Assembly: GCF_013409345.1 (NCBI RefSeq)
Contig: NZ_JACCBB010000001.1
Location: forward strand, 3,844,001-3,908,000
Reading direction: 5' to 3'
Source of the DNA: Kineococcus aurantiacus
Lineage (GTDB): Bacteria; Actinomycetota; Actinomycetes; Actinomycetales; Kineococcaceae
DNA: 64,000 nucleotides
Shown here piece by piece: positions 1 through 64,000 of the stretch. The notes beneath the pieces were generated by a model. It was not told the origin of the DNA. It ran no database searches and was given only the letters and a program-made list of their open reading frames with translations. The position numbers and the translations under genes are program-made. Position 1 is the first letter of the stretch, and each line of letters opens with the position of its first letter.

Positions 1-132
1 CCGCAGTTCACCTCGGGCGCCACCGAGTCCGCGGTGCCGGCCGACGAGGACCTCGGCGCGACCGACGCGGACGACATCACGCAGGAGCAGATCACCACGC
101 GCAAGGGCGGGGCCACGGCCGCTCGCGGCTGA
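1..132 (+). CDS. atpA: ATP synthase F1 subunit alpha, C-terminal end (partial)
   Basis: Only the last 43 codons and the TGA stop are in the window; the gene begins upstream of base 1. The readable tail is acidic and then basic (it contains [16 protein letters not shown] and ends AARG), like the variable C-terminal extension of actinobacterial alpha subunits. Identification rests mainly on context: it lies 56 nt upstream of atpG, in the standard atp operon order alpha-gamma-beta-epsilon. The alpha subunit forms the catalytic hexamer with beta on the cytoplasmic face of the membrane and carries the non-catalytic nucleotide sites. Confidence 0.85.
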
Positions 133-188
133 GGCGCTCCACCCGGCAGTCACGAAGGACCGAGCGGAGCAAGGAAGAGGAGCAGGAC

Positions 189-2616
<2,428 letters not shown>

Positions 2617-2617
<1 letters not shown>

Positions 2618-2892
2618 TGGCTCTGCAGGTAGAACTCGTCGCGGCGGACCGCTCCGTGTGGTCCGGCGAGGCGACGCTCGTGCGGGCGCGCACCGCCGAG
2701 GGCGACATCGGCATCATGGCCGGCCACGAGCCGATCCTGGCCATCCTCGCCCCCGGTGACGTGGCCATCTCCGGCTCCGGCTCGGAGGGTGTCACGGCCA
2801 CCGTCACCGGTGGGTTCTTCTCGGTGGACCACGACAAGGTGACGATCGTCGCCGAGCAGGTCGAGGTCACCGCGGGTTCCGGCGCGCGCTGA
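2617..2892 (+). CDS. atpC: ATP synthase F1 subunit epsilon, short form
   Basis: The epsilon subunit links gamma to the c-ring and in many bacteria inhibits ATP hydrolysis. This protein is only 91 residues. The N-terminal beta-sandwich is present (ALQVELVAADRSVWSGEA, then the GDIGIMAGHEPILAIL region and GGFFSVDHDKVTIVAEQ), and the protein stops just after it. The C-terminal two-helix domain, which makes E. coli and Mycobacterium epsilon about 120-140 residues, is missing. No frameshift is evident; the stop is clean and another gene starts 16 nt later. Epsilon inhibition through the C-terminal hairpin is therefore not possible here. Confidence 0.95.
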
Positions 2893-2908
2893 GGACGGCT
2901 GAGCGACG

Positions 2909-3361
2909 GTGCACGAGGTCCTGCTCTCCCTGGAGATCGCAGGCGCGTGCGCCGTCGCTCTGCTCGTGCTGCTGGTGGCCGTCGTGGCGCGCCGGCGGCG
3001 CCTGACGTCGCGGCTGGGCACCTTCGACTGCTCGATCCGGCAGGTGCGGGGCGCTCGTCGCCGCTGGGCCCTGGGGGTCGCGCGCTACGAGACCGACCGC
3101 CTCGACTGGTACCGCACCTTCTCGCTGTCCCCGCGCCCGTCGTGCACCTATGCGCGGCGGGCGCTGACGGTCTCGCTGTTCCGCGAGGCCGAGGGCAGCG
3201 AACTGGCCGCAGTGCAGCCCGGAGCGATGATCGTGGAGTGCCGCCTGGAGGTCGACGGGCTGGGCGAGGAGATCGAGTTCGCCATGGGCCGCGACGCCTA
3301 CACGGGGTTCGCGAGCTGGCTGGAGTCCGCCCCGCCGGGGCAGGGCGTCAACGTCGCCTAG
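2909..3361 (+). CDS. DUF2550 family membrane-anchored protein
   Basis: A 150-residue protein with one N-terminal transmembrane helix (about residues 5-27, EIAGACAVALLVLLVAVVA) followed by a basic RRRRL stop-transfer and a cytoplasmic domain rich in Arg and Trp (RRRWALGVARYETDRLDWYR). The pattern and the position right after atpC match the actinobacterial DUF2550 family, whose function is unknown. The GTG start is chosen because it gives the complete signal-anchor helix; it lies 16 nt after atpC, so cotranscription with the ATP synthase operon is likely. Its TAG stop interlocks with the stop of the opposite-strand gene in a CTAG tetranucleotide. Confidence 0.85.
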   Translation: MHEVLLSLEIAGACAVALLVLLVAVVARRRRLTSRLGTFDCSIRQVRGARRRWALGVARYETDRLDWYRTFSLSPRPSCTYARRALTVSLFREAEGSELAAVQPGAMIVECRLEVDGLGEEIEFAMGRDAYTGFASWLESAPPGQGVNVA

Positions 3362-3693
3362 CTCTTCCCGCGGCCCTGGGCCAGGATCTGCCGGGCCAGG
3401 CCGGCCTCGGTGGGGAAGACCATGACGCGGGGTCCCTCGGTCGTGGGGGCCAGCGTGGCGCGGATGCCCGCGTCGACGAGGGTGCGCCGCTGCACCTCGG
3501 CCTCGACGAACGTCGGGGGAGCCGCGACCACCTCCAGCAGCCCGTAGTCCTGCTCGCCGCCGCGCTCGGGCCGGCGTTCGACGACGGACTTGCCGCGCGC
3601 GTACGTCCAGCGCAGGAGCAGCACGAGCAGGCCGACGGCCACGAACGCGACGACGGGTCCGAACGCGTACGAGAAGCTGCCCCAGTCCTGCAT
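3358..3693 (-). CDS. Single-pass membrane protein with a DUF2007-like C-terminal domain
   Basis: 111 residues starting at the ATG at 3693, preceded on the minus strand by GGAGG. Residues about 8-27 (AFGPVVAFVAVGLLVLLLRW) form a transmembrane helix. The soluble part contains a small alpha/beta fold (FVEAEVQRRTLVDAGIRATL, then RVMVFPTEAGLARQIL) that resembles the DUF2007/putative signal-transducing family, where a segment is used in cis to bind a partner. An upstream in-frame extension to 3783 exists but has no hydrophobic or conserved character. Convergent with the DUF2550 gene, sharing 4 nt. Function unknown. Confidence 0.7.
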   Translation of the reverse strand: MQDWGSFSYAFGPVVAFVAVGLLVLLLRWTYARGKSVVERRPERGGEQDYGLLEVVAAPPTFVEAEVQRRTLVDAGIRATLAPTTEGPRVMVFPTEAGLARQILAQGRGKS

Positions 3694-3918
3694 CCCCGCA
3701 TTGTCCTCCCCGCAGGTCACCTTTCGGCAACGGCGCCTCAAGTGACCACGCAGCGGTACCGCTTGGTGGCAGAGTGTGCTCACAGGCGATCGGCCGCCCC
3801 AGCACCCCCAGCCGTCACGCGCACCTCGTGACCACCGGGGTGCAACCGGGAGCAGGTCCTCTGCGTCCTACCGGTGACGATCACACGATCACGACCGGCG
3901 TCCTCGGGGGAGGAACAG

Positions 3919-4431
3919 ATGACGATCGACAGCGCGCCCAGCGCAGCCGACGACGTCGCGGCCCGCCGGGCCGCGCGCTCGGCACCCGGGCGACCGGCCC
4001 ACGTCGACGAGGAGGTCCGCGGGCAGGTCGTGCACGTCGCGGGCCGGCTCGACGTGCACACCGTGCCCGACGTCCGGGCAGCCCTGCACGCGGCCGTGGA
4101 CCGCGGGACCGGCGACCTCGTCGTCCACGTCGACGAGATCGTCGTCGCGGACGCCACGGGCCTGGGGGTCTTCGTCGGGGCCCACCGGCGCGCCCAGCGC
4201 ACCGGGCGCCGCCTGGTCCTGCGCGACGTCCCGCCGCCCGCGCTGCGGCTGCTGCGGGTCACGCGGCTGCACCGGGTGCTGCTCCTCGACGAGGCCACCG
4301 GCCCGGCGGCGGCCACCGACGCCGAGCGCCAGGTCCTGCGCCGGGCCCGGGCCGAGGCGATCCTGCGCCCGCGGGAGAGCGCTCAGAACAGGCGCGACTC
4401 GACGTCGTCGATGCCCCGCAAGGCGTCGTAG
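3919..4431 (+). CDS. STAS-domain protein (anti-sigma factor antagonist type)
   Basis: 170 residues with a STAS domain spanning roughly residues 30-125 ([20 protein letters not shown], then [20 protein letters not shown]). Such proteins bind anti-sigma factors or take part in stress-signalling partner switches in the cytoplasm. In SpoIIAA-type antagonists the phosphorylated residue is a Ser in D-S-S-G; here the equivalent motif is D-A-T-G, so a Thr occupies that place. The ATG at 3919 is chosen because GGGGGAGGAA lies just upstream; 15 further in-frame codons upstream lack support. The last 49 nt overlap the 3' end of nucS on the other strand. No anti-sigma kinase gene is adjacent. Confidence 0.8.
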
Positions 4432-5078
4432 TCCAGCACCACGCACCGGATGCCCCGGTCGGTCGCCAGCGTCCGGGCCTGGGGCTTGATCTCCTGGGCG
4501 GCCAGGACGCCGGTCACGGGGGCCAGCAGCGGGTCCCGGTTCATCAGCTCCAGGTAGCGCGTGAGCTGCTCGACGCCGTCGATCTCCGCGCGCCGCTTGA
4601 TCTCGACGGCCACGGACCGGCCCTGCGGGTCGCGGGCGAGGATGTCCACGGGCCCGATGGCCGTCATGTGCTCCCGGCGCACGAACGTCCAGCCCTGCCC
4701 GAGGGTGGTGATGTTCTCGGCCAGCAGCTTCTGCAGGTGCGCCTCGACGCCGTCCTTGACCAGGCCCGGGTCGACCCCCAGCTCGTGCTCGCTGTCGTGC
4801 AGGACCTCGTGGATGGACACGACGAGCCGGTCGTCGGTCTTGGTGTGCTGGACCGTCCACGTCTCCACGACGCCGGCCTCCCGCTGCTCCTCCTCGGGCA
4901 CCGCGATGGTCAGCCGGGCGGGCGGGCTCATCCAGTTCAGCGGCTTGTACGAGCCCCCGTCGGAGTGCACGAGGACGCTGCCGTCGGCCTTCGCGATGAG
5001 CAGCCGCGTCGCCAGCGGCAGGTGGGCGGTGAGCCGGCCCGCGTAGTCGACGGAGCAGCGGGCGATGACGAGACGCAC
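4383..5078 (-). CDS. nucS: Endonuclease NucS (EndoMS), mismatch-specific
   Basis: 231 residues, the usual length of actinobacterial NucS, which cuts both strands at G-T, G-G and T-T mismatches and replaces MutS/MutL in this phylum. The start [20 protein letters not shown] is typical. The RecB-like nuclease core is visible at about residues 150-190 ([20 protein letters not shown]), with catalytic E-x-K, and the C-terminus ends SRLF, resembling the beta-clamp-binding tail of the family. It starts with GTG at 5078; TAAGCT lies 8 nt upstream (5087-5092), consistent with a leaderless transcript. Its 3' end overlaps the STAS gene by 49 nt. Confidence 0.96.
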
Positions 5079-5086
5079 GAGGGGCG

Positions 5087-5092
5087 AGCTTA
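5087..5092 (-). promoter_or_regulatory. Probable -10 element of nucS (leaderless)
   Basis: On the minus strand TAAGCT is followed by 8 nt and then the GTG start of nucS, with no ribosome-binding site between. This fits the TANNNT-N6-8-start arrangement of leaderless actinobacterial transcripts. No clear -35 was identified. Confidence 0.45.
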
Positions 5093-5269
5093 CGCACCCG
5101 CGGCGCGCGCCCCGAGCGACCGGCCGCAGCTGCCCGGAGCAGCGGTGTAACGAATCGCGCGGCCACGACGACTACCGGTCGAACCGGGCGTGGCCACGGT
5201 GGTGTGGAGGGGACACCACCGCGGCACCGCCCGGCAGTGCGTCCGGCCCGTCTCTGCGAGCATGGCGCC

Positions 5270-5557
5270 GTGCCCCGCTCCAACCGCCGCCGCCCCGACC
5301 CGCCGCCGCGGGCGCCGCTGGGCGCGGGCGTGGACCGCACGGTGTCCGGTCCCGACGGCGACTGGGTCGTCCGGGAGCTGCGCGGCACGTCCTCGACCAA
5401 GACGTACACGTGCCCGGGCTGCTTCCAGGACATCCTCCCCGGCACGCCCCACCTCGTCGTGTGGCCCGCCCGGGGCACGTTCAGCCCCGCCGACGGGGCC
5501 AGCGAGCGCCGGCACTGGCACCGCTCCTGCTTCTCCGCCCGGGGGCGGCGGCGGTAG
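5270..5557 (+). CDS. Small zinc-ribbon-like protein of unknown function
   Basis: 95 residues beginning MPRSNRRRPDPPPRAP from the GTG at 5270; a longer version starting at 5204 lacks any recognisable extra sequence. The core has CPGCFQDILPGTPHLVV (C-x2-C) followed about 30 residues later by HWHRSCF (H-x2-C), a likely Cys/His zinc site. Homologues of this kind are widespread in actinobacteria and are often labelled ATP/GTP-binding protein without visible P-loop support; none is visible here either. It lies between nucS (divergent) and the threonine aldolase gene. Confidence 0.75.
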   Translation: MPRSNRRRPDPPPRAPLGAGVDRTVSGPDGDWVVRELRGTSSTKTYTCPGCFQDILPGTPHLVVWPARGTFSPADGASERRHWHRSCFSARGRRR

Positions 5558-5567
5558 GGGCGCCGGG

Positions 5568-5573
5568 TAGCGT
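5568..5573 (+). promoter_or_regulatory. Probable -10 element of the threonine aldolase gene
   Basis: TAGCGT lies 6 nt upstream of the GTG at 5580 and there is no Shine-Dalgarno sequence, so a leaderless message is likely. Confidence 0.5.
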
Positions 5574-5579
5574 GCCCGG

Positions 5580-6638
5580 GTGAGCACCCTCCACGACCCC
5601 GAGGTCCGCGGGTTCGCCAGCGACAACGCCGCCGGGATGCACCCGGAGGTCCTCGCCGCCGTCGTCGCGGCCAACGGCGGGCACGTGCCCAGCTACGGCG
5701 GCGACCCGTACACCCGGGCCCTCGCGCAGTCCCTGCGCACCCGCTTCGGCCCCGGCACCGACAGCGCCGTCGTCCTCACCGGGACCGGCGCGAACGTCGT
5801 GGCCCTGCAGGCCCTGACCCGGCGCTGGGAGTCGGTGCTGGCCTCCGACCAGGCCCACGTCGTGCACGACGAGGCCGGCGGCCTGGAGCACGTCGCGGGC
5901 GCGAAGGTGACCGCGCTGCCCACCGTCGACGGCCTCGTCGACCCCGCCGACGTCGAGCGGGCCGTCAAGGCCGCCGACAACCCCATGCGCGCCCCCGTCG
6001 GTGCCCTGACGCTGACCCAGAGCACCGAGCTGGGCACCACGTACTCCCTGGACCAGCTGCGCGACCTGGTGCGCGTCAGCCACGACCTGGGGGTGCGGGT
6101 CCACGTCGACGGCGCCCGGCTGGCCAACGCGGCCGTCTCCCTGGGCACCGGGCCCGGCGAGCTGACCACGCACCTGGGCGTCGACGCCGTCTCGCTCGGC
6201 GGCACCAAGAACGGCGGGGGCTTCGCCGAGGCCGTCGTCGTGCGCGAGGCGTTCGGGCTGGCGCTGCACCGGCTCGTCAAGCCCTCGATGCAGCAGTCGT
6301 CGAAGACGCGCTTCGTCTCCGCCCAGCTGCTGGCCCTGTTCGGCGGCGACCTGTGGTGGCGCACGGCCTCGGCGGCCAACGGGGCGGCCCGGGCCCTGGC
6401 CGAGGCCGTGAGCGCCGCCGGCGCGCGGGTGACCCGGCCCGTCCAGGCCAACGCCGTCTTCGCCGAGCTCGCCCCGCAGGTCGCCGAGCGCGCCGCCGCG
6501 CGCGTGCCGTTCCACGTGTGGGACCCGCACTTCTCGGCCGGGTTCGTCGAGGTGCGCCTCGTCGCGAGCTTCGACACCACCGCCGAGGACGTCGAGGCGT
6601 TCGGCAAGGTCCTGGCCGAGGAGATCGCCGGTGCCTGA
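5580..6638 (+). CDS. Low-specificity L-threonine aldolase / beta-eliminating lyase family
   Basis: 352 residues, PLP-dependent fold type I. It would cleave L-threonine or L-allo-threonine to glycine and acetaldehyde in the cytoplasm. Seen in the sequence: the N-terminal FASDNAAGMHPEVL, the glycine-rich TGTGANVVAL cofactor region, HVDGARLANAAV (the Asp that pairs with the pyridine nitrogen) and SLGGTKNGG, whose Lys should form the Schiff base. Start GTG at 5580. Its stop overlaps the next gene by 8 nt, so the two are coupled. Specificity cannot be read from sequence; a related beta-eliminating lyase is the alternative. Confidence 0.88.
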   Translation: MSTLHDPEVRGFASDNAAGMHPEVLAAVVAANGGHVPSYGGDPYTRALAQSLRTRFGPGTDSAVVLTGTGANVVALQALTRRWESVLASDQAHVVHDEAGGLEHVAGAKVTALPTVDGLVDPADVERAVKAADNPMRAPVGALTLTQSTELGTTYSLDQLRDLVRVSHDLGVRVHVDGARLANAAVSLGTGPGELTTHLGVDAVSLGGTKNGGGFAEAVVVREAFGLALHRLVKPSMQQSSKTRFVSAQLLALFGGDLWWRTASAANGAARALAEAVSAAGARVTRPVQANAVFAELAPQVAERAAARVPFHVWDPHFSAGFVEVRLVASFDTTAEDVEAFGKVLAEEIAGA

Positions 6639-7338
6639 GATCACCTCGGGCACGGTGCTGCCCGCGCGCCGGGAGGAGGTGGAGCTGCACACCGCCGACG
6701 GGCTGACCCTCGTCGGCGAGCTCGCCCTGCCCGCCGAGCGGGACCCCGTCGCGACCCTGGTGACGCTGCACCCGCTGCCCACCGCCGGCGGGTTCATGGA
6801 CAGCCACGTGCTGCGCAAGGCCGCCAACCGGCTGCCGGCCCTGGCCGATCTGGCCGTCCTGCGCTTCAACACCCGCGGGACGCAGTCGCCGCGCGGCCGC
6901 AGCGGCGGCAGCTTCGACGAAGGCCGCGGCGAGCGGTTCGACGTCGCCGCGGCCCTGGAGTTCGCCGAGTTCCGCGACCTGCCGCACGTGTGGCTGCTGG
7001 GCTGGTCCTTCGGCACCGACCTCGCCCTCGTCCACGGCCGCGACCCGCTCGTGGAGGGGCTGATCCTGCTCTCGCCGCCGCTGCGCTGGTCCACCCCGCA
7101 GGACTTGGAGGCCTGGGCCGGGACCGGGCGGCCCGTCACCGCGCTCGTGCCCGAGCTCGACGACTTCCTGCGCCCGGCCGAGGCGGTGGAGCGGTTCGCC
7201 CCGCTGACCCAGGCCGAGGTCGTGCCCGTCGCCGGCGCCAAGCACCTGTGGGTGGGGGAGGCCTCCGTGCGCCGCGTCCTCGACGAGGTGGTCGCGCGGG
7301 TCAACCCCGCGCGCTCACCCCTGCCGACGGAGTACTGA
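6631..7338 (+). CDS. Alpha/beta hydrolase
   Basis: 235 residues of an alpha/beta hydrolase of the short-chain dienelactone-hydrolase-like type. The oxyanion segment TLHPLPTAGGFMDSH, the nucleophile elbow LGWSFGTD (G-x-S-x-G, about residue 130) and a late GAKHLWVGE with the catalytic His are visible. Homologues often have no known substrate. The GTG start overlaps the threonine aldolase stop by 8 nt, implying coupled translation. Its TGA at 7336-7338 abuts the opposite-strand coiled-coil gene with no spacer. Confidence 0.85.
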   Translation: MPEITSGTVLPARREEVELHTADGLTLVGELALPAERDPVATLVTLHPLPTAGGFMDSHVLRKAANRLPALADLAVLRFNTRGTQSPRGRSGGSFDEGRGERFDVAAALEFAEFRDLPHVWLLGWSFGTDLALVHGRDPLVEGLILLSPPLRWSTPQDLEAWAGTGRPVTALVPELDDFLRPAEAVERFAPLTQAEVVPVAGAKHLWVGEASVRRVLDEVVARVNPARSPLPTEY

Positions 7339-8433
7339 CTAGCCGGCCTGCTCGACCGGCTGGCCCTCGCGCACGTCGAGGACCTCCTCCACCGGGCGGG
7401 CCGGCAGCTTCGGCGCCAGGCCCAGCAGCCCGCGCAGGTCGTCGAGCTGGTCGGTGATCTGGTCGCGCTGCGACATCAGCTCGTCGACCTCGGACTGGGC
7501 ACCGGCCCGCGAGCGCTCGGCCTGCTCGCGCGCGGTCTCCACCATGGCCTGCGCGCGGGCCCGGGCGTCGGACAGCAGCTCGTCGGACTCCCGGCGCGCG
7601 GTCTCGGCCCGCAGCGCGGCCTGGGCGATGGCGTCGGCGCGGATGGCCTCCGCGGCCTCCACGGCCTCCCGGGCGCGTTCCTCGGCCTCGGCGGCGCGCT
7701 GCTCGGCCTCGGCGATGCGGGCCGCCGTGCGGGCCGCGGCGACCTCCAGGCGCTGCCGGTCCTCCTCGGCGGCCTGCTCGCGGGCGGCGGCCAGGGCCAG
7801 CTCCTGCTCGCGGACGCGGGCGTCGGTGGACGAGCGCAGCTCGATGACCTCGCGCTCGGCCTGCGTGCGCAGCGCCGCCACCTGCCGCTCGGTCGCGGCG
7901 ATCGACTCGGCGCTCTCGTGCTGGGCGGAGGCCAGGAGCTGGTCGGCCTGCCGGTGGGCGGCGGCGGTCAGCTCGGCCGCGGTCCGCTGGGCGGCGTCGA
8001 CCATCCCGTCGGCCTGGTGCTTGGCCCGCGAGACGATCTCCTCGGCGTCGCGGCTGGCCTCGCCCGTGCGGCGGCGGGCGTCCTCGTCGGCCTGGGCGCG
8101 GGTCGCCGAGGCCTCCGCGCGGGCCTCCTCGCGCAGCCGGTCGGCGTCGCGGCGGGCCGAGCGCAGGATCTCCGAGGACTGGTCCTCGGCCAGGCGCAGC
8201 AGCTTCTCCATGCGGGCCCCGAGGCCGGCGTAGGAGGGCTTCTCGTGCTCGCGCAGCTCCTTGTGCGCGTCGGCGAGCTTCTCCTCGGCCTGGCGCAGCT
8301 CGTGGTCGCGCTGGGCGACGCGGGCGCGGGCCTCGGCGACGGCCTCCTCGAGGTGCTTGAGGCGCGCGTCGACCTGGCTGCGTTCGTAGCCGCGGACGAC
8401 GATGCTGAACGCGTCGTGGGAGTCGGTGGACAC
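7339..8433 (-). CDS. DivIVA-like coiled-coil protein
   Basis: 364 residues from the GTG at 8433, which has GGAGG just upstream. The N-terminus (FSIVVRGYERSQVDARLKHL) resembles the DivIVA/Wag31 N-terminal domain that binds negatively curved membrane. The rest, about residues 25-330, is one long Ala/Glu/Arg heptad-type coiled coil (QRDHELRQAEEKLADAHKEL and similar). Wag31-type proteins organise polar growth and septation; this is more divergent and could be a second DivIVA-family scaffold or an ATP-synthase-b-like filament. The C-terminal tail (LLGLAPKLPARPVEEVLDV) is proline-rich and probably disordered. Confidence 0.75.
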   Translation of the reverse strand: MSTDSHDAFSIVVRGYERSQVDARLKHLEEAVAEARARVAQRDHELRQAEEKLADAHKELREHEKPSYAGLGARMEKLLRLAEDQSSEILRSARRDADRLREEARAEASATRAQADEDARRRTGEASRDAEEIVSRAKHQADGMVDAAQRTAAELTAAAHRQADQLLASAQHESAESIAATERQVAALRTQAEREVIELRSSTDARVREQELALAAAREQAAEEDRQRLEVAAARTAARIAEAEQRAAEAEERAREAVEAAEAIRADAIAQAALRAETARRESDELLSDARARAQAMVETAREQAERSRAGAQSEVDELMSQRDQITDQLDDLRGLLGLAPKLPARPVEEVLDVREGQPVEQAG

Positions 8434-8539
8434 CGGCGGACCTCCGGCGGGTACGAGGGGGCGGGAAGGGACTGAGCGCAGCGTAACCGCGCCGGACCCC
8501 CGGGCCCGGCGGGGACACGGGACCGGACCGGGACCGGAG

Positions 8540-8545
8540 TAGCGT
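8540..8545 (+). promoter_or_regulatory. Probable -10 element of the MTH1187-family gene
   Basis: TAGCGT is followed by a 6-nt spacer and the GTG at 8552; no Shine-Dalgarno sequence is present. Confidence 0.5.
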
Positions 8546-8551
8546 CGGGCC

Positions 8552-8893
8552 GTGATCGTCGCCTTCTCCGTCGCCCCGTCCGGTGGTCCCGCCCCCGTCG
8601 GCGGCGAGCCCGACTCCGTCAGCGCCGCCGTCGCCGACGCCGTCCTCGTCGTGCGCTCCTCGGGGCTGCCGCACCGCACCGACTCGATGTTCACCACCAT
8701 CGAGGGCGAGTGGGACGAGTGCATGGACGTCGTCCGGCGCGCCACCGAGGCCGCCGGCCGGCACGGCACGCGCGTCTCCCTGGTCCTCAAGGCCGACGTC
8801 CGGCCCGGTCGCACGGGGGAGATGACGGGCAAGCTGGACCGCCTCGAGGCCGCCGTCGAGCGGGCGCAGGGGGAGGCCGGCCGGGGTCAGTGA
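8552..8893 (+). CDS. MTH1187/YkoF-type thiamine-binding family protein
   Basis: 113 residues. The N-terminus MIVAFSVAPSGG, followed by SVSAAVADAVLVVRSSGLPH and FTTIEGEWDECMDVV, is the ferredoxin-like layout of the MTH1187 (DUF77) family. Members bind thiamine or related pyrimidines and assemble as oligomers; a direct enzymatic role has not been established to my knowledge. Starts at GTG 8552 with a leaderless-type -10. It stands alone, transcribed away from the DivIVA-like gene and convergent with doxX. Confidence 0.85.
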   Translation: MIVAFSVAPSGGPAPVGGEPDSVSAAVADAVLVVRSSGLPHRTDSMFTTIEGEWDECMDVVRRATEAAGRHGTRVSLVLKADVRPGRTGEMTGKLDRLEAAVERAQGEAGRGQ

Positions 8894-8917
8894 CCCCGGC
8901 CCGCCCACCCGCTCCGG

Positions 8918-9370
8918 TCAGCGGCGGCGGGTCAGCAGCCCGTCGAGGCTGACGCGGCCCGCGCCGGTGAAAGCCAGGGCCAGGCCGAGCGCGGCGAACA
9001 GCAGGGCGTTCTCCCCGTTGACCTGACCCTGGACGAGGAAGCCGTCGGGGGCGTGGGCCAGCAGCCAGATGCCGGCCATCTGCACGAGCAGCAGCGTGCC
9101 GGCCACCCGGGTGGCCAGGCCCAGCAGGAGCAGCCCGCCGAGCCCGACCTCGCCGAGGATCGAGAGCCAGCCGAGGACCGTGGGGGCGGGCACGCCGAGG
9201 GAGGCGGCCATCCCGGTCGCCGTGGCGGGCTCGAGCAGCTTCGGGACGCCGTGCACCAGCAGCAGGGCGCCGGCGGCCAGGCGCAGCAGGAGCAGCCCCA
9301 CCGAGGCGGCCGGGCTGGTGCGCGCGACGCGGGGGCGGTCGGTGCGGGCGGTGGTCGTCGTGGTGGTCAC
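8918..9370 (-). CDS. DoxX family membrane protein
   Basis: 150 residues from the GTG at 9370, chosen because GAGGAG lies 6-7 nt upstream on the minus strand. Four hydrophobic segments are visible (about residues 24-42, 66-84, 89-106 and 121-140), with the DoxX-type LLLRLAAGALLLVHGVPKL in the first. DoxX proteins are small integral membrane proteins; mycobacterial members have been linked to a membrane complex with superoxide dismutase and thiosulfate sulfurtransferase, neither of which is nearby. The N-terminus has a Thr run. Precise function is unknown. Confidence 0.85.
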   Translation of the reverse strand: MTTTTTTARTDRPRVARTSPAASVGLLLLRLAAGALLLVHGVPKLLEPATATGMAASLGVPAPTVLGWLSILGEVGLGGLLLLGLATRVAGTLLLVQMAGIWLLAHAPDGFLVQGQVNGENALLFAALGLALAFTGAGRVSLDGLLTRRR

Positions 9371-9563
9371 GGTGTTCTCCTCTGCGTCGGGAGGGAGCGC
9401 CGGGGGTCCGGGCTCTTCGGGCGGGCACGAGGTGCACCCCCACCACGGAGGTGCCCCGGGCGCCGGTTCACCCGGACGGCGTGTCCTGCGCCACACCCGC
9501 GACACCCGGTCCCGGGCCGGTCACGGGCCGTGCGCGGGCGGGGAGCCCGCGACGGGCACCCCC

Positions 9564-9569
9564 TAGGGT
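9564..9569 (+). promoter_or_regulatory. Possible -10 element upstream of the membrane protein/lipoprotein pair
   Basis: TAGGGT lies 39 nt before the GTG at 9609. Unlike the leaderless cases, a GGAGG ribosome site lies between (about 9596-9600), so a short 5' leader is expected. Confidence 0.35.
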
Positions 9570-9608
9570 GTGCCCCCGTACCCCACCCCCGACGCGGAGG
9601 ACCCCGAC

Positions 9609-10259
9609 GTGAGACGCCTGGTCGCCCGGCTCCTCCTCGTGGTGGGCCTGGGGTGCGGTCTGACCGGTGCGGCGCTGCTGACCGTCCTGGCCCCCGCCGA
9701 CCGCATCGAGGTCACCGCCCGCGCGGCCGACCCCGGCGTCGCCGTCGTCAGCGCCCCCGGCCTGCTCGAGCTGTCCGGGCCCGACGTCCGGCTGGGCGCC
9801 ACCGCCGCCCCCGGCACCGGCGTCTTCCTCGCCGTCGCCCGCGCCGACGACGTCACGGCCTGGCTGGGCGACGCCGGGCGCACCACCCTCACCTCCGTCG
9901 GGGGCGACCTCGACGAGCCGACCGCGGCGACGACGCGCACCGGGACCGGCGCGGCCGCCGACCCCCGCACCGCCGACCTCTGGCTCGCCAGCGCCACCGG
10001 CGACGGGTCCGCCGCCCTCACCTGGCCCACCGCCTCCGACGGCGACTTCGCCGACGCCGGTGGCCTCGTCCTGCTCGCCGCCACCGACGGCACCGCGCCC
10101 GCCCCCTCCGAGGTGCGGCTGAGCTGGCACGCCGCGGGTCCGGCCGCCACCCACCCCGGCGGGGTGCCGCTGCTCGTCGCCGGCTGCGTCCTGGCGCTGC
10201 TGGGCGCCGTGGGCGCCGTCCTGGACCGCCGCACCCCGACCGCCCGGAGGCGCGCGTGA
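9609..10259 (+). CDS. Two-pass membrane protein of unknown function
   Basis: 216 residues from the GTG at 9609, preceded by GGAGG. One transmembrane helix lies at the N-terminus (about residues 7-28, RLLLVVGLGCGLTGAALLTV) and one near the C-terminus (about 187-205, PLLVAGCVLALLGAVGAVL), with an Ala/Asp/Thr-rich extracellular region between that includes LELSGPDVRLGATAAPGTGV. I do not recognise a family. Its last bases form GTGA with the start of the lipoprotein gene, so the two are translationally coupled and may act together at the cell surface. Confidence 0.7.
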   Translation: MRRLVARLLLVVGLGCGLTGAALLTVLAPADRIEVTARAADPGVAVVSAPGLLELSGPDVRLGATAAPGTGVFLAVARADDVTAWLGDAGRTTLTSVGGDLDEPTAATTRTGTGAAADPRTADLWLASATGDGSAALTWPTASDGDFADAGGLVLLAATDGTAPAPSEVRLSWHAAGPAATHPGGVPLLVAGCVLALLGAVGAVLDRRTPTARRRA

Positions 10260-11284
10260 CCCGCCGGACCCCCTTCGCCCGGGCCCGCTCCGCCCGGGTC
10301 ACGACCCGGTCCCTGGCGCTGGCCCTGACCGGGACCGTCCTGCTCGCCGGGTGCGCCCGGCTGCCCACCACCACGGCCCCGGCCCCCACCGACCGGCAGC
10401 CGCTGGCCGTCGAGCCGGTCCAGGCCACCCGCGTCGTGGCCGCCGCCACCGCCGTCCTGCAGGCCGGCGCCGACCCGGCCACCGCGGACCCCGCCGCCCT
10501 GGCCGCCCGTGTCAGCGGACCCGAGCTGGCCCTGCGCACCGCCGCGCACGCGGTCGCCGCCGCCGGGGCGCAGGCGCCGACCACCAACGGCGCCGACGAC
10601 TTCACGCCGCTGACCTCGATCCTGCCCCGCACGCGGGACTTCCCGCGCTGGTTCGCGACCGTCACCGCCCCCGGCGCCGACCGCTCGCCCTCGCTCGTGG
10701 TCCTCCGCTCGGCCTCGGCCCGCGAGCCCTACACCGCGTGGGCCACGCCCTCGCTGCTGCCGGGGGCCTCCCTGCCCACGCTCGCCGCACCCGCCGACGG
10801 CGTCGCCGTCGTCGCCGACGACGAGGGCACCAACCTGCCCCTGAGCCCCCGCGCCGTCGCCGAGCACTACGCCGACGTGCTGACCGCCGGCGACGACAGC
10901 CCCCACGCCGGCGAGTTCGGCCCCGACGGCTACCGCGACGGCGTCCGGTCCGCCGTGGCCGCCGACACCGCCGCCGTCCAGGGCGCCGGCGGCACCTTCA
11001 CCCAGGAGCGCTCGGTGCTGCCCGACGGCGTCCTGGCCGTGCGCACCCGCGAGGGCGGCGCGCTCGTCGTCGCCGGGTACACCTGGACCACGACGCTGAC
11101 CATCCCGCCGGGCGCGACCAGCGGCACCCTCGAACCGGCCTTCGCGGCGCTCGCGGGCCGGGCGCAGGGCCGCACGACCGCCGTGGAGCGCCAGAGCGTC
11201 GTCGTCTTCGCCGTCCCGCCGGGGCAGGGAACGGTGCAGGCCGTCGCCGTCGAGAGCGGCCTGGTGCGCGTCACGGCGAGCTGA
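10256..11284 (+). CDS. Secreted lipoprotein of unknown function
   Basis: 342 residues from the GTG at 10256, overlapping the preceding stop by 4 nt. It has a lipoprotein signal peptide: basic N-terminus, hydrophobic LALALTGTVLLAGC and a lipobox Cys at residue 33. The mature part begins with a Pro/Thr-rich linker and then a domain containing FTPLTSILPRTRDFPRWFAT and LSPRAVAEHYADVLTAGDD, which looks like a two-lobed extracellular domain found in actinobacterial lipoproteins. No catalytic motif is visible. The tight coupling to the membrane protein suggests a shared envelope role. Confidence 0.75.
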   Translation: MTRRTPFARARSARVTTRSLALALTGTVLLAGCARLPTTTAPAPTDRQPLAVEPVQATRVVAAATAVLQAGADPATADPAALAARVSGPELALRTAAHAVAAAGAQAPTTNGADDFTPLTSILPRTRDFPRWFATVTAPGADRSPSLVVLRSASAREPYTAWATPSLLPGASLPTLAAPADGVAVVADDEGTNLPLSPRAVAEHYADVLTAGDDSPHAGEFGPDGYRDGVRSAVAADTAAVQGAGGTFTQERSVLPDGVLAVRTREGGALVVAGYTWTTTLTIPPGATSGTLEPAFAALAGRAQGRTTAVERQSVVVFAVPPGQGTVQAVAVESGLVRVTAS

Positions 11285-11308
11285 CGGGCTCGTGAGAGGG
11301 TGTCCGCC

Positions 11309-12271
11309 ATGACTTCCCAGCCCACTCCTCCCGGCGGCAAGCTCAACCTGCGCGGAGCGGTGGACCTCGGGGCGCTCGCGGCGCGCAACACCCGCCGCGA
11401 GGAGGTCGCCCGCCGCGCGGCGGCCGACCCCGACGCCGCGGCCCCGTCGTCGCCGTTCGTCGTCGACGTCACCGAGGAGACCTTCGCCGAGCTGGTCCAG
11501 GGGTCGGTGCAGGTCCCGCTCGTCCTGGACCTGTGGGCCGAGGGCTACGACCAGGGCGCCGAGGCCCTGCAGGTGCTGGCCGAGGAGTACGCGGGCGCGT
11601 TCCTGCTCGGGCGCGTCGACGCGCAGGCCGAGCCGGGCCTGGCCCAGTCGCTCGTGCAGTCCCTGCAGGCCCGCGCGATCCCGCTGGTGGCGGCCATCGT
11701 CAAGGGCCAGCCGATCCCGCTGTTCACCGGTTCCTACCCCACCGCCGAGGAGATCCGCCCGGTGCTGGAGGAGGTCCTGCGGGTGGCCGAGGCCAACGGC
11801 GTCACGGGCCGGGTCGAGGCCGCGGTGAGCGCCGCCGAGGAGCCCGCCGCCCCGGCCCTGCCGCCGCTGCACGCCGAGGCGCTGGCCGCGGTCGAGGCCG
11901 GCGACTTCGACGGGGCCGCCGCGGCCTGGGGCAGGGCCCTGGCCCAGGACCCCCGCGACAGCGCCGCCACCGAGGGCCTGGCCCGGGTCGCGGTCCTGCG
12001 GCGGGTGGCCGGTGTCGACCTGCAGCAGGCGCGCGCCGCGGCGGCCGCGGCCCCCGACGACGTGGCCGCCCAGATCGTCGTGGCCGACCTCGACCTCGTC
12101 GGCGGGCACGTCGAGGACGCCTTCAACCGGCTGCTGCAGATCGTGCAGCGCACCGCCGGGGAGGACCGCGACGCCGCCCGCACCCACCTGCTGGACCAGT
12201 TCGCCGTCGTCGGCGCCACCGACCCGCGCGTGGTCAAGGCCCGCCAGGCGCTCACCCGCGCCCTGTTCTGA
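11309..12271 (+). CDS. Thioredoxin-fold/TPR protein (YbbN/CnoX-like), no CXXC
   Basis: 320 residues from the ATG at 11309, which has GAGAGGG 5' of it; a GTG 9 nt upstream is the alternative. After a short tail (KLNLRGAVDLGALAARN) comes a thioredoxin-fold domain at about residues 45-155, containing VPLVLDLWAEGYDQGAEALQ where a normal thioredoxin would have W-C-x-x-C. Both cysteines are missing, so it cannot act as a disulfide oxidoreductase. The C-terminal part (about 185-320) has TPR-like helices (ALAAVEAGDFDGAAAAWGRA). This arrangement matches tetratricopeptide co-chaperedoxins that hand clients to chaperones. Confidence 0.82.
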   Translation: MTSQPTPPGGKLNLRGAVDLGALAARNTRREEVARRAAADPDAAAPSSPFVVDVTEETFAELVQGSVQVPLVLDLWAEGYDQGAEALQVLAEEYAGAFLLGRVDAQAEPGLAQSLVQSLQARAIPLVAAIVKGQPIPLFTGSYPTAEEIRPVLEEVLRVAEANGVTGRVEAAVSAAEEPAAPALPPLHAEALAAVEAGDFDGAAAAWGRALAQDPRDSAATEGLARVAVLRRVAGVDLQQARAAAAAAPDDVAAQIVVADLDLVGGHVEDAFNRLLQIVQRTAGEDRDAARTHLLDQFAVVGATDPRVVKARQALTRALF

Positions 12272-12286
12272 GGCCGGGCCGGCTCC

Positions 12287-13918
12287 TCAGGCCCCGGCTC
12301 CCCAGGCCCCCAGCTCCAGCACGTCGCCGCGGAAGGTCCGCCGGAAGCGGCGGTCGTGGCTGACGACGACGACCGCGCCGGCGAAGGCGTCGATAGCGGC
12401 CTCCAGCTCCTCGACCAGCTGCGGGGCCAGGTGGTTCGTCGGCTCGTCCAGCAGCAGGACGTCGTGCCGGTCGGCCAGCAGGCGGGCCAGGTCCAGCCGC
12501 CGCCGGCCGCCCGTGGACAGCTTGCCGACGGCCACCCCGAGGCGTTCGCGGTCGAACAGCCCCGTGCGCAGGAGCGTCCGGGCGTGCTCCTCGGCGCTCC
12601 CGGCGCGCCCGGACGCGAAGGTGGCCAGCACCGTCCGCCCGCCGTGGTCGGTCGCCGGGTCCTGGCGCAGCAGCCCGACGCGTCCGCGGCGGCGGACCGT
12701 CCCGGTGCCCGGGGCCAGCGTCCCGGCGAGGACCTCCAGCAGCGTCGACTTGCCCGCGCCGTTCGGGCCCGTCACGAGCAGCCGGTCGGTGGGGCCGAGG
12801 TGGACGTCGACCGGGGCCAGCCGGCCGGTGACGCCGACGCCCTCGGCGCGCAGCCCGCCGCGCCGCCCCGACGCCCCGGGCGGAGCGGTGAAACGCAACG
12901 GCTCCGGCGGCCGGGGGACCTCGGCCTCCTGCAGCCGCCGCAGCTTCTCGGCGTTGGCCCGCACGCGCGCCGCGATCGACTCCTGGACCCGCTCGCCCCT
13001 GTAGTCGTGCTGCATCTTGTCGTTGTCCTTGCGGGCTCGGGCGTGGTTGACGTCGCGCGCCTGCACGTCGCCCGTCGTGCGCAGCCGCTCGACCTCGGCC
13101 TCCCACCCGGCGCGGGCCTGCTCCCAGCGGCGGCGCTCGGCGGCCTTGGCCAGCAGGTAGTCCGCGTAGGGGCCGGGGTAGCGGGCGACCCCGTGCTCGT
13201 GGTGCGGGTCGACCTCGACGAGCTCGCGGGCGACGGCGTCGAGGAAGTCCCGGTCGTGCGAGACGACGACGGTCGTCCCGGTGCGCGAGCGCAGGTGGTC
13301 CTCCAGCCACCGCACGGCGGCGGCGTCGAGGTGGTTGGTGGGTTCGTCGAGCAGCAGCACCTCGGGCCCGGCGGCCAGCAGCGCGGCCAGGTGCAGCCGG
13401 GACCGCTGCCCGCCCGACAGCGTCCCGACCTCGCGGTCGCGGTCGAGCCGGGGGAGCCCCAGACCGGCGAGGGACTGCTCCAGGCGGGTGTCGGCCTCGT
13501 ACCCGCCGCGCAGCTCGAAGGCGGTCTGCAGGTCCCCGTACTCGGCGAGCACGGACGCGGCGTCCGGGCCGGTCATGAGCGCTTCGAGGTCCCGCATCCG
13601 GGTCCGCAGCGCCGTGAGGTCGGCGAGGGCGGCGTCCAGGACGGCGCCCACGGCGGTGCGCGAGGGGGCGCCGGCGTCCTGCGGCAGGTGGCCGAGGCCG
13701 CCGTCGGCGGTGGCCACGACGCGCCCGGCGTCGACGGGTTCGACACCGGCGAGGACGCGCAGCAGCGTCGACTTGCCGCAGCCGTTCTCGCCGACGACGC
13801 CGGTCACGACGCCCGGGGTGAGGGTGAGGGTGAGGCCCTCCAGGACCGACACGTGGTCGTAGCCCTTGGAGACGCCCCGCAGGGAGAGGGAGGTGGTGGT
13901 CCTGGCCGTGGTGGGCAC
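12287..13918 (-). CDS. ABC-F family ATPase (translation factor or ribosome-protection type)
   Basis: 543 residues with two ATPase domains and no membrane segments. Domain 1 has GENGCGKST, LSGGQRSRL and LLLDEPTNHL; domain 2 has GPNGAGKST, the altered signature LSTGGRRRL and LLLDEPTNHL. The linker between them is helical and basic (ARARKDNDKMQHDY), as in ABC-F proteins that enter the ribosomal E site. Some members confer resistance to macrolides, lincosamides or pleuromutilins; others are housekeeping. The GTG at 13918 follows GAAGGAA. The upstream 190 nt look like a regulated leader (a possible WhiB7-type promoter and a three-codon ORF), which favours the antibiotic-responsive type. Confidence 0.9.
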   Translation of the reverse strand: MPTTARTTTSLSLRGVSKGYDHVSVLEGLTLTLTPGVVTGVVGENGCGKSTLLRVLAGVEPVDAGRVVATADGGLGHLPQDAGAPSRTAVGAVLDAALADLTALRTRMRDLEALMTGPDAASVLAEYGDLQTAFELRGGYEADTRLEQSLAGLGLPRLDRDREVGTLSGGQRSRLHLAALLAAGPEVLLLDEPTNHLDAAAVRWLEDHLRSRTGTTVVVSHDRDFLDAVARELVEVDPHHEHGVARYPGPYADYLLAKAAERRRWEQARAGWEAEVERLRTTGDVQARDVNHARARKDNDKMQHDYRGERVQESIAARVRANAEKLRRLQEAEVPRPPEPLRFTAPPGASGRRGGLRAEGVGVTGRLAPVDVHLGPTDRLLVTGPNGAGKSTLLEVLAGTLAPGTGTVRRRGRVGLLRQDPATDHGGRTVLATFASGRAGSAEEHARTLLRTGLFDRERLGVAVGKLSTGGRRRLDLARLLADRHDVLLLDEPTNHLAPQLVEELEAAIDAFAGAVVVVSHDRRFRRTFRGDVLELGAWGAGA

Positions 13919-13948
13919 GTGGGTTCCTTCGCGTGACGTACGCCGAGC

Positions 13949-13977
13949 GGACCCGGGCTCGGGACGAGCGGGGGTCC
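13949..13977 (-). promoter_or_regulatory. Possible hairpin between leader ORF and ABC-F start
   Basis: GGACCC (13949-13954) and GGGTCC (13972-13977) can pair around a GC-rich loop, 31-59 nt upstream of the ABC-F start codon and downstream of the three-codon leader ORF. It could form part of an attenuator. The stem is short, and in such GC-rich DNA chance hairpins are common. Confidence 0.3.
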
Positions 13978-13993
13978 AGGGGTTCGGGGCACG

Positions 13994-14005
13994 TCAGCTG
14001 AGCAC
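13994..14005 (-). CDS. Putative three-codon leader ORF (M-L-S) upstream of the ABC-F gene
   Basis: On the minus strand a perfect GAGGAG (14014-14019) is followed by an 8-nt spacer and GTG-CTC-AGC-TGA. The mini-ORF lies about 75 nt upstream of the ABC-F start. Very short upstream ORFs that stall drug-bound ribosomes control several antibiotic-resistance ABC-F and whiB7 genes, which is why this is recorded. There is no protein-level evidence. Confidence 0.35.
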   Translation of the reverse strand: MLS

Positions 14006-14040
14006 CGCAGCGGCTCCTCGGTCGGGGACGGGACCCCCCG

Positions 14041-14078
14041 AGCGTGCGTCCGCCCGCTGCGGACCCGCAACCCCTTTT
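14041..14078 (-). promoter_or_regulatory. Candidate ABC-F promoter with A-tract and GGTTG -35 (WhiB7/WblC-like)
   Basis: On the minus strand AAAA (14075-14078) precedes GGGGTTGCGG, with TTGCGG as -35 (14065-14070), an 18-nt spacer and CACGCT as -10 (14041-14046). An AT-rich triplet or A-tract just upstream of the -35 is what I recall for promoters activated by the actinobacterial antibiotic-response regulator WhiB7/WblC. The predicted start leaves an approximately 115-nt leader containing the three-codon ORF. Confidence 0.4.
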
Positions 14079-14093
14079 CGCGGGGCCGGGTCC

Positions 14094-14099
14094 TAGAGT
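14094..14099 (+). promoter_or_regulatory. Probable -10 element of the serine hydrolase/lyase operon
   Basis: TAGAGT is followed by 7 nt and the GTG at 14107, with no ribosome site, so the operon's first gene is probably read from a leaderless message. It would drive both the serine hydrolase and the coupled lyase-like gene. Confidence 0.5.
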
Positions 14100-14106
14100 C
14101 GCTGGC

Positions 14107-15486
14107 GTGAGCACCGAGGCCACCACCGCAGAAGTCCCCCTGCACCGCAGCGCGCCGTCCTCCCGGGGCGTCGACGCGCGCGGCATCGCGTCCTTCGTGG
14201 ACGCCCTGGAGAACATCCCCGGGGTCGAACCCCACAGCCTGGTCGTCGTGCGCCACGGCGACGTCGTGGCCGAGGGCTGGTGGGCGCCGTTCCGGCCCGA
14301 CCGGCCGCACCTGCTGTACTCGCTGTCGAAGAGCTTCACCTCCACGGCGCTGGGGTTCGCCGTCGCCGAGGGTCTGGTGGACCTCGACGCGACGGTCCTG
14401 TCGTACTTCCCCGAGTTCGACGCCGAGGTCACCGACGACCGGTCGCGCCGCATCCTCGTCCGGCACGTCGCGAACATGGCCAGCGGGCACCGCGAGGAGA
14501 CCCTGGACCGGGCCGCGCAGGACCCCGACGGGGACCTCGTGAGGGGTTTCCTGAAGATCCGCCCGGACGCCGAACCCGGGACCCTGTTCTGCTACAACCA
14601 GCCGTGCACGTTCGCGGTGTCGGCGATCGTGCAGCGCGCGTCGGGGCAGGGGCTCCTGGAGTTCCTGCGGCCGCGGCTGCTCGAACCCCTCGGGGTCGAC
14701 CCGTCGACCCTGGGCTGGCTGCGCGACGGGCAGGGGCGCGAACTGGGCTGGTCGGGTTTCCACGCCCCCACCGAGCTCATCGCCAAGCTCGGGAAGCTGT
14801 ACGTGCAGAACGGTTCCTGGGAGGGGCGGCAGCTCCTGCCCGGGAGCTGGGTGTCCGAGGCGACCCGGTCGCACATCGACAACGCCAGTTTCAACGACAA
14901 CCCGGACTGGCAGCAGGGCTACGGTTTCCAGTTCTGGGTCGCGCGGCACGGTTACCGCGGGGACGGCGCGTACGGGCAGTTCTGCGTCGTGCTGCCCGAG
15001 CAGGACACCGTCGTGGCCATCACCTCCCAGAGCCCGGACATGCAGGCCGTGCTGGACGCGGCCTGGGAGCACCTGCTGCCGGCGCTGGGGGCGCAGCTGC
15101 CCGAGGACGCGGCCGCGCACGACGAGGCCCTGGCCCGCAGGTTGTCGGCGCTGGCGCTGCCCCCGGTGGACGGTCCCGCCGTGGCCGACGGGGAGTTCAC
15201 CGCGGCCCCCGGCAGCGAACCGGCCTCGCTGACCCGGGTGGTGCTCTCGGGCGGGGAACTGGCGCTGCACGACTCCGGTGAGGTCCTCACCGCGCGCGTC
15301 GGCCACGGCGCCTGGGAGGACTCCGGGCCGCTGTCGGTCTCCGGTGGCGGTTCCCGCGTCGACGTCCGGTTCGCCGAGACCCCGCACCTGCTGCACCTGG
15401 AACTGGACGGGGAGCGGTTCCGGGCCCGGTGGGAGACCTCCCCGCTGCACGGGCCGGCCCTGTCGGTCCTGCGCCGGCCCGCGTGA
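14107..15486 (+). CDS. Beta-lactamase-fold serine hydrolase (class C/esterase-like)
   Basis: 459 residues from the GTG at 14107. It has the serine beta-lactamase/penicillin-binding fold: the S-x-x-K nucleophile in LLYSLSKSFTSTALGF (about residues 72-75) and the FCYNQPCTFAVS segment at the place of the usual Y-x-N. A C-terminal beta domain follows (about 360-459). There is no signal peptide, so it is probably cytoplasmic, which argues for an esterase, amidase or peptidase rather than drug resistance. Its stop overlaps the start of the lyase-like gene (GTGA), suggesting it prepares or releases a substrate for the same pathway. Confidence 0.8.
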   Translation: MSTEATTAEVPLHRSAPSSRGVDARGIASFVDALENIPGVEPHSLVVVRHGDVVAEGWWAPFRPDRPHLLYSLSKSFTSTALGFAVAEGLVDLDATVLSYFPEFDAEVTDDRSRRILVRHVANMASGHREETLDRAAQDPDGDLVRGFLKIRPDAEPGTLFCYNQPCTFAVSAIVQRASGQGLLEFLRPRLLEPLGVDPSTLGWLRDGQGRELGWSGFHAPTELIAKLGKLYVQNGSWEGRQLLPGSWVSEATRSHIDNASFNDNPDWQQGYGFQFWVARHGYRGDGAYGQFCVVLPEQDTVVAITSQSPDMQAVLDAAWEHLLPALGAQLPEDAAAHDEALARRLSALALPPVDGPAVADGEFTAAPGSEPASLTRVVLSGGELALHDSGEVLTARVGHGAWEDSGPLSVSGGGSRVDVRFAETPHLLHLELDGERFRARWETSPLHGPALSVLRRPA

Positions 15487-16892
15487 TCGTCCACCGGGGC
15501 GCCGACCTCGACCGGGCCGCGGTCCTGGAGGTCGCGGCCGGTGCCCCGGTGGGACTGGCTCCCGCGCTGCTGGCGGCCGTCCGCGACCGCCGGTCGGCGG
15601 TGCTGGCCGCCCTGGAGGAGGGCGGGCCGGTGTACGGCGTGACGACCGGCACGGGCGCGATGGCGGGCGTCGCCCTCGACGCCCGCGCCCGCGCCGCCCA
15701 CCAGGGCAACCTCGTGGTGGGCCGGGCCGTGGGCTCGGCGCCCTGGCTGACGGTGGAGCAGTCGCGCGCGGTCCTCGCCGTGCGGCTGCGCACGTTCCTG
15801 CACCCCGAGGCGGGGGTGTCGGCGGAGCTGTGCGCCCGGCTGGCGTCCCTGCTGGACGAGCGCGTCCACCCCTGCGTGCCGCGGCGCGGCAACGGGGCGG
15901 CGGGGGAGATCATCCCGCTGGCTCACGTCGGGGCGGTCCTGCTGGGCGCCGGCGCCACCCTCGACGGCCGCCGCGCCGGCCCGTTCGCGTTCGGGGCCAA
16001 GGAGGGCATCGCGGTCCTGGAGGGGGTCCCGGTCGCGACCGCCCTGGCGACCGTCGCCGTGCGCGACGCCGCGCGGCTGCTGGACCGCTGCGAGGTGGTG
16101 CTCGCGGCGAGCGCGGAGGTGCTGCGCGCCAGCCCCGACCCGTTCGTCCCCGGGCTCGCGCGCGGCGACGACGACCTGGGCGCCGTCCACGACCGGCTGC
16201 GGGAGCTGCGCCCGGCCCCCGCGGTGCACGGGTTGCAGGCCCCGGTCTCGGTGCGGGTGGCCCCGGTCGCGCTGGCCGTGGCCCGCCGCCGGGTGCGGGC
16301 CCTGGCCGCGGCCGCCGACCGGGCGCTGGAGGGGGTCACCGACTCCCCGGCGTTCCTGGGCGGGGGGTTCACCGGGACGGCGGGGTTCGCCGGCACCGAG
16401 CTGGCCGCGGACTCCGACGCGCTGGCCGCCGCGCTGCTGCACGTGGCCGACACGTCCGTGGCCCGCACCCACCGGGCCCTGGACCCGCGCTGCACGGGGC
16501 TGCCCGCGCAGCTGTCGCCCGAACCCGGCGCGCAGGCCGGTCTGGTGGCGGTGCACAAGCGGGCCGTCGGGGTGGCCCACCGGTTGCGGCGCTTCGCCGT
16601 CCCGGCGCTGCCGGGGGCGGTGGAGACGTCCCTGGGCCAGGAGGACGTGCAGAGCTTCGGGCTGGAGGCGGCCGAGTGCCTGGCGGAGGTGACGGACGGG
16701 CTGCGCGAGGTGCTGGCCGTGGAGCTCCTCGCGGTCCACCGGGCGCGGTTGCTGCGCGGGGGCCCGGGCGGTGTGGGTGGGGAGGCCGCCGAGCTCCTCG
16801 ACGCGGTGGCCGCGGCGCTGGGCGACGACGTGGCCGACCGTCCCTACGGCCGGGACGTGGAGGTGCTCACCGACCTGCTCGCGCGGCCCTGA
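15483..16892 (+). CDS. Aromatic ammonia-lyase-fold protein with Ala-Ala-Gly in place of the MIO triad
   Basis: 469 residues from the GTG at 15483 (4-nt overlap with the hydrolase). Family landmarks of histidine ammonia-lyase are present: YGVTTGTGAM with Tyr51, AKEGIAVLEG, QAPVSVRVAPVALA, VTDSPAFLGG and GQEDVQSFGLEAAE. The segment that should autocyclise to the MIO electrophile, Ala-Ser-Gly in canonical enzymes, reads NGAAGEIIPLAH, giving Ala139-Ala140-Gly141. Without a Ser/Cys in the middle, MIO should not form. The protein is therefore either inactive as an ammonia-lyase or eliminates a better leaving group (for example trimethylamine, as reported for ergothionase). The last 26 nt overlap the LacI gene on the other strand. 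Confidence 0.85.
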   Translation: MIVHRGADLDRAAVLEVAAGAPVGLAPALLAAVRDRRSAVLAALEEGGPVYGVTTGTGAMAGVALDARARAAHQGNLVVGRAVGSAPWLTVEQSRAVLAVRLRTFLHPEAGVSAELCARLASLLDERVHPCVPRRGNGAAGEIIPLAHVGAVLLGAGATLDGRRAGPFAFGAKEGIAVLEGVPVATALATVAVRDAARLLDRCEVVLAASAEVLRASPDPFVPGLARGDDDLGAVHDRLRELRPAPAVHGLQAPVSVRVAPVALAVARRRVRALAAAADRALEGVTDSPAFLGGGFTGTAGFAGTELAADSDALAAALLHVADTSVARTHRALDPRCTGLPAQLSPEPGAQAGLVAVHKRAVGVAHRLRRFAVPALPGAVETSLGQEDVQSFGLEAAECLAEVTDGLREVLAVELLAVHRARLLRGGPGGVGGEAAELLDAVAAALGDDVADRPYGRDVEVLTDLLARP

Positions 16893-17910
16893 GGGGCGCG
16901 CCCGTGGAGCCCCGCACGACGAGGTGGGGGCGGAAGACGACGGGCTCGGGGGCCGGGTCGGGGGCCGGGCCGGTGCCCCGGCCGGTGCTCTCGAGGGCCA
17001 GGAACTGCTGGACGGCCGCGGCGACGATGGCGTCCTCGTCCCAGGAGACCGTCGTGAGGGCGGGGGCCACGAGCGCGGCGAGCTGGTGGTCGTCGAAACC
17101 GACGACGGACACGTCGTCGGGCACGCGCAGGCCGAGGTCCGCGGCGGCGCGGTAGACGCCGAAGGCGAGGGAGTCGGACAGGCAGAACACGGCGGTGGGC
17201 CGGTCGGTGGCGGTGAGGACCCCGGCGGCGGCCTCGGCGGCGGCCACGGGGGAGGCGGGGGACGGGACGACCAGCAGGTCGATCCCGCGCGGTGCGGCCA
17301 GTTCCACCGCGAGCCGTTCGGCCGGGCGCCCGGGCGTGGTGGGCAGCGACGGGGTGAGCAGGGCCACGCGCCGGTGCCCCAGGCCGCGCAGGTGGTCCAG
17401 GACCTGGCCGATGCCGAACCGGTTGTCGAACAGGACGGCGCCGCTGCCGGGGCGGGCGGTGAGGGCGTCGCCGAGGGAGACGACGGCCGTGGCGGGGTCG
17501 AGCAGCCGCCAGTACTCCGCGGAGGGGTCGACGGGGGAGACGAGGGCGCCGTCGACGCGCTGGGCGGCGAACCGCTCCACGACGCGCTGCTCGGTGCGGG
17601 GGTCGGCGTCGGCGTCGGCGATGGTGGCGTCCTTGTCCAGGGTCCGCAGGGCGCGGGTGAGCTGGACGGACAGGTCCTGCTGCCACAGGTCGCGCAGCGA
17701 GCCGCTGATCCCGACGGTGCCGGTGCGGCCGCTGGCCAGGGCGCGGGCGATGGGGTCGACGCGGTAGCCGAGCTCGAGGGCCAGGGCCTGGACGCGCTCG
17801 ATGGTGGCCGCCGAGCCGCGCGTGCCGCGCAGGGCGTACGACGTGGCCGCCAGGGACAGCCCCGCCGCGTCCGCGACGTCCTGCAGCGTCCTGCGCGAGT
17901 CCCTCGGCAC
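16867..17910 (-). CDS. LacI family transcriptional regulator
   Basis: 347 residues from the GTG at 17910. The N-terminal helix-turn-helix and hinge (TLQDVADAAGLSLAATSYAL, then RVQALALELGYRVDPIARAL) are typical of LacI/PurR. The periplasmic-binding-protein-like sensor domain covers about residues 60-330 (TVGISGSLRDLWQQDL, AVFCLSDSLAFGVYRAA, VVGFDDHQLAALVAPALTTV). It most likely represses the divergent amidohydrolase-cupin pair and itself through the two GTGAAGCGCTTCAC operators at 17970-18007. LacI effectors are usually sugars or nucleosides, but small catabolic substrates occur. Confidence 0.92.
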   Translation of the reverse strand: MPRDSRRTLQDVADAAGLSLAATSYALRGTRGSAATIERVQALALELGYRVDPIARALASGRTGTVGISGSLRDLWQQDLSVQLTRALRTLDKDATIADADADPRTEQRVVERFAAQRVDGALVSPVDPSAEYWRLLDPATAVVSLGDALTARPGSGAVLFDNRFGIGQVLDHLRGLGHRRVALLTPSLPTTPGRPAERLAVELAAPRGIDLLVVPSPASPVAAAEAAAGVLTATDRPTAVFCLSDSLAFGVYRAAADLGLRVPDDVSVVGFDDHQLAALVAPALTTVSWDEDAIVAAAVQQFLALESTGRGTGPAPDPAPEPVVFRPHLVVRGSTGAPLRAARAGR

Positions 17911-17916
17911 GGCTGA

Positions 17917-17922
17917 ACAGTA
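17917..17922 (-). promoter_or_regulatory. Probable -10 element of the lacI-family gene
   Basis: On the minus strand TACTGT is followed by 6 nt and the GTG at 17910, without a ribosome site. It lies 47 bp from the nearer operator, so looping or autoregulation is possible. Confidence 0.45.
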
Positions 17923-17955
17923 GCCGCCGGGGTGGTGCGGACCGCCCCGCCCGAC

Positions 17956-17984
17956 TTGACGCGTCGATCGTGAAGCGCTTCACT
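17956..17984 (+). promoter_or_regulatory. Possible promoter of the amidohydrolase-cupin operon, overlapping operator 1
   Basis: TTGACG (17956-17961) is a good -35; a 17-nt spacer leads to TTCACT (17979-17984), a poor -10 that lies within and just past operator 1. A repressor bound there would block RNA polymerase. Confidence 0.3.
17970..17983 (+). promoter_or_regulatory. LacI-family operator 1
   Basis: GTGAAGCGCTTCAC is a perfect 14-bp palindrome with the central CG of LacI/CcpA-type operators. It lies 60 nt upstream of the amidohydrolase start and 60 nt upstream of the lacI-type start on the other strand. Confidence 0.8.
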
Positions 17985-17993
17985 CGAGACTGT

Positions 17994-18007
17994 GTGAAGC
18001 GCTTCAC
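17994..18007 (+). promoter_or_regulatory. LacI-family operator 2
   Basis: An identical second copy of GTGAAGCGCTTCAC, 24 bp centre-to-centre from operator 1. Two exact copies in the divergent intergenic region of a LacI-type gene make regulation by that protein very likely. Confidence 0.8.
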
Positions 18008-18029
18008 GCCGAGACGGGGGAGGGACGCG

Positions 18030-18959
18030 GTGCGGACGGACTGCCACCAGCACCTGTGGCCCCCCGCGCTCCTGGACGCCCTGCGCGCCCGCCGCGACCC
18101 GCCCCGCCTGCGCCCCGGGACCGGCGGCTGGACGCTGGACCTGCCCGGCGAACCGCCCTGCCTCCTCGACCCCGCCGCCCACGACGTCGCCGCCCGCGCC
18201 GCCGCCGAGCGCGCCGACGGGACCGCCCGCGCCCTCGTCTCCCTCTCGGCCCCCCTGGGCCTGGAGCACCTGCCGGGGGAGGAGGCCGAACCCCTGCTGC
18301 GCGCCTGGCACGAGGGGGCCACGGCCTTCGGCGACCCCTTCGCGGTCTGGGCCGCCGCCGGCGTCACCGACCTCGACCCCGGCGCCCTCGCACGCACCCT
18401 GCGGCACGAGCGCGTCGTCGGGCTCCAGCTGCCGGCCACCGCGCTGGCCACCCCGCGGGCCGTCGAGCGCCTGGGCCCCCTGCTGGCCGAGTGCGAACGC
18501 GCCGGCCGGCCCGTCCTGGTCCACCCCGGCCCCGCCGCCGCGACCGCCGGGGCCGGGTCCGACGTCCCGTCCTGGTGGCCCGCCCTCGTCCCCTACGTCC
18601 AGCAGCTGCACGCCGCCTGGCTGGCCTGGCACGTCGCCGGCCGCGCCCAGCACCCCCGCCTGCGCACCGTCTTCGCGGCCCTGGCCGGCCTGGCCCCGCT
18701 GCACCACGAACGGCTCGCCGCCCGCGGCGGGGCCCTGGGCCGGCTCGACCCGAACGTGCACTACGAGACGAGCTCCTACGGCCCGCGCGCGGTCGACGCC
18801 GTGGTCCGCGTCGTCGGCGTCGACCCCCTCGTCCTGGGCAGCGACCGGCCCTACGCCCAGCCCTTCGACCCGGCCGGGCTGCCCGGCTTCGGCGAGGCCT
18901 TCGCCCACGCCCTGACCACCGCCAACCCCGCCCGCCTGCTCGAAGGGGACCGACCGTGA
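18030..18959 (+). CDS. Amidohydrolase (amidohydrolase_2 family)
   Basis: 309 residues from the GTG at 18030, which follows GGGGGAGGGA. The metal-dependent TIM-barrel hydrolase features are visible: N-terminal DCHQHLW (H-x-H), VLVHPGP with a third His at about residue 169, and a late GSDRPYAQPFDP with the catalytic Asp. Family members hydrolyse lactones or amides, or decarboxylate aromatic acids. An in-frame ATG at 17970 lies inside the operator and is rejected as a start. Its stop overlaps the cupin gene (GTGA), so both are made together under LacI control. Confidence 0.85.
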   Translation: MRTDCHQHLWPPALLDALRARRDPPRLRPGTGGWTLDLPGEPPCLLDPAAHDVAARAAAERADGTARALVSLSAPLGLEHLPGEEAEPLLRAWHEGATAFGDPFAVWAAAGVTDLDPGALARTLRHERVVGLQLPATALATPRAVERLGPLLAECERAGRPVLVHPGPAAATAGAGSDVPSWWPALVPYVQQLHAAWLAWHVAGRAQHPRLRTVFAALAGLAPLHHERLAARGGALGRLDPNVHYETSSYGPRAVDAVVRVVGVDPLVLGSDRPYAQPFDPAGLPGFGEAFAHALTTANPARLLEGDRP

Positions 18960-19501
18960 CGACCACCCCCCACACCCCCCACACCCCGCGCACCCCCCGC
19001 GTCCCCGGGCTGCCCGCGGCCCCCGGGCGCACGCTGAGCCCCCGCGAGCTGCAGGACTGGGTCGACGAGGCCGCCCGGCACCCCCGGGCCTGGGAGCACC
19101 TGGTCCGCCACGACACCGGCGGCCGGCACTTCGCCGGCCTGCACCGCGACGGCGACCTCGACGTGTGGCTGCTGTGCTGGAACACCGTCGACGACACCGG
19201 CTGGCACGACCACGACACCTCCTCCGGGGCCGTGGCCGTCACCCGCGGCGCCGTCGTCGAGGCCACCCCCCGCATGGGCGGCGACCCCGTCCGGCGCACC
19301 GTCGCCGCGGGCCGGTCCTTCGGCTTCGGCCCCGACCACATCCACCGCATGAGCGGTGGCGTGGACGGGTCGGTGTCGATCCACGCCTACTCCCCGCCGC
19401 TGTGGCGGATGGGGCAGTACTCGATCTCCCCCTCGGGGGTCCTGCGCCGCACGTCGGTCAGCTACGCCGACGAGCTACGACCCCTCCAGACGGAGGAGTA
19501 G
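18956..19501 (+). CDS. Cysteine-dioxygenase-type cupin (thiol dioxygenase family)
   Basis: 181 residues from the GTG at 18956. After a Pro/Thr/His-rich N-terminal tail (about residues 1-25) comes a cupin with the three-His iron site of cysteine dioxygenases: GWHDHDTSSGAVAV (His84, His86) and GPDHIHRMSG (His130). It continues with SIHAYSPPL, which holds the Tyr conserved in thiol dioxygenases (Tyr145). The family adds O2 to thiols to give sulfinates; known substrates include cysteine and 3-mercaptopropionate. Within this cluster it suggests a sulfur-containing substrate. The 3' end overlaps the second lyase-like gene by 27 nt. Confidence 0.85.
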   Translation: MTTTPHTPHTPRTPRVPGLPAAPGRTLSPRELQDWVDEAARHPRAWEHLVRHDTGGRHFAGLHRDGDLDVWLLCWNTVDDTGWHDHDTSSGAVAVTRGAVVEATPRMGGDPVRRTVAAGRSFGFGPDHIHRMSGGVDGSVSIHAYSPPLWRMGQYSISPSGVLRRTSVSYADELRPLQTEE

Positions 19502-20980
19502 CGCCAGGTCCGCCACCCGGGCCACCACCCGCTCCACGTCCGGGCCGATGGGGGCGTCGCGCGCGTCGCGGTCCAGGACCTCGTCGAACACCCCGAACAG
19601 CGCCGCCGCGCCGGGGCTGAGCCGGTCGGGGGCCGCGCGCAGCGCCCGCACCGCGGCCAGCGCCTCCACCGCCAGGACCACCGGGGCCAGCTCCGCGGTC
19701 TGCCGCAGCGCGCGCGCCCCCTGGGTGGCGAAGCTGGCGTGCTCCTCCAGGCCCAGCGAGATCGACACCGTCCCGGCCGTCATGGGCGCCGTCGCCGGGC
19801 GCAGCTCGGCCAGGACGTCCTGCACGACGTACTCACCGATCATCAGCCCCGAGCTGCCGCGCGGGCCGGCCGCCAGGAACGCCCGCAACCCCGTGTGCTC
19901 GGGCCGCAGCAGCAGCGCCAGCCGCGCCGCCGACAACGTCAGCACCCCGTAGGTGGTGGCGCGCAGCGTGTCCAGCGCCGTCGCGAGCGAGGCCGCGTGG
20001 AACTGCCCGTGGTGGAAGACGCCCTCGGCGGAGACGAGCGGGTTCTCCCCGGGCGTCGAGGCCTCCAGGACCAGCACGTCGGCCAGGGCGTCGGCCGCGG
20101 CGAAGGCCGGGGCCAGCACCTGCGGGACGGTCCGCAGCGCGAACGGGTCCTGCAGCCGCGCCGGGGCCGGGCCGCCCCCGACCAGCCCCGACAGGGCCGC
20201 CGCGACCTGCGGCTGGCGCGCGTGCGGGCGGGCGGCGTGCACCCGCGGGTCCCACGCCTGCGGGTTGCCCCGCAGCGCCAGGAAGGACAGCGCCGAGATC
20301 CCCAGCCCCGCCAGCAGCTGCTGCCGCAACCGGACCAGGGCCAGCGAGGCGGTCGCCAGCGTCAGGGCGTGCGAGGAGATCAGCGGCAGCGCGTCCGCCG
20401 GGCCCAGGGGGACCGGCGGCACCGACCCCGCCCGCCACGGCCGCTCCCCGACGAGGGTCAGCCCCAGCTCGGCCAGCGGCGCCAGGTCGGAGGTGCCGAT
20501 GCCGCCGAACCGGTGCAGCGTCGGCTGGGCGTCGGTCTCCACCGCCTCGGCCAGCGCCCCCAGCACCGGGGCGCTGAGGCCGGCCCCCAGCCCGGCGTGG
20601 GCCCCGGCCAGCAGCTGGTTCAGCCGCACCGCCAGCGCGGCCCGCGTCGTCGGGGCGTCCTCCACCGGGCCCAGCGACGCCGCGTGCGAGCGCAGCAGCC
20701 GCAACCCGTGCGCGCGGGGGTGCTCGCCCTGCTCCTCGTCGACCTCGACGTCCTTGTTGGCCCCGACCCCCGTCGTCGCCCCGTAGACCGCCCCGGCCCC
20801 GCGCGCGGCGTCCATGGCCGCGCTCACCGCGCCCAGCGCGCCCAGCGCGTGCCGGTCCACGACCGGCCGGGCCCGCCCGTGCGCCAGGTCGTCCAGGTCG
20901 CCCAGGTCCACGGGCCGCCCCGACAGCACCAGGGCCCGCAGGACCCCCGGGGTCGCCGCGGGGACGTGCTGGTGGTCCAC
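19475..20980 (-). CDS. Second ammonia-lyase-fold protein, Gly-Thr-Ser in place of the MIO triad
   Basis: 501 residues from the GTG at 20980, chosen for the GGAGG 4 nt upstream; a GTG at 21022 lacks a ribosome site. HAL-family landmarks: AVYGATTGVGANKDV (Tyr66, Lys76), RLNQLLAGAHAGLG, ASTPGENPLVSAEGVFHHGQFH and LGLEEHASFATQGAR. The MIO segment reads GGIGTSDLAPLAEL. Aligned on DLAPLA, the triad is Gly162-Thr163-Ser164 rather than Ala-Ser-Gly, so a standard MIO is not expected. It is a diverged paralogue of the 15483-16892 protein and faces the importer operon across a 134-nt divergent region. Ergothionase-like trimethylamine lyase is a possible role; alternatives are an aminomutase or non-catalytic homologue. 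Confidence 0.85.
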   Translation of the reverse strand: MDHQHVPAATPGVLRALVLSGRPVDLGDLDDLAHGRARPVVDRHALGALGAVSAAMDAARGAGAVYGATTGVGANKDVEVDEEQGEHPRAHGLRLLRSHAASLGPVEDAPTTRAALAVRLNQLLAGAHAGLGAGLSAPVLGALAEAVETDAQPTLHRFGGIGTSDLAPLAELGLTLVGERPWRAGSVPPVPLGPADALPLISSHALTLATASLALVRLRQQLLAGLGISALSFLALRGNPQAWDPRVHAARPHARQPQVAAALSGLVGGGPAPARLQDPFALRTVPQVLAPAFAAADALADVLVLEASTPGENPLVSAEGVFHHGQFHAASLATALDTLRATTYGVLTLSAARLALLLRPEHTGLRAFLAAGPRGSSGLMIGEYVVQDVLAELRPATAPMTAGTVSISLGLEEHASFATQGARALRQTAELAPVVLAVEALAAVRALRAAPDRLSPGAAALFGVFDEVLDRDARDAPIGPDVERVVARVADLALLLRLEGS

Positions 20981-21019
20981 TTGTCCTCCATCCGCCGCTG
21001 GTGGGTCCCCGGGGGAGGT

Positions 21020-21044
21020 CACGATCAGGTGACGGCTGATCGTG
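21020..21044 (+). promoter_or_regulatory. Inverted repeat, candidate operator between the lyase gene and the importer operon
   Basis: CACGATCAG - 7 nt - CTGATCGTG is a perfect 9-bp inverted repeat directly upstream of the importer -35 box and 40 nt upstream of the lyase start codon. Its sequence differs from the LacI operators, so a different regulator should bind it; none is encoded next to it. Confidence 0.55.
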
Positions 21045-21049
21045 CCTCG

Positions 21050-21078
21050 TTGACCGGTCCCCGAGCCGTGCCCAGCAT
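21050..21078 (+). promoter_or_regulatory. Probable promoter of the quaternary-amine importer operon
   Basis: TTGACC (21050-21055) and CAGCAT (21073-21078) are separated by 17 nt. A GGGAG ribosome site (21102-21106) and the GTG at 21115 follow. The adjoining inverted repeat sits just upstream of the -35, an activator-like position. Confidence 0.45.
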
Positions 21079-21114
21079 GGACCAGCCGACCGGCCCAACC
21101 AGGGAGCCGCCCCA

Positions 21115-22083
21115 GTGATCACCTTCGAGGCCGTCCGCAAGCAGTTCCCGGACGGGACCGTCGCGGTCGACGACCTCGACCTCGAGCTCCCGACCGGGCG
21201 GATCACGGTCTTCGTCGGGCCCTCCGGCTGCGGCAAGACGACGTCGCTGCGCATGATCAACCGGATGCTCGAACCCACCGGCGGCACCGTCGCCATCGAC
21301 GGCCGCGACGTCCGCAGCCAGGACCCGGCCACCCTGCGCCGCGGCATCGGGTACGTCATCCAGCACGCCGGGCTCTTCCCGCACAAGACCGTCCTGGACA
21401 ACGTCCTCACCGTGCCCCGGCTCGTCGGCCGGGGCCGGGAGCGGCACCGGGCCCTGGAGCTGCTCGAACGGGTCGGCCTGCCCGCGGCCCTGGCCGACCG
21501 GTACCCCGCCCAGCTGTCCGGCGGGCAGCAGCAGCGCGTCGGCGTCGCCCGCGCGCTGGCCGCCGACCCGCCCGTCATGCTCATGGACGAACCCTTCAGC
21601 GCCGTCGACCCCGTCGTCCGCGGCCAGCTGCAGGAGGAGTTCCTGCGGCTGCAGGCCGAGCTGGGCAAGACCATCGCCATCGTGACCCACGACATCGACG
21701 AGGCCGTCGTCCTGGGCGACCGCATCGCCGTCTTCCGCCAGGGCGGCCACCTCGCCCAGGTCGGCACCCCCGAGGAACTGCTGACGAAACCCGCCGACGC
21801 GTTCGTCCGCGACTTCGTCGGCCGCGACCGCGGGTACCGGGGCCTGAGCTTCCAGGGCAGCGAGGGTCTGGTCCTGCGCCCCCTCGACGGGGTCGCCCTC
21901 GACGAGCAGGGCCGGCCCGTGGGGGTCGACGGCACGTTCCGCGCCGGCGACTCGCTGCGCGTCGTCGTCGACCTCACCCTCACCTCGCCCACGGGCACGG
22001 CCGTCCAGGTCGACGACCAGGGGCGGGCCACCGGCCTCGTGCACCACCACGACGTCGTCGACCTGCTGGAGAAGCGCCGGTGA
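21115..22083 (+). CDS. ABC importer ATPase, OpuCA/ProV type (quaternary amine uptake)
   Basis: 322 residues from the GTG at 21115. Nucleotide-binding motifs: GPSGCGKTTSLRMINRM (Walker A), LSGGQQQRVGVARAL (signature), VMLMDEPFSAVDP (Walker B) and THDIDEAVVLGDR (switch His). IRRGIGYVIQHAGLFPHKT is the Q-loop stretch typical of the betaine/carnitine/choline OpuCA group. A degenerate C-terminal domain after about residue 240 replaces the tandem CBS domains seen in classical osmosensing members. First gene of a four-gene operon with overlapping starts; it powers import of a compound bound by the lipoprotein encoded at 23487. Confidence 0.92.
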   Translation: MITFEAVRKQFPDGTVAVDDLDLELPTGRITVFVGPSGCGKTTSLRMINRMLEPTGGTVAIDGRDVRSQDPATLRRGIGYVIQHAGLFPHKTVLDNVLTVPRLVGRGRERHRALELLERVGLPAALADRYPAQLSGGQQQRVGVARALAADPPVMLMDEPFSAVDPVVRGQLQEEFLRLQAELGKTIAIVTHDIDEAVVLGDRIAVFRQGGHLAQVGTPEELLTKPADAFVRDFVGRDRGYRGLSFQGSEGLVLRPLDGVALDEQGRPVGVDGTFRAGDSLRVVVDLTLTSPTGTAVQVDDQGRATGLVHHHDVVDLLEKRR

Positions 22084-22736
22084 ACTCGGTCCTGGACTAC
22101 CTGCGGCAGAACCAGTCCACCGTCCTGGACGCCCTGGGTCAGCACGTCGTCCTGGCGGTCGTGCCGCTGCTCGTCGGCGTCCTCGTCGCCCTGCCCATCG
22201 GCTACCTCGGGGTGCGCTTCGGCTGGCTGTACCACCCCATCCTCAACGTCTCGGGGATCGTCTACTCCATCCCCTCGCTGGCGGTGTTCGTCGCACTGCC
22301 CTACGTGCTGGGCACGAAGATCCTCTCGCCCGTCAACATCGTCGTGGCCCTGGCGATGTACACGGTCGCGCTCATGGCCCGCACGGTCGCCGACGGGTTG
22401 CGCTCGGTCGACCCCGCGCTGACGGAGGCGGCCACGGCCATGGGCTACAAGCGGACCCGCCGCCTGCTGGAGGTGGAGCTGCCGCTGGCCGCCCCCGTCA
22501 TCCTCGCCGGGGTCCGGGTCGCGGCCGTGTCGAACATCTCCCTGGTCAGCGTCGGCGCCCTGCTGGGGATCGGCGGCCTGGGGGCGCTGTTCACCCGGGG
22601 TTTCCAGTTGTTCTACACCGCACCGATCATCGTGGGCATCGTGCTGTCGATCGCCCTGGCCGCGGCGGCGGACCTGCTCATCGTCGTGTTCCAGCGCGCG
22701 GTGACGCCGTGGACGCGCGCCGTGATGGGGGCCTGA
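22080..22736 (+). CDS. ABC importer permease, OpuCB/OpuCD type (first)
   Basis: 218 residues, GTG start overlapping the ATPase stop by 4 nt. Five or six transmembrane helices are visible, beginning with VVLAVVPLLVGVLVALPIGY. The cytoplasmic EAA-type loop that docks on the ATPase reads ADGLRSVDPALTEAATAMGYKRTRRLLEVELPLAAPVIL (about residues 105-142; Gly in MGY). Members transport glycine betaine, choline, carnitine and, in the EgtUV group, ergothioneine. Specificity resides in the binding protein and cannot be read here. Confidence 0.92.
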   Translation: MNSVLDYLRQNQSTVLDALGQHVVLAVVPLLVGVLVALPIGYLGVRFGWLYHPILNVSGIVYSIPSLAVFVALPYVLGTKILSPVNIVVALAMYTVALMARTVADGLRSVDPALTEAATAMGYKRTRRLLEVELPLAAPVILAGVRVAAVSNISLVSVGALLGIGGLGALFTRGFQLFYTAPIIVGIVLSIALAAAADLLIVVFQRAVTPWTRAVMGA

Positions 22737-22737
22737 C

Positions 22738-23490
22738 GTGGACGACACGCCGTACCTGCTCGACGGCGCGCACTGGGCGTGGTCGACCTCCGGGTCGATC
22801 CCGCACCTGCTGCTGGCGCACCTGCAGTACACCGCGCTGGCGGTGCTCGTGGGTTTCGTCATCGCCTTCCCGCTGGGCCTGCTCATCGGGCACACGGGCC
22901 GGGGCGCGTTCTGGGCCATCAACGCCGGGAACGCGGGGCGTTCGCTGCCCACCCTGGGACTGCTGAGCCTGCTCGTCGTCTACATGAGCAGCCAGGGTTT
23001 CCTGCCGGTGCTCATCGCCCTGGTCGTCCTCGTCGTCCCGCCGATCCTCACGTCCACCTACGCGGGATTGCGCTCGGTGGACCCGAACGCCGTCGACGCG
23101 GCCCGGGGGATGGGCATGAGCTCGGCGCAGGTGCTGTTCCGCGTCGAACTGCCCATGGCCCTGCCGGTCGTCTTCGGCGGTGTGCGCGCCGCGGTGCTGC
23201 AGGTCGTCGCCACAGCGACCGTCGCGGCCTACGTCGGGTTGTCCGGCCTGGGCCGGCTGCTCGTGGACGGCCTGGCGCTCAACGACTACGGGCGCATGGT
23301 CGCCGGCGCGGTGGTGGTGGCCGTCCTCGCCGTCGTCCTGGACCTGCTGCTGGGGCTCGTGCAGCGGTACGCCGTCTCACCCGGCATCACCGGCCGCGGA
23401 CTGCGGCGCGCACGGGGCACCCGATCCGTGGCAGAGTCCGGGGCGCAATCGTCAGAACTGATGTCCGCAACACCAGGAGGCACGTCATGA
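22738..23490 (+). CDS. ABC importer permease, OpuCB/OpuCD type (second)
   Basis: 250 residues from the GTG at 22738, one base after the previous stop. It has about six membrane segments (LQYTALAVLVGFVIAFPLGL first) and its own EAA loop (LRSVDPNAVDAARGMGMSSA). A hydrophilic C-terminal tail of about 30 residues overlaps the beginning of the binding-protein gene (ATGA). Two distinct permeases encoded beside one ATPase imply a heterodimeric channel, as in OpuC systems. Confidence 0.92.
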   Translation: MDDTPYLLDGAHWAWSTSGSIPHLLLAHLQYTALAVLVGFVIAFPLGLLIGHTGRGAFWAINAGNAGRSLPTLGLLSLLVVYMSSQGFLPVLIALVVLVVPPILTSTYAGLRSVDPNAVDAARGMGMSSAQVLFRVELPMALPVVFGGVRAAVLQVVATATVAAYVGLSGLGRLLVDGLALNDYGRMVAGAVVVAVLAVVLDLLLGLVQRYAVSPGITGRGLRRARGTRSVAESGAQSSELMSATPGGTS

Positions 23491-24425
23491 ACCGCAGGAA
23501 CCTGCTCGGCCTGGCCCTCGTGGGCACCGTGACCGCGGGCCTGGCCGCCTGCGGTGGCGGTGACGACCCGCTGGCCGCCGACCCCGGCTCCAGCTCCAGC
23601 TCGTCGGCCGACGCCTCGACCGTCATCGTCGGCTCGGCCAACTTCCCCGAGAGCGAGCTGCTCGCCGAGATGTACGCCCAGGTCCTGGAGGGCGAGGGCG
23701 TCACGGTGCAGCGCAAGTTCAACATCGGGGCCCGGGAGCTGTACCTCAAGGCCCTCGACGACGGCTCGATCGACCTGCTGCCGGAGTACAACGGCGCGCT
23801 GCTGGCGTACTACCTCAAGGGTGACGCGCCGGAGGGCGTGTCCAGCCCCGAGACGGTGCTGGCCGCCCTGAAGGAGCAGCTGCCCGACGGCCTGGAGGTC
23901 CTGGACCAGTCGGCCGCGGAGGACAAGGACTCCCTGACCGTCAGCGCCGAGACGAAGGCGAAGTACGACCTGACCTCCATCGCGGACCTGGCCCCGGTGG
24001 CCGGGGACCTCGTCATGGGGGCCGGCCCGGAGTTCCAGGAGCGCTACCAGGGCCTGGTCGGGCTCAAGGAGCTGTACGGCGTCGAGTTCAAGGAGTTCAA
24101 GCCCCTCGACGTCGGCGGCCCGCTGACCGTCGCGGGCCTGAAGGACGGCTCGATCCAGGTGGGCAACCTCTTCACGACGGACTCGGCCATCACGACCAAC
24201 CGGTTCGTGGTCCTGGAGGACCCGAAGAACCTGTTCCTGGCCCAGAACGTGCTGCCGCTCATCCGGTCCTCGAAGAACACCGACGCCATCACGACGGCCC
24301 TCAACGCGTTCTCCGCCAAGCTCACGACGGACAACCTCACGACCTACCTCGCCAAGGTGTCGGTCGACAAGCAGGACTCCGCGACCGTCGCCAAGGCGTT
24401 CCTCACGGACAACGGCCTGGCCTGA
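23487..24425 (+). CDS. Quaternary-amine-binding lipoprotein of the ABC importer (ProX/OpuCC type)
   Basis: 312 residues from the ATG at 23487 with AGGAGG upstream. A lipoprotein signal (LLGLALVGTVTAGLAAC, Cys22) anchors it outside the membrane, followed by a Ser-rich linker. The mature domain is of the OpuAC/ProX class: STVIVGSANFPESELLAEMY, GARELYLKALDDGSIDLLPE and YNGALLAYYL where osmoprotectant-binding members usually have Y-T-G-T. These proteins hold trimethylammonium groups in an aromatic cage. Given the neighbouring lyase-like genes, histidine-betaine-type ligands (ergothioneine, hercynine) are as plausible as osmoprotectants. Confidence 0.92.
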   Translation: MNRRNLLGLALVGTVTAGLAACGGGDDPLAADPGSSSSSSADASTVIVGSANFPESELLAEMYAQVLEGEGVTVQRKFNIGARELYLKALDDGSIDLLPEYNGALLAYYLKGDAPEGVSSPETVLAALKEQLPDGLEVLDQSAAEDKDSLTVSAETKAKYDLTSIADLAPVAGDLVMGAGPEFQERYQGLVGLKELYGVEFKEFKPLDVGGPLTVAGLKDGSIQVGNLFTTDSAITTNRFVVLEDPKNLFLAQNVLPLIRSSKNTDAITTALNAFSAKLTTDNLTTYLAKVSVDKQDSATVAKAFLTDNGLA

Positions 24426-24433
24426 CGGGAAGC

Positions 24434-24449
24434 GCAGCGGATCCGCTGC
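24434..24449. repeat. 16-bp palindrome after the importer operon
   Basis: GCAGCGGATCCGCTGC is a perfect palindrome 9 nt after the binding-protein stop and just upstream of the long hairpin. It could add to termination or be a protein site. Confidence 0.4.
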
Positions 24450-24454
24450 CGGTG

Positions 24455-24506
24455 GAACACGACACCCCTCGTCCGACCGTGTGGTCGGGCGAGGGGTGTC
24501 GTGTTC
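24455..24506. terminator. Long bidirectional transcription terminator hairpin
   Basis: GAACACGACACCCCTCG (24455-24471) pairs perfectly with its complement at 24490-24506, and the stem continues through CCGACC/GGTCGG, giving about 24 base pairs and a small loop. It lies between the importer operon and the convergent glgB gene and can end transcription from both sides. There is no T-run, which is common in actinobacteria. Confidence 0.85.
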
Positions 24507-24537
24507 AGTCGAGCACGCGGGTCCTCCGGCGCTCCCT

Positions 24538-26724
24538 TCAGGCGGGGACGAGCCAGGTGACGCCCAGCGGCGGCACCCGCAGGCTCACGGAGAACTGCTG
24601 GCCGTTCCAGGCGATGTCCTCGGCCTGCAGGGTGCCGGTGTTGACGACACCGGACCCGGCGAACTCCGCGGCGTCGGTGTTGAGGACCTCGCGCCAGACC
24701 CCCGGCTGCGGCACGCCGACGCGGAAGTCCTCGTACGGCCCGCCGGAGAAGTTGCAGACCGCCACCAGCGGTTTGCGGTCGGTGCTCCACCGGGCGAAGG
24801 ACAGGACGTTGCGCGCGCTGTCGCCGCCGTCGATCCACTGGAAGCCCTCGGACGTGAAGTCGTCGGACCACAGCTCCGGCCGGGCCTTGTAGACGGCGTT
24901 CAGCTCCGAGACGAGGCGGTGCAGCCCCTGGTGCCACGGGGTGTCCAGCAGCCACCAGTCCAGCGACCGCGCCTCGGACCACTCGGCCTCCTGGCCCAGC
25001 TCGGCGCCCATGAACAGCAGCTGCTTGCCCGGGTGGGACCACATGTACGCCAGGTAGGCGCGGACGTTGGCGAGCTGCTGCCAGCGGTCCCCGGGCATCT
25101 TGCGCAGCAGGGACCCCTTGCCGTGCACGACCTCGTCGTGCGAGATGGGCAGGCAGAAGTTCTCGCTGAACGCGTAGACGAGGCTGAAGGTCAGCTCACC
25201 GTGGTGGTACTGCCGGTTGACCGGGTCCTGGCTGGCGTACTGCAGCGAGTCGTGCATCCAGCCCATGTTCCACTTCAGCCCGAAGCCCAGACCGCCCCCG
25301 CTCGTGGGGGCCGTGACGCCCGGGTAGGCCGTGGACTCCTCGGCGATCATCATGATGCCGGGCGTGCGCTTGTAGGCGGTGGCGTTCGCCTCCTGGAGGA
25401 AGCTGATCGCCTCCAGGTTCTCCCGGCCGCCGTACCGGTTCGGCACCCACTCGCCCTCGTTGCGGGAGTAGTCCAGGTACAGCATCGAGGCCACGGCGTC
25501 GACGCGCAGACCGTCGGCGTGGAACTCCTCCAGCCAGTACAGCCCCGACGCGACGAGGAAGTTGCGCACCTCGCTGCGGCCGAAGTTGGGGATGTAGGTG
25601 CCCCAGTCCATGTGCTCGCCCAAGCGCGGGTCCGGGTGCTCGTACAGCGCGGTCCCGTCGAAGCGGGCCAGCGCGAACTCGTCCTTGGGGAAGTGGCCCG
25701 GGACCCAGTCGATGATGACGCCGATGCCGGCGCGGTGCAGGGAGTCGATGAGGAACCGCAGCTCGTCGGGGGAGCCGAACCGCGACGTCGGCGCGAAGTA
25801 CCCCGTGACCTGGTACCCCCACGAGCCCCCGAACGGGTGCTCCATGACGGGCAGGAACTCCACGTGCGTGAAGCCCGTGGTCTTCACGTACTCCACCAGC
25901 TCGGTCGCCAGCTCGGTGTAGGACAGCCCCTGCTTCCACGAACCCAGGTGCACCTCGTAGATGGACACCGGGCCGTCCTGCGCGGAGCGCGCGGCGCGCT
26001 GCTCCATCCAGTCCTCGTCGCCCCACCGGTAGCTGCTCGCGGTGACGACCGACGCCGTCGCCGGGGGCACCTCGGTGGCCTGGGCCATCGGGTCGGCCTT
26101 CTGCCGCCAGTGCCCGTCGGCCCCGAGGATCTCGTACTTGTACCGCGACCCCACGCCGACGCCGGGCAGGAACAGCTCCCACACCCCCGACGAGCCCAGC
26201 GAGCGCATCGACTCCCCGCGGCCGCTCCAGTGGTTGTGGTCGCCCACCACGCGGACCGCGCGGGCGTTCGGCGCCCACACGGCGAACGCCGTGCCGTCGA
26301 CCGGTCCCAGCGGGCCCTCCCAGTGCTTCACGTGCGCACCCAGGACGTTCCACAGCTCCTCGTGCCGGCCCTCGCCGATGAGGTGCAGGTCGACCTCGCC
26401 GACGCTGGGCAGGAAGCGGTACGGGTCGTCCAGCACCACCGGCTCGGCGTCGGGGTAGGTCACCTCCACGCGGTAGTCGCCCACCGCGGCGTCGGGGCGG
26501 ACACCGACCCAGACGCCGTCGTACTCGTGGACGAGCCCGACGCGCGCGCCGTCCTCGGTGACGACCGTGACGGCCGAGGCGAACGGCTTCAGGACGCGGT
26601 AGGTGACGGCGCCGTCGTGGGCGTGCGCCCCCAGCACCGAGTGCGGGGACCAGTGCGCCCCGGCGGCGGCCCGGGCCAGTTCGTCGGCGTCGACGGGGCG
26701 AGGTGCAGCGGCGTGACCGGTCAT
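24538..26724 (-). CDS. glgB: 1,4-alpha-glucan branching enzyme
   Basis: 728 residues from the ATG at 26724. It introduces alpha-1,6 branches into linear alpha-glucan made by GlgE. N-terminal CBM48-type domains (ARAAAGAHWSPHSVLGAHAH, about residues 10-110 and 120-230) precede the GH13 barrel with VEFLPVMEHPFGGSWGYQV, DGLRVDAVASMLYLDYSRN (nucleophile Asp), MMIAEESTAYPGVT (acid Glu) and PISHDEVVHGKGSL. Length is normal for actinobacterial GlgB. It is the last gene of glgE-mak-glgB, 37 nt after mak, and ends just before the shared terminator. Confidence 0.97.
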   Translation of the reverse strand: MTGHAAAPRPVDADELARAAAGAHWSPHSVLGAHAHDGAVTYRVLKPFASAVTVVTEDGARVGLVHEYDGVWVGVRPDAAVGDYRVEVTYPDAEPVVLDDPYRFLPSVGEVDLHLIGEGRHEELWNVLGAHVKHWEGPLGPVDGTAFAVWAPNARAVRVVGDHNHWSGRGESMRSLGSSGVWELFLPGVGVGSRYKYEILGADGHWRQKADPMAQATEVPPATASVVTASSYRWGDEDWMEQRAARSAQDGPVSIYEVHLGSWKQGLSYTELATELVEYVKTTGFTHVEFLPVMEHPFGGSWGYQVTGYFAPTSRFGSPDELRFLIDSLHRAGIGVIIDWVPGHFPKDEFALARFDGTALYEHPDPRLGEHMDWGTYIPNFGRSEVRNFLVASGLYWLEEFHADGLRVDAVASMLYLDYSRNEGEWVPNRYGGRENLEAISFLQEANATAYKRTPGIMMIAEESTAYPGVTAPTSGGGLGFGLKWNMGWMHDSLQYASQDPVNRQYHHGELTFSLVYAFSENFCLPISHDEVVHGKGSLLRKMPGDRWQQLANVRAYLAYMWSHPGKQLLFMGAELGQEAEWSEARSLDWWLLDTPWHQGLHRLVSELNAVYKARPELWSDDFTSEGFQWIDGGDSARNVLSFARWSTDRKPLVAVCNFSGGPYEDFRVGVPQPGVWREVLNTDAAEFAGSGVVNTGTLQAEDIAWNGQQFSVSLRVPPLGVTWLVPA

Positions 26725-26761
26725 GCGTGTGAGTCTCCCGTGATCGTGGGGGACCCGCCTC

Positions 26762-28153
26762 TCAGGACGGGTCGGACAGCAGCCGGTGGACGGCGTCCAG
26801 CGGGATGCGCAGCCAGTCGGGCCGGTTGCGCGCTTCGTACACGACCTCGTAGAGGGCCTTGTCGAGCTCCAGCGCCGCCAGCAGCACGGACTGACCACCC
26901 GCGCGCGGGTCGGTCCCCGCCACGGCCGCGTACCCGTCGAGGAACGCCTCGCGGCACTGCGCGCCCCAGGTCCCGGCGTCGGGGACCGTGGAGGCGGCGT
27001 AGTCGAAGGAGCGGAGCATCCCCGCGACGTCGCGCAGGGCCAGGTCGGGCAGGCTGCGCTCGGCCAGCGGTCGCAGCGGTTCGCCCTCGAAGTCCAGCAG
27101 CACCCAGCCGCGGGCGCTGGAGTGCAGCACCTGCCCCAGGTGGTAGTCACCGTGGACCCGTTGCAGCGCAGGCGCTCCCGTGACGTGCCGGACGGCGTCG
27201 ACACGGGCGCGGGCCGCGGCGGCGACCTCGTGCAGCTGCGGGACGGCGGTGCACGCCCACGCGACGCGTTCCAGCAGCCCGTCGGCCAGGGCGGCCAGCC
27301 GTTCCGGCGTCGCCGGCTCGGTGGGCAGCTCGGCGGCCAGGACCGCGTGCACCTCGGCGGTGGCCCCACCCAGCTCCCGGGCCTCGGTGGTGAACCCGCG
27401 GCCCTCGGCCACGGCGGCCGTCGCGACGCGCCAGGCGTCCTGCGACCCGGCGAGGAACTCGGTCACGTGGGCCAGCTGACCGACGGCCAGCTGCCCGTCC
27501 GGACCCGTCCACTGCCCGTCGACCCAGCCCGCGGGGCGCGGGACCCGCCCGCAGCCGGCGTCGGCCAGCGCCGTCTGGACGACGACGTCGGGGTTGTCCC
27601 CGGCGGACAGCACCCGGAACACCTTGGCGATGAGCGGGGTCTCGCCCTCGTCGGCCGACACCACGACGGAGGTGTTCGACTGCTCGCCCGAGAGGACCTT
27701 CGTGCGCGCCCCGGCGGGGACCGGCAGGCCCCCCTCGGCGCTGTGGCCGTGGACGCCGAAGGTCGTCGACCCCGCTCCCTCCTCGCTGGCCACGAGGGTC
27801 AGCAGCGCACGGGTCCAGGTCGGGTCGTGCGGGCCGTCGTAGATCCACGCCGGTGCGCCGTCGACGTCGGGCAGTTCCCCGACCAGGGCGTGCGCCAGGT
27901 CGGGGTCCGGGGCCGGGCGCACCGAGATCGGCACCGAGTAGACGGTGTGCGCCGCGTCGTGGCCCTCGCCCGAGCGGACGGTCAGGGCGACCAGCTGCGC
28001 GACCCCGCCCTCGTCGAGGGGGGTGCGCTCGAGGCGCTCGACGTGCGCGAGGACCCCCTTGTGCGCGAACCACCGCTGCCGGGGGGCCCACCCGCGCAGG
28101 AGCTCGGCGATGGCCTCGTCGGAGGCCTTGGACGTCACGACCGGGACTCCCAC
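26762..28153 (-). CDS. mak: Maltokinase
   Basis: 463 residues; phosphorylates maltose with ATP to maltose-1-phosphate, the donor for GlgE. The N-terminal cap domain is recognisable (ELLRGWAPRQRWFAHKG, about residues 19-35). The kinase C-lobe has VHGDYHLGQVLHSSARGWVL with the catalytic Asp and VLLDFEGEPLRPLAERS with the metal-binding Asp. Start GTG at 28153 with GAGGG 7 nt upstream; a second GTG at 28138 preceded by GGGAG is almost as good. It begins 3 nt after the glgE stop. In many relatives treS lies beside or is fused to mak; no such gene or domain is found here. Confidence 0.93.
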   Translation of the reverse strand: MGVPVVTSKASDEAIAELLRGWAPRQRWFAHKGVLAHVERLERTPLDEGGVAQLVALTVRSGEGHDAAHTVYSVPISVRPAPDPDLAHALVGELPDVDGAPAWIYDGPHDPTWTRALLTLVASEEGAGSTTFGVHGHSAEGGLPVPAGARTKVLSGEQSNTSVVVSADEGETPLIAKVFRVLSAGDNPDVVVQTALADAGCGRVPRPAGWVDGQWTGPDGQLAVGQLAHVTEFLAGSQDAWRVATAAVAEGRGFTTEARELGGATAEVHAVLAAELPTEPATPERLAALADGLLERVAWACTAVPQLHEVAAAARARVDAVRHVTGAPALQRVHGDYHLGQVLHSSARGWVLLDFEGEPLRPLAERSLPDLALRDVAGMLRSFDYAASTVPDAGTWGAQCREAFLDGYAAVAGTDPRAGGQSVLLAALELDKALYEVVYEARNRPDWLRIPLDAVHRLLSDPS

Positions 28154-28156
28154 CGC

Positions 28157-30199
28157 TCAGCCCTCGACGCGGAAGACGTGGGCCGGCTCGACGTACGGGT
28201 CGAGGCGGACGTAGTTGTTCTCGCCCCACTGGTACTGCGCACCGGTGATCTCGTCGACGACCGTGAACGTCTCCCACCACTGCCGGCCCAGGGCCGCCAT
28301 GTCCAGGTGCACCGTCGTCTCGCGCGCCGCGTGCGGGTCGAGGTTCACGACGACGACCACCAGGTCCTCGGTGCCGTCGAGCTCCACCCGGCGGCGCGTG
28401 AACGCGAGGACGTTCTCGTCGTCGGTGGCGTGGAACGTGGTTCCCCGCAGCTGCTGCAGCGCGGGGTGGTGGTTGCGGACCCGGTTCAGCTTCCCCAGGT
28501 ACGGGGCCAGCGACCAGCCCTCGCGCTCGGCCCGGGCGAAGTCCCGGGGCCGGTACTGGTACTTCTCGTTGTCGAGCTGCTCCTCGGCGCCGGGCCGGGC
28601 GGCGTGCTCGACGAGCTCGTACCCCGTGTAGATGCCCCACGAGGGGGACAGCAGGGCCGCGAGCACCGCGCGCAGCTTGAACACCGGCGGCCCGCCGTAC
28701 TGCATGGTCGGCGTGAGGATGTCGTGCGTGGTGGGCCAGAAGTTCGGGATCATGTAGTGCGCCGACTCGGTCGTCAGCTGCGTCAGGTACTCGCGCAGCT
28801 CCCAGGCCTGGTTGCGCCAGGCGAAGTACGTGTACGACTGCTGGAAACCCACCTTGGCCAGCGTGTGCATCATCGCGGGCTTGGTGAACGCCTCGGCCAG
28901 CCAGACGACCTCGGGGTGCTCGGCGTTGACCTCCGCGATGAGCCACTCCCAGAACTCCACGGGCTTGGTGTGCGGGTTGTCGACGCGGAACAGCGTCACG
29001 CCGTGCTCGACCCACAGCAGGACCACGCGCTTGACCTCGGCGTAGATCCCGGCGGGGTCGTTGTCGAAGTTCAGCGGGTAGATGTCCTGGTACTTCTTCG
29101 GCGGGTTCTCCGCGTAGGCGATCGACCCGTCGGCGCGCGTGGTGAACCACTCGGGGTGCTCGGTCACCCACGGGTGGTCCGGGGCGCACTGCAGCGCGAT
29201 GTCCAGGGCGACCTCGAGGCCGAGCTCCTTGGCGCGGGCGACGAAGAAGTCGAAGTCCTCGAACGTCCCCAGGTCGGGGTGGACGGCGTCGTGGCCGCCC
29301 TCGGCGGCGCCGATGGCGTACGGCGAGCCCGGGTCCAGCGGCCCGGCCGTCAGGGTGTTGTTCGGTCCCTTGCGGTTGACGCGGCCGATGGGGTGGATCG
29401 GCGTCAGGTAGGCGATGTCGAAACCCATGTCCTTGATCGCCGGCAGGCGCTCGGCCGCGGTGCGGAACGTCCCGGAGACCCAGCGCTGCTCCTGCTCGTC
29501 CCAGTGCGCGCCCTCCGAGCGCGGGAAGAACTCGTACCAGGCGCTGAAGGCGGCGAGCTTGCGCTCCACGCGCAGCGGGTACGTCGCCGAGGGGCTGACC
29601 AGCTCGCGCACGGGCAGCCGGTCCAGGACCGCGCGCACGGCCTCGCTGCGGCCGGCGTCCAGGCGCTCGTGGTCGCCCCGGGAGGTGTCGCGCAGGGCCG
29701 TCGCGGCCTCCCGCAGCACCTGCGCGTCCTCGCCCGTGCGGCCCGGCGTCGTGGCGGCTCCCTGGAGGAGGCGGGCGCCCTCCTCCAGCATGAGCGCCAC
29801 GTCGACGCCGGCCTCGACCTTGATCGTCGCGTCGTGGTCCCAGGTGCCGTAGGGGTCCGACCAGCCCTCGACCCGCAGGCCCCACAGCCCCTCGGCGTCG
29901 GGGGACAGGGTCGCGGTCCAGGTGCTGAGCCCGGCGTTGTCCAGGGTCATCCGCGCGCTCGGGCCGTCGGTGCCGTCCGGCCGCACCAGGACGGCGGTGG
30001 CGGCGACGGCGTCGTGGCCCTCGCGGAAGACGGTGGCGCGCACGGGGACGAGTTCGCCGGGGACCGCCTGCGACGGCCACCGGCCGCCGTCGACGACGGG
30101 TTGGACGTCGAGCACGGGGATGCGGCCCACCACCGGGGTGCTGGTGGCGCCCTGCTGCACGGTCAGCGTGTCGTCGGTGAGGTCTCGGTCGATCGTCAC
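28157..30199 (-). CDS. glgE: Alpha-1,4-glucan:maltose-1-phosphate maltosyltransferase
   Basis: 680 residues; transfers maltosyl units from maltose-1-phosphate onto alpha-1,4-glucans (GH13_3). Visible: RIPVLDVQPVVDGGRWPSQA at the start of the N-terminal beta domain, AYLTPIHPIGRVNRKGPNNT, VTLFRVDNPHTKPVEFWEWL with nucleophile Asp407, VWLAEAFTKP with acid Glu436 (29 residues apart, as in Streptomyces GlgE) and SFWPTTHDIL-like NFWPTTHDILTPTMQYGG. The Lys/Asn phosphate-binding segment KGPNN separates it from trehalose synthase TreS. Start GTG at 30199 with TAGGTT 6 nt upstream; first gene of the glucan operon and divergent from glgP. Confidence 0.96.
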   Translation of the reverse strand: MTIDRDLTDDTLTVQQGATSTPVVGRIPVLDVQPVVDGGRWPSQAVPGELVPVRATVFREGHDAVAATAVLVRPDGTDGPSARMTLDNAGLSTWTATLSPDAEGLWGLRVEGWSDPYGTWDHDATIKVEAGVDVALMLEEGARLLQGAATTPGRTGEDAQVLREAATALRDTSRGDHERLDAGRSEAVRAVLDRLPVRELVSPSATYPLRVERKLAAFSAWYEFFPRSEGAHWDEQEQRWVSGTFRTAAERLPAIKDMGFDIAYLTPIHPIGRVNRKGPNNTLTAGPLDPGSPYAIGAAEGGHDAVHPDLGTFEDFDFFVARAKELGLEVALDIALQCAPDHPWVTEHPEWFTTRADGSIAYAENPPKKYQDIYPLNFDNDPAGIYAEVKRVVLLWVEHGVTLFRVDNPHTKPVEFWEWLIAEVNAEHPEVVWLAEAFTKPAMMHTLAKVGFQQSYTYFAWRNQAWELREYLTQLTTESAHYMIPNFWPTTHDILTPTMQYGGPPVFKLRAVLAALLSPSWGIYTGYELVEHAARPGAEEQLDNEKYQYRPRDFARAEREGWSLAPYLGKLNRVRNHHPALQQLRGTTFHATDDENVLAFTRRRVELDGTEDLVVVVVNLDPHAARETTVHLDMAALGRQWWETFTVVDEITGAQYQWGENNYVRLDPYVEPAHVFRVEG

Positions 30200-30205
30200 G
30201 GTGCG

Positions 30206-30211
30206 AACCTA
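30206..30211 (-). promoter_or_regulatory. Probable -10 element of the glgE-mak-glgB operon
   Basis: On the minus strand TAGGTT is followed by 6 nt and the GTG of glgE. The 145-nt divergent region to glgP also holds GC-rich direct repeats of a GCGGG/GTGCG type but no clear operator. Confidence 0.5.
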
Positions 30212-30331
30212 CCGAGGGTGGGCCCGCTCGTCGCGCGGGAGTGCGAGTGCGGTGGCGCGGGGGTGCGGGTGCGGTCGCGCGGGAGCGGGCACGGCCGCGG
30301 CGAAAGCGTCGCGCAGCGGTGATCACCGGTC

Positions 30332-30337
30332 TAGGGT
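30332..30337 (+). promoter_or_regulatory. Probable -10 element of glgP
   Basis: TAGGGT is followed by a 7-nt spacer and the GTG of glgP at 30345, with no ribosome site. GTGATCAC just upstream (30319-30326) is an 8-bp palindrome. Confidence 0.5.
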
Positions 30338-30344
30338 CGGCGCC

Positions 30345-32909
30345 GTGAGAGCAATCAGGCGCTTCACCGTCCGCACCGTGCTCCCCGCGCCGCTGGCGCC
30401 CCTGGGGGAGCTGGCGAGCAACCTCCGCTGGTCGTGGCACAAACCCACGCGGGACCTCTTCGAGTCCATGGACCCCCGGGCGTGGGTCGCGGTGCACCGC
30501 GAGCCCGGGGCGCTGCTGGGTGCCCTGAGCACCGAGCGCCTCGACGCGCTGGCCGCCGACCCGGAGTTCGTCGCGCGGGTGCGGGCCACCGCCGCGGACC
30601 TGGAGGCCTACCTGTCCCGGCCCGGCTGGTACGCCGGGCTGGGTGCGGACGCCCCGGCCAGCGTGGCGTACTTCTCCATGGAGTTCGGCATCACCGGGGC
30701 CCTGCCCCAGTACTCCGGCGGGCTGGGGATCCTGGCCGGCGACCACCTGAAGTCGGCCAGCGACCTGGCCGTCCCGATCGTGGGGGTCGGCCTCTTCTAC
30801 GCCACCGGGTACTTCAAGCAGTCCCTCTCGCGCGACGGCTGGCAGCAGGAGACCTACCCCGTCCTGGACCCCGACGGGCTGCCGCTGTCGCTGCTGCGCG
30901 AGGCCGACGGCACCCCGGCCAAGGTCGGCGTCGACCTGCCCGGCGGCCGCCGCCTGCACGCGCAGGTCTGGAAGGCGCAGGTCGGCCGGGTGCCGCTGCT
31001 GCTGCTCGACTCCGACGTGGAGGAGAACGACGACGCCGCCCGCGGCGTCACCGACCGGCTCTACGGCGGCGGCGGGGAGCACCGGCTGCAGCAGGAACTG
31101 CTGTGCGGCATCGGCGGGGTCCGTGCGCTGCGGCTGTGGTCGCGGCTGACCGGGGCGCCGGAGCCGGAGGTCTACCACACCAACGAGGGGCACGCGGGGT
31201 TCCTGTCCGTGGAGCGCATCCGGGAGCAGGTCGAGCGCGGGCTGACGTTCGAGGAGGCCCTGGAGGCCGTGCGCGCCGCCACGGTGTTCACGACCCACAC
31301 GCCCGTCCCGGCGGGCATCGACCGCTTCGGGCGGGACCAGATCGAGCTGTACTTCGGCGGCGACAACCCGCTGCCCGGCGTCCCCGTCGAGCGCATCCTG
31401 GCCCTGGGCGCCGAGGACTACCCCGGCGGGGACCCCGGCGTCTTCAACATGGCCGTCATGGGCCTGCGGCTGGCCCAGCGCGCCAACGGCGTCTCCCGGC
31501 TGCACGGGGCGGTCAGCCGCGGCATGTTCGACGGCCTCTGGCCCGGCTTCGACGCCCCCGAGGTGCCCATCACCTCCATCACCAACGGCGTGCACGCCCC
31601 GACGTGGGTGGCGCCGGAGGTCATCTCGATGGGCAAGCAGTACATCGGCCCCGAGCTGCCCCGCGAGGGGCAGGGCTTCGAGAAGGTCGGCCAGGTGCCC
31701 GACGAGGAGATCTGGCGCACCCGGCGGGTCCTGCGCGGGCGCCTCGTGGACGACGCCCGGCGCCGGCTGAAGCTGTCCTGGTTGCAGCGGGGCGCCTCGG
31801 AGGCCGAGCTGGCCTGGACCAAGGAGGTCCTCGACCCCGACGTCCTGACGATCGGCTTCGCCCGCCGCGTGCCCACCTACAAGCGGCTCACCCTCATGCT
31901 GCGCGACCCCGAGCGGCTGAAGTCCCTGCTGCTGCACCCCCAGCGGCCCGTGCAGCTCGTCATCGCCGGCAAGTCCCACCCGGCCGACGAGACCGGCAAG
32001 CGGCTCATCCAGCAGATGGTGCGCTTCGCCGACGACCCCGCGGTGCGGCACCGCATCGTGTTCCTGCCGAACTACGACATCACCATGGCCCTGCAGCTGT
32101 ACCCCGGCTGCGACGTGTGGCTGAACAACCCGCTGCGGCCCTTCGAGGCGTGCGGCACCTCCGGCATGAAGGCCGCGCTGAACGGCGGGCTGAACCTGTC
32201 GATCCTCGACGGCTGGTGGGACGAGTGGTACGACGGCGGCAACGGCTGGGCGATCCCCACCGCCGACGGCGTCGACGACCCCGACCACCGCGACGACCTG
32301 GAGGCCGCGGCGCTGTACGACCTCGTGGAGAACTCCGTCGCGGCCCGCTTCTACGACCGCGACGAGCGCGGCCTGCCCGCGCGGTGGCTGGAGATGGTCC
32401 GGCACACCCTGGCCTCCCTGGGCCCGAAGGTGCTCGCGAGCCGCATGGTGACCGACTACGTCGAGCAGCTGTACGTCCCCGCGGCCCGCGCCGGGCGGGC
32501 GGCGCTGGCGTCCTCGGCCGCCGGGGCCCGGGACCTGGCGCGCTGGAAGGCGGAGGTGCGCGGCGCCTGGCCGGACGTGCGCGTCGACCACGTGGAGTCC
32601 TCCGGCGTCGGCGACTCCGCCCAGATCGGCGACGTCGTCCACGTGCGCGCCTTCGTCTCGCTGGGGGAGCTGCCCGTCGACGACGTCGAGGTGCAGGTCG
32701 TCCACGGCCGCGTGAGCGACTCCGACGAGCTGCGCCCCTCCGGCACGGTCCCGCTGCACCCGGCGGAGTCGTTCGGCGACGGCCGGCACCGGTTCGAGGG
32801 GGAGTTCGCGCTGCGCCAGACCGGCCCCTTCGGGTACACGGTGCGGGTCCTGCCCCGGCACGCCGGCCTGGCCACGGCCGCCGAGCTGGGGCTGGTCGCC
32901 AACGCCTGA
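30345..32909 (+). CDS. glgP: Alpha-glucan (glycogen) phosphorylase
   Basis: 854 residues from the GTG at 30345. It releases glucose-1-phosphate from alpha-glucan ends using PLP. The N-terminal region (LAPLGELASNLRWSWHKPTR) is the DUF3417-type domain of actinobacterial phosphorylases. Next come YFSMEFGITGALPQYSGGLG, VYHTNEGHAGFLSVERI, FTTHTPVPAGIDRF and RPFEACGTSGMKAALNGGLN, whose Lys carries PLP. The far C-terminus is an extra beta-rich domain (about 730-854). It is divergent from glgE, so synthesis and breakdown of the glucan are encoded back to back. Confidence 0.96.
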   Translation: MRAIRRFTVRTVLPAPLAPLGELASNLRWSWHKPTRDLFESMDPRAWVAVHREPGALLGALSTERLDALAADPEFVARVRATAADLEAYLSRPGWYAGLGADAPASVAYFSMEFGITGALPQYSGGLGILAGDHLKSASDLAVPIVGVGLFYATGYFKQSLSRDGWQQETYPVLDPDGLPLSLLREADGTPAKVGVDLPGGRRLHAQVWKAQVGRVPLLLLDSDVEENDDAARGVTDRLYGGGGEHRLQQELLCGIGGVRALRLWSRLTGAPEPEVYHTNEGHAGFLSVERIREQVERGLTFEEALEAVRAATVFTTHTPVPAGIDRFGRDQIELYFGGDNPLPGVPVERILALGAEDYPGGDPGVFNMAVMGLRLAQRANGVSRLHGAVSRGMFDGLWPGFDAPEVPITSITNGVHAPTWVAPEVISMGKQYIGPELPREGQGFEKVGQVPDEEIWRTRRVLRGRLVDDARRRLKLSWLQRGASEAELAWTKEVLDPDVLTIGFARRVPTYKRLTLMLRDPERLKSLLLHPQRPVQLVIAGKSHPADETGKRLIQQMVRFADDPAVRHRIVFLPNYDITMALQLYPGCDVWLNNPLRPFEACGTSGMKAALNGGLNLSILDGWWDEWYDGGNGWAIPTADGVDDPDHRDDLEAAALYDLVENSVAARFYDRDERGLPARWLEMVRHTLASLGPKVLASRMVTDYVEQLYVPAARAGRAALASSAAGARDLARWKAEVRGAWPDVRVDHVESSGVGDSAQIGDVVHVRAFVSLGELPVDDVEVQVVHGRVSDSDELRPSGTVPLHPAESFGDGRHRFEGEFALRQTGPFGYTVRVLPRHAGLATAAELGLVANA

Positions 32910-32930
32910 CCACGGGAGGTCCCGCGCGGC

Positions 32931-32936
32931 TAGGCT
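32931..32936 (+). promoter_or_regulatory. Probable -10 element of the small membrane protein gene
   Basis: TAGGCT is followed by 6 nt and the GTG at 32943, with no ribosome site. Confidence 0.45.
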
Positions 32937-32942
32937 CGGCGC

Positions 32943-33257
32943 GTGGTGACGCGGCGGACCGGCACGCTCGTGACGCTCGTGCTCGCCCTCGCCGCGGGCC
33001 TCGTGCTCGCGGCGGGGGACGCCGTGTGGCGGCACGTCCCGGGGTCCGACTCCGGGCCCGTGCTGGCCCTGCTCCTGGGCTGGCTGCTGTGGCTGACCGC
33101 GGCGACCGGCGCGGCGGTGCTGGTGACCGTGCGGGTGACCGGGCCGGCGCGGCGCCCGGCGGCGCCGGACCTGGCGCTGCTCGCGGTGGTCGTCGCCGTG
33201 GTCGTCGCCGTCGCCGTCGCGCACCTGCCGTGGGGCAGCGGCTCAGCCGCGGGGTAG
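32943..33257 (+). CDS. Small three-helix membrane protein of unknown function
   Basis: 104 residues; the GTG at 32943 is supported by its leaderless -10, although a second GTG follows immediately. Three hydrophobic segments at about residues 8-26, 39-63 and 77-96 are separated by short charged loops (WRHVPGSDSG and [10 protein letters not shown]). Nothing in the sequence points to a function. The last 15 nt overlap the convergent hydrolase gene. Confidence 0.65.
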   Translation: MVTRRTGTLVTLVLALAAGLVLAAGDAVWRHVPGSDSGPVLALLLGWLLWLTAATGAAVLVTVRVTGPARRPAAPDLALLAVVVAVVVAVAVAHLPWGSGSAAG

Positions 33258-33971
33258 CGCACCGTCCAGGAACGCCCGCAGCGCGCCGAGCACCGCAGCG
33301 GGTTCGGTCAGGTGCGGCCAGTGCCCGGCGGCCAGCGCGTGCAGGTCGGCCCCGCGGACCCGCGGGTTCAGCGCGTGCAGCGCGGCCAGGTCGACCTCCC
33401 GACTGGGGCGCACGTACAGCGCCGGGACCTGCAGGGCCGCCAGCAGCGGGGCGGGGTCCAGGGCCAGCACGTCGTGCCACAGCCGCCGCACCGCCGCCCC
33501 GGGGGTCGCGAGGACTCCTGCGACGACCTCCTCGCGCAGCTCCGGCTCCCGCGGCCCCCACGACGTGCGCATCGAGTCCTCCAAGACCTCCCGCCACCCC
33601 GGCGCCAGGACCTCCCGGGACCGGGCGACCTTGCGCGCCAGCGCGTCCGGGGTCACGGGCAGGTTGGCGTCGAGCAGCACCAGCCCCGACAGCAGCCCCG
33701 GGTGCCGGGCGGCGACGACCAGGCCGACGACCCCGCCCGTGCTGTGCCCCACGAGCACCGCGCCCCCCGGGACCCGCCCGGCCACCTGCTCGGCGACCTG
33801 CCCGGCGACCCGCTCGGCGACCGCGTCCAGCGTCGCCGCGGGCAGCGCGGGGGTGCCGTGGTGCCCGGGCAGGTCCAGGGGGTGGACGTCGAACCCGCCC
33901 AGCCCCGGCAGCAGCCGCCCGAACTGCGTCGTGTCGCACCCGATCCCGGGCACCAGGACCAGCGCCGTCAC
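33243..33971 (-). CDS. Alpha/beta hydrolase
   Basis: 242 residues from the GTG at 33971. The classic fold features are present: ALVLVPGIGCDTTQF (oxyanion region), VHPLDLPGHHGT, nucleophile elbow VLVGHSTGGVVG (Ser at about residue 96) and LAAGHWPHLTEP with the catalytic His near the end. Substrate is unknown; the MhpC/BioH-like group includes esterases and C-C hydrolases. It lies 33 nt downstream of glgX on the same strand and may be cotranscribed with it. A debranching-related role is not implied. Confidence 0.85.
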   Translation of the reverse strand: MTALVLVPGIGCDTTQFGRLLPGLGGFDVHPLDLPGHHGTPALPAATLDAVAERVAGQVAEQVAGRVPGGAVLVGHSTGGVVGLVVAARHPGLLSGLVLLDANLPVTPDALARKVARSREVLAPGWREVLEDSMRTSWGPREPELREEVVAGVLATPGAAVRRLWHDVLALDPAPLLAALQVPALYVRPSREVDLAALHALNPRVRGADLHALAAGHWPHLTEPAAVLGALRAFLDGALPRG

Positions 33972-34004
33972 CCGCCACCCCTGCGCTCGACCACGGGGGA
34001 CACC

Positions 34005-36146
<2,142 letters not shown>

Positions 36147-36152
36147 CGCCGC

Positions 36153-36158
36153 AGTCTG
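36153..36158 (-). promoter_or_regulatory. Probable -10 element of glgX
   Basis: On the minus strand CAGACT is followed by 6 nt and the GTG at 36146. Only 9 bp separate it from the oppositely facing -10 of the cysteine desulfurase gene, so the two promoters must interfere or be shared. Confidence 0.4.
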
Positions 36159-36167
36159 CCAGTTCCT

Positions 36168-36173
36168 TAGAAT
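36168..36173 (+). promoter_or_regulatory. Probable -10 element of the cysteine desulfurase gene
   Basis: TAGAAT, the closest match to the consensus in the window, is followed by 6 nt and the GTG at 36180. The starts of glgX and the desulfurase are only 33 nt apart. Confidence 0.5.
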
Positions 36174-36179
36174 CGGCTC

Positions 36180-37409
36180 GTGACGGCGGCCTACCTGGAC
36201 CACGCCTCGACGACCGCGCTGCGGCCCGAGGCGCTCGACGCCTACGTCGCCGAGACGGCGCGCGGGGCCGGCAACCCCTCCTCGCTGCACTCCGCGGGCC
36301 GGCGCGCGCGGGTCGCGGTCGAGGAGAGCCGCGAGGCCCTGGCCGCGGCCCTGGGCGCCCGGCCGGGGGAGGTCGTGTGGACCTCGGGGGGCACCGAGAG
36401 CGACAACCTGGCCCTCACCGGCCTGTACCGCGCCCGCCGCGACGCCGACCCGGCGCGCCGGCGCGTGCTGCTGACCGCGACCGAGCACCACGCCGTCCTG
36501 GACTGCGTCGAGTCCCTCGCCGCCCGCGAGGGCGCCGAGGTCACCTGGCTGCCCGTCGACGCCACCGGCCTGGTCGACCTGGACGCCCTGGCGGCCGAGC
36601 TGCGCCCCGACCGGGCCGGCGACGTCGCCCTCGTCTCACTCATGTGGGCCAACAACGAGGTCGGGACGGTCCAGCCCGTCGCCGCGGCCGCCGAGCTGGC
36701 CCACGCCGCCGGGGTGCCCCTGCACACCGACGCCGTGCAGGCCGTCGGGCAGCTGCCGGTGGACTTCGCCGCCTCCGGCGCGGACCTGCTGTCGCTGTCG
36801 GCGCACAAGTTCGGCGGCCCGGTCGGCACCGGGGCGCTGCTCGTGAAGCGGGGGACGGCGCTCGTGCCGCTGCTGCACGGCGGCGGCCAGGAGCTGGGCG
36901 TCCGCTCCGGCACGCTCGACGCGGCCGGGGCGCGCGCGAGCGCCGCGGCCCTGACCGCCGCCACCGGTGACCTGCCGGGGCAGGCGCAGCGGCTCGCGCA
37001 GCTGCGGGACCGGCTGCTGGCGGGCCTGACGCAGGTGCCCGGCGCCGTGGTGCGCGGCGCCCCGCCCGGCCCCGGGCGGCTGCCCGGGAACGCGCACGTG
37101 ACGTTCGCCGGGTGCGAGGGCGACTCGCTGACGTACTTGCTCGACGCCGCCGGGGTGGAGTGCTCCACGGGCTCGGCCTGCCGGGCCGGGGTCCCGCAGC
37201 CCAGCCACGTGCTGCTCGCGATGGGCCTGGAGGCCGCCGAGGCCGCCGGTGCGCTGCGCTTCTCCCTGGGCTGGGACTCCACCGCCGCCGACGTCGAGGC
37301 CGCCGTCGCGGCCATCGGGCCGGCCGTGGAGCGGGCCCGCCGGGCGCGCAGCTCGCGCGGGGGCCGGGCGCACCGCCGGTCCCGGACCCTCGCCGGCGGG
37401 GTGTCCTGA
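36180..37409 (+). CDS. Cysteine desulfurase (NifS/IscS family)
   Basis: 409 residues, PLP-dependent; takes sulfur from cysteine as a persulfide and hands it on. Motifs: [67 protein letters not shown] (PLP Lys) and [17 protein letters not shown] with the catalytic Cys. Its TGA shares one base with the ATG of mnmA, so it most likely supplies sulfur for tRNA 2-thiouridine as well as other needs. The Arg/Ser-rich C-terminal tail (about residues 388-409) is probably disordered. Confidence 0.95.
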
Positions 37410-38602
37410 TGCGCGTCCTGGCCGCCATGAGCGGCGGGGTGGACTCCGCGGTCGCCGCCGCCCGCGCCGTCGACGCCGGCCACGAGGTCGTCGGCGTCCA
37501 CATGGCGCTGAACCGCAACCCCGGGACCCTGCGCACGGGCTCGCGGGGCTGCTGCACCATCGAGGACGCCCTCGACGCCCGCCGCGCCGCCGACCTGCTC
37601 GGCATCCCCTTCTACGTGTGGGACCTGTCCGACGACTTCGTCGAGGACGTCGTGGAGGACTTCGTCGCCGAGTACGCCGCGGGGCGCACCCCGAACCCGT
37701 GCGTGCGCTGCAACGAGCGCATCAAGTTCGCGGCCCTGCTGGACAAGGGGATCGCCCTGGGCTTCGACGCCGTCGCGACGGGGCACTACGCCCGGGTCGT
37801 CCGCGGCGAGGACGGCACCGCGCAGCTGCACCGGGCCGCCGACGCCGCCAAGGACCAGTCGTACGTGCTGGCCGTCCTGGACGCCGACCAGGTCGCCCAC
37901 GCCCTGTTCCCCCTCGGCGACGCGCCCACCAAGGCCGAGGTGCGGGCCGAGGCCGTGCGCCGCGGGCTGCCGGTGGCCGACAAGCCCGACAGCCACGACA
38001 TCTGCTTCATCCCCGACGGCGACACCCGCGGGTTCCTGGCCGACAAGCTCGGCGAGGCCCCCGGCGAGGTCGTCGACGAGGACGGGCGGGTCCTGGGGAC
38101 CCACGCGGGCACGTACGGCTTCACCGTGGGCCAGCGCAAGGGCCTGGGCATCTCCCGGCCCGCCGCCGACGGCCGCCCCCGGTACGTGCTGAGCATCGAG
38201 CCGGTGCGCCGCACCGTGACCGTGGGCCCGGCCGAGCGGCTGTCCGTGGGCGCTCTGCGGGCCGTGGACCCCGTCTGGAACGGCCCGGTGCCGCAGGGCC
38301 CGGCGGAGGTCCACGTCCAGGTCCGCGCCCACGGCGAGCCCGTCCCCGCCGTCGCGCGGCTGCGCGACGGCGAGCTGCACGTGGACCTGCGCACCCCGCT
38401 GACCGGCGTGGCCCCCGGCCAGACGGTCGCGGTCTACCGCGGGACGCGGGTGCTGGGCTCGGCCACCATCGCCGGGACCACGCCCGCCGGGACCGCGCCC
38501 GCCGGGACCGCGTCCGACGGGACCGCGTCCGACGGGACCGCGTCCGACGGGACCGCGTCCGACGGGACCGCGTCCGCGGGGGCCGGTGCCACGACGTCCT
38601 GA
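37409..38602 (+). CDS. mnmA: tRNA-specific 2-thiouridylase MnmA with a repetitive C-terminal tail
   Basis: 397 residues from the ATG at 37409 (TGATG junction). It activates U34 of Glu/Gln/Lys tRNAs with ATP and inserts sulfur. Visible: PP-loop [30 protein letters not shown] with catalytic Cys98, [22 protein letters not shown] with the second Cys, and the C-terminal barrel ending [13 protein letters not shown], where homologues stop. After that, about 40 extra residues are made of a pentapeptide repeat (G-T-A-S-D/P-A) encoded by 15-bp tandem repeats. The last 169 nt overlap the GGDEF-EAL gene on the other strand. Confidence 0.95.
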
Positions 38603-40464
38603 GCCGCCTGCGGTCGGGCGTAGAGGTACCCCTGCGCGTAGGTGCAGCTGAGGTCGCGCAGGACCTGCGCCTGCTGCTCGGTCTCGACGCCCTCGGCGAC
38701 GACGTCCAGGCCCAGGCTGCGGGCCAGTTCGATGATGGTCGCCACCAGCGTCGTCGCCGACCCGCCGTGGGCCAGGTCGCCGACGAACGACCGGTCGATC
38801 TTCACGGTGTCCACGGGCAGCCGCCGCAGGTACGACAGGCTGGAGTAGCCCGTCCCGAAGTCGTCGATCGCCACCTGCACGCCCGTCGCGCGCAACCGGG
38901 CCAGCCGGCCCGAGACCGCGTCCAGGTCGCCGACCAGGACGCTCTCGGTGACCTCCAGGGTGAGCTGGTGCGGGCGCAGGCCGCTGTCGCGCAGGGCCTC
39001 GCGCACCACGGTGAGGACCTCGTCGTCGCCCAGCTGCACCGCGGACAGGTTCACCGCGATCCCCACCGGGGTGCCGCGCTCGGCCGTCCACGCCGCGGCC
39101 TGCGCCGTGGCGGTGCGCAGCACCCACGCCCCGATGGCGCGGATGTCGCCGCTGGCCTCGGCCAGCGGCACGAACTCCAGCGGGGAGACCGTCCCGCGCT
39201 CGGGGTGCCGCCAGCGCAGCAGCGCCTCGTACCCCTTGGCCCGCGGCACGGGGCCGCTGTCCCGGAAGTCGACCGTGGCCTGGTAGTGCACCTCGAACTG
39301 CCCCAGCTCCAGGGCGTGGGCGAGGTCGTCGCGCAGCGCCGCCTTGTCCTGGGCCTCCTTGGACATGCCCTCGGCGTAGGTCACGAGGCGGTTCTTCCCG
39401 CTCGCCTTGGCCCAGTACATCGCCAGGTCGGCGTTGCGCAGCAGCTCGTCGGCGCCGTCCAGCTCGCTGACGCGCGCGCACGTCGTGGAGGTGTCCGCGG
39501 TGCCCAGGCTGGCGTGGACGTGCAGCTGCTGCCCCTCGACGTCGACGGGCTGGGCCAGGCCCGCCAGGAAGCGCTCCCCGACCCGGCGCGCGGGGACCCC
39601 GCCACCGTGGACGACGACGGCGAACTCGTCCCCGCCCAGGCGGGCCACGAGGTCACCGGTGCGCACGCACGCGCGCAGCCGCTCGGCGACGGCCAGCAGC
39701 AGCTGGTCGCCCGCGGCGTGCCCGCGCGAGTCGTTGACGTTCTTGAAGTCGTCGAGGTCGACGAACACCACCGCGACGTCCTCGCGCCGCGACAGCGTCC
39801 GGGCCAGGAACTCGCGCAGCAGCGTGCGGTTGGCCAGCCCGGTCAGCGGGTCCCGCAGGCCCTGCTGCTCGTTGAGGCGCCAGGACGCCAGGTGGGTCGC
39901 GCTGGCCGCCAGCACGAAGGCCGCGTGCACGACCATCCAGCGCCACGGGTGCGCCATGGCCGCGTGGTGGCTGAAGACGACCCCCGGTTCCAGGGTGCCC
40001 AGGACCCCGTGGTGGAGCACCACGACGCCCAGGCCGATCCCGAACGGCACCCAGTCCTGGTAGAGCGCGACGAGCCCCACCATGACGAAGAAGTGGAAGT
40101 GCGCCTCGATCTGCCCGCCCCAGAACTGCACCAGGACCGCGGAGGCCAGGAACAGGCTCGCCGAGGCGCCCGCCGAGCGCACCTTGCGCGAGTACCCCGC
40201 CGGCAGCGAGACGACCAGCGGCGCGGCCACGAGGAGCCCGCCGGCGAGGCAGACGAGCGGGTCGTGCCCGGAGAAGGCGCCGAACAGGACCAGCGCGAGG
40301 GCCTGCAGGCCCGCGACGCGCACGATCGCCCGGTGCCTCCGGTGCCACACCTCGTCGGGCAGCAGCCGCCCCCGCGGCAGCAGCGAGGTGACGGCGGCGG
40401 TGCGGCGGCGCACGGCGTCGGGGAGGGGGCTCACACGGCCCCATCGGCACCCGCGGGCGCTCAC
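38434..40464 (-). CDS. Membrane GGDEF-EAL protein (c-di-GMP synthesis/degradation) with a repetitive C-terminal tail
   Basis: 676 residues from the GTG at 40464, supported by GAGGCGGG upstream; a GTG at 40434 is the alternative. About six N-terminal membrane helices (roughly residues 45-205) precede a GGDEF domain with an intact LGGDEF site (about 270) and [15 protein letters not shown]. The EAL domain that follows has [46 protein letters not shown] and VVAEGVET. Both catalytic signatures look intact. The C-terminus runs past the normal EAL end ([10 protein letters not shown]) into a D-A-V-P-S repeat encoded by the same 15-bp repeats as the mnmA tail. Last gene of a minus-strand operon after DUF445. 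Confidence 0.9.
38471..38575. repeat. 15-bp tandem repeat, seven units, coding on both strands
   Basis: Seven head-to-tail 15-bp units; the unit GACGGGACCGCGTCC occurs exactly four times in a row (38516-38575), preceded by three slightly diverged units from 38471. A degenerate eighth unit follows. On the plus strand it encodes T-A-S-D-G in MnmA, on the minus strand D-A-V-P-S in the GGDEF-EAL protein. A 15-bp unit keeps both frames open whatever the copy number. Confidence 0.95.
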
Positions 40465-40496
40465 CGGACCCGCCTCGCCCGTTCGGCCGAGCACGT

Positions 40497-41789
40497 TCAC
40501 CCCAGCAGCACGGTGACGGCGTGGATCAGCAGACCCACGAGCCCGCCCACGACCGTCCCGTTGATCCGGATGAACTGCAGGTCCCGCCCGACGTGCAGCT
40601 CGATGCGCTGGGCCGCGTCCTGCCCGTCCCAGCGCGCGACGGTGTCGGAGATGACGGTCGCCAGCTCGGGGGCGAAGCGGCGCACCACGTGCCCGGCCGC
40701 GTCGGTGAGGTGCCCCTCGACGCGCAGCGCGAACGCCTCGTCGGTCACGAGCCGGTGCCCGACGTCGACGAGCGCCTCCTCGCTGCGGACGCGCAGCGAG
40801 GACCGCGGGTCGGCCAGCGCCTCCAGCAGGAACCCCCGCACGCTGGACCACAGGCCCGCGACGGTGTCGGCCAGGCCGGGGGAGCCCAGCAGCCGCTGCT
40901 GGAACTCGTCGGCCTTGGCCCGGGTGTCCGGGTCGTGCTGCAGGGCGTCGGCGTAGCGGGCCAGGAGGTCGTCGATGGCCTTGCGGCCGGCGTGCCCGCG
41001 GTCGGCCACGACGTCGTCCACCCACGTCTGGGCCTCGGTGTAGACGCGCTTGCCGAGCCGGTCGTTGAGCCAGTCCGGCGCCCACAGCGGGGCCCGGTCG
41101 GTGACCATGCGGCGCACGAGGTGCTCGTTGCCGCGCAGCCACGTCTGGACCTCGGTGAGGGTGAGGTCCACGACGGGGTGGTGGGTGCCGTCGCGGACGA
41201 CCTCCTCCAGCAGCCGGCCCAGCGTCGGGCTCCACGACTGCGCGGCCAGCCGCCGCACGAGGACCTGGTCGATGACGGCGGTGACCTCCTCGTCGCGCAG
41301 GATCCCCAGCGCGCCCGTCAGGACCGTCGCGGCCTCCTCCACCACGCGGGCCGACCCGCCGCGGTCGGTCAGCCACGACCCCACCCGGCGGGGGATCCCG
41401 GCCCGCGCGACCTTGTCCCGCACGACGTCCTCGGCGAGGAAGTTCTCGGCGACGAACTGCTCCAGGCTCTTGCCCAGGGCGTCCTTGCGGCGCGGGATGA
41501 GCGCCGTGTGCGGGATCGGCAGCCGCAGCGGGTGCCGGAAGATCGCGGTCACGGCGAACCAGTCGGCGACGGCCCCGACCATGGCGGCCTCGGCCGCCGC
41601 GTTGACGAACCCCCACCCGCCCCCGCGCCCGACCGTCACGGCGTACACGACGGCGGCCAGCGCGAGGAGCCCGGTGGCCAGCAGCCGCATCCGGCGAAGG
41701 CTCGCGCGGCGCTCGGCGTCGGAGACCCCGTCGGTGAGACCGCCGGGGACGGCGTGACCGAGCGCGGGGGCGGGGTGGGGGCTGCTCAC
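40497..41789 (-). CDS. DUF445 family membrane protein
   Basis: 430 residues from the GTG at 41789, preceded by GAGG; an upstream GTG at 41807 overlaps the previous gene and is less likely. One membrane helix occurs near the N-terminus (MRLLATGLLALAAVVYAVTV), followed by the DUF445 hallmark NAAAEAAMVGAVADWFAVTA and FRHPLRLPIPHTALIPRRKD. A long helical domain and a C-terminal membrane segment (GTVVGGLVGLLIHAVTVLL) close the protein. DUF445 proteins resemble YheB/YjiN and have no established function. It follows the tripeptidyl hydrolase gene by 10 nt and precedes GGDEF-EAL by 32 nt. Confidence 0.88.
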   Translation of the reverse strand: MSSPHPAPALGHAVPGGLTDGVSDAERRASLRRMRLLATGLLALAAVVYAVTVGRGGGWGFVNAAAEAAMVGAVADWFAVTAIFRHPLRLPIPHTALIPRRKDALGKSLEQFVAENFLAEDVVRDKVARAGIPRRVGSWLTDRGGSARVVEEAATVLTGALGILRDEEVTAVIDQVLVRRLAAQSWSPTLGRLLEEVVRDGTHHPVVDLTLTEVQTWLRGNEHLVRRMVTDRAPLWAPDWLNDRLGKRVYTEAQTWVDDVVADRGHAGRKAIDDLLARYADALQHDPDTRAKADEFQQRLLGSPGLADTVAGLWSSVRGFLLEALADPRSSLRVRSEEALVDVGHRLVTDEAFALRVEGHLTDAAGHVVRRFAPELATVISDTVARWDGQDAAQRIELHVGRDLQFIRINGTVVGGLVGLLIHAVTVLLG

Positions 41790-41799
41790 CGGGTCATCC

Positions 41800-43449
41800 T
41801 CACCCACCCGTCCGCGCGGCGCGCAGCACCTGCGCCAGCACGCCCTCCCCGGCGCCGCCGCCGACGGGGGGCAGGCCGGTGCCGGCGCAGGACAGGTCGC
41901 CGGCGGGGACGGTGCCGTCGGTGAGGAACGCCCCCACGACGTCGTCGACGCACGCGTTGCCGCCCACGCCGTAGAGGCCGTGGTCGCCCTCGTCCTCGAC
42001 GGTGACCAGCACCGACGAGCCGAGCGCCTCGTGCGTCTGCAGCGCGCCCTCGTAGGCGGTGGCGGGGTCGTGGCGGGACTGCACGATGAGCAGCGGCGGC
42101 AGGTCCGCGCCGTCGACGGTCGGCAGGTCGACGGGCGTGCGGTCCCACGCCGCGCAGACCTGGGCGCTCTGGGCGTACCCGACGAGCGGGTACCGGCGGC
42201 CCTGCTCGGTCCCGTAGGCGTCCCAGAAGGCCTGGTCGGTGGTCCACGGGCTGTCGTTGCACGTCGTCGCCGCGAACGTGGCCGTCATCGTCCGGGTGGC
42301 TCCGGGGGGACCGCTGAGCCGCTCGAGCAGGTCCGTCACGAGCCGCTGGAGGGCGGCGGGGACGGGCAGGTCGGCGTCGCCGCGCAGCGCCAGCACGGTC
42401 CGCAGACCGCTCAAGGTCTGCGCCAGGACGGGGAACTGCGCCTTGCCGTACATCGCCTGGGCCACGACGGTGTCGAGGCCGTTGCCGTCCAGGGTCGTCG
42501 TCGGCGTGGGCAGCGGGTGGGCGACGAGGGCGGCGCGCAGCCCCTCGTAGGTCGCCGTGACCTCCTGCGGGGTCGCGCCCAGCCCGTACGTGCCGTTCCC
42601 GGCCGCGGCCCACGGCGTGAAGTCCTCGTCGAACCGGCGCTGGAACGCCATGGGCTGGTAGGAGAAGACCTCCTGGTAGCCGGCCGTCGCGTCGACCGTG
42701 GAGTCCAGGACGAACCGGCCGACCCGGGCGGGCAGGTGGGTCGCGAACTGCGTGCCCAGCCACGTCCCGCCGGAGTACCCGACCCAGTCGATCGTGTCCC
42801 GGTCCAGGGCGTCGCGGACCAGGTCGACGTCGTGGACGGTCTGCTGCGTGTTGACGACCGGGGCCAGCGGGTCCGCCGAGCACTCCTGCGCCACGGCCCG
42901 CACGGCCCGCGCCGTCGCGGCGAGCGCCTCGGGGGAGCGGTCGCGGACGTCGGGGAGCCGGTCGGTCGCGCCGGTCCCGCACGTGAACGCCGAGCTGGCG
43001 CCCGTGCCCCGCACGTCGAGGCCGACGACCTCGGTCCCGGCCAGCGCCGGCACCTGCGTCCCGAGGGCGGCCAGCGACAGCCCCGCGCCGCCGGGCCCGC
43101 CGGGGTTGGTGACGATCGTGCGCTCGGGGCGCGGGCCCGTGCGCGGCGCGCGGCTGATCGTGACGTGCAGCGGCTCACCCGCCTCCGGGTCGTCCCAGTC
43201 GCGCGGGACGGCCACCCGCGCGCACTCCAGCCCCGACGTCAGCCCGGCGAGGAGGCCGAGCTGGTCGGTGGTGCAGGGCGCCCAGGCGAGCTGCTGGTCG
43301 CGGAACCGCTCGGGGGTGCGCTGCTCGAACTCGCGCTGGGCCTGCACGAGGGGGTCGGGTGCGGGCGTGGCCGAGGCCGGTGGGGCGGCGGCCAGGAGCG
43401 AACCGGTCAGGGCCAGGACGCCCACGACGGCTGGACGGCGGAGGTGCAC
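41800..43449 (-). CDS. Secreted alpha/beta hydrolase, TAP-like (tripeptidyl aminopeptidase family)
   Basis: 549 residues from the GTG at 43449. The Sec signal peptide RRPAVVGVLALTGSLLAAA, with likely cleavage after PPASA, sends it outside. The core has TNPGGPGGAGLSLAAL (oxyanion), IDWVGYSGGTWLG with the nucleophile Ser (about residue 213), LIVQSRHDPATAYEGA with the Asp and VEDEGDHGLYG with the His. The last stretch is the TAP C-terminal domain with a conserved Cys pair. Related Streptomyces enzymes remove tripeptides from secreted proteins. First gene of the operon continuing to DUF445 and GGDEF-EAL. Confidence 0.88.
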   Translation of the reverse strand: MHLRRPAVVGVLALTGSLLAAAPPASATPAPDPLVQAQREFEQRTPERFRDQQLAWAPCTTDQLGLLAGLTSGLECARVAVPRDWDDPEAGEPLHVTISRAPRTGPRPERTIVTNPGGPGGAGLSLAALGTQVPALAGTEVVGLDVRGTGASSAFTCGTGATDRLPDVRDRSPEALAATARAVRAVAQECSADPLAPVVNTQQTVHDVDLVRDALDRDTIDWVGYSGGTWLGTQFATHLPARVGRFVLDSTVDATAGYQEVFSYQPMAFQRRFDEDFTPWAAAGNGTYGLGATPQEVTATYEGLRAALVAHPLPTPTTTLDGNGLDTVVAQAMYGKAQFPVLAQTLSGLRTVLALRGDADLPVPAALQRLVTDLLERLSGPPGATRTMTATFAATTCNDSPWTTDQAFWDAYGTEQGRRYPLVGYAQSAQVCAAWDRTPVDLPTVDGADLPPLLIVQSRHDPATAYEGALQTHEALGSSVLVTVEDEGDHGLYGVGGNACVDDVVGAFLTDGTVPAGDLSCAGTGLPPVGGGAGEGVLAQVLRAARTGG

Positions 43450-43571
43450 GGGGGAGCCTTCCCAGGAGTCTGCTGTGACGCTCCCATCCACCCGCACCCG
43501 CCCCGCCGGTGCCAACGGACCTCCGGTGCACCCCGGGTCCTCCCTTCGACGGACCCCGCGCGCGCCCCCGG

Positions 43572-43577
43572 TACCGT
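43572..43577 (+). promoter_or_regulatory. Probable -10 element of the MetE-like gene
   Basis: TACCGT is followed by 7 nt and the GTG at 43585, without a ribosome site. Confidence 0.45.
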
Positions 43578-43584
43578 CGCCCTC

Positions 43585-44575
43585 GTGCCAGGAACCGCCG
43601 CCGCCGTCGGCCCGATGCCCGGTGAGGACCCCCGCGAGGCCGCGCGGACCGTCTTCGGGGAGCTCGGCGACCCGCCCCACGTCCCGCACCTGGCCCCGCT
43701 GCCCGCCCGGGGCCCGGGCGCGGACCCGCTGGGCCGCACCGCGGCCCTGCTGGTGGACCTGCCCGTGGACCGCCAGCCCGCCGGCTGGCGCTTCGTCGAC
43801 GCCCCCGGCCGGGACGCGGCCCGGGCCGCGTCCTTCCTGCGCGCCGACCTCGACGAGCTCGCCGAGGCCGCCGACGGGTGGACCGGGGCGCTCGCGCTGC
43901 CCGTCGTCGGTCCCTGGACGCTGCTGGCCGCCGTCGAGCTGAACCGCGGCGAGCGCAGCGTCGCCGACCCCGGCGCCCGCCGCGACGTCGTCGCCTCCCT
44001 CGCCGAGGGCCTGAGCCGCCACGTCGCCGACGTGCGGCGGCTCGTGCCCGGCGCCCGCGTCGTCGTCCACGTCGAGGAGCCCTCGCTCGCCGCCGTGCTC
44101 GCCGGCCGACTGCCCACCCAGTCCGGCTACGGGACGCTGCGCGCCGTGGACCGCGCCGAGGTCCGCGACGGGCTGCGCGACGTCCTGGCCGCGGTCCGCG
44201 CCGCCGACGCCGAGCCCGTCGTCCGGCTCACCCCCGAGGAGGCGCCCTGGGCGCTGGTCCGCGAGACCGGGGCAGCCGGGGTCGCCCTCGACGTGCGCTC
44301 CCTGGGCCCGGCCGGCTGGGAGTCGGTCGCGGCCTGCGTCGAGGACGGCCTGCGGTTGTGGGCCGGTGCCCTGCCCGTGCGGGGGGACCTGCCCGCGGTC
44401 GGCTCCCTCGTCGACGCGGTGCGCCTGCCCTGGCGGCGCGTCGGGCTGCCCGCGACGGCGCTCGCGGACGTCGTCCTGACCCCCGCGACCGGGCTGGCCG
44501 ACACCGACCCGGCCGCCGTGCGGGGCCTGCTGACCCGGCTGCGCGAGGCGGCCGCCGCCCTGGAGGAGGCTTCCG

Positions 44576-44583
<8 letters not shown>
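43585..44583 (+). CDS. MetE C-terminal-domain-like protein lacking the zinc ligands
   Basis: 332 residues from the GTG at 43585. The order of elements (TVFGELGDPPHVPHLAPLPA, LPVVGPWTLLAAVELNRGE, VVHVEEPSLAAVLAGRLP) matches the short actinobacterial homologues of the cobalamin-independent methionine synthase C-terminal half, which usually sit between mnmA and ligA as here. Zinc in this family is bound by His-x-Cys and a later Cys in a T-C-G stretch. Here the first region reads VVRLTPEEAPW and the second LTPATGLAD, so these ligands are absent. Catalysis of methyl transfer is unlikely; a diverged or regulatory role is inferred. Confidence 0.78.
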
Positions 44584-47264
<2,681 letters not shown>

Positions 47265-47422
47265 CGCCGCCGGGGAGGGGGCCGGCGGGGGGCCACGGGC
47301 CGCTCCGCCACCCCCCGCCGCGGGCCGCTGCGACGGTCCCGGCACCGTCCTCGCGACCGCCGCCGCGCCCCGCGCCGCGGCGCCGCGACCGGTGGACCGC
47401 AGCCCGCCCCGGCCGGGCCGAA

Positions 47423-47428
47423 TAGACT
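47423..47428 (+). promoter_or_regulatory. Probable -10 element of the gatCAB operon
   Basis: TAGACT is followed by 8 nt and the GTG of gatC at 47437. The 172-nt gap between ligA and gatC otherwise holds GC-rich sequence with no recognisable gene. Confidence 0.5.
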
Positions 47429-47436
47429 CACCGTTC

Positions 47437-47736
47437 GTGTCCGCCATCACCCGTCCCGAGGTCGAGCACCTCGCGCGCCTGGCGCGCATCGACATGACCG
47501 ACGAGGAGCTGGACCGCATGGCCGGCCAGCTCGACGCGGTCCTCGATGCCGTCGCGGCCGTCGCGAAGGTCGCCACCGACGACGTCCCCGCCACCTCCCA
47601 CCCCGTGCCGCTGACCAACGTCACGCGCCCCGACGTCGTCCGCCCGGGGCTGACCGCCGAGGAGGCGCTCGCCGGCGCCCCCGCGGCGGAGGACGGCCGG
47701 TTCCGGGTCCCGATGATCCTGGGGGAGGAGGCGTGA
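47437..47736 (+). CDS. gatC: Asp-tRNA(Asn)/Glu-tRNA(Gln) amidotransferase subunit C
   Basis: 99 residues. It clamps GatA to GatB in the complex that converts misacylated Glu-tRNA(Gln) or Asp-tRNA(Asn). The family pattern is visible: [40 protein letters not shown], then [20 protein letters not shown] and the C-terminal [13 protein letters not shown] start with a leaderless -10. Its stop overlaps the gatA start (GTGA). The operon order gatC-gatA-gatB is standard. Confidence 0.95.
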
Positions 47737-49277
47737 GCGTCAACGAGCTCGTCCACTGGGACGCCACCCGGCTCGCCGAGGGCCTGCGCGCCAAGGTCGT
47801 CTCGGCCGAGGAGGTCGTCCAGGCCCACCTGGACCGCATCGACGCCGTCGACGGCCCCACCTCCGGCCCCAACCCCGACGGCGTGCACGCCTTCCTGCAC
47901 GTCGACCACGACGGCGCCCTGGCCCGCGCCCGGCAGATCGACGCCGACCGCGCCGCCGGCGCCGACCTCGGGCCCCTCGCCGGGGTCCCGATCGGCGTCA
48001 AGGACGTCCTGACCACCCGCGGTCTGCCCACCACGGCCGGGTCGCGCATGCTCGAGGGCTGGGTCCCGCCGTACGACGCCACCGTCGTGCGCGAGCTGCA
48101 CGCCGCCGGTCTCGTCGTCCTCGGCAAGACCAACATGGACGAGTTCGCGATGGGCTCGACCACCGAGCACTCCGCCTTCGGCGAGACCCGCAACCCGTGG
48201 GACCCCACCCGCATCCCCGGCGGCTCCGGCGGCGGGTCCGCGGCGGCGCTCGCGGCCTTCGAGGCTCCGCTGACCGTCGGGTCGGACACCGGCGGCTCGA
48301 TCCGCCAGCCGGCCGCGGTCACCGGCACCGTCGGCGTCAAGCCGACCTACGGCGCGGTCTCGCGGTACGGCCTCATCGCCCTGGCCAGCTCCCTGGACCA
48401 GGCCGGACCGTGCGCGCGGACCGTCATGGACACGGCGCTGCTGCACGCGGTCATCGCCGGCCACGACCCGTACGACTCCACCTCCCTGCCGTCCGCGGTC
48501 CCCGACGTCGTGGGGGCCGCGCGCCTCGGCGCGTCCGGGGACCTGACCGGCGTGCGGGTCGGCGCCGTGAAGGAGCTGTCCGGCGAGGGGTACGAACCCG
48601 GGGTCGTCGCGCGCTTCGAGGAGGCCCTCGAGCAGTTCCGCGCCGCCGGCGCCGAGGTCGTCGAGCTGAGCCTGCCGAACATCGTGCACGCCCTCGCCGC
48701 GTACTACCTCATCCTGCCGAGCGAGGCCTCCAGCAACCTCGCCAAGTTCGACGGCATGCGGTACGGCCTGCGCGTCGTGCCCGAGGGGGAGGGCGTGACG
48801 GCCGAGACCGTCATGCGCGCCACCCGCGCCGCCGGGTTCGGCGACGAGGCCAAGCGCCGCATCATCCTCGGCACCTACGCCCTGTCCGCGGGGTACTACG
48901 ACGCCTACTACGGCAGCGCGCAGAAGGTCCGCACCCTGGTGCAGCGCGACTTCGACGCCGCGTTCGGGCAGGTCGACGTGCTCGTGTCCCCGACCGCCCC
49001 GACGGTCGCCTACAAGCTGGGGGAGAAGCTCGACGACCCGCTGGCGATGTACGCCGGGGACGTCGCGACGATCCCGGCGAACCTGGCCGGCATCCCCGGC
49101 ATGTCCCTGCCCGCCGGCCTGTCCGAGGGCCTGCCGGTGGGGTTGCAGATCCTGGCCCCCCAGCAGGCCGACGACCGGCTGTACCGGGTCGGGGCGGCGC
49201 TGGAGACGCGGCTGAACGACTCGTGGGGCGGGCCGTTGCTCGCGAAGATCCCGACCTGGCAGGGGGTTTCGGCGTGA
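47733..49277 (+). CDS. gatA: Asp-tRNA(Asn)/Glu-tRNA(Gln) amidotransferase subunit A
   Basis: 514 residues; the glutaminase/amidase subunit that releases ammonia and channels it to GatB. Amidase-signature catalytic triad: Lys in [14 protein letters not shown], cis-Ser in [14 protein letters not shown] and nucleophile Ser in [35 protein letters not shown] and [18 protein letters not shown] are typical of GatA rather than other amidases. Length is normal. GTG start overlaps gatC; its stop overlaps gatB. Confidence 0.97.
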
Positions 49278-50791
49278 CCGTGGAACTGGTCGACTACGAC
49301 GAGGCGGTGGCGAGCTTCGACCCCGTCCTCGGGCTCGAGGTGCACGTCGAGCTGAACACCGCGACGAAGATGTTCTCCGGGGCCCCCACGGAGTTCGGCG
49401 CCGAGCCGAACACCCAGGTGGACCCGACGTCGCTGGGCCTGCCCGGGTCCATGCCGGTGCTGAACGCCAAGGCCCTGGAGTCGGCGATCCGCATCGGCCT
49501 GGCGCTGAACTGCTCCATCGCGCAGTCCTGCCGGTTCGCCCGGAAGAACTACTTCTACCCGGACATGCCGAAGAACTTCCAGACGTCGCAGTACGACGAG
49601 CCGATCGCCTACGACGGCTACCTCGACGTCGACGTCCCGGCGTCGGAGGACGGCACGAAGCCCGCCTTCACCTACCGCGTCCTCGTCGAGCGCGCGCACA
49701 TGGAGGAGGACACCGGCAAGTCCCTGCACGTCGGCGGGTCGACGGGGCGCATCCACGGCGCGGAGTACTCCCTGGTGGACTACAACCGCGCGGGCATCCC
49801 GCTCATCGAGATCGTCACCAAGCCCCTGGAGGGCACCGGTGACCGCGCCCCCGACGTGGCCCGCGCCTACGTGGCGGCCCTGCGGGACCTGCTGCGCGCG
49901 CTCGACGTCTCGGACGTGAAGATGGAGCAGGGCTCGCTGCGCTGCGACGTGAACCTGTCGCTGCGCCCGACCCCGCAGTCCCCGCTGGGCACCCGCTCGG
50001 AGACGAAGAACGTCAACTCGCTGCGCTCGGTCGAGCGGGCCGTGCGCTACGAGGTGTCCCGGCACGCCGCGGTCCTGCGCTCGGGCGCGAAGGTCGTGCA
50101 GGAGACCCGGCACTGGCACGAGGACACCGGCCTGACGACCTCGGGCCGGGAGAAGTCCGACGCCGAGGACTACCGGTACTTCCCCGAACCCGACCTCGTG
50201 CCGATCGTCCCGGACCGGGCGTGGGTGGAGGAGCTGCGCGCCTCGCTGCCCGAGCCGCCGGCGCAGCGCCGCAAGCGGCTGCACGCCGAGTGGGGCTTCT
50301 CCGACCTGGAGTTCCGCGACCTCGTCAACGCCGGGGCCCTCGACGTCGTCGAGGCCACCGTCGCGGCGGGGGCCTCGCCCGCCGCGGCTCGCAAGTGGTG
50401 GTCCGGGGAACTGGCCCGCCGCGCCAACGCCGACGGCGTGGACCTGGCGGACCTGCCCGTCACCCCCGCCGACGTGGCCGAGCTGGCCGGGCTCGTCGAG
50501 GCCGGCAAGCTCACCGACCGCCTCGCCCGGGAGGCCCTCGACGGCGTGCTGGCCGGGGAGGGGTCGGTCGCGCAGGTCGTGGAGGCGCGCGGCCTCGTCG
50601 TCGTCCAGGACGACGGCGCGCTGGCCGCGGCCGTGGACAAGGTGCTGGCGGCCAACCCCGACGTGGTCGAGAAGATCCGCGGCGGGAAGGCGCAGGCCGC
50701 CGGGGCGCTCATCGGCCAGGTCATGAAGGAGATGCAGGGCAAGGCGGACGCGGCGAAGATCCGCGGGCTGATCGCCGAACGCGTCAGCTGA
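49274..50791 (+). CDS. gatB: Asp-tRNA(Asn)/Glu-tRNA(Gln) amidotransferase subunit B
   Basis: 505 residues from the GTG at 49274. It binds the misacylated tRNA, phosphorylates the side chain with ATP and amidates it. Family features: [81 protein letters not shown] and [17 protein letters not shown]. The C-terminal YqeY-type tail domain is present (GLIAERVS at the end). Its end overlaps the beta-lactamase gene on the other strand by 8 nt. Confidence 0.97.
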
Positions 50792-51740
50792 GCCGCTGGA
50801 CGACGAGCCCGGCCGCGCGCGCCACGAGCGCGGGGTCGGGCTCGTCGTCGGTCCCGGGCCGGTCGGAGAAGACGGCCAGGACCCAGGGGGCGGCCCCGCC
50901 GGGGGGCCGGAGCACGGCGAGGTCGTTGAGGCCGGCGTGGACGCCGGTGCGCCCGGTCTTGTCGCCCGCGTCCCAGCCGGCGGGGACCCCGGCCCGCACG
51001 AGGTCGGGCCCGGTGGTGCTGGCCCGCAGCCACGTCGCGAGGAGCTCGCGGTCGGCGGGGTCGAGGGCGTCGCCGAGGGCGTAGGCCCGCAGGTCGGTGC
51101 CGAAGGCGCGCGGTGAGGTGGTGTCGCGCGCGTCCCCGGGCGCGGTGTCGTTGAGGCCGGGTTCGGTGCGGTCGGACCGCGTGACGGTGTCGCCGAGGGC
51201 CCGCAGCCGCGCCTGGAACCCGGCGGGGCCGCCGAGGGCGTCGAGCAGCAGGTTCCCGGCGGTGTTGTCGCTGACGGTGACGGCCGCCTCGGCGGCCCGG
51301 CCCAGGGTGAGGCCGTCCGCGACGTGCTGCGCGGTGACCGGGGAGTGGCTCACGAGGTCGGCCTCCTCGACCGCGACCCGGCGGTCGAGGTCGGTGCCGT
51401 CGGCCAGCAGCGCGGCCGCGGCCAGCGCCTTGTACGTGGAGGCGAACGCGAACCGCTCGTCGGCCCGGTGCTCCACCGTCCGCCCCGTGCCGGTGTCGAC
51501 GGCCCACACGCCCAGCCGGGCCCCGAACTCCTGCTCCAGCGCGCCGAGGCCGGGGTCGAGGGCCGGCGGGGACGGGGCCGTGGACGGGGCTGAGGACGTG
51601 GACGGGGACGAGGACGGGGACGGGGCTGAGGACGTGGACGGGAACGGGGTCGGGGTCGGGGCGGTGGGGTCCCCGGCCGTCCCCGAGCAGGCCGCCAGGA
51701 GCAGGGCGCACCCCAGCAGCGCGGTGCCGCGCCGCCTCAC
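50784..51740 (-). CDS. Class A beta-lactamase (lipoprotein)
   Basis: 318 residues from the GTG at 51740. The signal [13 protein letters not shown] has a lipobox Cys, so the enzyme should be tethered outside the membrane by a Pro/Ser/Thr-rich linker of about 35 residues built from short Pro-Ser repeats. All four class A motifs are intact: FASTYKAL (S70-x-x-K73), VSDNTAGN (SDN), RTEPGLNDT (E166-x-x-L-N) and DKTGRTG (KTG). It should hydrolyse beta-lactams. Coupled (GTGA) to the upstream DedA-like gene; no regulator is adjacent. Confidence 0.93.
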
Positions 51741-52345
51741 CGGGCCCCTCCCCGGGCGTGGACGAACCGGTTGAGCAGAAGGTCGACGACGAACCCGAGC
51801 GCCAGGGCGACGACGATCCCCAGCACGGCCCCCACCAGCGGGGTGGACTCCACCCAGTGCCCGGCCAGCGACCCGATCGCGATCGAGTACGCCGCCCACG
51901 TGAGCGCCGCGAGCGCGCTGAGCCCCACGAACCGGGTCCGCGGGAACTGCACCGCCCCGGCCGTGAGGTTCACCGCGACCCGCCCGATCGGCACGTAGCG
52001 GGCCGCGAGGATCGCGAAGGGGCCCCGCCGGTCCAGCTCCAGGGCGGCGCGGCTGAAGGCCCGTTCCAGCCGGGGGTGCCCGGCGACCCAGCGGCGCAGC
52101 GGGGAGTGCCGGCCCAGGGCGTAGGTGAGGTTGTCCCCCAGGAACGCCCCGACCGCCGCGCAGCCGAACAGCGCCCACCGGTCGGGGTGCCCGGTGTCGG
52201 CGGCGACGGCCGAGAGCCCGATGACGATCGACTCGCTGGGCAGCGGCGGGACGAAACCGTCGAGCGCGGCCAGGGCGAGCACCGCGGCCAGCACCCAGGG
52301 GGCTCCCGCGTGCTCGGTGACGAGCGCGTTGAGCTGGTCGAACAC
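51737..52345 (-). CDS. DedA/SNARE-associated family membrane protein
   Basis: 202 residues from the GTG at 52345. Four or more membrane helices and the DedA features [19 protein letters not shown] (re-entrant E-x-x-x-P type segment), [19 protein letters not shown] and [20 protein letters not shown], whose Arg residues are conserved. DedA proteins are thought to flip undecaprenyl phosphate or other lipids and support envelope homeostasis. The overlap with the beta-lactamase gene is suggestive of a cell-wall link. Confidence 0.9.
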
Positions 52346-52351
52346 CCGGCC

Positions 52352-52357
52352 AGCCTG
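52352..52357 (-). promoter_or_regulatory. Possible -10 element of the DedA-beta-lactamase operon
   Basis: On the minus strand CAGGCT is followed by 6 nt and the GTG at 52345. Confidence 0.35.
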
Positions 52358-52388
52358 CCACGCCCGGCGTCGGCCCGGGGGGCGGGCG

Positions 52389-52394
52389 TATCCT
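52389..52394 (+). promoter_or_regulatory. Probable -10 element of pdxY
   Basis: TATCCT is followed by 7 nt and the GTG at 52402, without a ribosome site. Confidence 0.5.
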
Positions 52395-52401
52395 CCCGCG
52401 G

Positions 52402-53253
52402 GTGAAGGTGCTCTCCATCCAGTCCGCCGTCGCCCACGGTCACGTCGGCAACTCCGCCGCGGTCTTCCCCCTGCAGCGCATCGGGGTCGAGGTCGTGCCC
52501 GTCTACACGGTGAACTTCTCCAACCACACCGGGTACGGCGCCTGGCGGGGTCCGCTCATCTCCCCGGCGGACGTGGCCGACGTCCTCACCGGCGTCGAGG
52601 AGCGCGGGGTGTTCCCGCAGGTCGACGTCGTCCTGTCGGGGTACCAGGGCGGGGTCGGGATCGGTGACGTGATCGTGGACGCCGTGCGGCGGGTGAAGGC
52701 CGCGAACCCGTCCGCGATCTACGCGTGCGACCCGGTCATGGGCAACGCGAAGTCGGGCTGCTTCGTCGCCCCGGAGATCCCCGACCTGCTGCGCGACCGC
52801 GTCGTGCCCGTCGCCGACGTCATCACGCCCAACCAGTTCGAGCTGGGGTACCTCACCGGCACCGAGCCCTCGACCCTGGAGTCCACCCTCGCCTCGGTCG
52901 ACGCGGCCCGGGCCATGGGCCCTTCGACCGTCCTGGTGACCAGCGTGGAGCGCCCCGACCGCGAGGAGGGCACCGTCGAGGTCCTCGTCGCCGACGACTC
53001 CGGCGCCTGGGTCGTCCAGACGCCCATGCTGCCGTTCAAGGCCAACGGCTCCGGCGACGTGACGGCCGCGCTGTTCACCGCCCACCTGCGCTCCACTGGG
53101 GACGCGAAGGTGGCGCTGGAGCGCACCGTCTCCAGCGTCTTCGACCTCATCGAGCTGACGTACCGGTCGGGGCAGCGGGAGCTGCAGCTCGTCGAGGCGC
53201 AGGAGGCGTACGCGCACCCGCGCCTGCAGTTCACCGCCCGGCGCGTGCGCTGA
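52402..53253 (+). CDS. pdxY: Pyridoxal kinase
   Basis: 283 residues; phosphorylates pyridoxal to PLP in the salvage pathway. Ribokinase-fold signatures: [20 protein letters not shown] at the N-terminus, [56 protein letters not shown] and the anion-hole/catalytic motif [14 protein letters not shown] (GSGD Asp). The N-terminal pattern fits PdxY rather than ThiD-like PdxK. It stands alone between divergent and convergent neighbours. Confidence 0.95.
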
Positions 53254-53268
53254 CCCCGCCGCTCCCGC

Positions 53269-53304
53269 CGCCGGTCACTCCGCCGGTCACTCCGCCGGTC
53301 ACGT
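53269..53304. repeat. 12-bp tandem repeat, three copies
   Basis: CGCCGGTCACTC occurs at 53269 and 53281 and again with two changes at 53293, filling the 45-nt gap between the convergent pdxY and sugar dehydrogenase stops. It may be a simple slippage repeat. Confidence 0.8.
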
Positions 53305-54465
53305 CAGCGGGACCGTCACGAGCCGGTCGTCGCCCTGCCTGGGGGTGCCGCGGAACGTGTTGGAGGTGAGGACCCACAACGACCCGTCCGGTCCCACCTC
53401 CACGGTCCGCAGCCGGCCCAGGGTGCCGTCGAGGTAGGCGTCGGGGGTCCCGGTGGGGCCGTCGGGGTTCAGCGGGACCCGCCACAGCCGCTGGCCCCGC
53501 AGGGCCGCGACGTACACGGCGTCGGGGGTGACGGCGACGCCGGAGGGGGAGGAGTCGGCCGTCGCCCACGTCTGCAGGGGCGCGACGTACTCCCCGCCGC
53601 CGTCCCCGGGGCCCTCCACCTCGGGCCAGCCGTAGTTCCCGCCGGGCCTGATGACGTTGAGCTCGTCCCAGGTGTCCTGCCCGAACTCCGAGGCGATCAT
53701 CCGGCCCGTGGCGTCCCAGCCGAAACCCTGCACGTTGCGGTGGCCGTAGGACCACGTGCGCGAGCCCTGGAAGGGGTTGTCGGAGGGGATCGACCCGTCG
53801 GCCTCGACCCGCAGGACCTTCCCGCCGAGGGAGCCCACGTCCTGGGCGCTGGGCCGGTCCTGCGCGTCCCCGGTCCCGACGTACAGCTTGCCGTCGGGCC
53901 CGAACGCCAGCCGCCCCCCGTTGTGGGTGGTGTTCTTCGGGATCCCCGTCACGATCGGCGTGGCCTGCGTGAGGCGGTTCTGCACCAGCGTGTAGCGCAC
54001 GACGCGGTTGTCGTCCCGCGCGGTCTGGTAGAGGAACACGTGCTGGTCGGTGGTGAACGCGGGCGAGACCGCGACGCCCAGCAGGCCGCCCTCGCCGGCG
54101 GGGGCGACGTCGGGGACCTCCCCGTCCGGGCCGTCGGTGCCCAGCACGTCGCGCACGCCCGGCCCCAGCCGCACGACGCGGGCCTGGTCCCGCAGCGTCA
54201 CCAGCGCCGTCCCGTCCGGCAGCACCGCCAGCCCCCACGGGACGTCGAGGCCCGTCGCGATGTCCACCGGGGTGCCGGGTTTGCCGATGGCGGCGGCCCG
54301 CGGGTCGGGCACGGGGGCCGCCGCACCGCCGGTGGGGGCCGGCTCCGCGGACGAGGTCGCCGACGTGGGGGAGGGGGAGGACGCCCCGGGGGCGCTGTTC
54401 GAGCAGCCCACCAGGAGCACCCCGGTCAGGGCCACGGGGACGAGCGCGCGCGGTCCTCGGCTCAC
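53299..54465 (-). CDS. PQQ-type soluble glucose/sorbosone dehydrogenase family lipoprotein
   Basis: 388 residues from the GTG at 54465 with GAGG 8 nt upstream. A lipoprotein signal (LVPVALTGVLLVGC, Cys22) and a Ser/Pro/Thr linker precede a six-bladed propeller (about residues 65-388). Family features: GLDVPWGLAVLPDGTALVTL, GGLLGVAVSPAF, THNGGRLAFGPDGKLYVGTG, WSYGHRNVQGFGWDATGRMI and ELNVIRPGGNYGWP. The His near THNGG is the usual base. Whether PQQ is made by this organism is not shown in the window; some homologues lack sugar-oxidising activity. Confidence 0.88.
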   Translation of the reverse strand: MSRGPRALVPVALTGVLLVGCSNSAPGASSPSPTSATSSAEPAPTGGAAAPVPDPRAAAIGKPGTPVDIATGLDVPWGLAVLPDGTALVTLRDQARVVRLGPGVRDVLGTDGPDGEVPDVAPAGEGGLLGVAVSPAFTTDQHVFLYQTARDDNRVVRYTLVQNRLTQATPIVTGIPKNTTHNGGRLAFGPDGKLYVGTGDAQDRPSAQDVGSLGGKVLRVEADGSIPSDNPFQGSRTWSYGHRNVQGFGWDATGRMIASEFGQDTWDELNVIRPGGNYGWPEVEGPGDGGGEYVAPLQTWATADSSPSGVAVTPDAVYVAALRGQRLWRVPLNPDGPTGTPDAYLDGTLGRLRTVEVGPDGSLWVLTSNTFRGTPRQGDDRLVTVPLT

Positions 54466-54488
54466 GGACCCATCCTCACCCGGCTCGG

Positions 54489-54494
54489 TACCGT
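54489..54494 (+). promoter_or_regulatory. Probable -10 element of the 2-hydroxyacid dehydrogenase gene
   Basis: TACCGT is followed by 7 nt and the GTG at 54502. Confidence 0.45.
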
Positions 54495-54501
54495 GCGCGA
54501 C

Positions 54502-55404
54502 GTGAGCCTCCTCGTCAGCGTCCCGTCCTGTTCCTGGGCCAGCGCCCTCGGTCCCGTCGAGGGCGCCGACGTCGTCGTCTGGGACGGGGCCGGCCCCCTG
54601 CCCGGGCCGGCCCCCGACCTCGTCGTGCCGCCGTACGTCGCCACCCCGGACCTGTCCCACCTGCCGGCCGGCACGCGCGCCGTGCAGCTGCTGACCATCG
54701 GGTACGACGGGGTCCCCGAGCAGCTGCCCGCGGGGGTGCGGCTGTGCAACGCCACCGGCGTCCACGAGACGTCCACCGCCGAGCTGGCCGTCGGCCTGGC
54801 GATCGCCGCGCTGCGCGGGATCGGCGACGACGCGCGCGCCATGGCGGCGGGGGAGTGGAACCCCTCCCGGCGCACGTCCCTGGCCGACCGCCGCGTCCTC
54901 GTCGTCGGCTGGGGCGGGGTGGGCCGGGCGACCGCGGCCCGGCTCGCGCCGTTCGAGTGCTCCGTGACCGCCGTCGGCACCCGCGCGCGCGTGCAGGACG
55001 GGGTGCCGGTGCACGCCGTGGAGGAGCTGCCCGACCTGCTGCCGCAGCACGACGTCGTCGTCCTGGCCTGCCCCCTGACGGAACGGACCCGGGGGCTGGT
55101 CGACCGGGGGTTCCTCGCCGCGCTGCCGGACGGGGCGCTGGTCGTCAACGTGGCCCGCGGGCCCGTCGTGGACACCGCGGCGCTGCTGGCCGAGCTGCGC
55201 GCGGGCCGGCTGCGCGCCGCCCTCGACGTCACCGACCCCGAGCCGCTGCCCGCCGACCACCCGCTGTGGACCGCCCCCGGGGTCCTCGTCACCCCCCACG
55301 TCGGGGGGAACTCCACGGCCTTCCGGCCGCGGATGCTCACCCTGCTGCGTGACCAGATCGCCCGGCTGGCAGCGGGTCGGGAGTTGCGGAACGTCGTCCG
55401 GTAG
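54502..55404 (+). CDS. D-isomer-specific 2-hydroxyacid dehydrogenase
   Basis: 300 residues from the GTG at 54502. NAD-binding Rossmann motif VLVVGWGGVGRATAARL (G-x-G-x-x-G, about residues 133-149) and the catalytic residues of the family: Arg in VVNVARGPVVDT, Glu in VTDPEPLPADHPLW and His in VTPHVGGNST. It would reduce a 2-keto acid (glyoxylate, hydroxypyruvate or similar) or oxidise the D-hydroxyacid. The substrate-binding domain is diverged, so specificity is open. The 3' end overlaps the chelatase gene on the other strand by 68 nt. Confidence 0.92.
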   Translation: MSLLVSVPSCSWASALGPVEGADVVVWDGAGPLPGPAPDLVVPPYVATPDLSHLPAGTRAVQLLTIGYDGVPEQLPAGVRLCNATGVHETSTAELAVGLAIAALRGIGDDARAMAAGEWNPSRRTSLADRRVLVVGWGGVGRATAARLAPFECSVTAVGTRARVQDGVPVHAVEELPDLLPQHDVVVLACPLTERTRGLVDRGFLAALPDGALVVNVARGPVVDTAALLAELRAGRLRAALDVTDPEPLPADHPLWTAPGVLVTPHVGGNSTAFRPRMLTLLRDQIARLAAGRELRNVVR

Positions 55405-56101
55405 CCGTGTCGTAGCGGTCCAGCACGAGCTCGACCAGCGCCGGGTGCACGCCCAGGGGAGCGGTCACGAGGTCCGCCCCCACGGCGTCCAGCCGGGCCG
55501 AGAACACCCCCGGCGCCAGCAGGTAGCTGACGACGGCCACCGGGCCGGGGCCCGCGGCCGCCACGGCGTCGGCGACGGACGGTTCCTGCGCGGAGAGGAA
55601 CCCCGTGGTCACGGGACGGCCCACGCGCTGCGCCAGCAGCTGCGCGGCCCGGGCCACGTCGGCCTGCGCCTGCGCGTCGGAGGACCCCGCCGCCGCCAGG
55701 ACCACCGCCCCGCCGAAGCCGCCGAGGCGCTCGGCGAGGATGCCCGTGATGACCTCGTCGGGGCCCAGGGCGGCCGCGGCGAAGGCCCGGCCGTGGCCAC
55801 GCTCCAGGGCCTGCGCGATGTCGACGCGCACGTGGTAGCCGCTGGACAGCAGCAGGGGCACGACCACGGCGTCCCGGCCGGGCCCCCCCTCGTCCCCGCC
55901 GGTGCACACGCGCTCGACCACGTCGGCCAGGAAGGGGCCGTGGACGTCGACGTGGGCGGCCTCGACCTCCAGCCCCGGCCGGGCCGCGCGGACGGCCGCG
56001 CGCAGCCCCTCGACGACCTCCCGGCCCGCGGCCGAGCGCGTCCCGTGCGAGCAGGCGATGAGCACCGGGGGCCGCGACGCGGACTGCGGCGCGGGGGTCA
56101 C
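55337..56101 (-). CDS. Sirohydrochlorin chelatase (CbiX/SirB family)
   Basis: 254 residues from the GTG at 56101, overlapping the HemD-like gene (GTGA). The protein has the two-lobed chelatase fold: PPVLIACSHGTRSAAGREVV with the metal-binding His, VPLLLSSGYHVRVDIAQALE with the second His, and a second half with VVLAAAGSSDAQAQADV. It inserts Fe2+ (siroheme) or Co2+ into sirohydrochlorin. As the last gene of the nitrite reductase operon, its job is most likely the final step of the siroheme needed by NirB. The C-terminal 23 codons are overlapped by the convergent dehydrogenase gene. Confidence 0.9.
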   Translation of the reverse strand: MTPAPQSASRPPVLIACSHGTRSAAGREVVEGLRAAVRAARPGLEVEAAHVDVHGPFLADVVERVCTGGDEGGPGRDAVVVPLLLSSGYHVRVDIAQALERGHGRAFAAAALGPDEVITGILAERLGGFGGAVVLAAAGSSDAQAQADVARAAQLLAQRVGRPVTTGFLSAQEPSVADAVAAAGPGPVAVVSYLLAPGVFSARLDAVGADLVTAPLGVHPALVELVLDRYDTATGRRSATPDPLPAGRSGHAAG

Positions 56102-57195
56102 GCGACCACGTCCAGCCGGTAGCCGCGCTTGACGACGGTCCGCACCAGCCCGGCGTCGGGCAGCGCCGCCCGCAGGCGCCCGACGGTCACCTCGACGGCG
56201 TGCTCGTCGGCCGCGCCCGGCAGGACCGGCAGCAGGTCCTCCCGGCTGAGCACGGTCCCGCCGGCCCGGGCCAGCCGGCGCAGGACCGCCAGCGGCCCCG
56301 GGGCCAGCTCCAGCACCGTCCCGTCCAGGACGGCCGTCTGCGCGCGCAGCACCAGCCGCCCGCAGCCGGTCGTGACGTCGGCCACGGGGTGCGCGGCCAG
56401 GTGGGCCGTCAGGGTCCGCAGCAGCGCGCCCAGGCGCCACCGGTCGGGGATCAGCGGGTCGATCCCCTCCAGGCGCAGCGGCTCGGCGGTGACGTCGCCC
56501 ACGGCGCAGGCGATGACGCCGTCGCGGAACCCGGCGACGAGGTCGTCGAACGAGCCGCGCTGGCGGGCGGCCTCCAGCAGCGCCACGGCGCCGGGGGCGC
56601 TGGTGAACGTCACGGCGTCCAGCGAGCGGGCCGCGACGAGGTCGACGAGCCGGTCCACGGCCCCGGGGTCGGCCGGCGGCAGCCAGCGGTACACCGACAC
56701 CCCGCGCACCCGCGCCCCCGCCGCGACGAGGGGTTCGAGCTGCTGGACGTCGGCGGCCCCGTGCAGCTGCACGACGACCGACCGGCCCGCGACGCCCTCG
56801 GCGACGAGCCGCTCGACGGCCTCGGCCGTCTGCTCCGAGGCCGCCGACCACGTCTCGCGCAGGCCGTTGGCGCGGATGACGCCGGTGGCCTTCGGGCCGC
56901 GCGCCACGACCCGCGCCCGGCCGAGGGTCTCCAGCAGCGGGGTGGCCAGCCCGGCCGCGTCGGCGGCCTCGACCCACCCCCGCAACCCGATCCCCGTCGT
57001 GATGAGCACGTCGTCGGGCGGGTCGGCGATGACGTCGCGCGTCTCGGCCAGCAGCTGGTCGTCCTCGGTCAGCGGGACGATGCGCATCGTCGGCGCGTGG
57101 ACGACGCGGGCGCCCTTGCGCTCGAACGTCGCGATCATGTCGCCCGAGCGGCGGTCGCTGGTGATGCCGATCGTCACGCCCAGGAGTTCGCTCAC
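56098..57195 (-). CDS. Uroporphyrinogen-III synthase-like protein fused to a winged-helix DNA-binding domain
   Basis: 365 residues from the GTG at 57195 (GTGA overlap with cysG). Residues about 1-255 resemble HemD (GVTIGITSDRRSGDMIATFE, LITTGIGLRGWVEAADAA, VSVYRWLPPADP, AVTFTSAPGAVALLEAA). Residues about 270-365 form an OmpR/PhoB-type winged helix (ELAPGPLAVLRRLARAGGTV, EVTVGRLRAALPDAGLVRTV, KRGYRLDVV). This fusion is known in actinobacterial nitrate clusters. It may make uroporphyrinogen III, regulate the operon in response to a tetrapyrrole, or both. Confidence 0.88.
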   Translation of the reverse strand: MSELLGVTIGITSDRRSGDMIATFERKGARVVHAPTMRIVPLTEDDQLLAETRDVIADPPDDVLITTGIGLRGWVEAADAAGLATPLLETLGRARVVARGPKATGVIRANGLRETWSAASEQTAEAVERLVAEGVAGRSVVVQLHGAADVQQLEPLVAAGARVRGVSVYRWLPPADPGAVDRLVDLVAARSLDAVTFTSAPGAVALLEAARQRGSFDDLVAGFRDGVIACAVGDVTAEPLRLEGIDPLIPDRWRLGALLRTLTAHLAAHPVADVTTGCGRLVLRAQTAVLDGTVLELAPGPLAVLRRLARAGGTVLSREDLLPVLPGAADEHAVEVTVGRLRAALPDAGLVRTVVKRGYRLDVVA

Positions 57196-58403
57196 GAGTG
57201 CGGACGGTAGGGGAACGCGGCCCCCGACGCCATCTCCGCCCCCAGCGCCGCCACGGCGCCGACGACGATGACCGCGGGGTTGCGCACCCCCCGCTCGGCG
57301 GCCAGGTCCGCGATGTCCGCGAGCGTCCCGCGCGTCGTGCGCTGCCCTGCGCGCCAGCCGTTCTCGACGACCGCGACGGGGGTGGTGGCGGGTTTGCCGC
57401 CGGCCAGCAGCGCCGCGGCGATCCGGGGCAGCATCGTGACGCCCATGAGGAACACCAGCGTCCCCTCGACGCGGGCCAGCGCGTCGCCGTCGACCTCCTC
57501 GTGGCCGCTGACCACCGTGACCGAGCGGGCCAGCCCGCGGTGGGTCACGGGGATCCCGGCCGCCGCGGGGACGGCCAGGGCGCTCGTGACGCCCGGGACG
57601 ACCTCGACGTCCACGCCCGCCGCGCGGCAGGCCAGGACCTCCTCCCCGCCGCGGCCCAGCACGTACGGGTCGCCGCCCTTGAGCCGCACGACGCGGCGGC
57701 CGGCGAGGGCGTGCCCGACGACGATCCGGTTGATCTCCTCCTGCGGCACGGGGTGGTGGTCGGGCGTCTTGCCGACGTCGACGACCTCGACGGCGGGGTC
57801 CAGCTCGTCCAGGACGTCCGTGGGGGCCAGGCGGTCGACGACGACGACGTCCGCCTCGGCCAGCCGCCGCCGCCCGCGCAGCGTCAGCAGGTCCACCTCC
57901 CCGGGGCCACCGCCGACGAGGGTGACCCGGCCCGGGCCCGGGCGGGTCCGGCGCAGCGGGGCCGCGCCGGAGTCCAGCCAGCGCGACAGCGCCTCGCGCA
58001 GGGCCGTGGCCCGGCGCGGGTCGCCCCCGGCCGTGGCCGAGACCGTCACCTCCTCGCGGCGCACGACGACGGGCGTCCACGCCGAGGACGCCGCCGCGTC
58101 GTCGGCCCGCACGCACCACACGTGCAGGGCCTCGGCCGCGGCGGCCACCGCGGCGTCCGCGGCGGGGTCGCCGGTGGCGGTGTGCGCGAGCCAGGCACCG
58201 GCGACGTCGGCGGGCTCGACCTCGCGGGCCTCCCAGCGCACGCGGGGCAGCAGGTCCCGCAGGTCCTCGCACAGCGCGGGGGCGACGACCAGGACGTCGG
58301 CGCCGGCGTCGGCCAGGTCGCGGGCGCGGCGGGCCGCGACGGGCCCCCCGCCGGCGACCAGGACCCGGCGGCCGGACACGTCGAGGTGCAGCGGGTACGT
58401 CAC
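57192..58403 (-). CDS. cysG: Siroheme synthase-type protein: precorrin-2 dehydrogenase plus uroporphyrinogen-III methyltransferase
   Basis: 403 residues from the GTG at 58403, with GGAGG 7 nt upstream inside nirD. The N-terminal part (about 1-150) is the NAD-dependent precorrin-2 dehydrogenase domain (GRRVLVAGGGPVAARRARDL, VNVV-type beta strands). The C-terminal part (about 160-400) is the SAM-dependent methyltransferase: RVTLVGGGPGEVDLLTLRGR, VVRLKGGDPYVLGRGGEEV and VVPGVTSALAVPAAAGIPVT. Together they convert uroporphyrinogen III to sirohydrochlorin. The domain that also inserts iron in full CysG is small or replaced by the downstream chelatase. Confidence 0.93.
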   Translation of the reverse strand: MTYPLHLDVSGRRVLVAGGGPVAARRARDLADAGADVLVVAPALCEDLRDLLPRVRWEAREVEPADVAGAWLAHTATGDPAADAAVAAAAEALHVWCVRADDAAASSAWTPVVVRREEVTVSATAGGDPRRATALREALSRWLDSGAAPLRRTRPGPGRVTLVGGGPGEVDLLTLRGRRRLAEADVVVVDRLAPTDVLDELDPAVEVVDVGKTPDHHPVPQEEINRIVVGHALAGRRVVRLKGGDPYVLGRGGEEVLACRAAGVDVEVVPGVTSALAVPAAAGIPVTHRGLARSVTVVSGHEEVDGDALARVEGTLVFLMGVTMLPRIAAALLAGGKPATTPVAVVENGWRAGQRTTRGTLADIADLAAERGVRNPAVIVVGAVAALGAEMASGAAFPYRPHS

Positions 58404-58729
58404 AGCGACACCTCCACGAGCCCGTCTGTGGTGACCCGACAAGGATGCACCGCGATCGGCCCCTCCCCGCCCGCGGACTCACCCGTGGTGAGGTCGAACG
58501 TGGCCAGGTGCAGCGGGCACACCACGACCCGCTCGTCGACCTGTCCGTCGGCCAGCGGCCCGCCCGCGTGCGGGCAGGCGGCCTGCACGGCGCTGACCCG
58601 GCCGCTGCGGTGCCGGAACAGCGCGACCTGCTCGCCGTCGACGACGTACGTCCGGCCCTCCCCGACGGGCAGGTCCTCGACCCGGCACACCGCCGTGGGG
58701 CTGGCGGTGGGGCTGGTGGTGCCGTTCAC
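58400..58729 (-). CDS. nirD: Nitrite reductase small subunit NirD (Rieske domain)
   Basis: 109 residues from the GTG at 58729, overlapping the nirB stop and the cysG start by 4 nt each. It has a Rieske-type [2Fe-2S] fold with ACPHAGGPLADG (C-x-H) and VVCPLHLATFDLTTG (C-x2-H); both Cys and both His ligands are present. It forms the assimilatory NADH-nitrite reductase with NirB and passes electrons toward siroheme. About 15 N-terminal residues before the domain are Pro/Thr-rich. Confidence 0.93.
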   Translation of the reverse strand: MNGTTSPTASPTAVCRVEDLPVGEGRTYVVDGEQVALFRHRSGRVSAVQAACPHAGGPLADGQVDERVVVCPLHLATFDLTTGESAGGEGPIAVHPCRVTTDGLVEVSL

Positions 58730-61215
58730 GAGCGCACCACCGGCATCCCCAGGGGCAGGGCGGGACGGAACTGTCCGGTCGTCACGGGTTCGGCTCCTTC
58801 CAGCCACGGGTCCCGGTAGTTGTCGACGGTGGCCTGCACGCGCTCGTCCAAACCCGCCGCCAGGCCGTCGGAGTCGTCCACCAGGACGTTGCGCACCCGC
58901 TCGATCCCCAGGCGGGGCACGAACTCGTAGGTGCGCTCCAGCCAGTTGCCCCACTCCCGGTAGAACTGGATGAACCGGCCCGTGAGGGTCAGGACCTCCT
59001 GCGCCGAGCCGACGGTGGCCAGCAGGTCGCCCTTGCGGACGGTGGCGCCCGCGGCCCCGCCCACGTAGACCTCCCACTTCCCGGCGCCGACGGCGACCAC
59101 GCCGATGTCCTTGACGTACGCCTCGGCGCAGTTGCGGGGGCAGCCCACGACGCCCAGCTTGAGCTTGGCGGGGGTCTCGATGCCCTGGTAGCGGGTCTCC
59201 AGGTCGATCCCCAGCTGGGTGGAGTCGTCCAGGCCGAAGCGGCAGAAGTCGGACCCCACGCACGTCTTCACGGTCCGGAAGCTCTTGCCGTAGGCGTAGC
59301 CCGACGGCATCCCCAGGTCCTTCCAGACCTTCGGCAGGTCCTCCTTCGCCACGCCCAGCAGGTCGATGCGCTGACCGCCGGTGACCTTGACCATCCCCAC
59401 GTCGTACTTGTCGGCGACGTCGGCGATCTTGCGCAGCTGCTCGGGGGTGGTGACCCCGCCCTTCATCTGCGGGACGACGGAGAACGTGCCGTCGCGCTGG
59501 ATGTTCGCGTGGACGCGGTCGTTGATGTACCGGCCGTCGCGCTCCTCCTCGATCCCCTCGGGCCACATCATCCGCAGCAGCGACGTCAGGCCCATCTTCG
59601 ACTTGGCGTCCTCGACGCCGCCGGGGGCCAGCTCGCGGAACACCGCCGAGACCGACTTCAGCCCGCGCTCGCGGATGGCGGCCATGAGCTCGGGCTTGGC
59701 CAGCGGGACGCCCGGCACGTACCAGTTGACGCTCTCGTCGACCGTCAGCTCGCCGCCGGCGGCCCACTCGGTGATCTGCTCGACGAGGCTCTTGCAGGAC
59801 CCGCAGCCCTTGGCCGCCTTCGTCTTGCCCATCACCGCGGTCAGGGAGGTGCAGCCGCCGGCGACCGCGTCGACGATCTTCCCCTTCGTCACGCCGTTGC
59901 AGTTGCAGACCTGGACGTCGTCGGACAGCTCCGCCACCGAGGTGGCCTCGTCGGGGGCCCCCAGGTCGAACAGCAGGCTCATGCGCTCCTCCGGCAGCGG
60001 CAGGGCCTGGTCGAACGCCTGGGTGAGGAACGCCGTCTTGCGGACGTCGCCCAGGAGGGTGGCCCCCACGAGGCGGCCGTCGCGGACCACGACGTTGAGG
60101 TAGACGCCGCGGTGCGGTTCGGAGAACACGACGAACTCGTCGTCGTCGCGCTCGGGGCCCGGCAGGCCCATGGCCACGACGTCGACGCCGGCGACCTTCA
60201 GCTTCGTCGACGTGCGGGTCCCGTGGTACTGCGCGTCCGGCCGGGTCCCGGTGAGGTGGTCGGCCAGGACGCCGGCCTGGTCCCACAGCGGGGCCACGAG
60301 GCCGTACGTCTGGCCGCGGTGCTGCACGCACTCCCCGACGGCGTACACGTCGGGGTGGCTGGTGCGCAGGCGGTCGTCGACGACGACCCCGCGCTCGACC
60401 GCCAGGCCGGAGCGCAGCGCCACGTCCACGTTCGGGCGGATCCCGGCGGCGATGACGACGAAGTCCGCCTCCAGCACCGTGCCGTCGGGCAGCTCCACCC
60501 CGCTCACCCGGTCGGTGCCCAGCAGCGCCCGGGTGCGGACGCCGGTGTGCACCCGGATGCCCAGCTCCTCGATCTTGCGGCGCAGCACCCGCCCGGCCTC
60601 GGGCCCCAGCTGCTGGTTCATGAGGTGCTGGGGGGAGTGCACGAGGTCGACCTGCAGGCCGTGCGTGGCCAGGCCGTGCGCGGCCTCCAGCCCGAGCAGG
60701 CCGCCGCCGATGACGACGGCGCGCCGGTGGGTCCGGGCCGAGGCCAGCAGGGAACGGGCGTCGTCGAGGGTGCGGAACGTGAACACGCCGTCGAGGTGCA
60801 GCCCGTCCATCGAGGGGAAGAACGGCGTGGACCCCGTCGCCAGCAGCAGCGTGTCGTAGGGCGTCTGGCCGCCGTCGGCGTCGTGCACGACCTTGGCGAA
60901 CCGGTCGACGCGGTCGACGCGCACCCCGGCGCGCAGGTCGATGGAGTTCTCCTCGTACCAGGACAGGGAGTTGAGGAAGATGCCCTCCTCGGTCTCCTCC
61001 CCGGACAGCACGTGCGAGAGCAGGATGCGGTTGTAGTTGCCGTACGGCTCGTCGCCGAACACGGTGATGTCGAACTGCTCGGCCCCGCCGCGTTCGAGGA
61101 GCTCCTCGACGGCGCGGATCCCGGCCATGCCGTTGCCGACGACCACGAGGCGGCGGCGGTGGTCGCGCTGGCGCGGGATGGCCGCTTCCACGGTCCCGGT
61201 CTCTTCGATGGTCAC
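58726..61215 (-). CDS. nirB: NAD(P)H-dependent assimilatory nitrite reductase large subunit
   Basis: 829 residues from the GTG at 61215. Reduces nitrite to ammonium with six electrons in the cytoplasm. Order of domains: FAD/NAD(P)H oxidoreductase (LVVVGNGMAGIRAVEELLER, then AVVIGGGLLGLEAAHGLATH), a BFD-type [2Fe-2S] domain (VCNCNGVTKGKIVDAVAGG, about residues 430-475), then the siroheme/[4Fe-4S] module with TCVGSDFCRFG (about 650) and VGCPRNCAEAYVKD (about 690), giving the four cluster Cys. The neighbouring cysG and chelatase genes supply siroheme. Stop overlaps nirD. Confidence 0.97.
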   Translation of the reverse strand: MTIEETGTVEAAIPRQRDHRRRLVVVGNGMAGIRAVEELLERGGAEQFDITVFGDEPYGNYNRILLSHVLSGEETEEGIFLNSLSWYEENSIDLRAGVRVDRVDRFAKVVHDADGGQTPYDTLLLATGSTPFFPSMDGLHLDGVFTFRTLDDARSLLASARTHRRAVVIGGGLLGLEAAHGLATHGLQVDLVHSPQHLMNQQLGPEAGRVLRRKIEELGIRVHTGVRTRALLGTDRVSGVELPDGTVLEADFVVIAAGIRPNVDVALRSGLAVERGVVVDDRLRTSHPDVYAVGECVQHRGQTYGLVAPLWDQAGVLADHLTGTRPDAQYHGTRTSTKLKVAGVDVVAMGLPGPERDDDEFVVFSEPHRGVYLNVVVRDGRLVGATLLGDVRKTAFLTQAFDQALPLPEERMSLLFDLGAPDEATSVAELSDDVQVCNCNGVTKGKIVDAVAGGCTSLTAVMGKTKAAKGCGSCKSLVEQITEWAAGGELTVDESVNWYVPGVPLAKPELMAAIRERGLKSVSAVFRELAPGGVEDAKSKMGLTSLLRMMWPEGIEEERDGRYINDRVHANIQRDGTFSVVPQMKGGVTTPEQLRKIADVADKYDVGMVKVTGGQRIDLLGVAKEDLPKVWKDLGMPSGYAYGKSFRTVKTCVGSDFCRFGLDDSTQLGIDLETRYQGIETPAKLKLGVVGCPRNCAEAYVKDIGVVAVGAGKWEVYVGGAAGATVRKGDLLATVGSAQEVLTLTGRFIQFYREWGNWLERTYEFVPRLGIERVRNVLVDDSDGLAAGLDERVQATVDNYRDPWLEGAEPVTTGQFRPALPLGMPVVRS

Positions 61216-61216
61216 C

Positions 61217-61564
61217 TCAGACCTCCACGACGCCGAGGTCGACGACGACGGACCCGCTCAGGCCCTCGGGCGCCATGACCCGCAGCTCCAGGGTGGAGGG
61301 CGCCTCGACGTCCTCCACGATGCTCAGCGGGACGTGCACGGCGTCCTTGGCCCCGATGGGGAAGAGCCGCATGACGACCCCGTCGCGCAGCAGGGCCACC
61401 ACCACGAGCTCCTCGGTGGGGTTGCCGCCGCGGAAGTAGACGGTCTGCGCGCGGTGGCCGTCGGGGACCTGCAGGCCCGCCAGGCCCTCGAGGGGGACGG
61501 TCTTCTCCAGGCCGGCGCCGGTGAAGGCGTACGTGCCCTGCAGGAAGCGGGGGGTCGAGCTCAC
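61217..61564 (-). CDS. Small conserved protein of the nitrite-assimilation operon, function unknown
   Basis: 115 residues from the GTG at 61564, with GAGGAG just upstream. No cysteines, membrane segments or signal peptide; beta-rich with TYAFTGAGLEKTVPLEGLAG, TVYFRGGNPTEELVVVALLR, VMRLFPIGAKDAVHVPLSIV and ELRVMAPEGLSGSVVVDLG. Similar small proteins beside actinobacterial nirB are usually labelled molybdopterin oxidoreductase-like, a name the sequence itself does not support. It sits between narK (10 nt upstream) and nirB (1 nt downstream) and is certainly cotranscribed with them; an assembly or protein-interaction factor is a reasonable guess. Confidence 0.75.
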   Translation of the reverse strand: MSSTPRFLQGTYAFTGAGLEKTVPLEGLAGLQVPDGHRAQTVYFRGGNPTEELVVVALLRDGVVMRLFPIGAKDAVHVPLSIVEDVEAPSTLELRVMAPEGLSGSVVVDLGVVEV

Positions 61565-61574
61565 GGTGTTCTCC

Positions 61575-62939
61575 TCAGATCTCGGCGCCGGCGAAGCGCT
61601 GGGCGCGGCCGACCTTGTAGACGGCGAAGGTCACGACGGCGCACACCGCGTAGAAGGCGATGAACCCGACGAGCGCGGGCTGCAGGGATCCGGTGCTCTT
61701 GATCGAGGCGGCGAACACGCGGGGGATGACGAACCCGCCGTACGCGCCGATCCCGGCGGCGATCCCGATGCAGGCCGCGGCCTTCCGCTTGGCCAGGACC
61801 ATGTCCTCGGGGGCGACCCCGGCGCGGAAGATGGCCGGGATCATCCGGTACACCGCTCCGTTGCCGACGCCGCTGGCGATGAACAGGACGAGGAAGCTGG
61901 TGAAGAACCCGGCGAACGTCCCCGCGCTGAGGCTGGCGATGACGCCCAGCGCGCCGAGGGCCATGACGCCGTAGGCGACGATGCTCATGGTGGCCCCCGA
62001 GAACCGGTCGGCCAGCTTCCCGCCGCTGGGGCGCGCCATCGACCCGACGAGCGCGCCGAGGAAGGCCAGGGTCAGCGGGACCTGCGGCAGCCCCAGGAAG
62101 CCCCAGTTGAACGTGACCTGCGGGAACTCCCGGGTGATGAGGGTGGGGAACACCCCGGCGTACCCGATGAAGGACCCGAACGTCCCGATGTAGAGGAACG
62201 AGATGATCCACGTGTGCTTGTTGCGCACGGCGGCGGCGTACCCGGCGAAGTCGGCCTTGGCCGTCGACAGGTTGTCCATGTACCGCCACGCCAGCACCGC
62301 CGCGAGCACCGCGAGCGGGATGACGACCAGGCCCGCGCGGTCCAGGGCCAGCCCGCCGCCGATGACCACGATGATCGGGACGACCAGCTGCACGACGGCC
62401 ACGCCGAGGTTGCCGCCGGCCGCGTTGAGGCCCAGGGCCGCGCCCTTCTCCCGCTCGGGGTAGAAGAACGAGATGTTCGCCATGCTGGAGGCGAAGTTCC
62501 CGCCCCCGACGCCGGCGGTCGCGGCGACCAGGACCATGAGCCAGAACGGGGTGTCGGGGTTCTGCACGACGACCGCGAGCCCGGCGCACGGGACGATGAG
62601 CAGCAGGGCCGAGACGATCGTCCAGTTGCGGCCGCCGAAGCGCGGCACCGCGAAGGTGTAGGGGAAGCGCAGGGTGGCCCCCACCAGGTTCGGCACGGCG
62701 ATGAGCCAGAACATCTGGTCCTCGGACAGCGAGAAGCCGGACTTGTTCAGCGACGGCGTGACGATGGTCCACAGCTGCCAGACGGAGAAGCCGAGGAACT
62801 CGGCGAAGATGGACAGCCACAGGTTGCGCTGGGCGACGCGGCGTCCGGTCGACTCCCACTGCGCGACGTCCTCGGGGTCGTGGTCGTCGACCCAGCGGCC
62901 GGACCGGGGGACCGGGGTGGTGCGGGTGTCGAGGGTCAT
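61575..62939 (-). CDS. narK: Nitrate/nitrite transporter (NarK/NasA, major facilitator superfamily)
   Basis: 454 residues from the ATG at 62939, with TACGTT as a leaderless -10 6 nt upstream. Twelve membrane helices follow an N-terminal cytoplasmic tail of about 40 residues. The two nitrate signature Gly-rich helices are visible: AATAGVGGGNFASSMANISF (helix 5) and VLFIASGVGNGAVYRMIPAI (helix 11), as are substrate Arg residues in LRFPYTFAVPRFGG and MARPSGG. It brings nitrate in for the molybdenum reductase and nitrite for NirBD. First gene of the minus-strand operon. Confidence 0.95.
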   Translation of the reverse strand: MTLDTRTTPVPRSGRWVDDHDPEDVAQWESTGRRVAQRNLWLSIFAEFLGFSVWQLWTIVTPSLNKSGFSLSEDQMFWLIAVPNLVGATLRFPYTFAVPRFGGRNWTIVSALLLIVPCAGLAVVVQNPDTPFWLMVLVAATAGVGGGNFASSMANISFFYPEREKGAALGLNAAGGNLGVAVVQLVVPIIVVIGGGLALDRAGLVVIPLAVLAAVLAWRYMDNLSTAKADFAGYAAAVRNKHTWIISFLYIGTFGSFIGYAGVFPTLITREFPQVTFNWGFLGLPQVPLTLAFLGALVGSMARPSGGKLADRFSGATMSIVAYGVMALGALGVIASLSAGTFAGFFTSFLVLFIASGVGNGAVYRMIPAIFRAGVAPEDMVLAKRKAAACIGIAAGIGAYGGFVIPRVFAASIKSTGSLQPALVGFIAFYAVCAVVTFAVYKVGRAQRFAGAEI

Positions 62940-62945
62940 GGCGGC

Positions 62946-62951
62946 AACGTA
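62946..62951 (-). promoter_or_regulatory. Probable -10 element of the narK-nirBD operon
   Basis: On the minus strand TACGTT is followed by 6 nt and the ATG at 62939, consistent with a leaderless message. A GTAAC half-site (62962-62966) lies upstream. Confidence 0.5.
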
Positions 62952-63049
62952 GGCACGCTGCGTTACGGGCGGTGGCGTCCGCCGTTGCGGTCGCGTCACG
63001 TTGTCCTCACGGCTGCGGGGCGGGGCTGTGAGGAGAGCGCACCACGGGC

Positions 63050-63076
63050 GCAACACGGGGGAAACGGCGGTGCAAC
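63050..63076 (+). promoter_or_regulatory. GlnR-like half-site array upstream of the nitrate reductase gene
   Basis: GCAAC - 6 nt - GAAAC - 6 nt - GCAAC gives three half-sites with an 11-bp period, close to the gTnAC-n6-GaAAC repeats bound by GlnR, the nitrogen regulator that activates nirB, narK and glnA genes in Streptomyces. The GAAAC half-site is exact; the others each differ at the second base (C for T). It ends 22 nt before the start codon. Confidence 0.45.
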
Positions 63077-63098
63077 GGCGCCCTTGTGTACTGCCGAC

Positions 63099-64000
63099 GT
63101 GAGCGGCCCCGAGGTGACGACCAGCGTGCGCAGTGCCTGCTCCTACTGCGGGGTCGGGTGCGGTGTGGTCCTCGACGTCGCCACCGACCCCGAGACGGGC
63201 CGGCGCACCCTCGCCCGGGTCTCTGGGGACCGCGAGCACCCCGTGAACCGGGGCCGGCTGTGCACCAAGGGGGCGACGAGCGCCGCCCTGGTCACCGCGC
63301 CCGGGCGGCTGGAGACCGCGCAGGTGCGCGACGAGCGGGGCGGCCCGGCCCGGCCGGTGCCGCTGGAGGAGGCCGTCCGCCGGGTGGCCGACCGCTTCGC
63401 CGCGACGATCGCCGAGCACGGGCCGGACTCGGTGGCGATCTACGTCTCGGGGCAGATGTCCCTGGAGGCGCAGTACCTGTCCAACAAGCTCGCCAAGGGC
63501 TTCTGGCGCACCAACCAGATCGAGTCCAACTCCCGGCTGTGCATGGCCAGCGCCGGGACCGGCTACAAGCAGTCCCTCGGCGCCGACGGCCCGCCGGGCT
63601 CCTACGACGACTTCGACCACGCCGACGTCTTCCTCGTCGTCGGCTCCAACATGGCCGACTGCCACCCCATCCTCTTCCTGCGGATGATGGACCGGGTCCG
63701 GCAGGCCGGCGCGAAGGTGATCGTCGTGGACCCGCGGCGCACCGCGACGGCCGAGGCGGCGGACGTCTTCCTGCCCGTCCGGCCGGGCACCGACCTGGCG
63801 CTGCTCAACGGCCTGCTGCACCTGCTGGTCGAGCTGGGGGCCGTCGACGAGGACTTCGTGGCCTCCTCCACGACGGGCTGGGAGGCGATGGCGCCGCTGC
63901 TGGCCGACTTCCCCCCGGCCCGGGTGGCCGAGCTGACGGGCGTCCCCGAGGCGGACCTGCGCCGGGCCGCCGAGCTCATCGCCGGGGCCGGGAACTGGGT
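63099..64000 (+). CDS. Assimilatory nitrate reductase, molybdopterin catalytic subunit (N-terminal part)
   Basis: 300 codons are visible from the GTG at 63099; the gene runs off the window. It reduces nitrate to nitrite in the cytoplasm. The N-terminus carries the [4Fe-4S] motif SACSYCGVGCGVVLD plus RGRLCTKG (Cys14, Cys17, Cys21, Cys55). Next come the MGD-binding features: IYVSGQMSLEAQYLSNKLAK, IESNSRLCMASAGTGYKQSL with the Cys that should ligate Mo, DVFLVVGSNMADCHPILF and KVIVVDPRRTATAEAADVFL. These match NasC/NarB and formate-dehydrogenase-like enzymes. Divergence from narK and nirB decides for nitrate. A second GTG at 63114 is an alternative start; neither has a good ribosome site. Confidence 0.9.
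   Translation, partial: MSGPEVTTSVRSACSYCGVGCGVVLDVATDPETGRRTLARVSGDREHPVNRGRLCTKGATSAALVTAPGRLETAQVRDERGGPARPVPLEEAVRRVADRFAATIAEHGPDSVAIYVSGQMSLEAQYLSNKLAKGFWRTNQIESNSRLCMASAGTGYKQSLGADGPPGSYDDFDHADVFLVVGSNMADCHPILFLRMMDRVRQAGAKVIVVDPRRTATAEAADVFLPVRPGTDLALLNGLLHLLVELGAVDEDFVASSTTGWEAMAPLLADFPPARVAELTGVPEADLRRAAELIAGAGNW

Follow-up and report, generated by a model that had tools for sequence, protein, structure and literature searches.

A gene island of the soil actinobacterium Kineococcus aurantiacus, contained in the 64,000-nucleotide stretch of genomic DNA analysed here (the window), probably serves the salvage of ergothioneine and its oxidised forms, which, judging from sequence, would be channelled through hercynine and sulfonate branches to urocanate. 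The original prediction had pictured an island for the import and breakdown of a trimethylammonium histidine betaine, and this part of it stands, with the idea of ergothioneine breakdown well supported by the homologies described below, but the route had to be changed and EgtU-like binding was given up. The parts that it had listed (two lyases, hydrolases, a cupin, a LacI repressor and an importer) are all recovered by profile searches and among the open reading frames of the window (Table 1).

Table 1. Features of the putative ergothioneine salvage island, in window coordinates
Feature	Position	Strand	Profile match or other basis
Serine hydrolase (beta-lactamase/LACTB family)	14107-15486	+	PF00144 E 6e-36
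Lyase A (HALa), MIO-less HAL-fold lyase	15483-16892	+	PF00221 E 3.6e-81; model pLDDT 91.5
LacI-family repressor	16867-17910	-	PF13377 E 8e-30; PF00356 1.2 bits below cut-off
LacI-type operator 1	17970-17983	no strand	14-bp palindrome GTGAAGCGCTTCAC
LacI-type operator 2	17994-18007	no strand	identical to operator 1, GTGAAGCGCTTCAC
Metal-dependent amidohydrolase, candidate ergothioneine sulfinic acid hydrolase	start nearer 18030, to 18959	+	PF04909 E 7e-11
Thiol-dioxygenase cupin (CDO_I), candidate ergothioneine dioxygenase	18956-19501	+	PF05995
Lyase B (HALb), MIO-less HAL-fold lyase, candidate hercynine trimethylamine-lyase	19475-21022	-	PF00221 E 1.9e-87
OpuCA/ProV-type importer ATPase	21115-22083	+	TIGR01186 298 bits, cut-off 327
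OpuCB-type permease	22080-22736	+	PF00528
OpuCD-type permease	22738-23490	+	PF00528
ProX-fold substrate-binding lipoprotein, non-EgtU pocket	23487-24425	+	OpuAC PF04069 E 9e-50

The cupin finds its best PDB match in 8QFL (phmmer E 2e-67) and is 64% identical to a homologue from Thermocatellispora tengchongensis (stretch L056) that agrees with 8QFL at every one of 158 residues (100%). His84, His86, His130 and His143 are present in 79 of 79 homologues; of the last two, either may be the metal ligand. We take 8QFL to be an ergothioneine dioxygenase that works together with a hydrolase releasing hercynine and SO2, and the adjacent amidohydrolase gene of the window to be the counterpart of that T. 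tengchongensis ergothioneine sulfinic acid hydrolase; both assignments reportedly go back to work by Nalivaiko in 2024. In the amidohydrolase, an HxH motif and further His and Asp residues are invariant or nearly so among 74 homologues, and 74 of 78 loci have this gene and the dioxygenase gene in one stretch. By orthology to characterised enzymes, the cupin would oxidise the thione of ergothioneine to the sulfinic acid, from which the amidohydrolase would release SO2, leaving hercynine. The earlier proposal that the cupin acts on sulfur thus gains support from its orthology to 8QFL. That sulfur goes before trimethylamine appears to hold for one branch of the pathway, in which the cupin and the amidohydrolase most likely remove it first and lyase B then acts on hercynine. 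The T. tengchongensis stretch also carries a LacI gene and a HALb-type gene, as does the window, where the importer, the serine hydrolase and another lyase come on top of these. To our knowledge, the known part of the dioxygenase/hydrolase pathway ends at hercynine.

The LacI repressor gene is divergent from the amidohydrolase/dioxygenase operon, and the twin operators of the original prediction are indeed two identical 14-bp palindromes, starting at 17970 and 17994. Their 12-bp core, with up to one mismatch allowed, has two matches in the 64 kb, both exact (0.04 expected), and two matches were seen in none of 100 shuffles; both copies are conserved in all five of the complete same-genus islands that were read. 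The repressor would therewith control the dioxygenase/hydrolase operon.

As anticipated, the gene set recurs in many genomes. When eight parts were scored (both lyases, LacI, hydrolase, dioxygenase, importer ATPase, lipoprotein and an ornithine-cyclodeaminase-family gene) in those 62 of 78 dioxygenase loci that have 6 kb or more of flank on each side, all eight were found in 27, the cyclodeaminase-family gene being absent from the window, whereas 14 loci, a point against the scheme, have neither lyase. Genome-wide, HALb is present in 9 of the 17 genomes that have the dioxygenase and in 14 of the 279 that lack it (Fisher p 3e-7, at E cut-offs chosen by the analyst to exclude HutH). The two genes lie within 3 kb of each other in six of the nine (K. 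aurantiacus included) and on different contigs in three. The 14 genomes with HALb but no dioxygenase, 11 of which belong to one genus, also count against the scheme.

Both HAL/PAL-fold proteins lack the Ala-Ser-Gly MIO triad, as the original prediction had it: in an alignment with 14 HutH rows, which read G(C/A/S)SGDL, the triad position is GNGAAGEIIPLAH in lyase A and GGIGTSDLAPLAE in lyase B, and each is one residue shorter than HutH at the MIO loop. Neither has the Ala/Cys/Ser-Ser-Gly triad that defines HutH, which rules out ordinary HutH as their identity, and both combine a HAL fold with the loss of MIO, as ergothionase does. The third PF00221 gene of the genome lies at a distance of 1.4 Mb (C1:2462809-2464191) and encodes an ordinary HutH with the triad intact. 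A tree computed without the columns of the MIO motif and Asn195 sets HALa and HALb apart from HutH, in a single group with ergothionase, three odd lyases and the rhizobial type (98/93), so that the proposed comparison places the lyases with ergothionase. Within this group, Treponema denticola ergothionase (6S7J) joins the rhizobial type (95/92), and HALa and HALb are separate groups, the former deep (100/100). An exclusive grouping of 6S7J with HALa or HALb was not recovered on the tree, and AU tests allow closer groupings, since two unions were neither shown nor rejected: that of HALb, ergothionase and the rhizobial type to the exclusion of HALa (p-AU 0.37), and that of HALa and the rhizobial type (p-AU 0.18).

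Enzymes of this family that lose MIO can no longer act as ammonia-lyases, and one or both lyases might accordingly be catalytically dead, with a regulatory or scaffolding role. This is very improbable, however, because the equivalents of Tyr53, Gln277, Arg283 and Glu414 never vary among the 13 rows of HALa and the 19 of HALb, and the MIO-less relative ergothionase, whose tree group the lyases share, is an enzyme. The Asn195-equivalent position is variable among HALa (Glu 9, Ala 3, Asn 1), a point against the preferred scheme. The two lyases are, by their aligned residues, not equivalent at key positions. The ergothionase Lys at 6S7J position 383, whose function we infer, is matched by Lys359 of lyase A but is Tyr398 in lyase B, and the His at position 83 is matched by His113 of lyase B but is Arg81 in lyase A. 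These patterns hold throughout, with His and Tyr in 19 of 19 HALb, Arg and Lys in 13 of 13 HALa and likewise Arg and Lys in both rhizobial lyases. Lyase B, which retains the ring-binding His of HutH and lacks the ergothionase Lys, fits, from its residues and neighbourhood, a loss of trimethylamine that would convert hercynine to urocanate; it could dispense with MIO, trimethylammonium being a good leaving group in itself. It might instead be an ergothionase that takes ergothioneine itself (or the sulfinic acid) as its substrate, with the dioxygenase/hydrolase pair working on the released thiourocanate or forming a separate protective system. HALb and the T. denticola enzyme do share the one-residue loop deletion and the same Asn-to-Ser change, and 6S7J is the best PDB match of the lyase B structure model (it ranks first for lyase B and ninth for lyase A, whose model is closest to HAL structures; such rankings are weak evidence). 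Nevertheless, this reading is improbable: the ergothionase Lys is missing from every HALb, which speaks against a plain ergothionase; LacI, hydrolase, dioxygenase and HALb are the sole scored parts in 15 of the 62 well-flanked loci, and in one dioxygenase-free stretch (L149) a HALb-type gene lies beside an OpuC importer and HutH. Overall, both lyases have in common with 6S7J the HAL fold, the missing MIO, the loop deletion and the tree group, lyase A adding the Lys and lyase B the His and Ser, but identity is 22-25% (structural alignments) and neither sits on the 6S7J branch. In sequence searches of the PDB, 6S7J showed up only with a rhizobial lyase as query, the earlier queries ranking other structures first.

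With lyase B assigned to hercynine as the preferred reading, lyase A may represent a second branch, for ergothioneine sulfonate, as suggested by its neighbours. In 31 of 33 other loci it is preceded, within 200 bp, by an ornithine-cyclodeaminase-family gene, and such a gene is also found next to Arg/Lys lyases in Martelella, Rhizobium sp. 11515TR and R. johnstonii pRL12. In Streptomyces chartreusis, it shares a stretch with a homologue of the amidohydrolase and an OpuC importer. In Cupriavidus campinensis, no Arg/Lys-type lyase was found within 8 kb of the cyclodeaminase-family protein. Lyase A would accept a ring still bearing oxidised sulfur, most likely that of ergothioneine sulfonate, with trimethylamine leaving first, and in most other lyase A genomes the cyclodeaminase-family neighbour would turn 2-sulfourocanate into urocanate by reductive removal of sulfite, the branches of the two lyases converging at urocanate. 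In most Kineococcus islands read, the serine hydrolase stands in place of this neighbour: it lies directly 5' of lyase A in 6 of 10 stretches (six of eight genomes), an arrangement so far confined to Kineococcus, with the two reading frames of the window overlapping by 4 bases and an SxxK motif conserved in the window and those six (SLSK in 6 of 7, SVSK in 1 of 7). A match to the serine hydrolase was shown in only 1 of 78 other loci (35% identity). One genome (G065) had neither gene in the 8.3 kb before lyase A. Alternatively, lyase A could serve another betaine, perhaps one freed by the serine hydrolase from an ester or amide, unrelated to ergothioneine sulfur. This is consistent with a genome (G069) in which serine hydrolase, lyase A and importer occur alone, the genome having no match to the dioxygenase and nothing else, not even a HutH, that matches the lyase A query, and with K. 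aurantiacus itself, where the cyclodeaminase-family query has no match in the genome and the desulfonation step therefore lacks a candidate. On the other hand, lyase A shares its Arg and Lys with the rhizobial lyases adjoining the same cyclodeaminase-family protein, with hutC also nearby in annotated records, and is contained in 33 of the 78 dioxygenase loci, which makes the alternative unlikely, if far from negligible. Taking the sulfonate branch as preferred, a fuller scheme can be put forward only tentatively: a two-branch funnel to urocanate from ergothioneine and its oxidation product, in which two residues would read the ring (His/Tyr marking a bare ring, His/Lys a thione and Arg/Lys a sulfonate) and a reductive desulfonase of the ornithine-cyclodeaminase family would have been swapped for the serine hydrolase in Kineococcus.

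Import of the compound would fall to the OpuC-type system, for which ATPase, two permeases and ProX-type lipoprotein are encoded in one operon. EgtU-like binding, another element of the original prediction, was rejected. In one pairwise alignment with ProX/EgtU, the lipoprotein has other residues for the Lys, for the Gly of EgtU and at two of the four aromatic positions of the cage; it thus lacks the four-aromatic cage plus Lys of EgtU and AfProX and does not have an EgtU-like pocket. By the same alignment, Y63 is kept in 38 of 38 proteins, Y190 is Phe in 37 of 38, Y111 is Asp and K13 is Ala in all 38, and Y214 is Glu in 25 or Gln in 12. The EgtU importer (PMC9732360) shares the OpuC-type family, the ProX fold and conserved Glu and Arg residues, but differs in its cage, Lys and Gly, and the system of the window consists of a separate ATPase, two permeases and lipoprotein.

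Downstream of urocanate, HutU and HutI, both encoded elsewhere in the genome, would complete breakdown. The observation that no urocanate or thiourocanate hydratase is visible thus holds for the island and not for the genome. EgtD was not found in the K. aurantiacus genome and was matched in 30 of 60 genomes of the class. In the Burkholderia route, ergothionase yields thiourocanate (PMC13405746); as proposed for the window, a HAL relative lacking MIO takes off the trimethylamine, but the lyase B branch probably loses sulfur first. The same source links a bacterial ergothioneine sulfonate pathway to A. radiobacter (PMC13405746). If its lyase is of the rhizobial Arg/Lys type, lyase A and the cyclodeaminase-family protein would be the actinobacterial counterpart, differing in the deep separation of lyase A and in the unmatched partner of K. 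aurantiacus. Among the publications listed (the first 20 of 272 in one case), no title concerned a hercynine lyase, the link to the cyclodeaminase family or the hydrolase, which is not to say that they are absent from print. If correct, the proposed scheme would (i) close the aerobic ergothioneine pathway beyond hercynine, (ii) give two families annotated as 'histidine ammonia-lyase' a testable MIO-free function, (iii) explain why many soil actinobacteria keep both lyases in one island and (iv) reveal additional sources of trimethylamine.

Several MIO-less relatives carry the label hutH or histidine ammonia-lyase in public records, and such labels mislead reconstructions of the histidine pathway.

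The region is with high likelihood an ergothioneine-type catabolic island, in which lyase B, one of two HAL-fold proteins, is best read as a hercynine trimethylamine-lyase, and lyase A could plausibly, if less surely, be the lyase of a sulfonate branch. Every component claimed in the original prediction is present in the window (C1:3844001-3908000 of a 5.03 Mb, two-contig genome), where the 3' ends of the convergent lyase B and cupin dioxygenase genes overlap by 27 bases. As the predicted twin LacI-type operators, the window has a 14-bp palindrome, GTGAAGCGCTTCAC, in two identical copies 24 bp apart; with up to one mismatch, chance predicts 0.04 occurrences of its 12-bp core in the window, and two matches occurred in 0 of 100 shuffles. 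Both copies are kept, at 20-26 bp spacing, in all five complete same-genus islands read (L139-L143), and at least one GAANCGNTTC site lies between the LacI and amidohydrolase genes in all eight loci checked from other genera (two sites in seven).

Features of the island, its flanks and related stretches of other genomes
Feature	Sequence	Position	Strand	Remark
Serine hydrolase	window	14107-15486	+	
Lyase A	window	15483-16892	+	
LacI repressor	window	16867-17910	-	
Amidohydrolase	window	18030-18959	+	start probable (refined)
Dioxygenase (cupin)	window	18956-19501	+	
Lyase B	window	19475-21022	-	
Importer, OpuC-type	window	21115-24425	+	lipoprotein start probably 23487 (refined)
Glycogen branching enzyme and GlgE-type maltosyltransferase genes	window	24538-30199		after island
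Sirohaem-synthase-type methylase and NirB-like nitrite/sulfite reductase gene	window	57192-61215		
True HutH, complete OpuC importer, lyase B-type lyase, consecutive	L149	5500-12076		G041, same phylum
Third kind of MIO-less HAL relative	L124	3986-5515		Klebsiella pneumoniae plasmid NZ_CP138739.1
Arg/Lys MIO-less lyase relative	NC_008378.1	815377-816882		example from the 72 plasmid records

The MIO triad is indeed missing from both lyases in a 59-row alignment, where the motif is G(C/A/S)SGDL in the 14 HutH rows, G(A/T/S)(A/S)GE in lyase A and its relatives, GT(S/G/A)DL in lyase B and its relatives and IGEGDI in T. denticola ergothionase; all but the HutH motif are one residue short. The clustering with active MIO enzymes that would have refuted the prediction is not seen: a tree computed without the MIO-loop and Asn195 columns places lyases A and B in one group with ergothionase, a rhizobial type and three atypical proteins from actinobacteria, apart from HutH (98/93). 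Lyase A (13 rows) and lyase B with its relatives (19 rows) form separate groups, each supported at 100/100, and ergothionase pairs with the rhizobial type (95/92); the tree tests settle no branching order among the MIO-less groups. It is also unlikely that the two lyases are catalytically dead, because the equivalents of Tyr53, Gln277, Arg283 and Glu414 are kept in every row of both groups (100%). The lyase A model (pLDDT 91.5) has P. putida HAL as its top PDB match, with ergothionase ninth, and ergothionase is the top match of the lyase B model (pLDDT 84.8). Lyase B in L014 and lyase A in L025 are each split over two reading frames in those assemblies. Three further MIO-deleted HAL relatives of the same phylum (L109, L111, L116), whose Asn195 site reads (V/M)(S/N)(A/N)N, fall outside both groups.

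Two positions point to what each lyase may recognise. The HutH His83 position is His in 19/19 lyase B relatives and in ergothionase, and Arg in 13/13 lyase A relatives and 2/2 rhizobial lyases. Ergothionase position 383 is Lys in lyase A, the rhizobial type and ergothionase, Tyr in 19/19 lyase B proteins, and Tyr (10), Val (3) or Thr (1) in HutH. We infer from these residues that Lys at 383 would pair with a sulfur-bearing ring and Arg at the His83 position with oxidised, anionic sulfur, lyase B recognising a bare ring as HutH does, which agrees with action downstream of the dioxygenase and hydrolase.

The closest solved relative of the window cupin is 8QFL, whose chain is named 'Cysteine dioxygenase' in the PDB table and which is identical over 158 residues (100%) to a T. 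tengchongensis gene in L056, itself 64% identical to the window cupin. We take 8QFL to be the enzyme that Nalivaiko and colleagues described as ergothioneine dioxygenase, whose metal-dependent partner hydrolase reportedly liberates SO2 to give trimethylhistidine (hercynine); HxH and other metal-type residues are conserved in 74 amidohydrolase homologues. As originally noted, the island holds no hydratase, but HutU is encoded elsewhere in the same genome, where the HutU and HutI genes adjoin the true HutH. This genome probably scavenges ergothioneine instead of making it, since an EgtD search finds no match in it, while 30 of the 60 class genomes searched in the same way do have one (28 above the cut-off).

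The gene set recurs elsewhere, as shown by a cupin scan of genome contigs in which 78 loci were kept from the best 80 of 183 confirmed stretches, a sample therefore without loci distant from the window cupin. Presence meant at least 45% identity over 100 residues, the lyases being scored by motif and a cyclodeaminase-family gene (ornithine-cyclodeaminase/mu-crystallin, PF02423) at tblastn E <= 1e-30. In this best-80-of-183 sample the amidohydrolase is found in 74/78 loci, LacI in 62/78, a lyase B-type gene in 51/78, the importer ATPase in 38/78, the lipoprotein in 35/78, lyase A in 33/78 and the cyclodeaminase-family gene in 31/78. Within the same sample, 62 loci are well flanked (at least 6 kb each side); 27 of them carry all eight scored parts, including the cyclodeaminase-family part missing from the window, 15 have only LacI, hydrolase, dioxygenase and lyase B, and 14 have no lyase of either type. 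Across 296 genomes of the class (E <= 1e-95 for lyase B, E <= 1e-35 for the dioxygenase), 9 of the 17 dioxygenase-bearing genomes also have lyase B, against 14 of the 279 others (Fisher p 3e-7; 8/16, p 2e-6, minus the window's own genome). In six of the nine, among them the own genome, the two genes are within 3 kb of each other, and in three they are on separate contigs; 11 of the 14 genomes that have lyase B but no dioxygenase belong to one genus. In islands L045 and L050 the stretch opens with a second dioxygenase gene, joined in L050 by a hydrolase fragment, and both islands show two lipoprotein matches in tandem. The L149 stretch (Table) has no dioxygenase match.

Among the 33 lyase A loci of the best 80 of 183 stretches, the gene directly before lyase A is the cyclodeaminase-family gene in 31 (gap 0-198 bp); L009 and L075 have lyase A without it, and it is never found without lyase A in the 78 loci from that sample. 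A comparable pairing is seen further afield. In Rhizobium sp. 11515TR, Martelella and R. johnstonii pRL12, cyclodeaminase-family proteins 56-58% identical adjoin, or lie one gene from, Arg/Lys lyases (residues inspected in three rhizobial or Martelella proteins); hutC and an importer labelled glycine-betaine type are annotated nearby in the latter two, and the Rhizobium sp. 11515TR stretch has no OpuC-type set. The Streptomyces chartreusis gene also adjoins an Arg/Lys lyase, and the stretch further holds a short cupin match (38%), an OpuC importer and an amidohydrolase homologue (56%). The Paraburkholderia gene is separated by roughly 2 kb from a His/Lys lyase resembling ergothionase, and Cupriavidus campinensis has no such lyase within 8 kb of it. 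Plasmid records hold close relatives of the rhizobial lyase in 72 cases, 68 of them Rhizobium (E <= 1e-100), and the cyclodeaminase-family protein in 84 (E <= 1e-80). An NAD(P)H-dependent member of this family might add hydride at C2 of 2-sulfourocanate, after which sulfite would be removed; an ergothioneine sulfonate pathway has reportedly been published already. Most listed annotated relatives of the Arg/Lys lyases are called hutH or histidine ammonia-lyase, and four genes separate the R. johnstonii pRL12 lyase from a putative sulfate exporter upstream of it.

The lyase A branch is weakest in the window itself, because the own genome has no match to the cyclodeaminase-family query (a search without positive control) and a serine hydrolase precedes lyase A. 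Of ten Kineococcus stretches read in eight further genomes, six, each from a different genome, have this hydrolase directly before lyase A. The assignment to Kineococcus comes from G066, one of whose contig starts is identical (9000 of 9000 bases) to the Kineococcus siccus record L015. In G065 lyase A sits at a contig end and the 8.3 kb before it holds neither serine hydrolase nor cyclodeaminase-family gene; in G066 the contig start is too near for the preceding gene to be judged. The G069 stretch has serine hydrolase, lyase A and importer and is missing dioxygenase, amidohydrolase, LacI and lyase B; across its 700 contigs the lyase A query has one match and the dioxygenase query zero.

The binding lipoprotein, although conserved within islands, is not EgtU-like. 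Set against A. fulgidus ProX and the EgtU pocket residues of PMC9732360, it shares Glu182, Arg186 and one cage Tyr; the second cage Tyr is Phe, the remaining two cage positions are Asp148 (38/38) and Glu or Gln, Ala replaces the Lys, and Phe stands in place of the EgtU Gly. It may bind the thione, the sulfonate or hercynine.

MIO-less HAL relatives of yet another kind, the third, carry the motif GSVGY---LIATAH (L123, L124, L127) and may represent an independent type of hercynine lyase. Their annotation is hutH or aromatic amino acid ammonia-lyase, and they adjoin an ABC importer (osmoprotectant-type by annotation in Neorhizobium), with hutU, hutC, hutD and formimidoylglutamate deiminase nearby in Klebsiella and CoA-linked genes in Neorhizobium.
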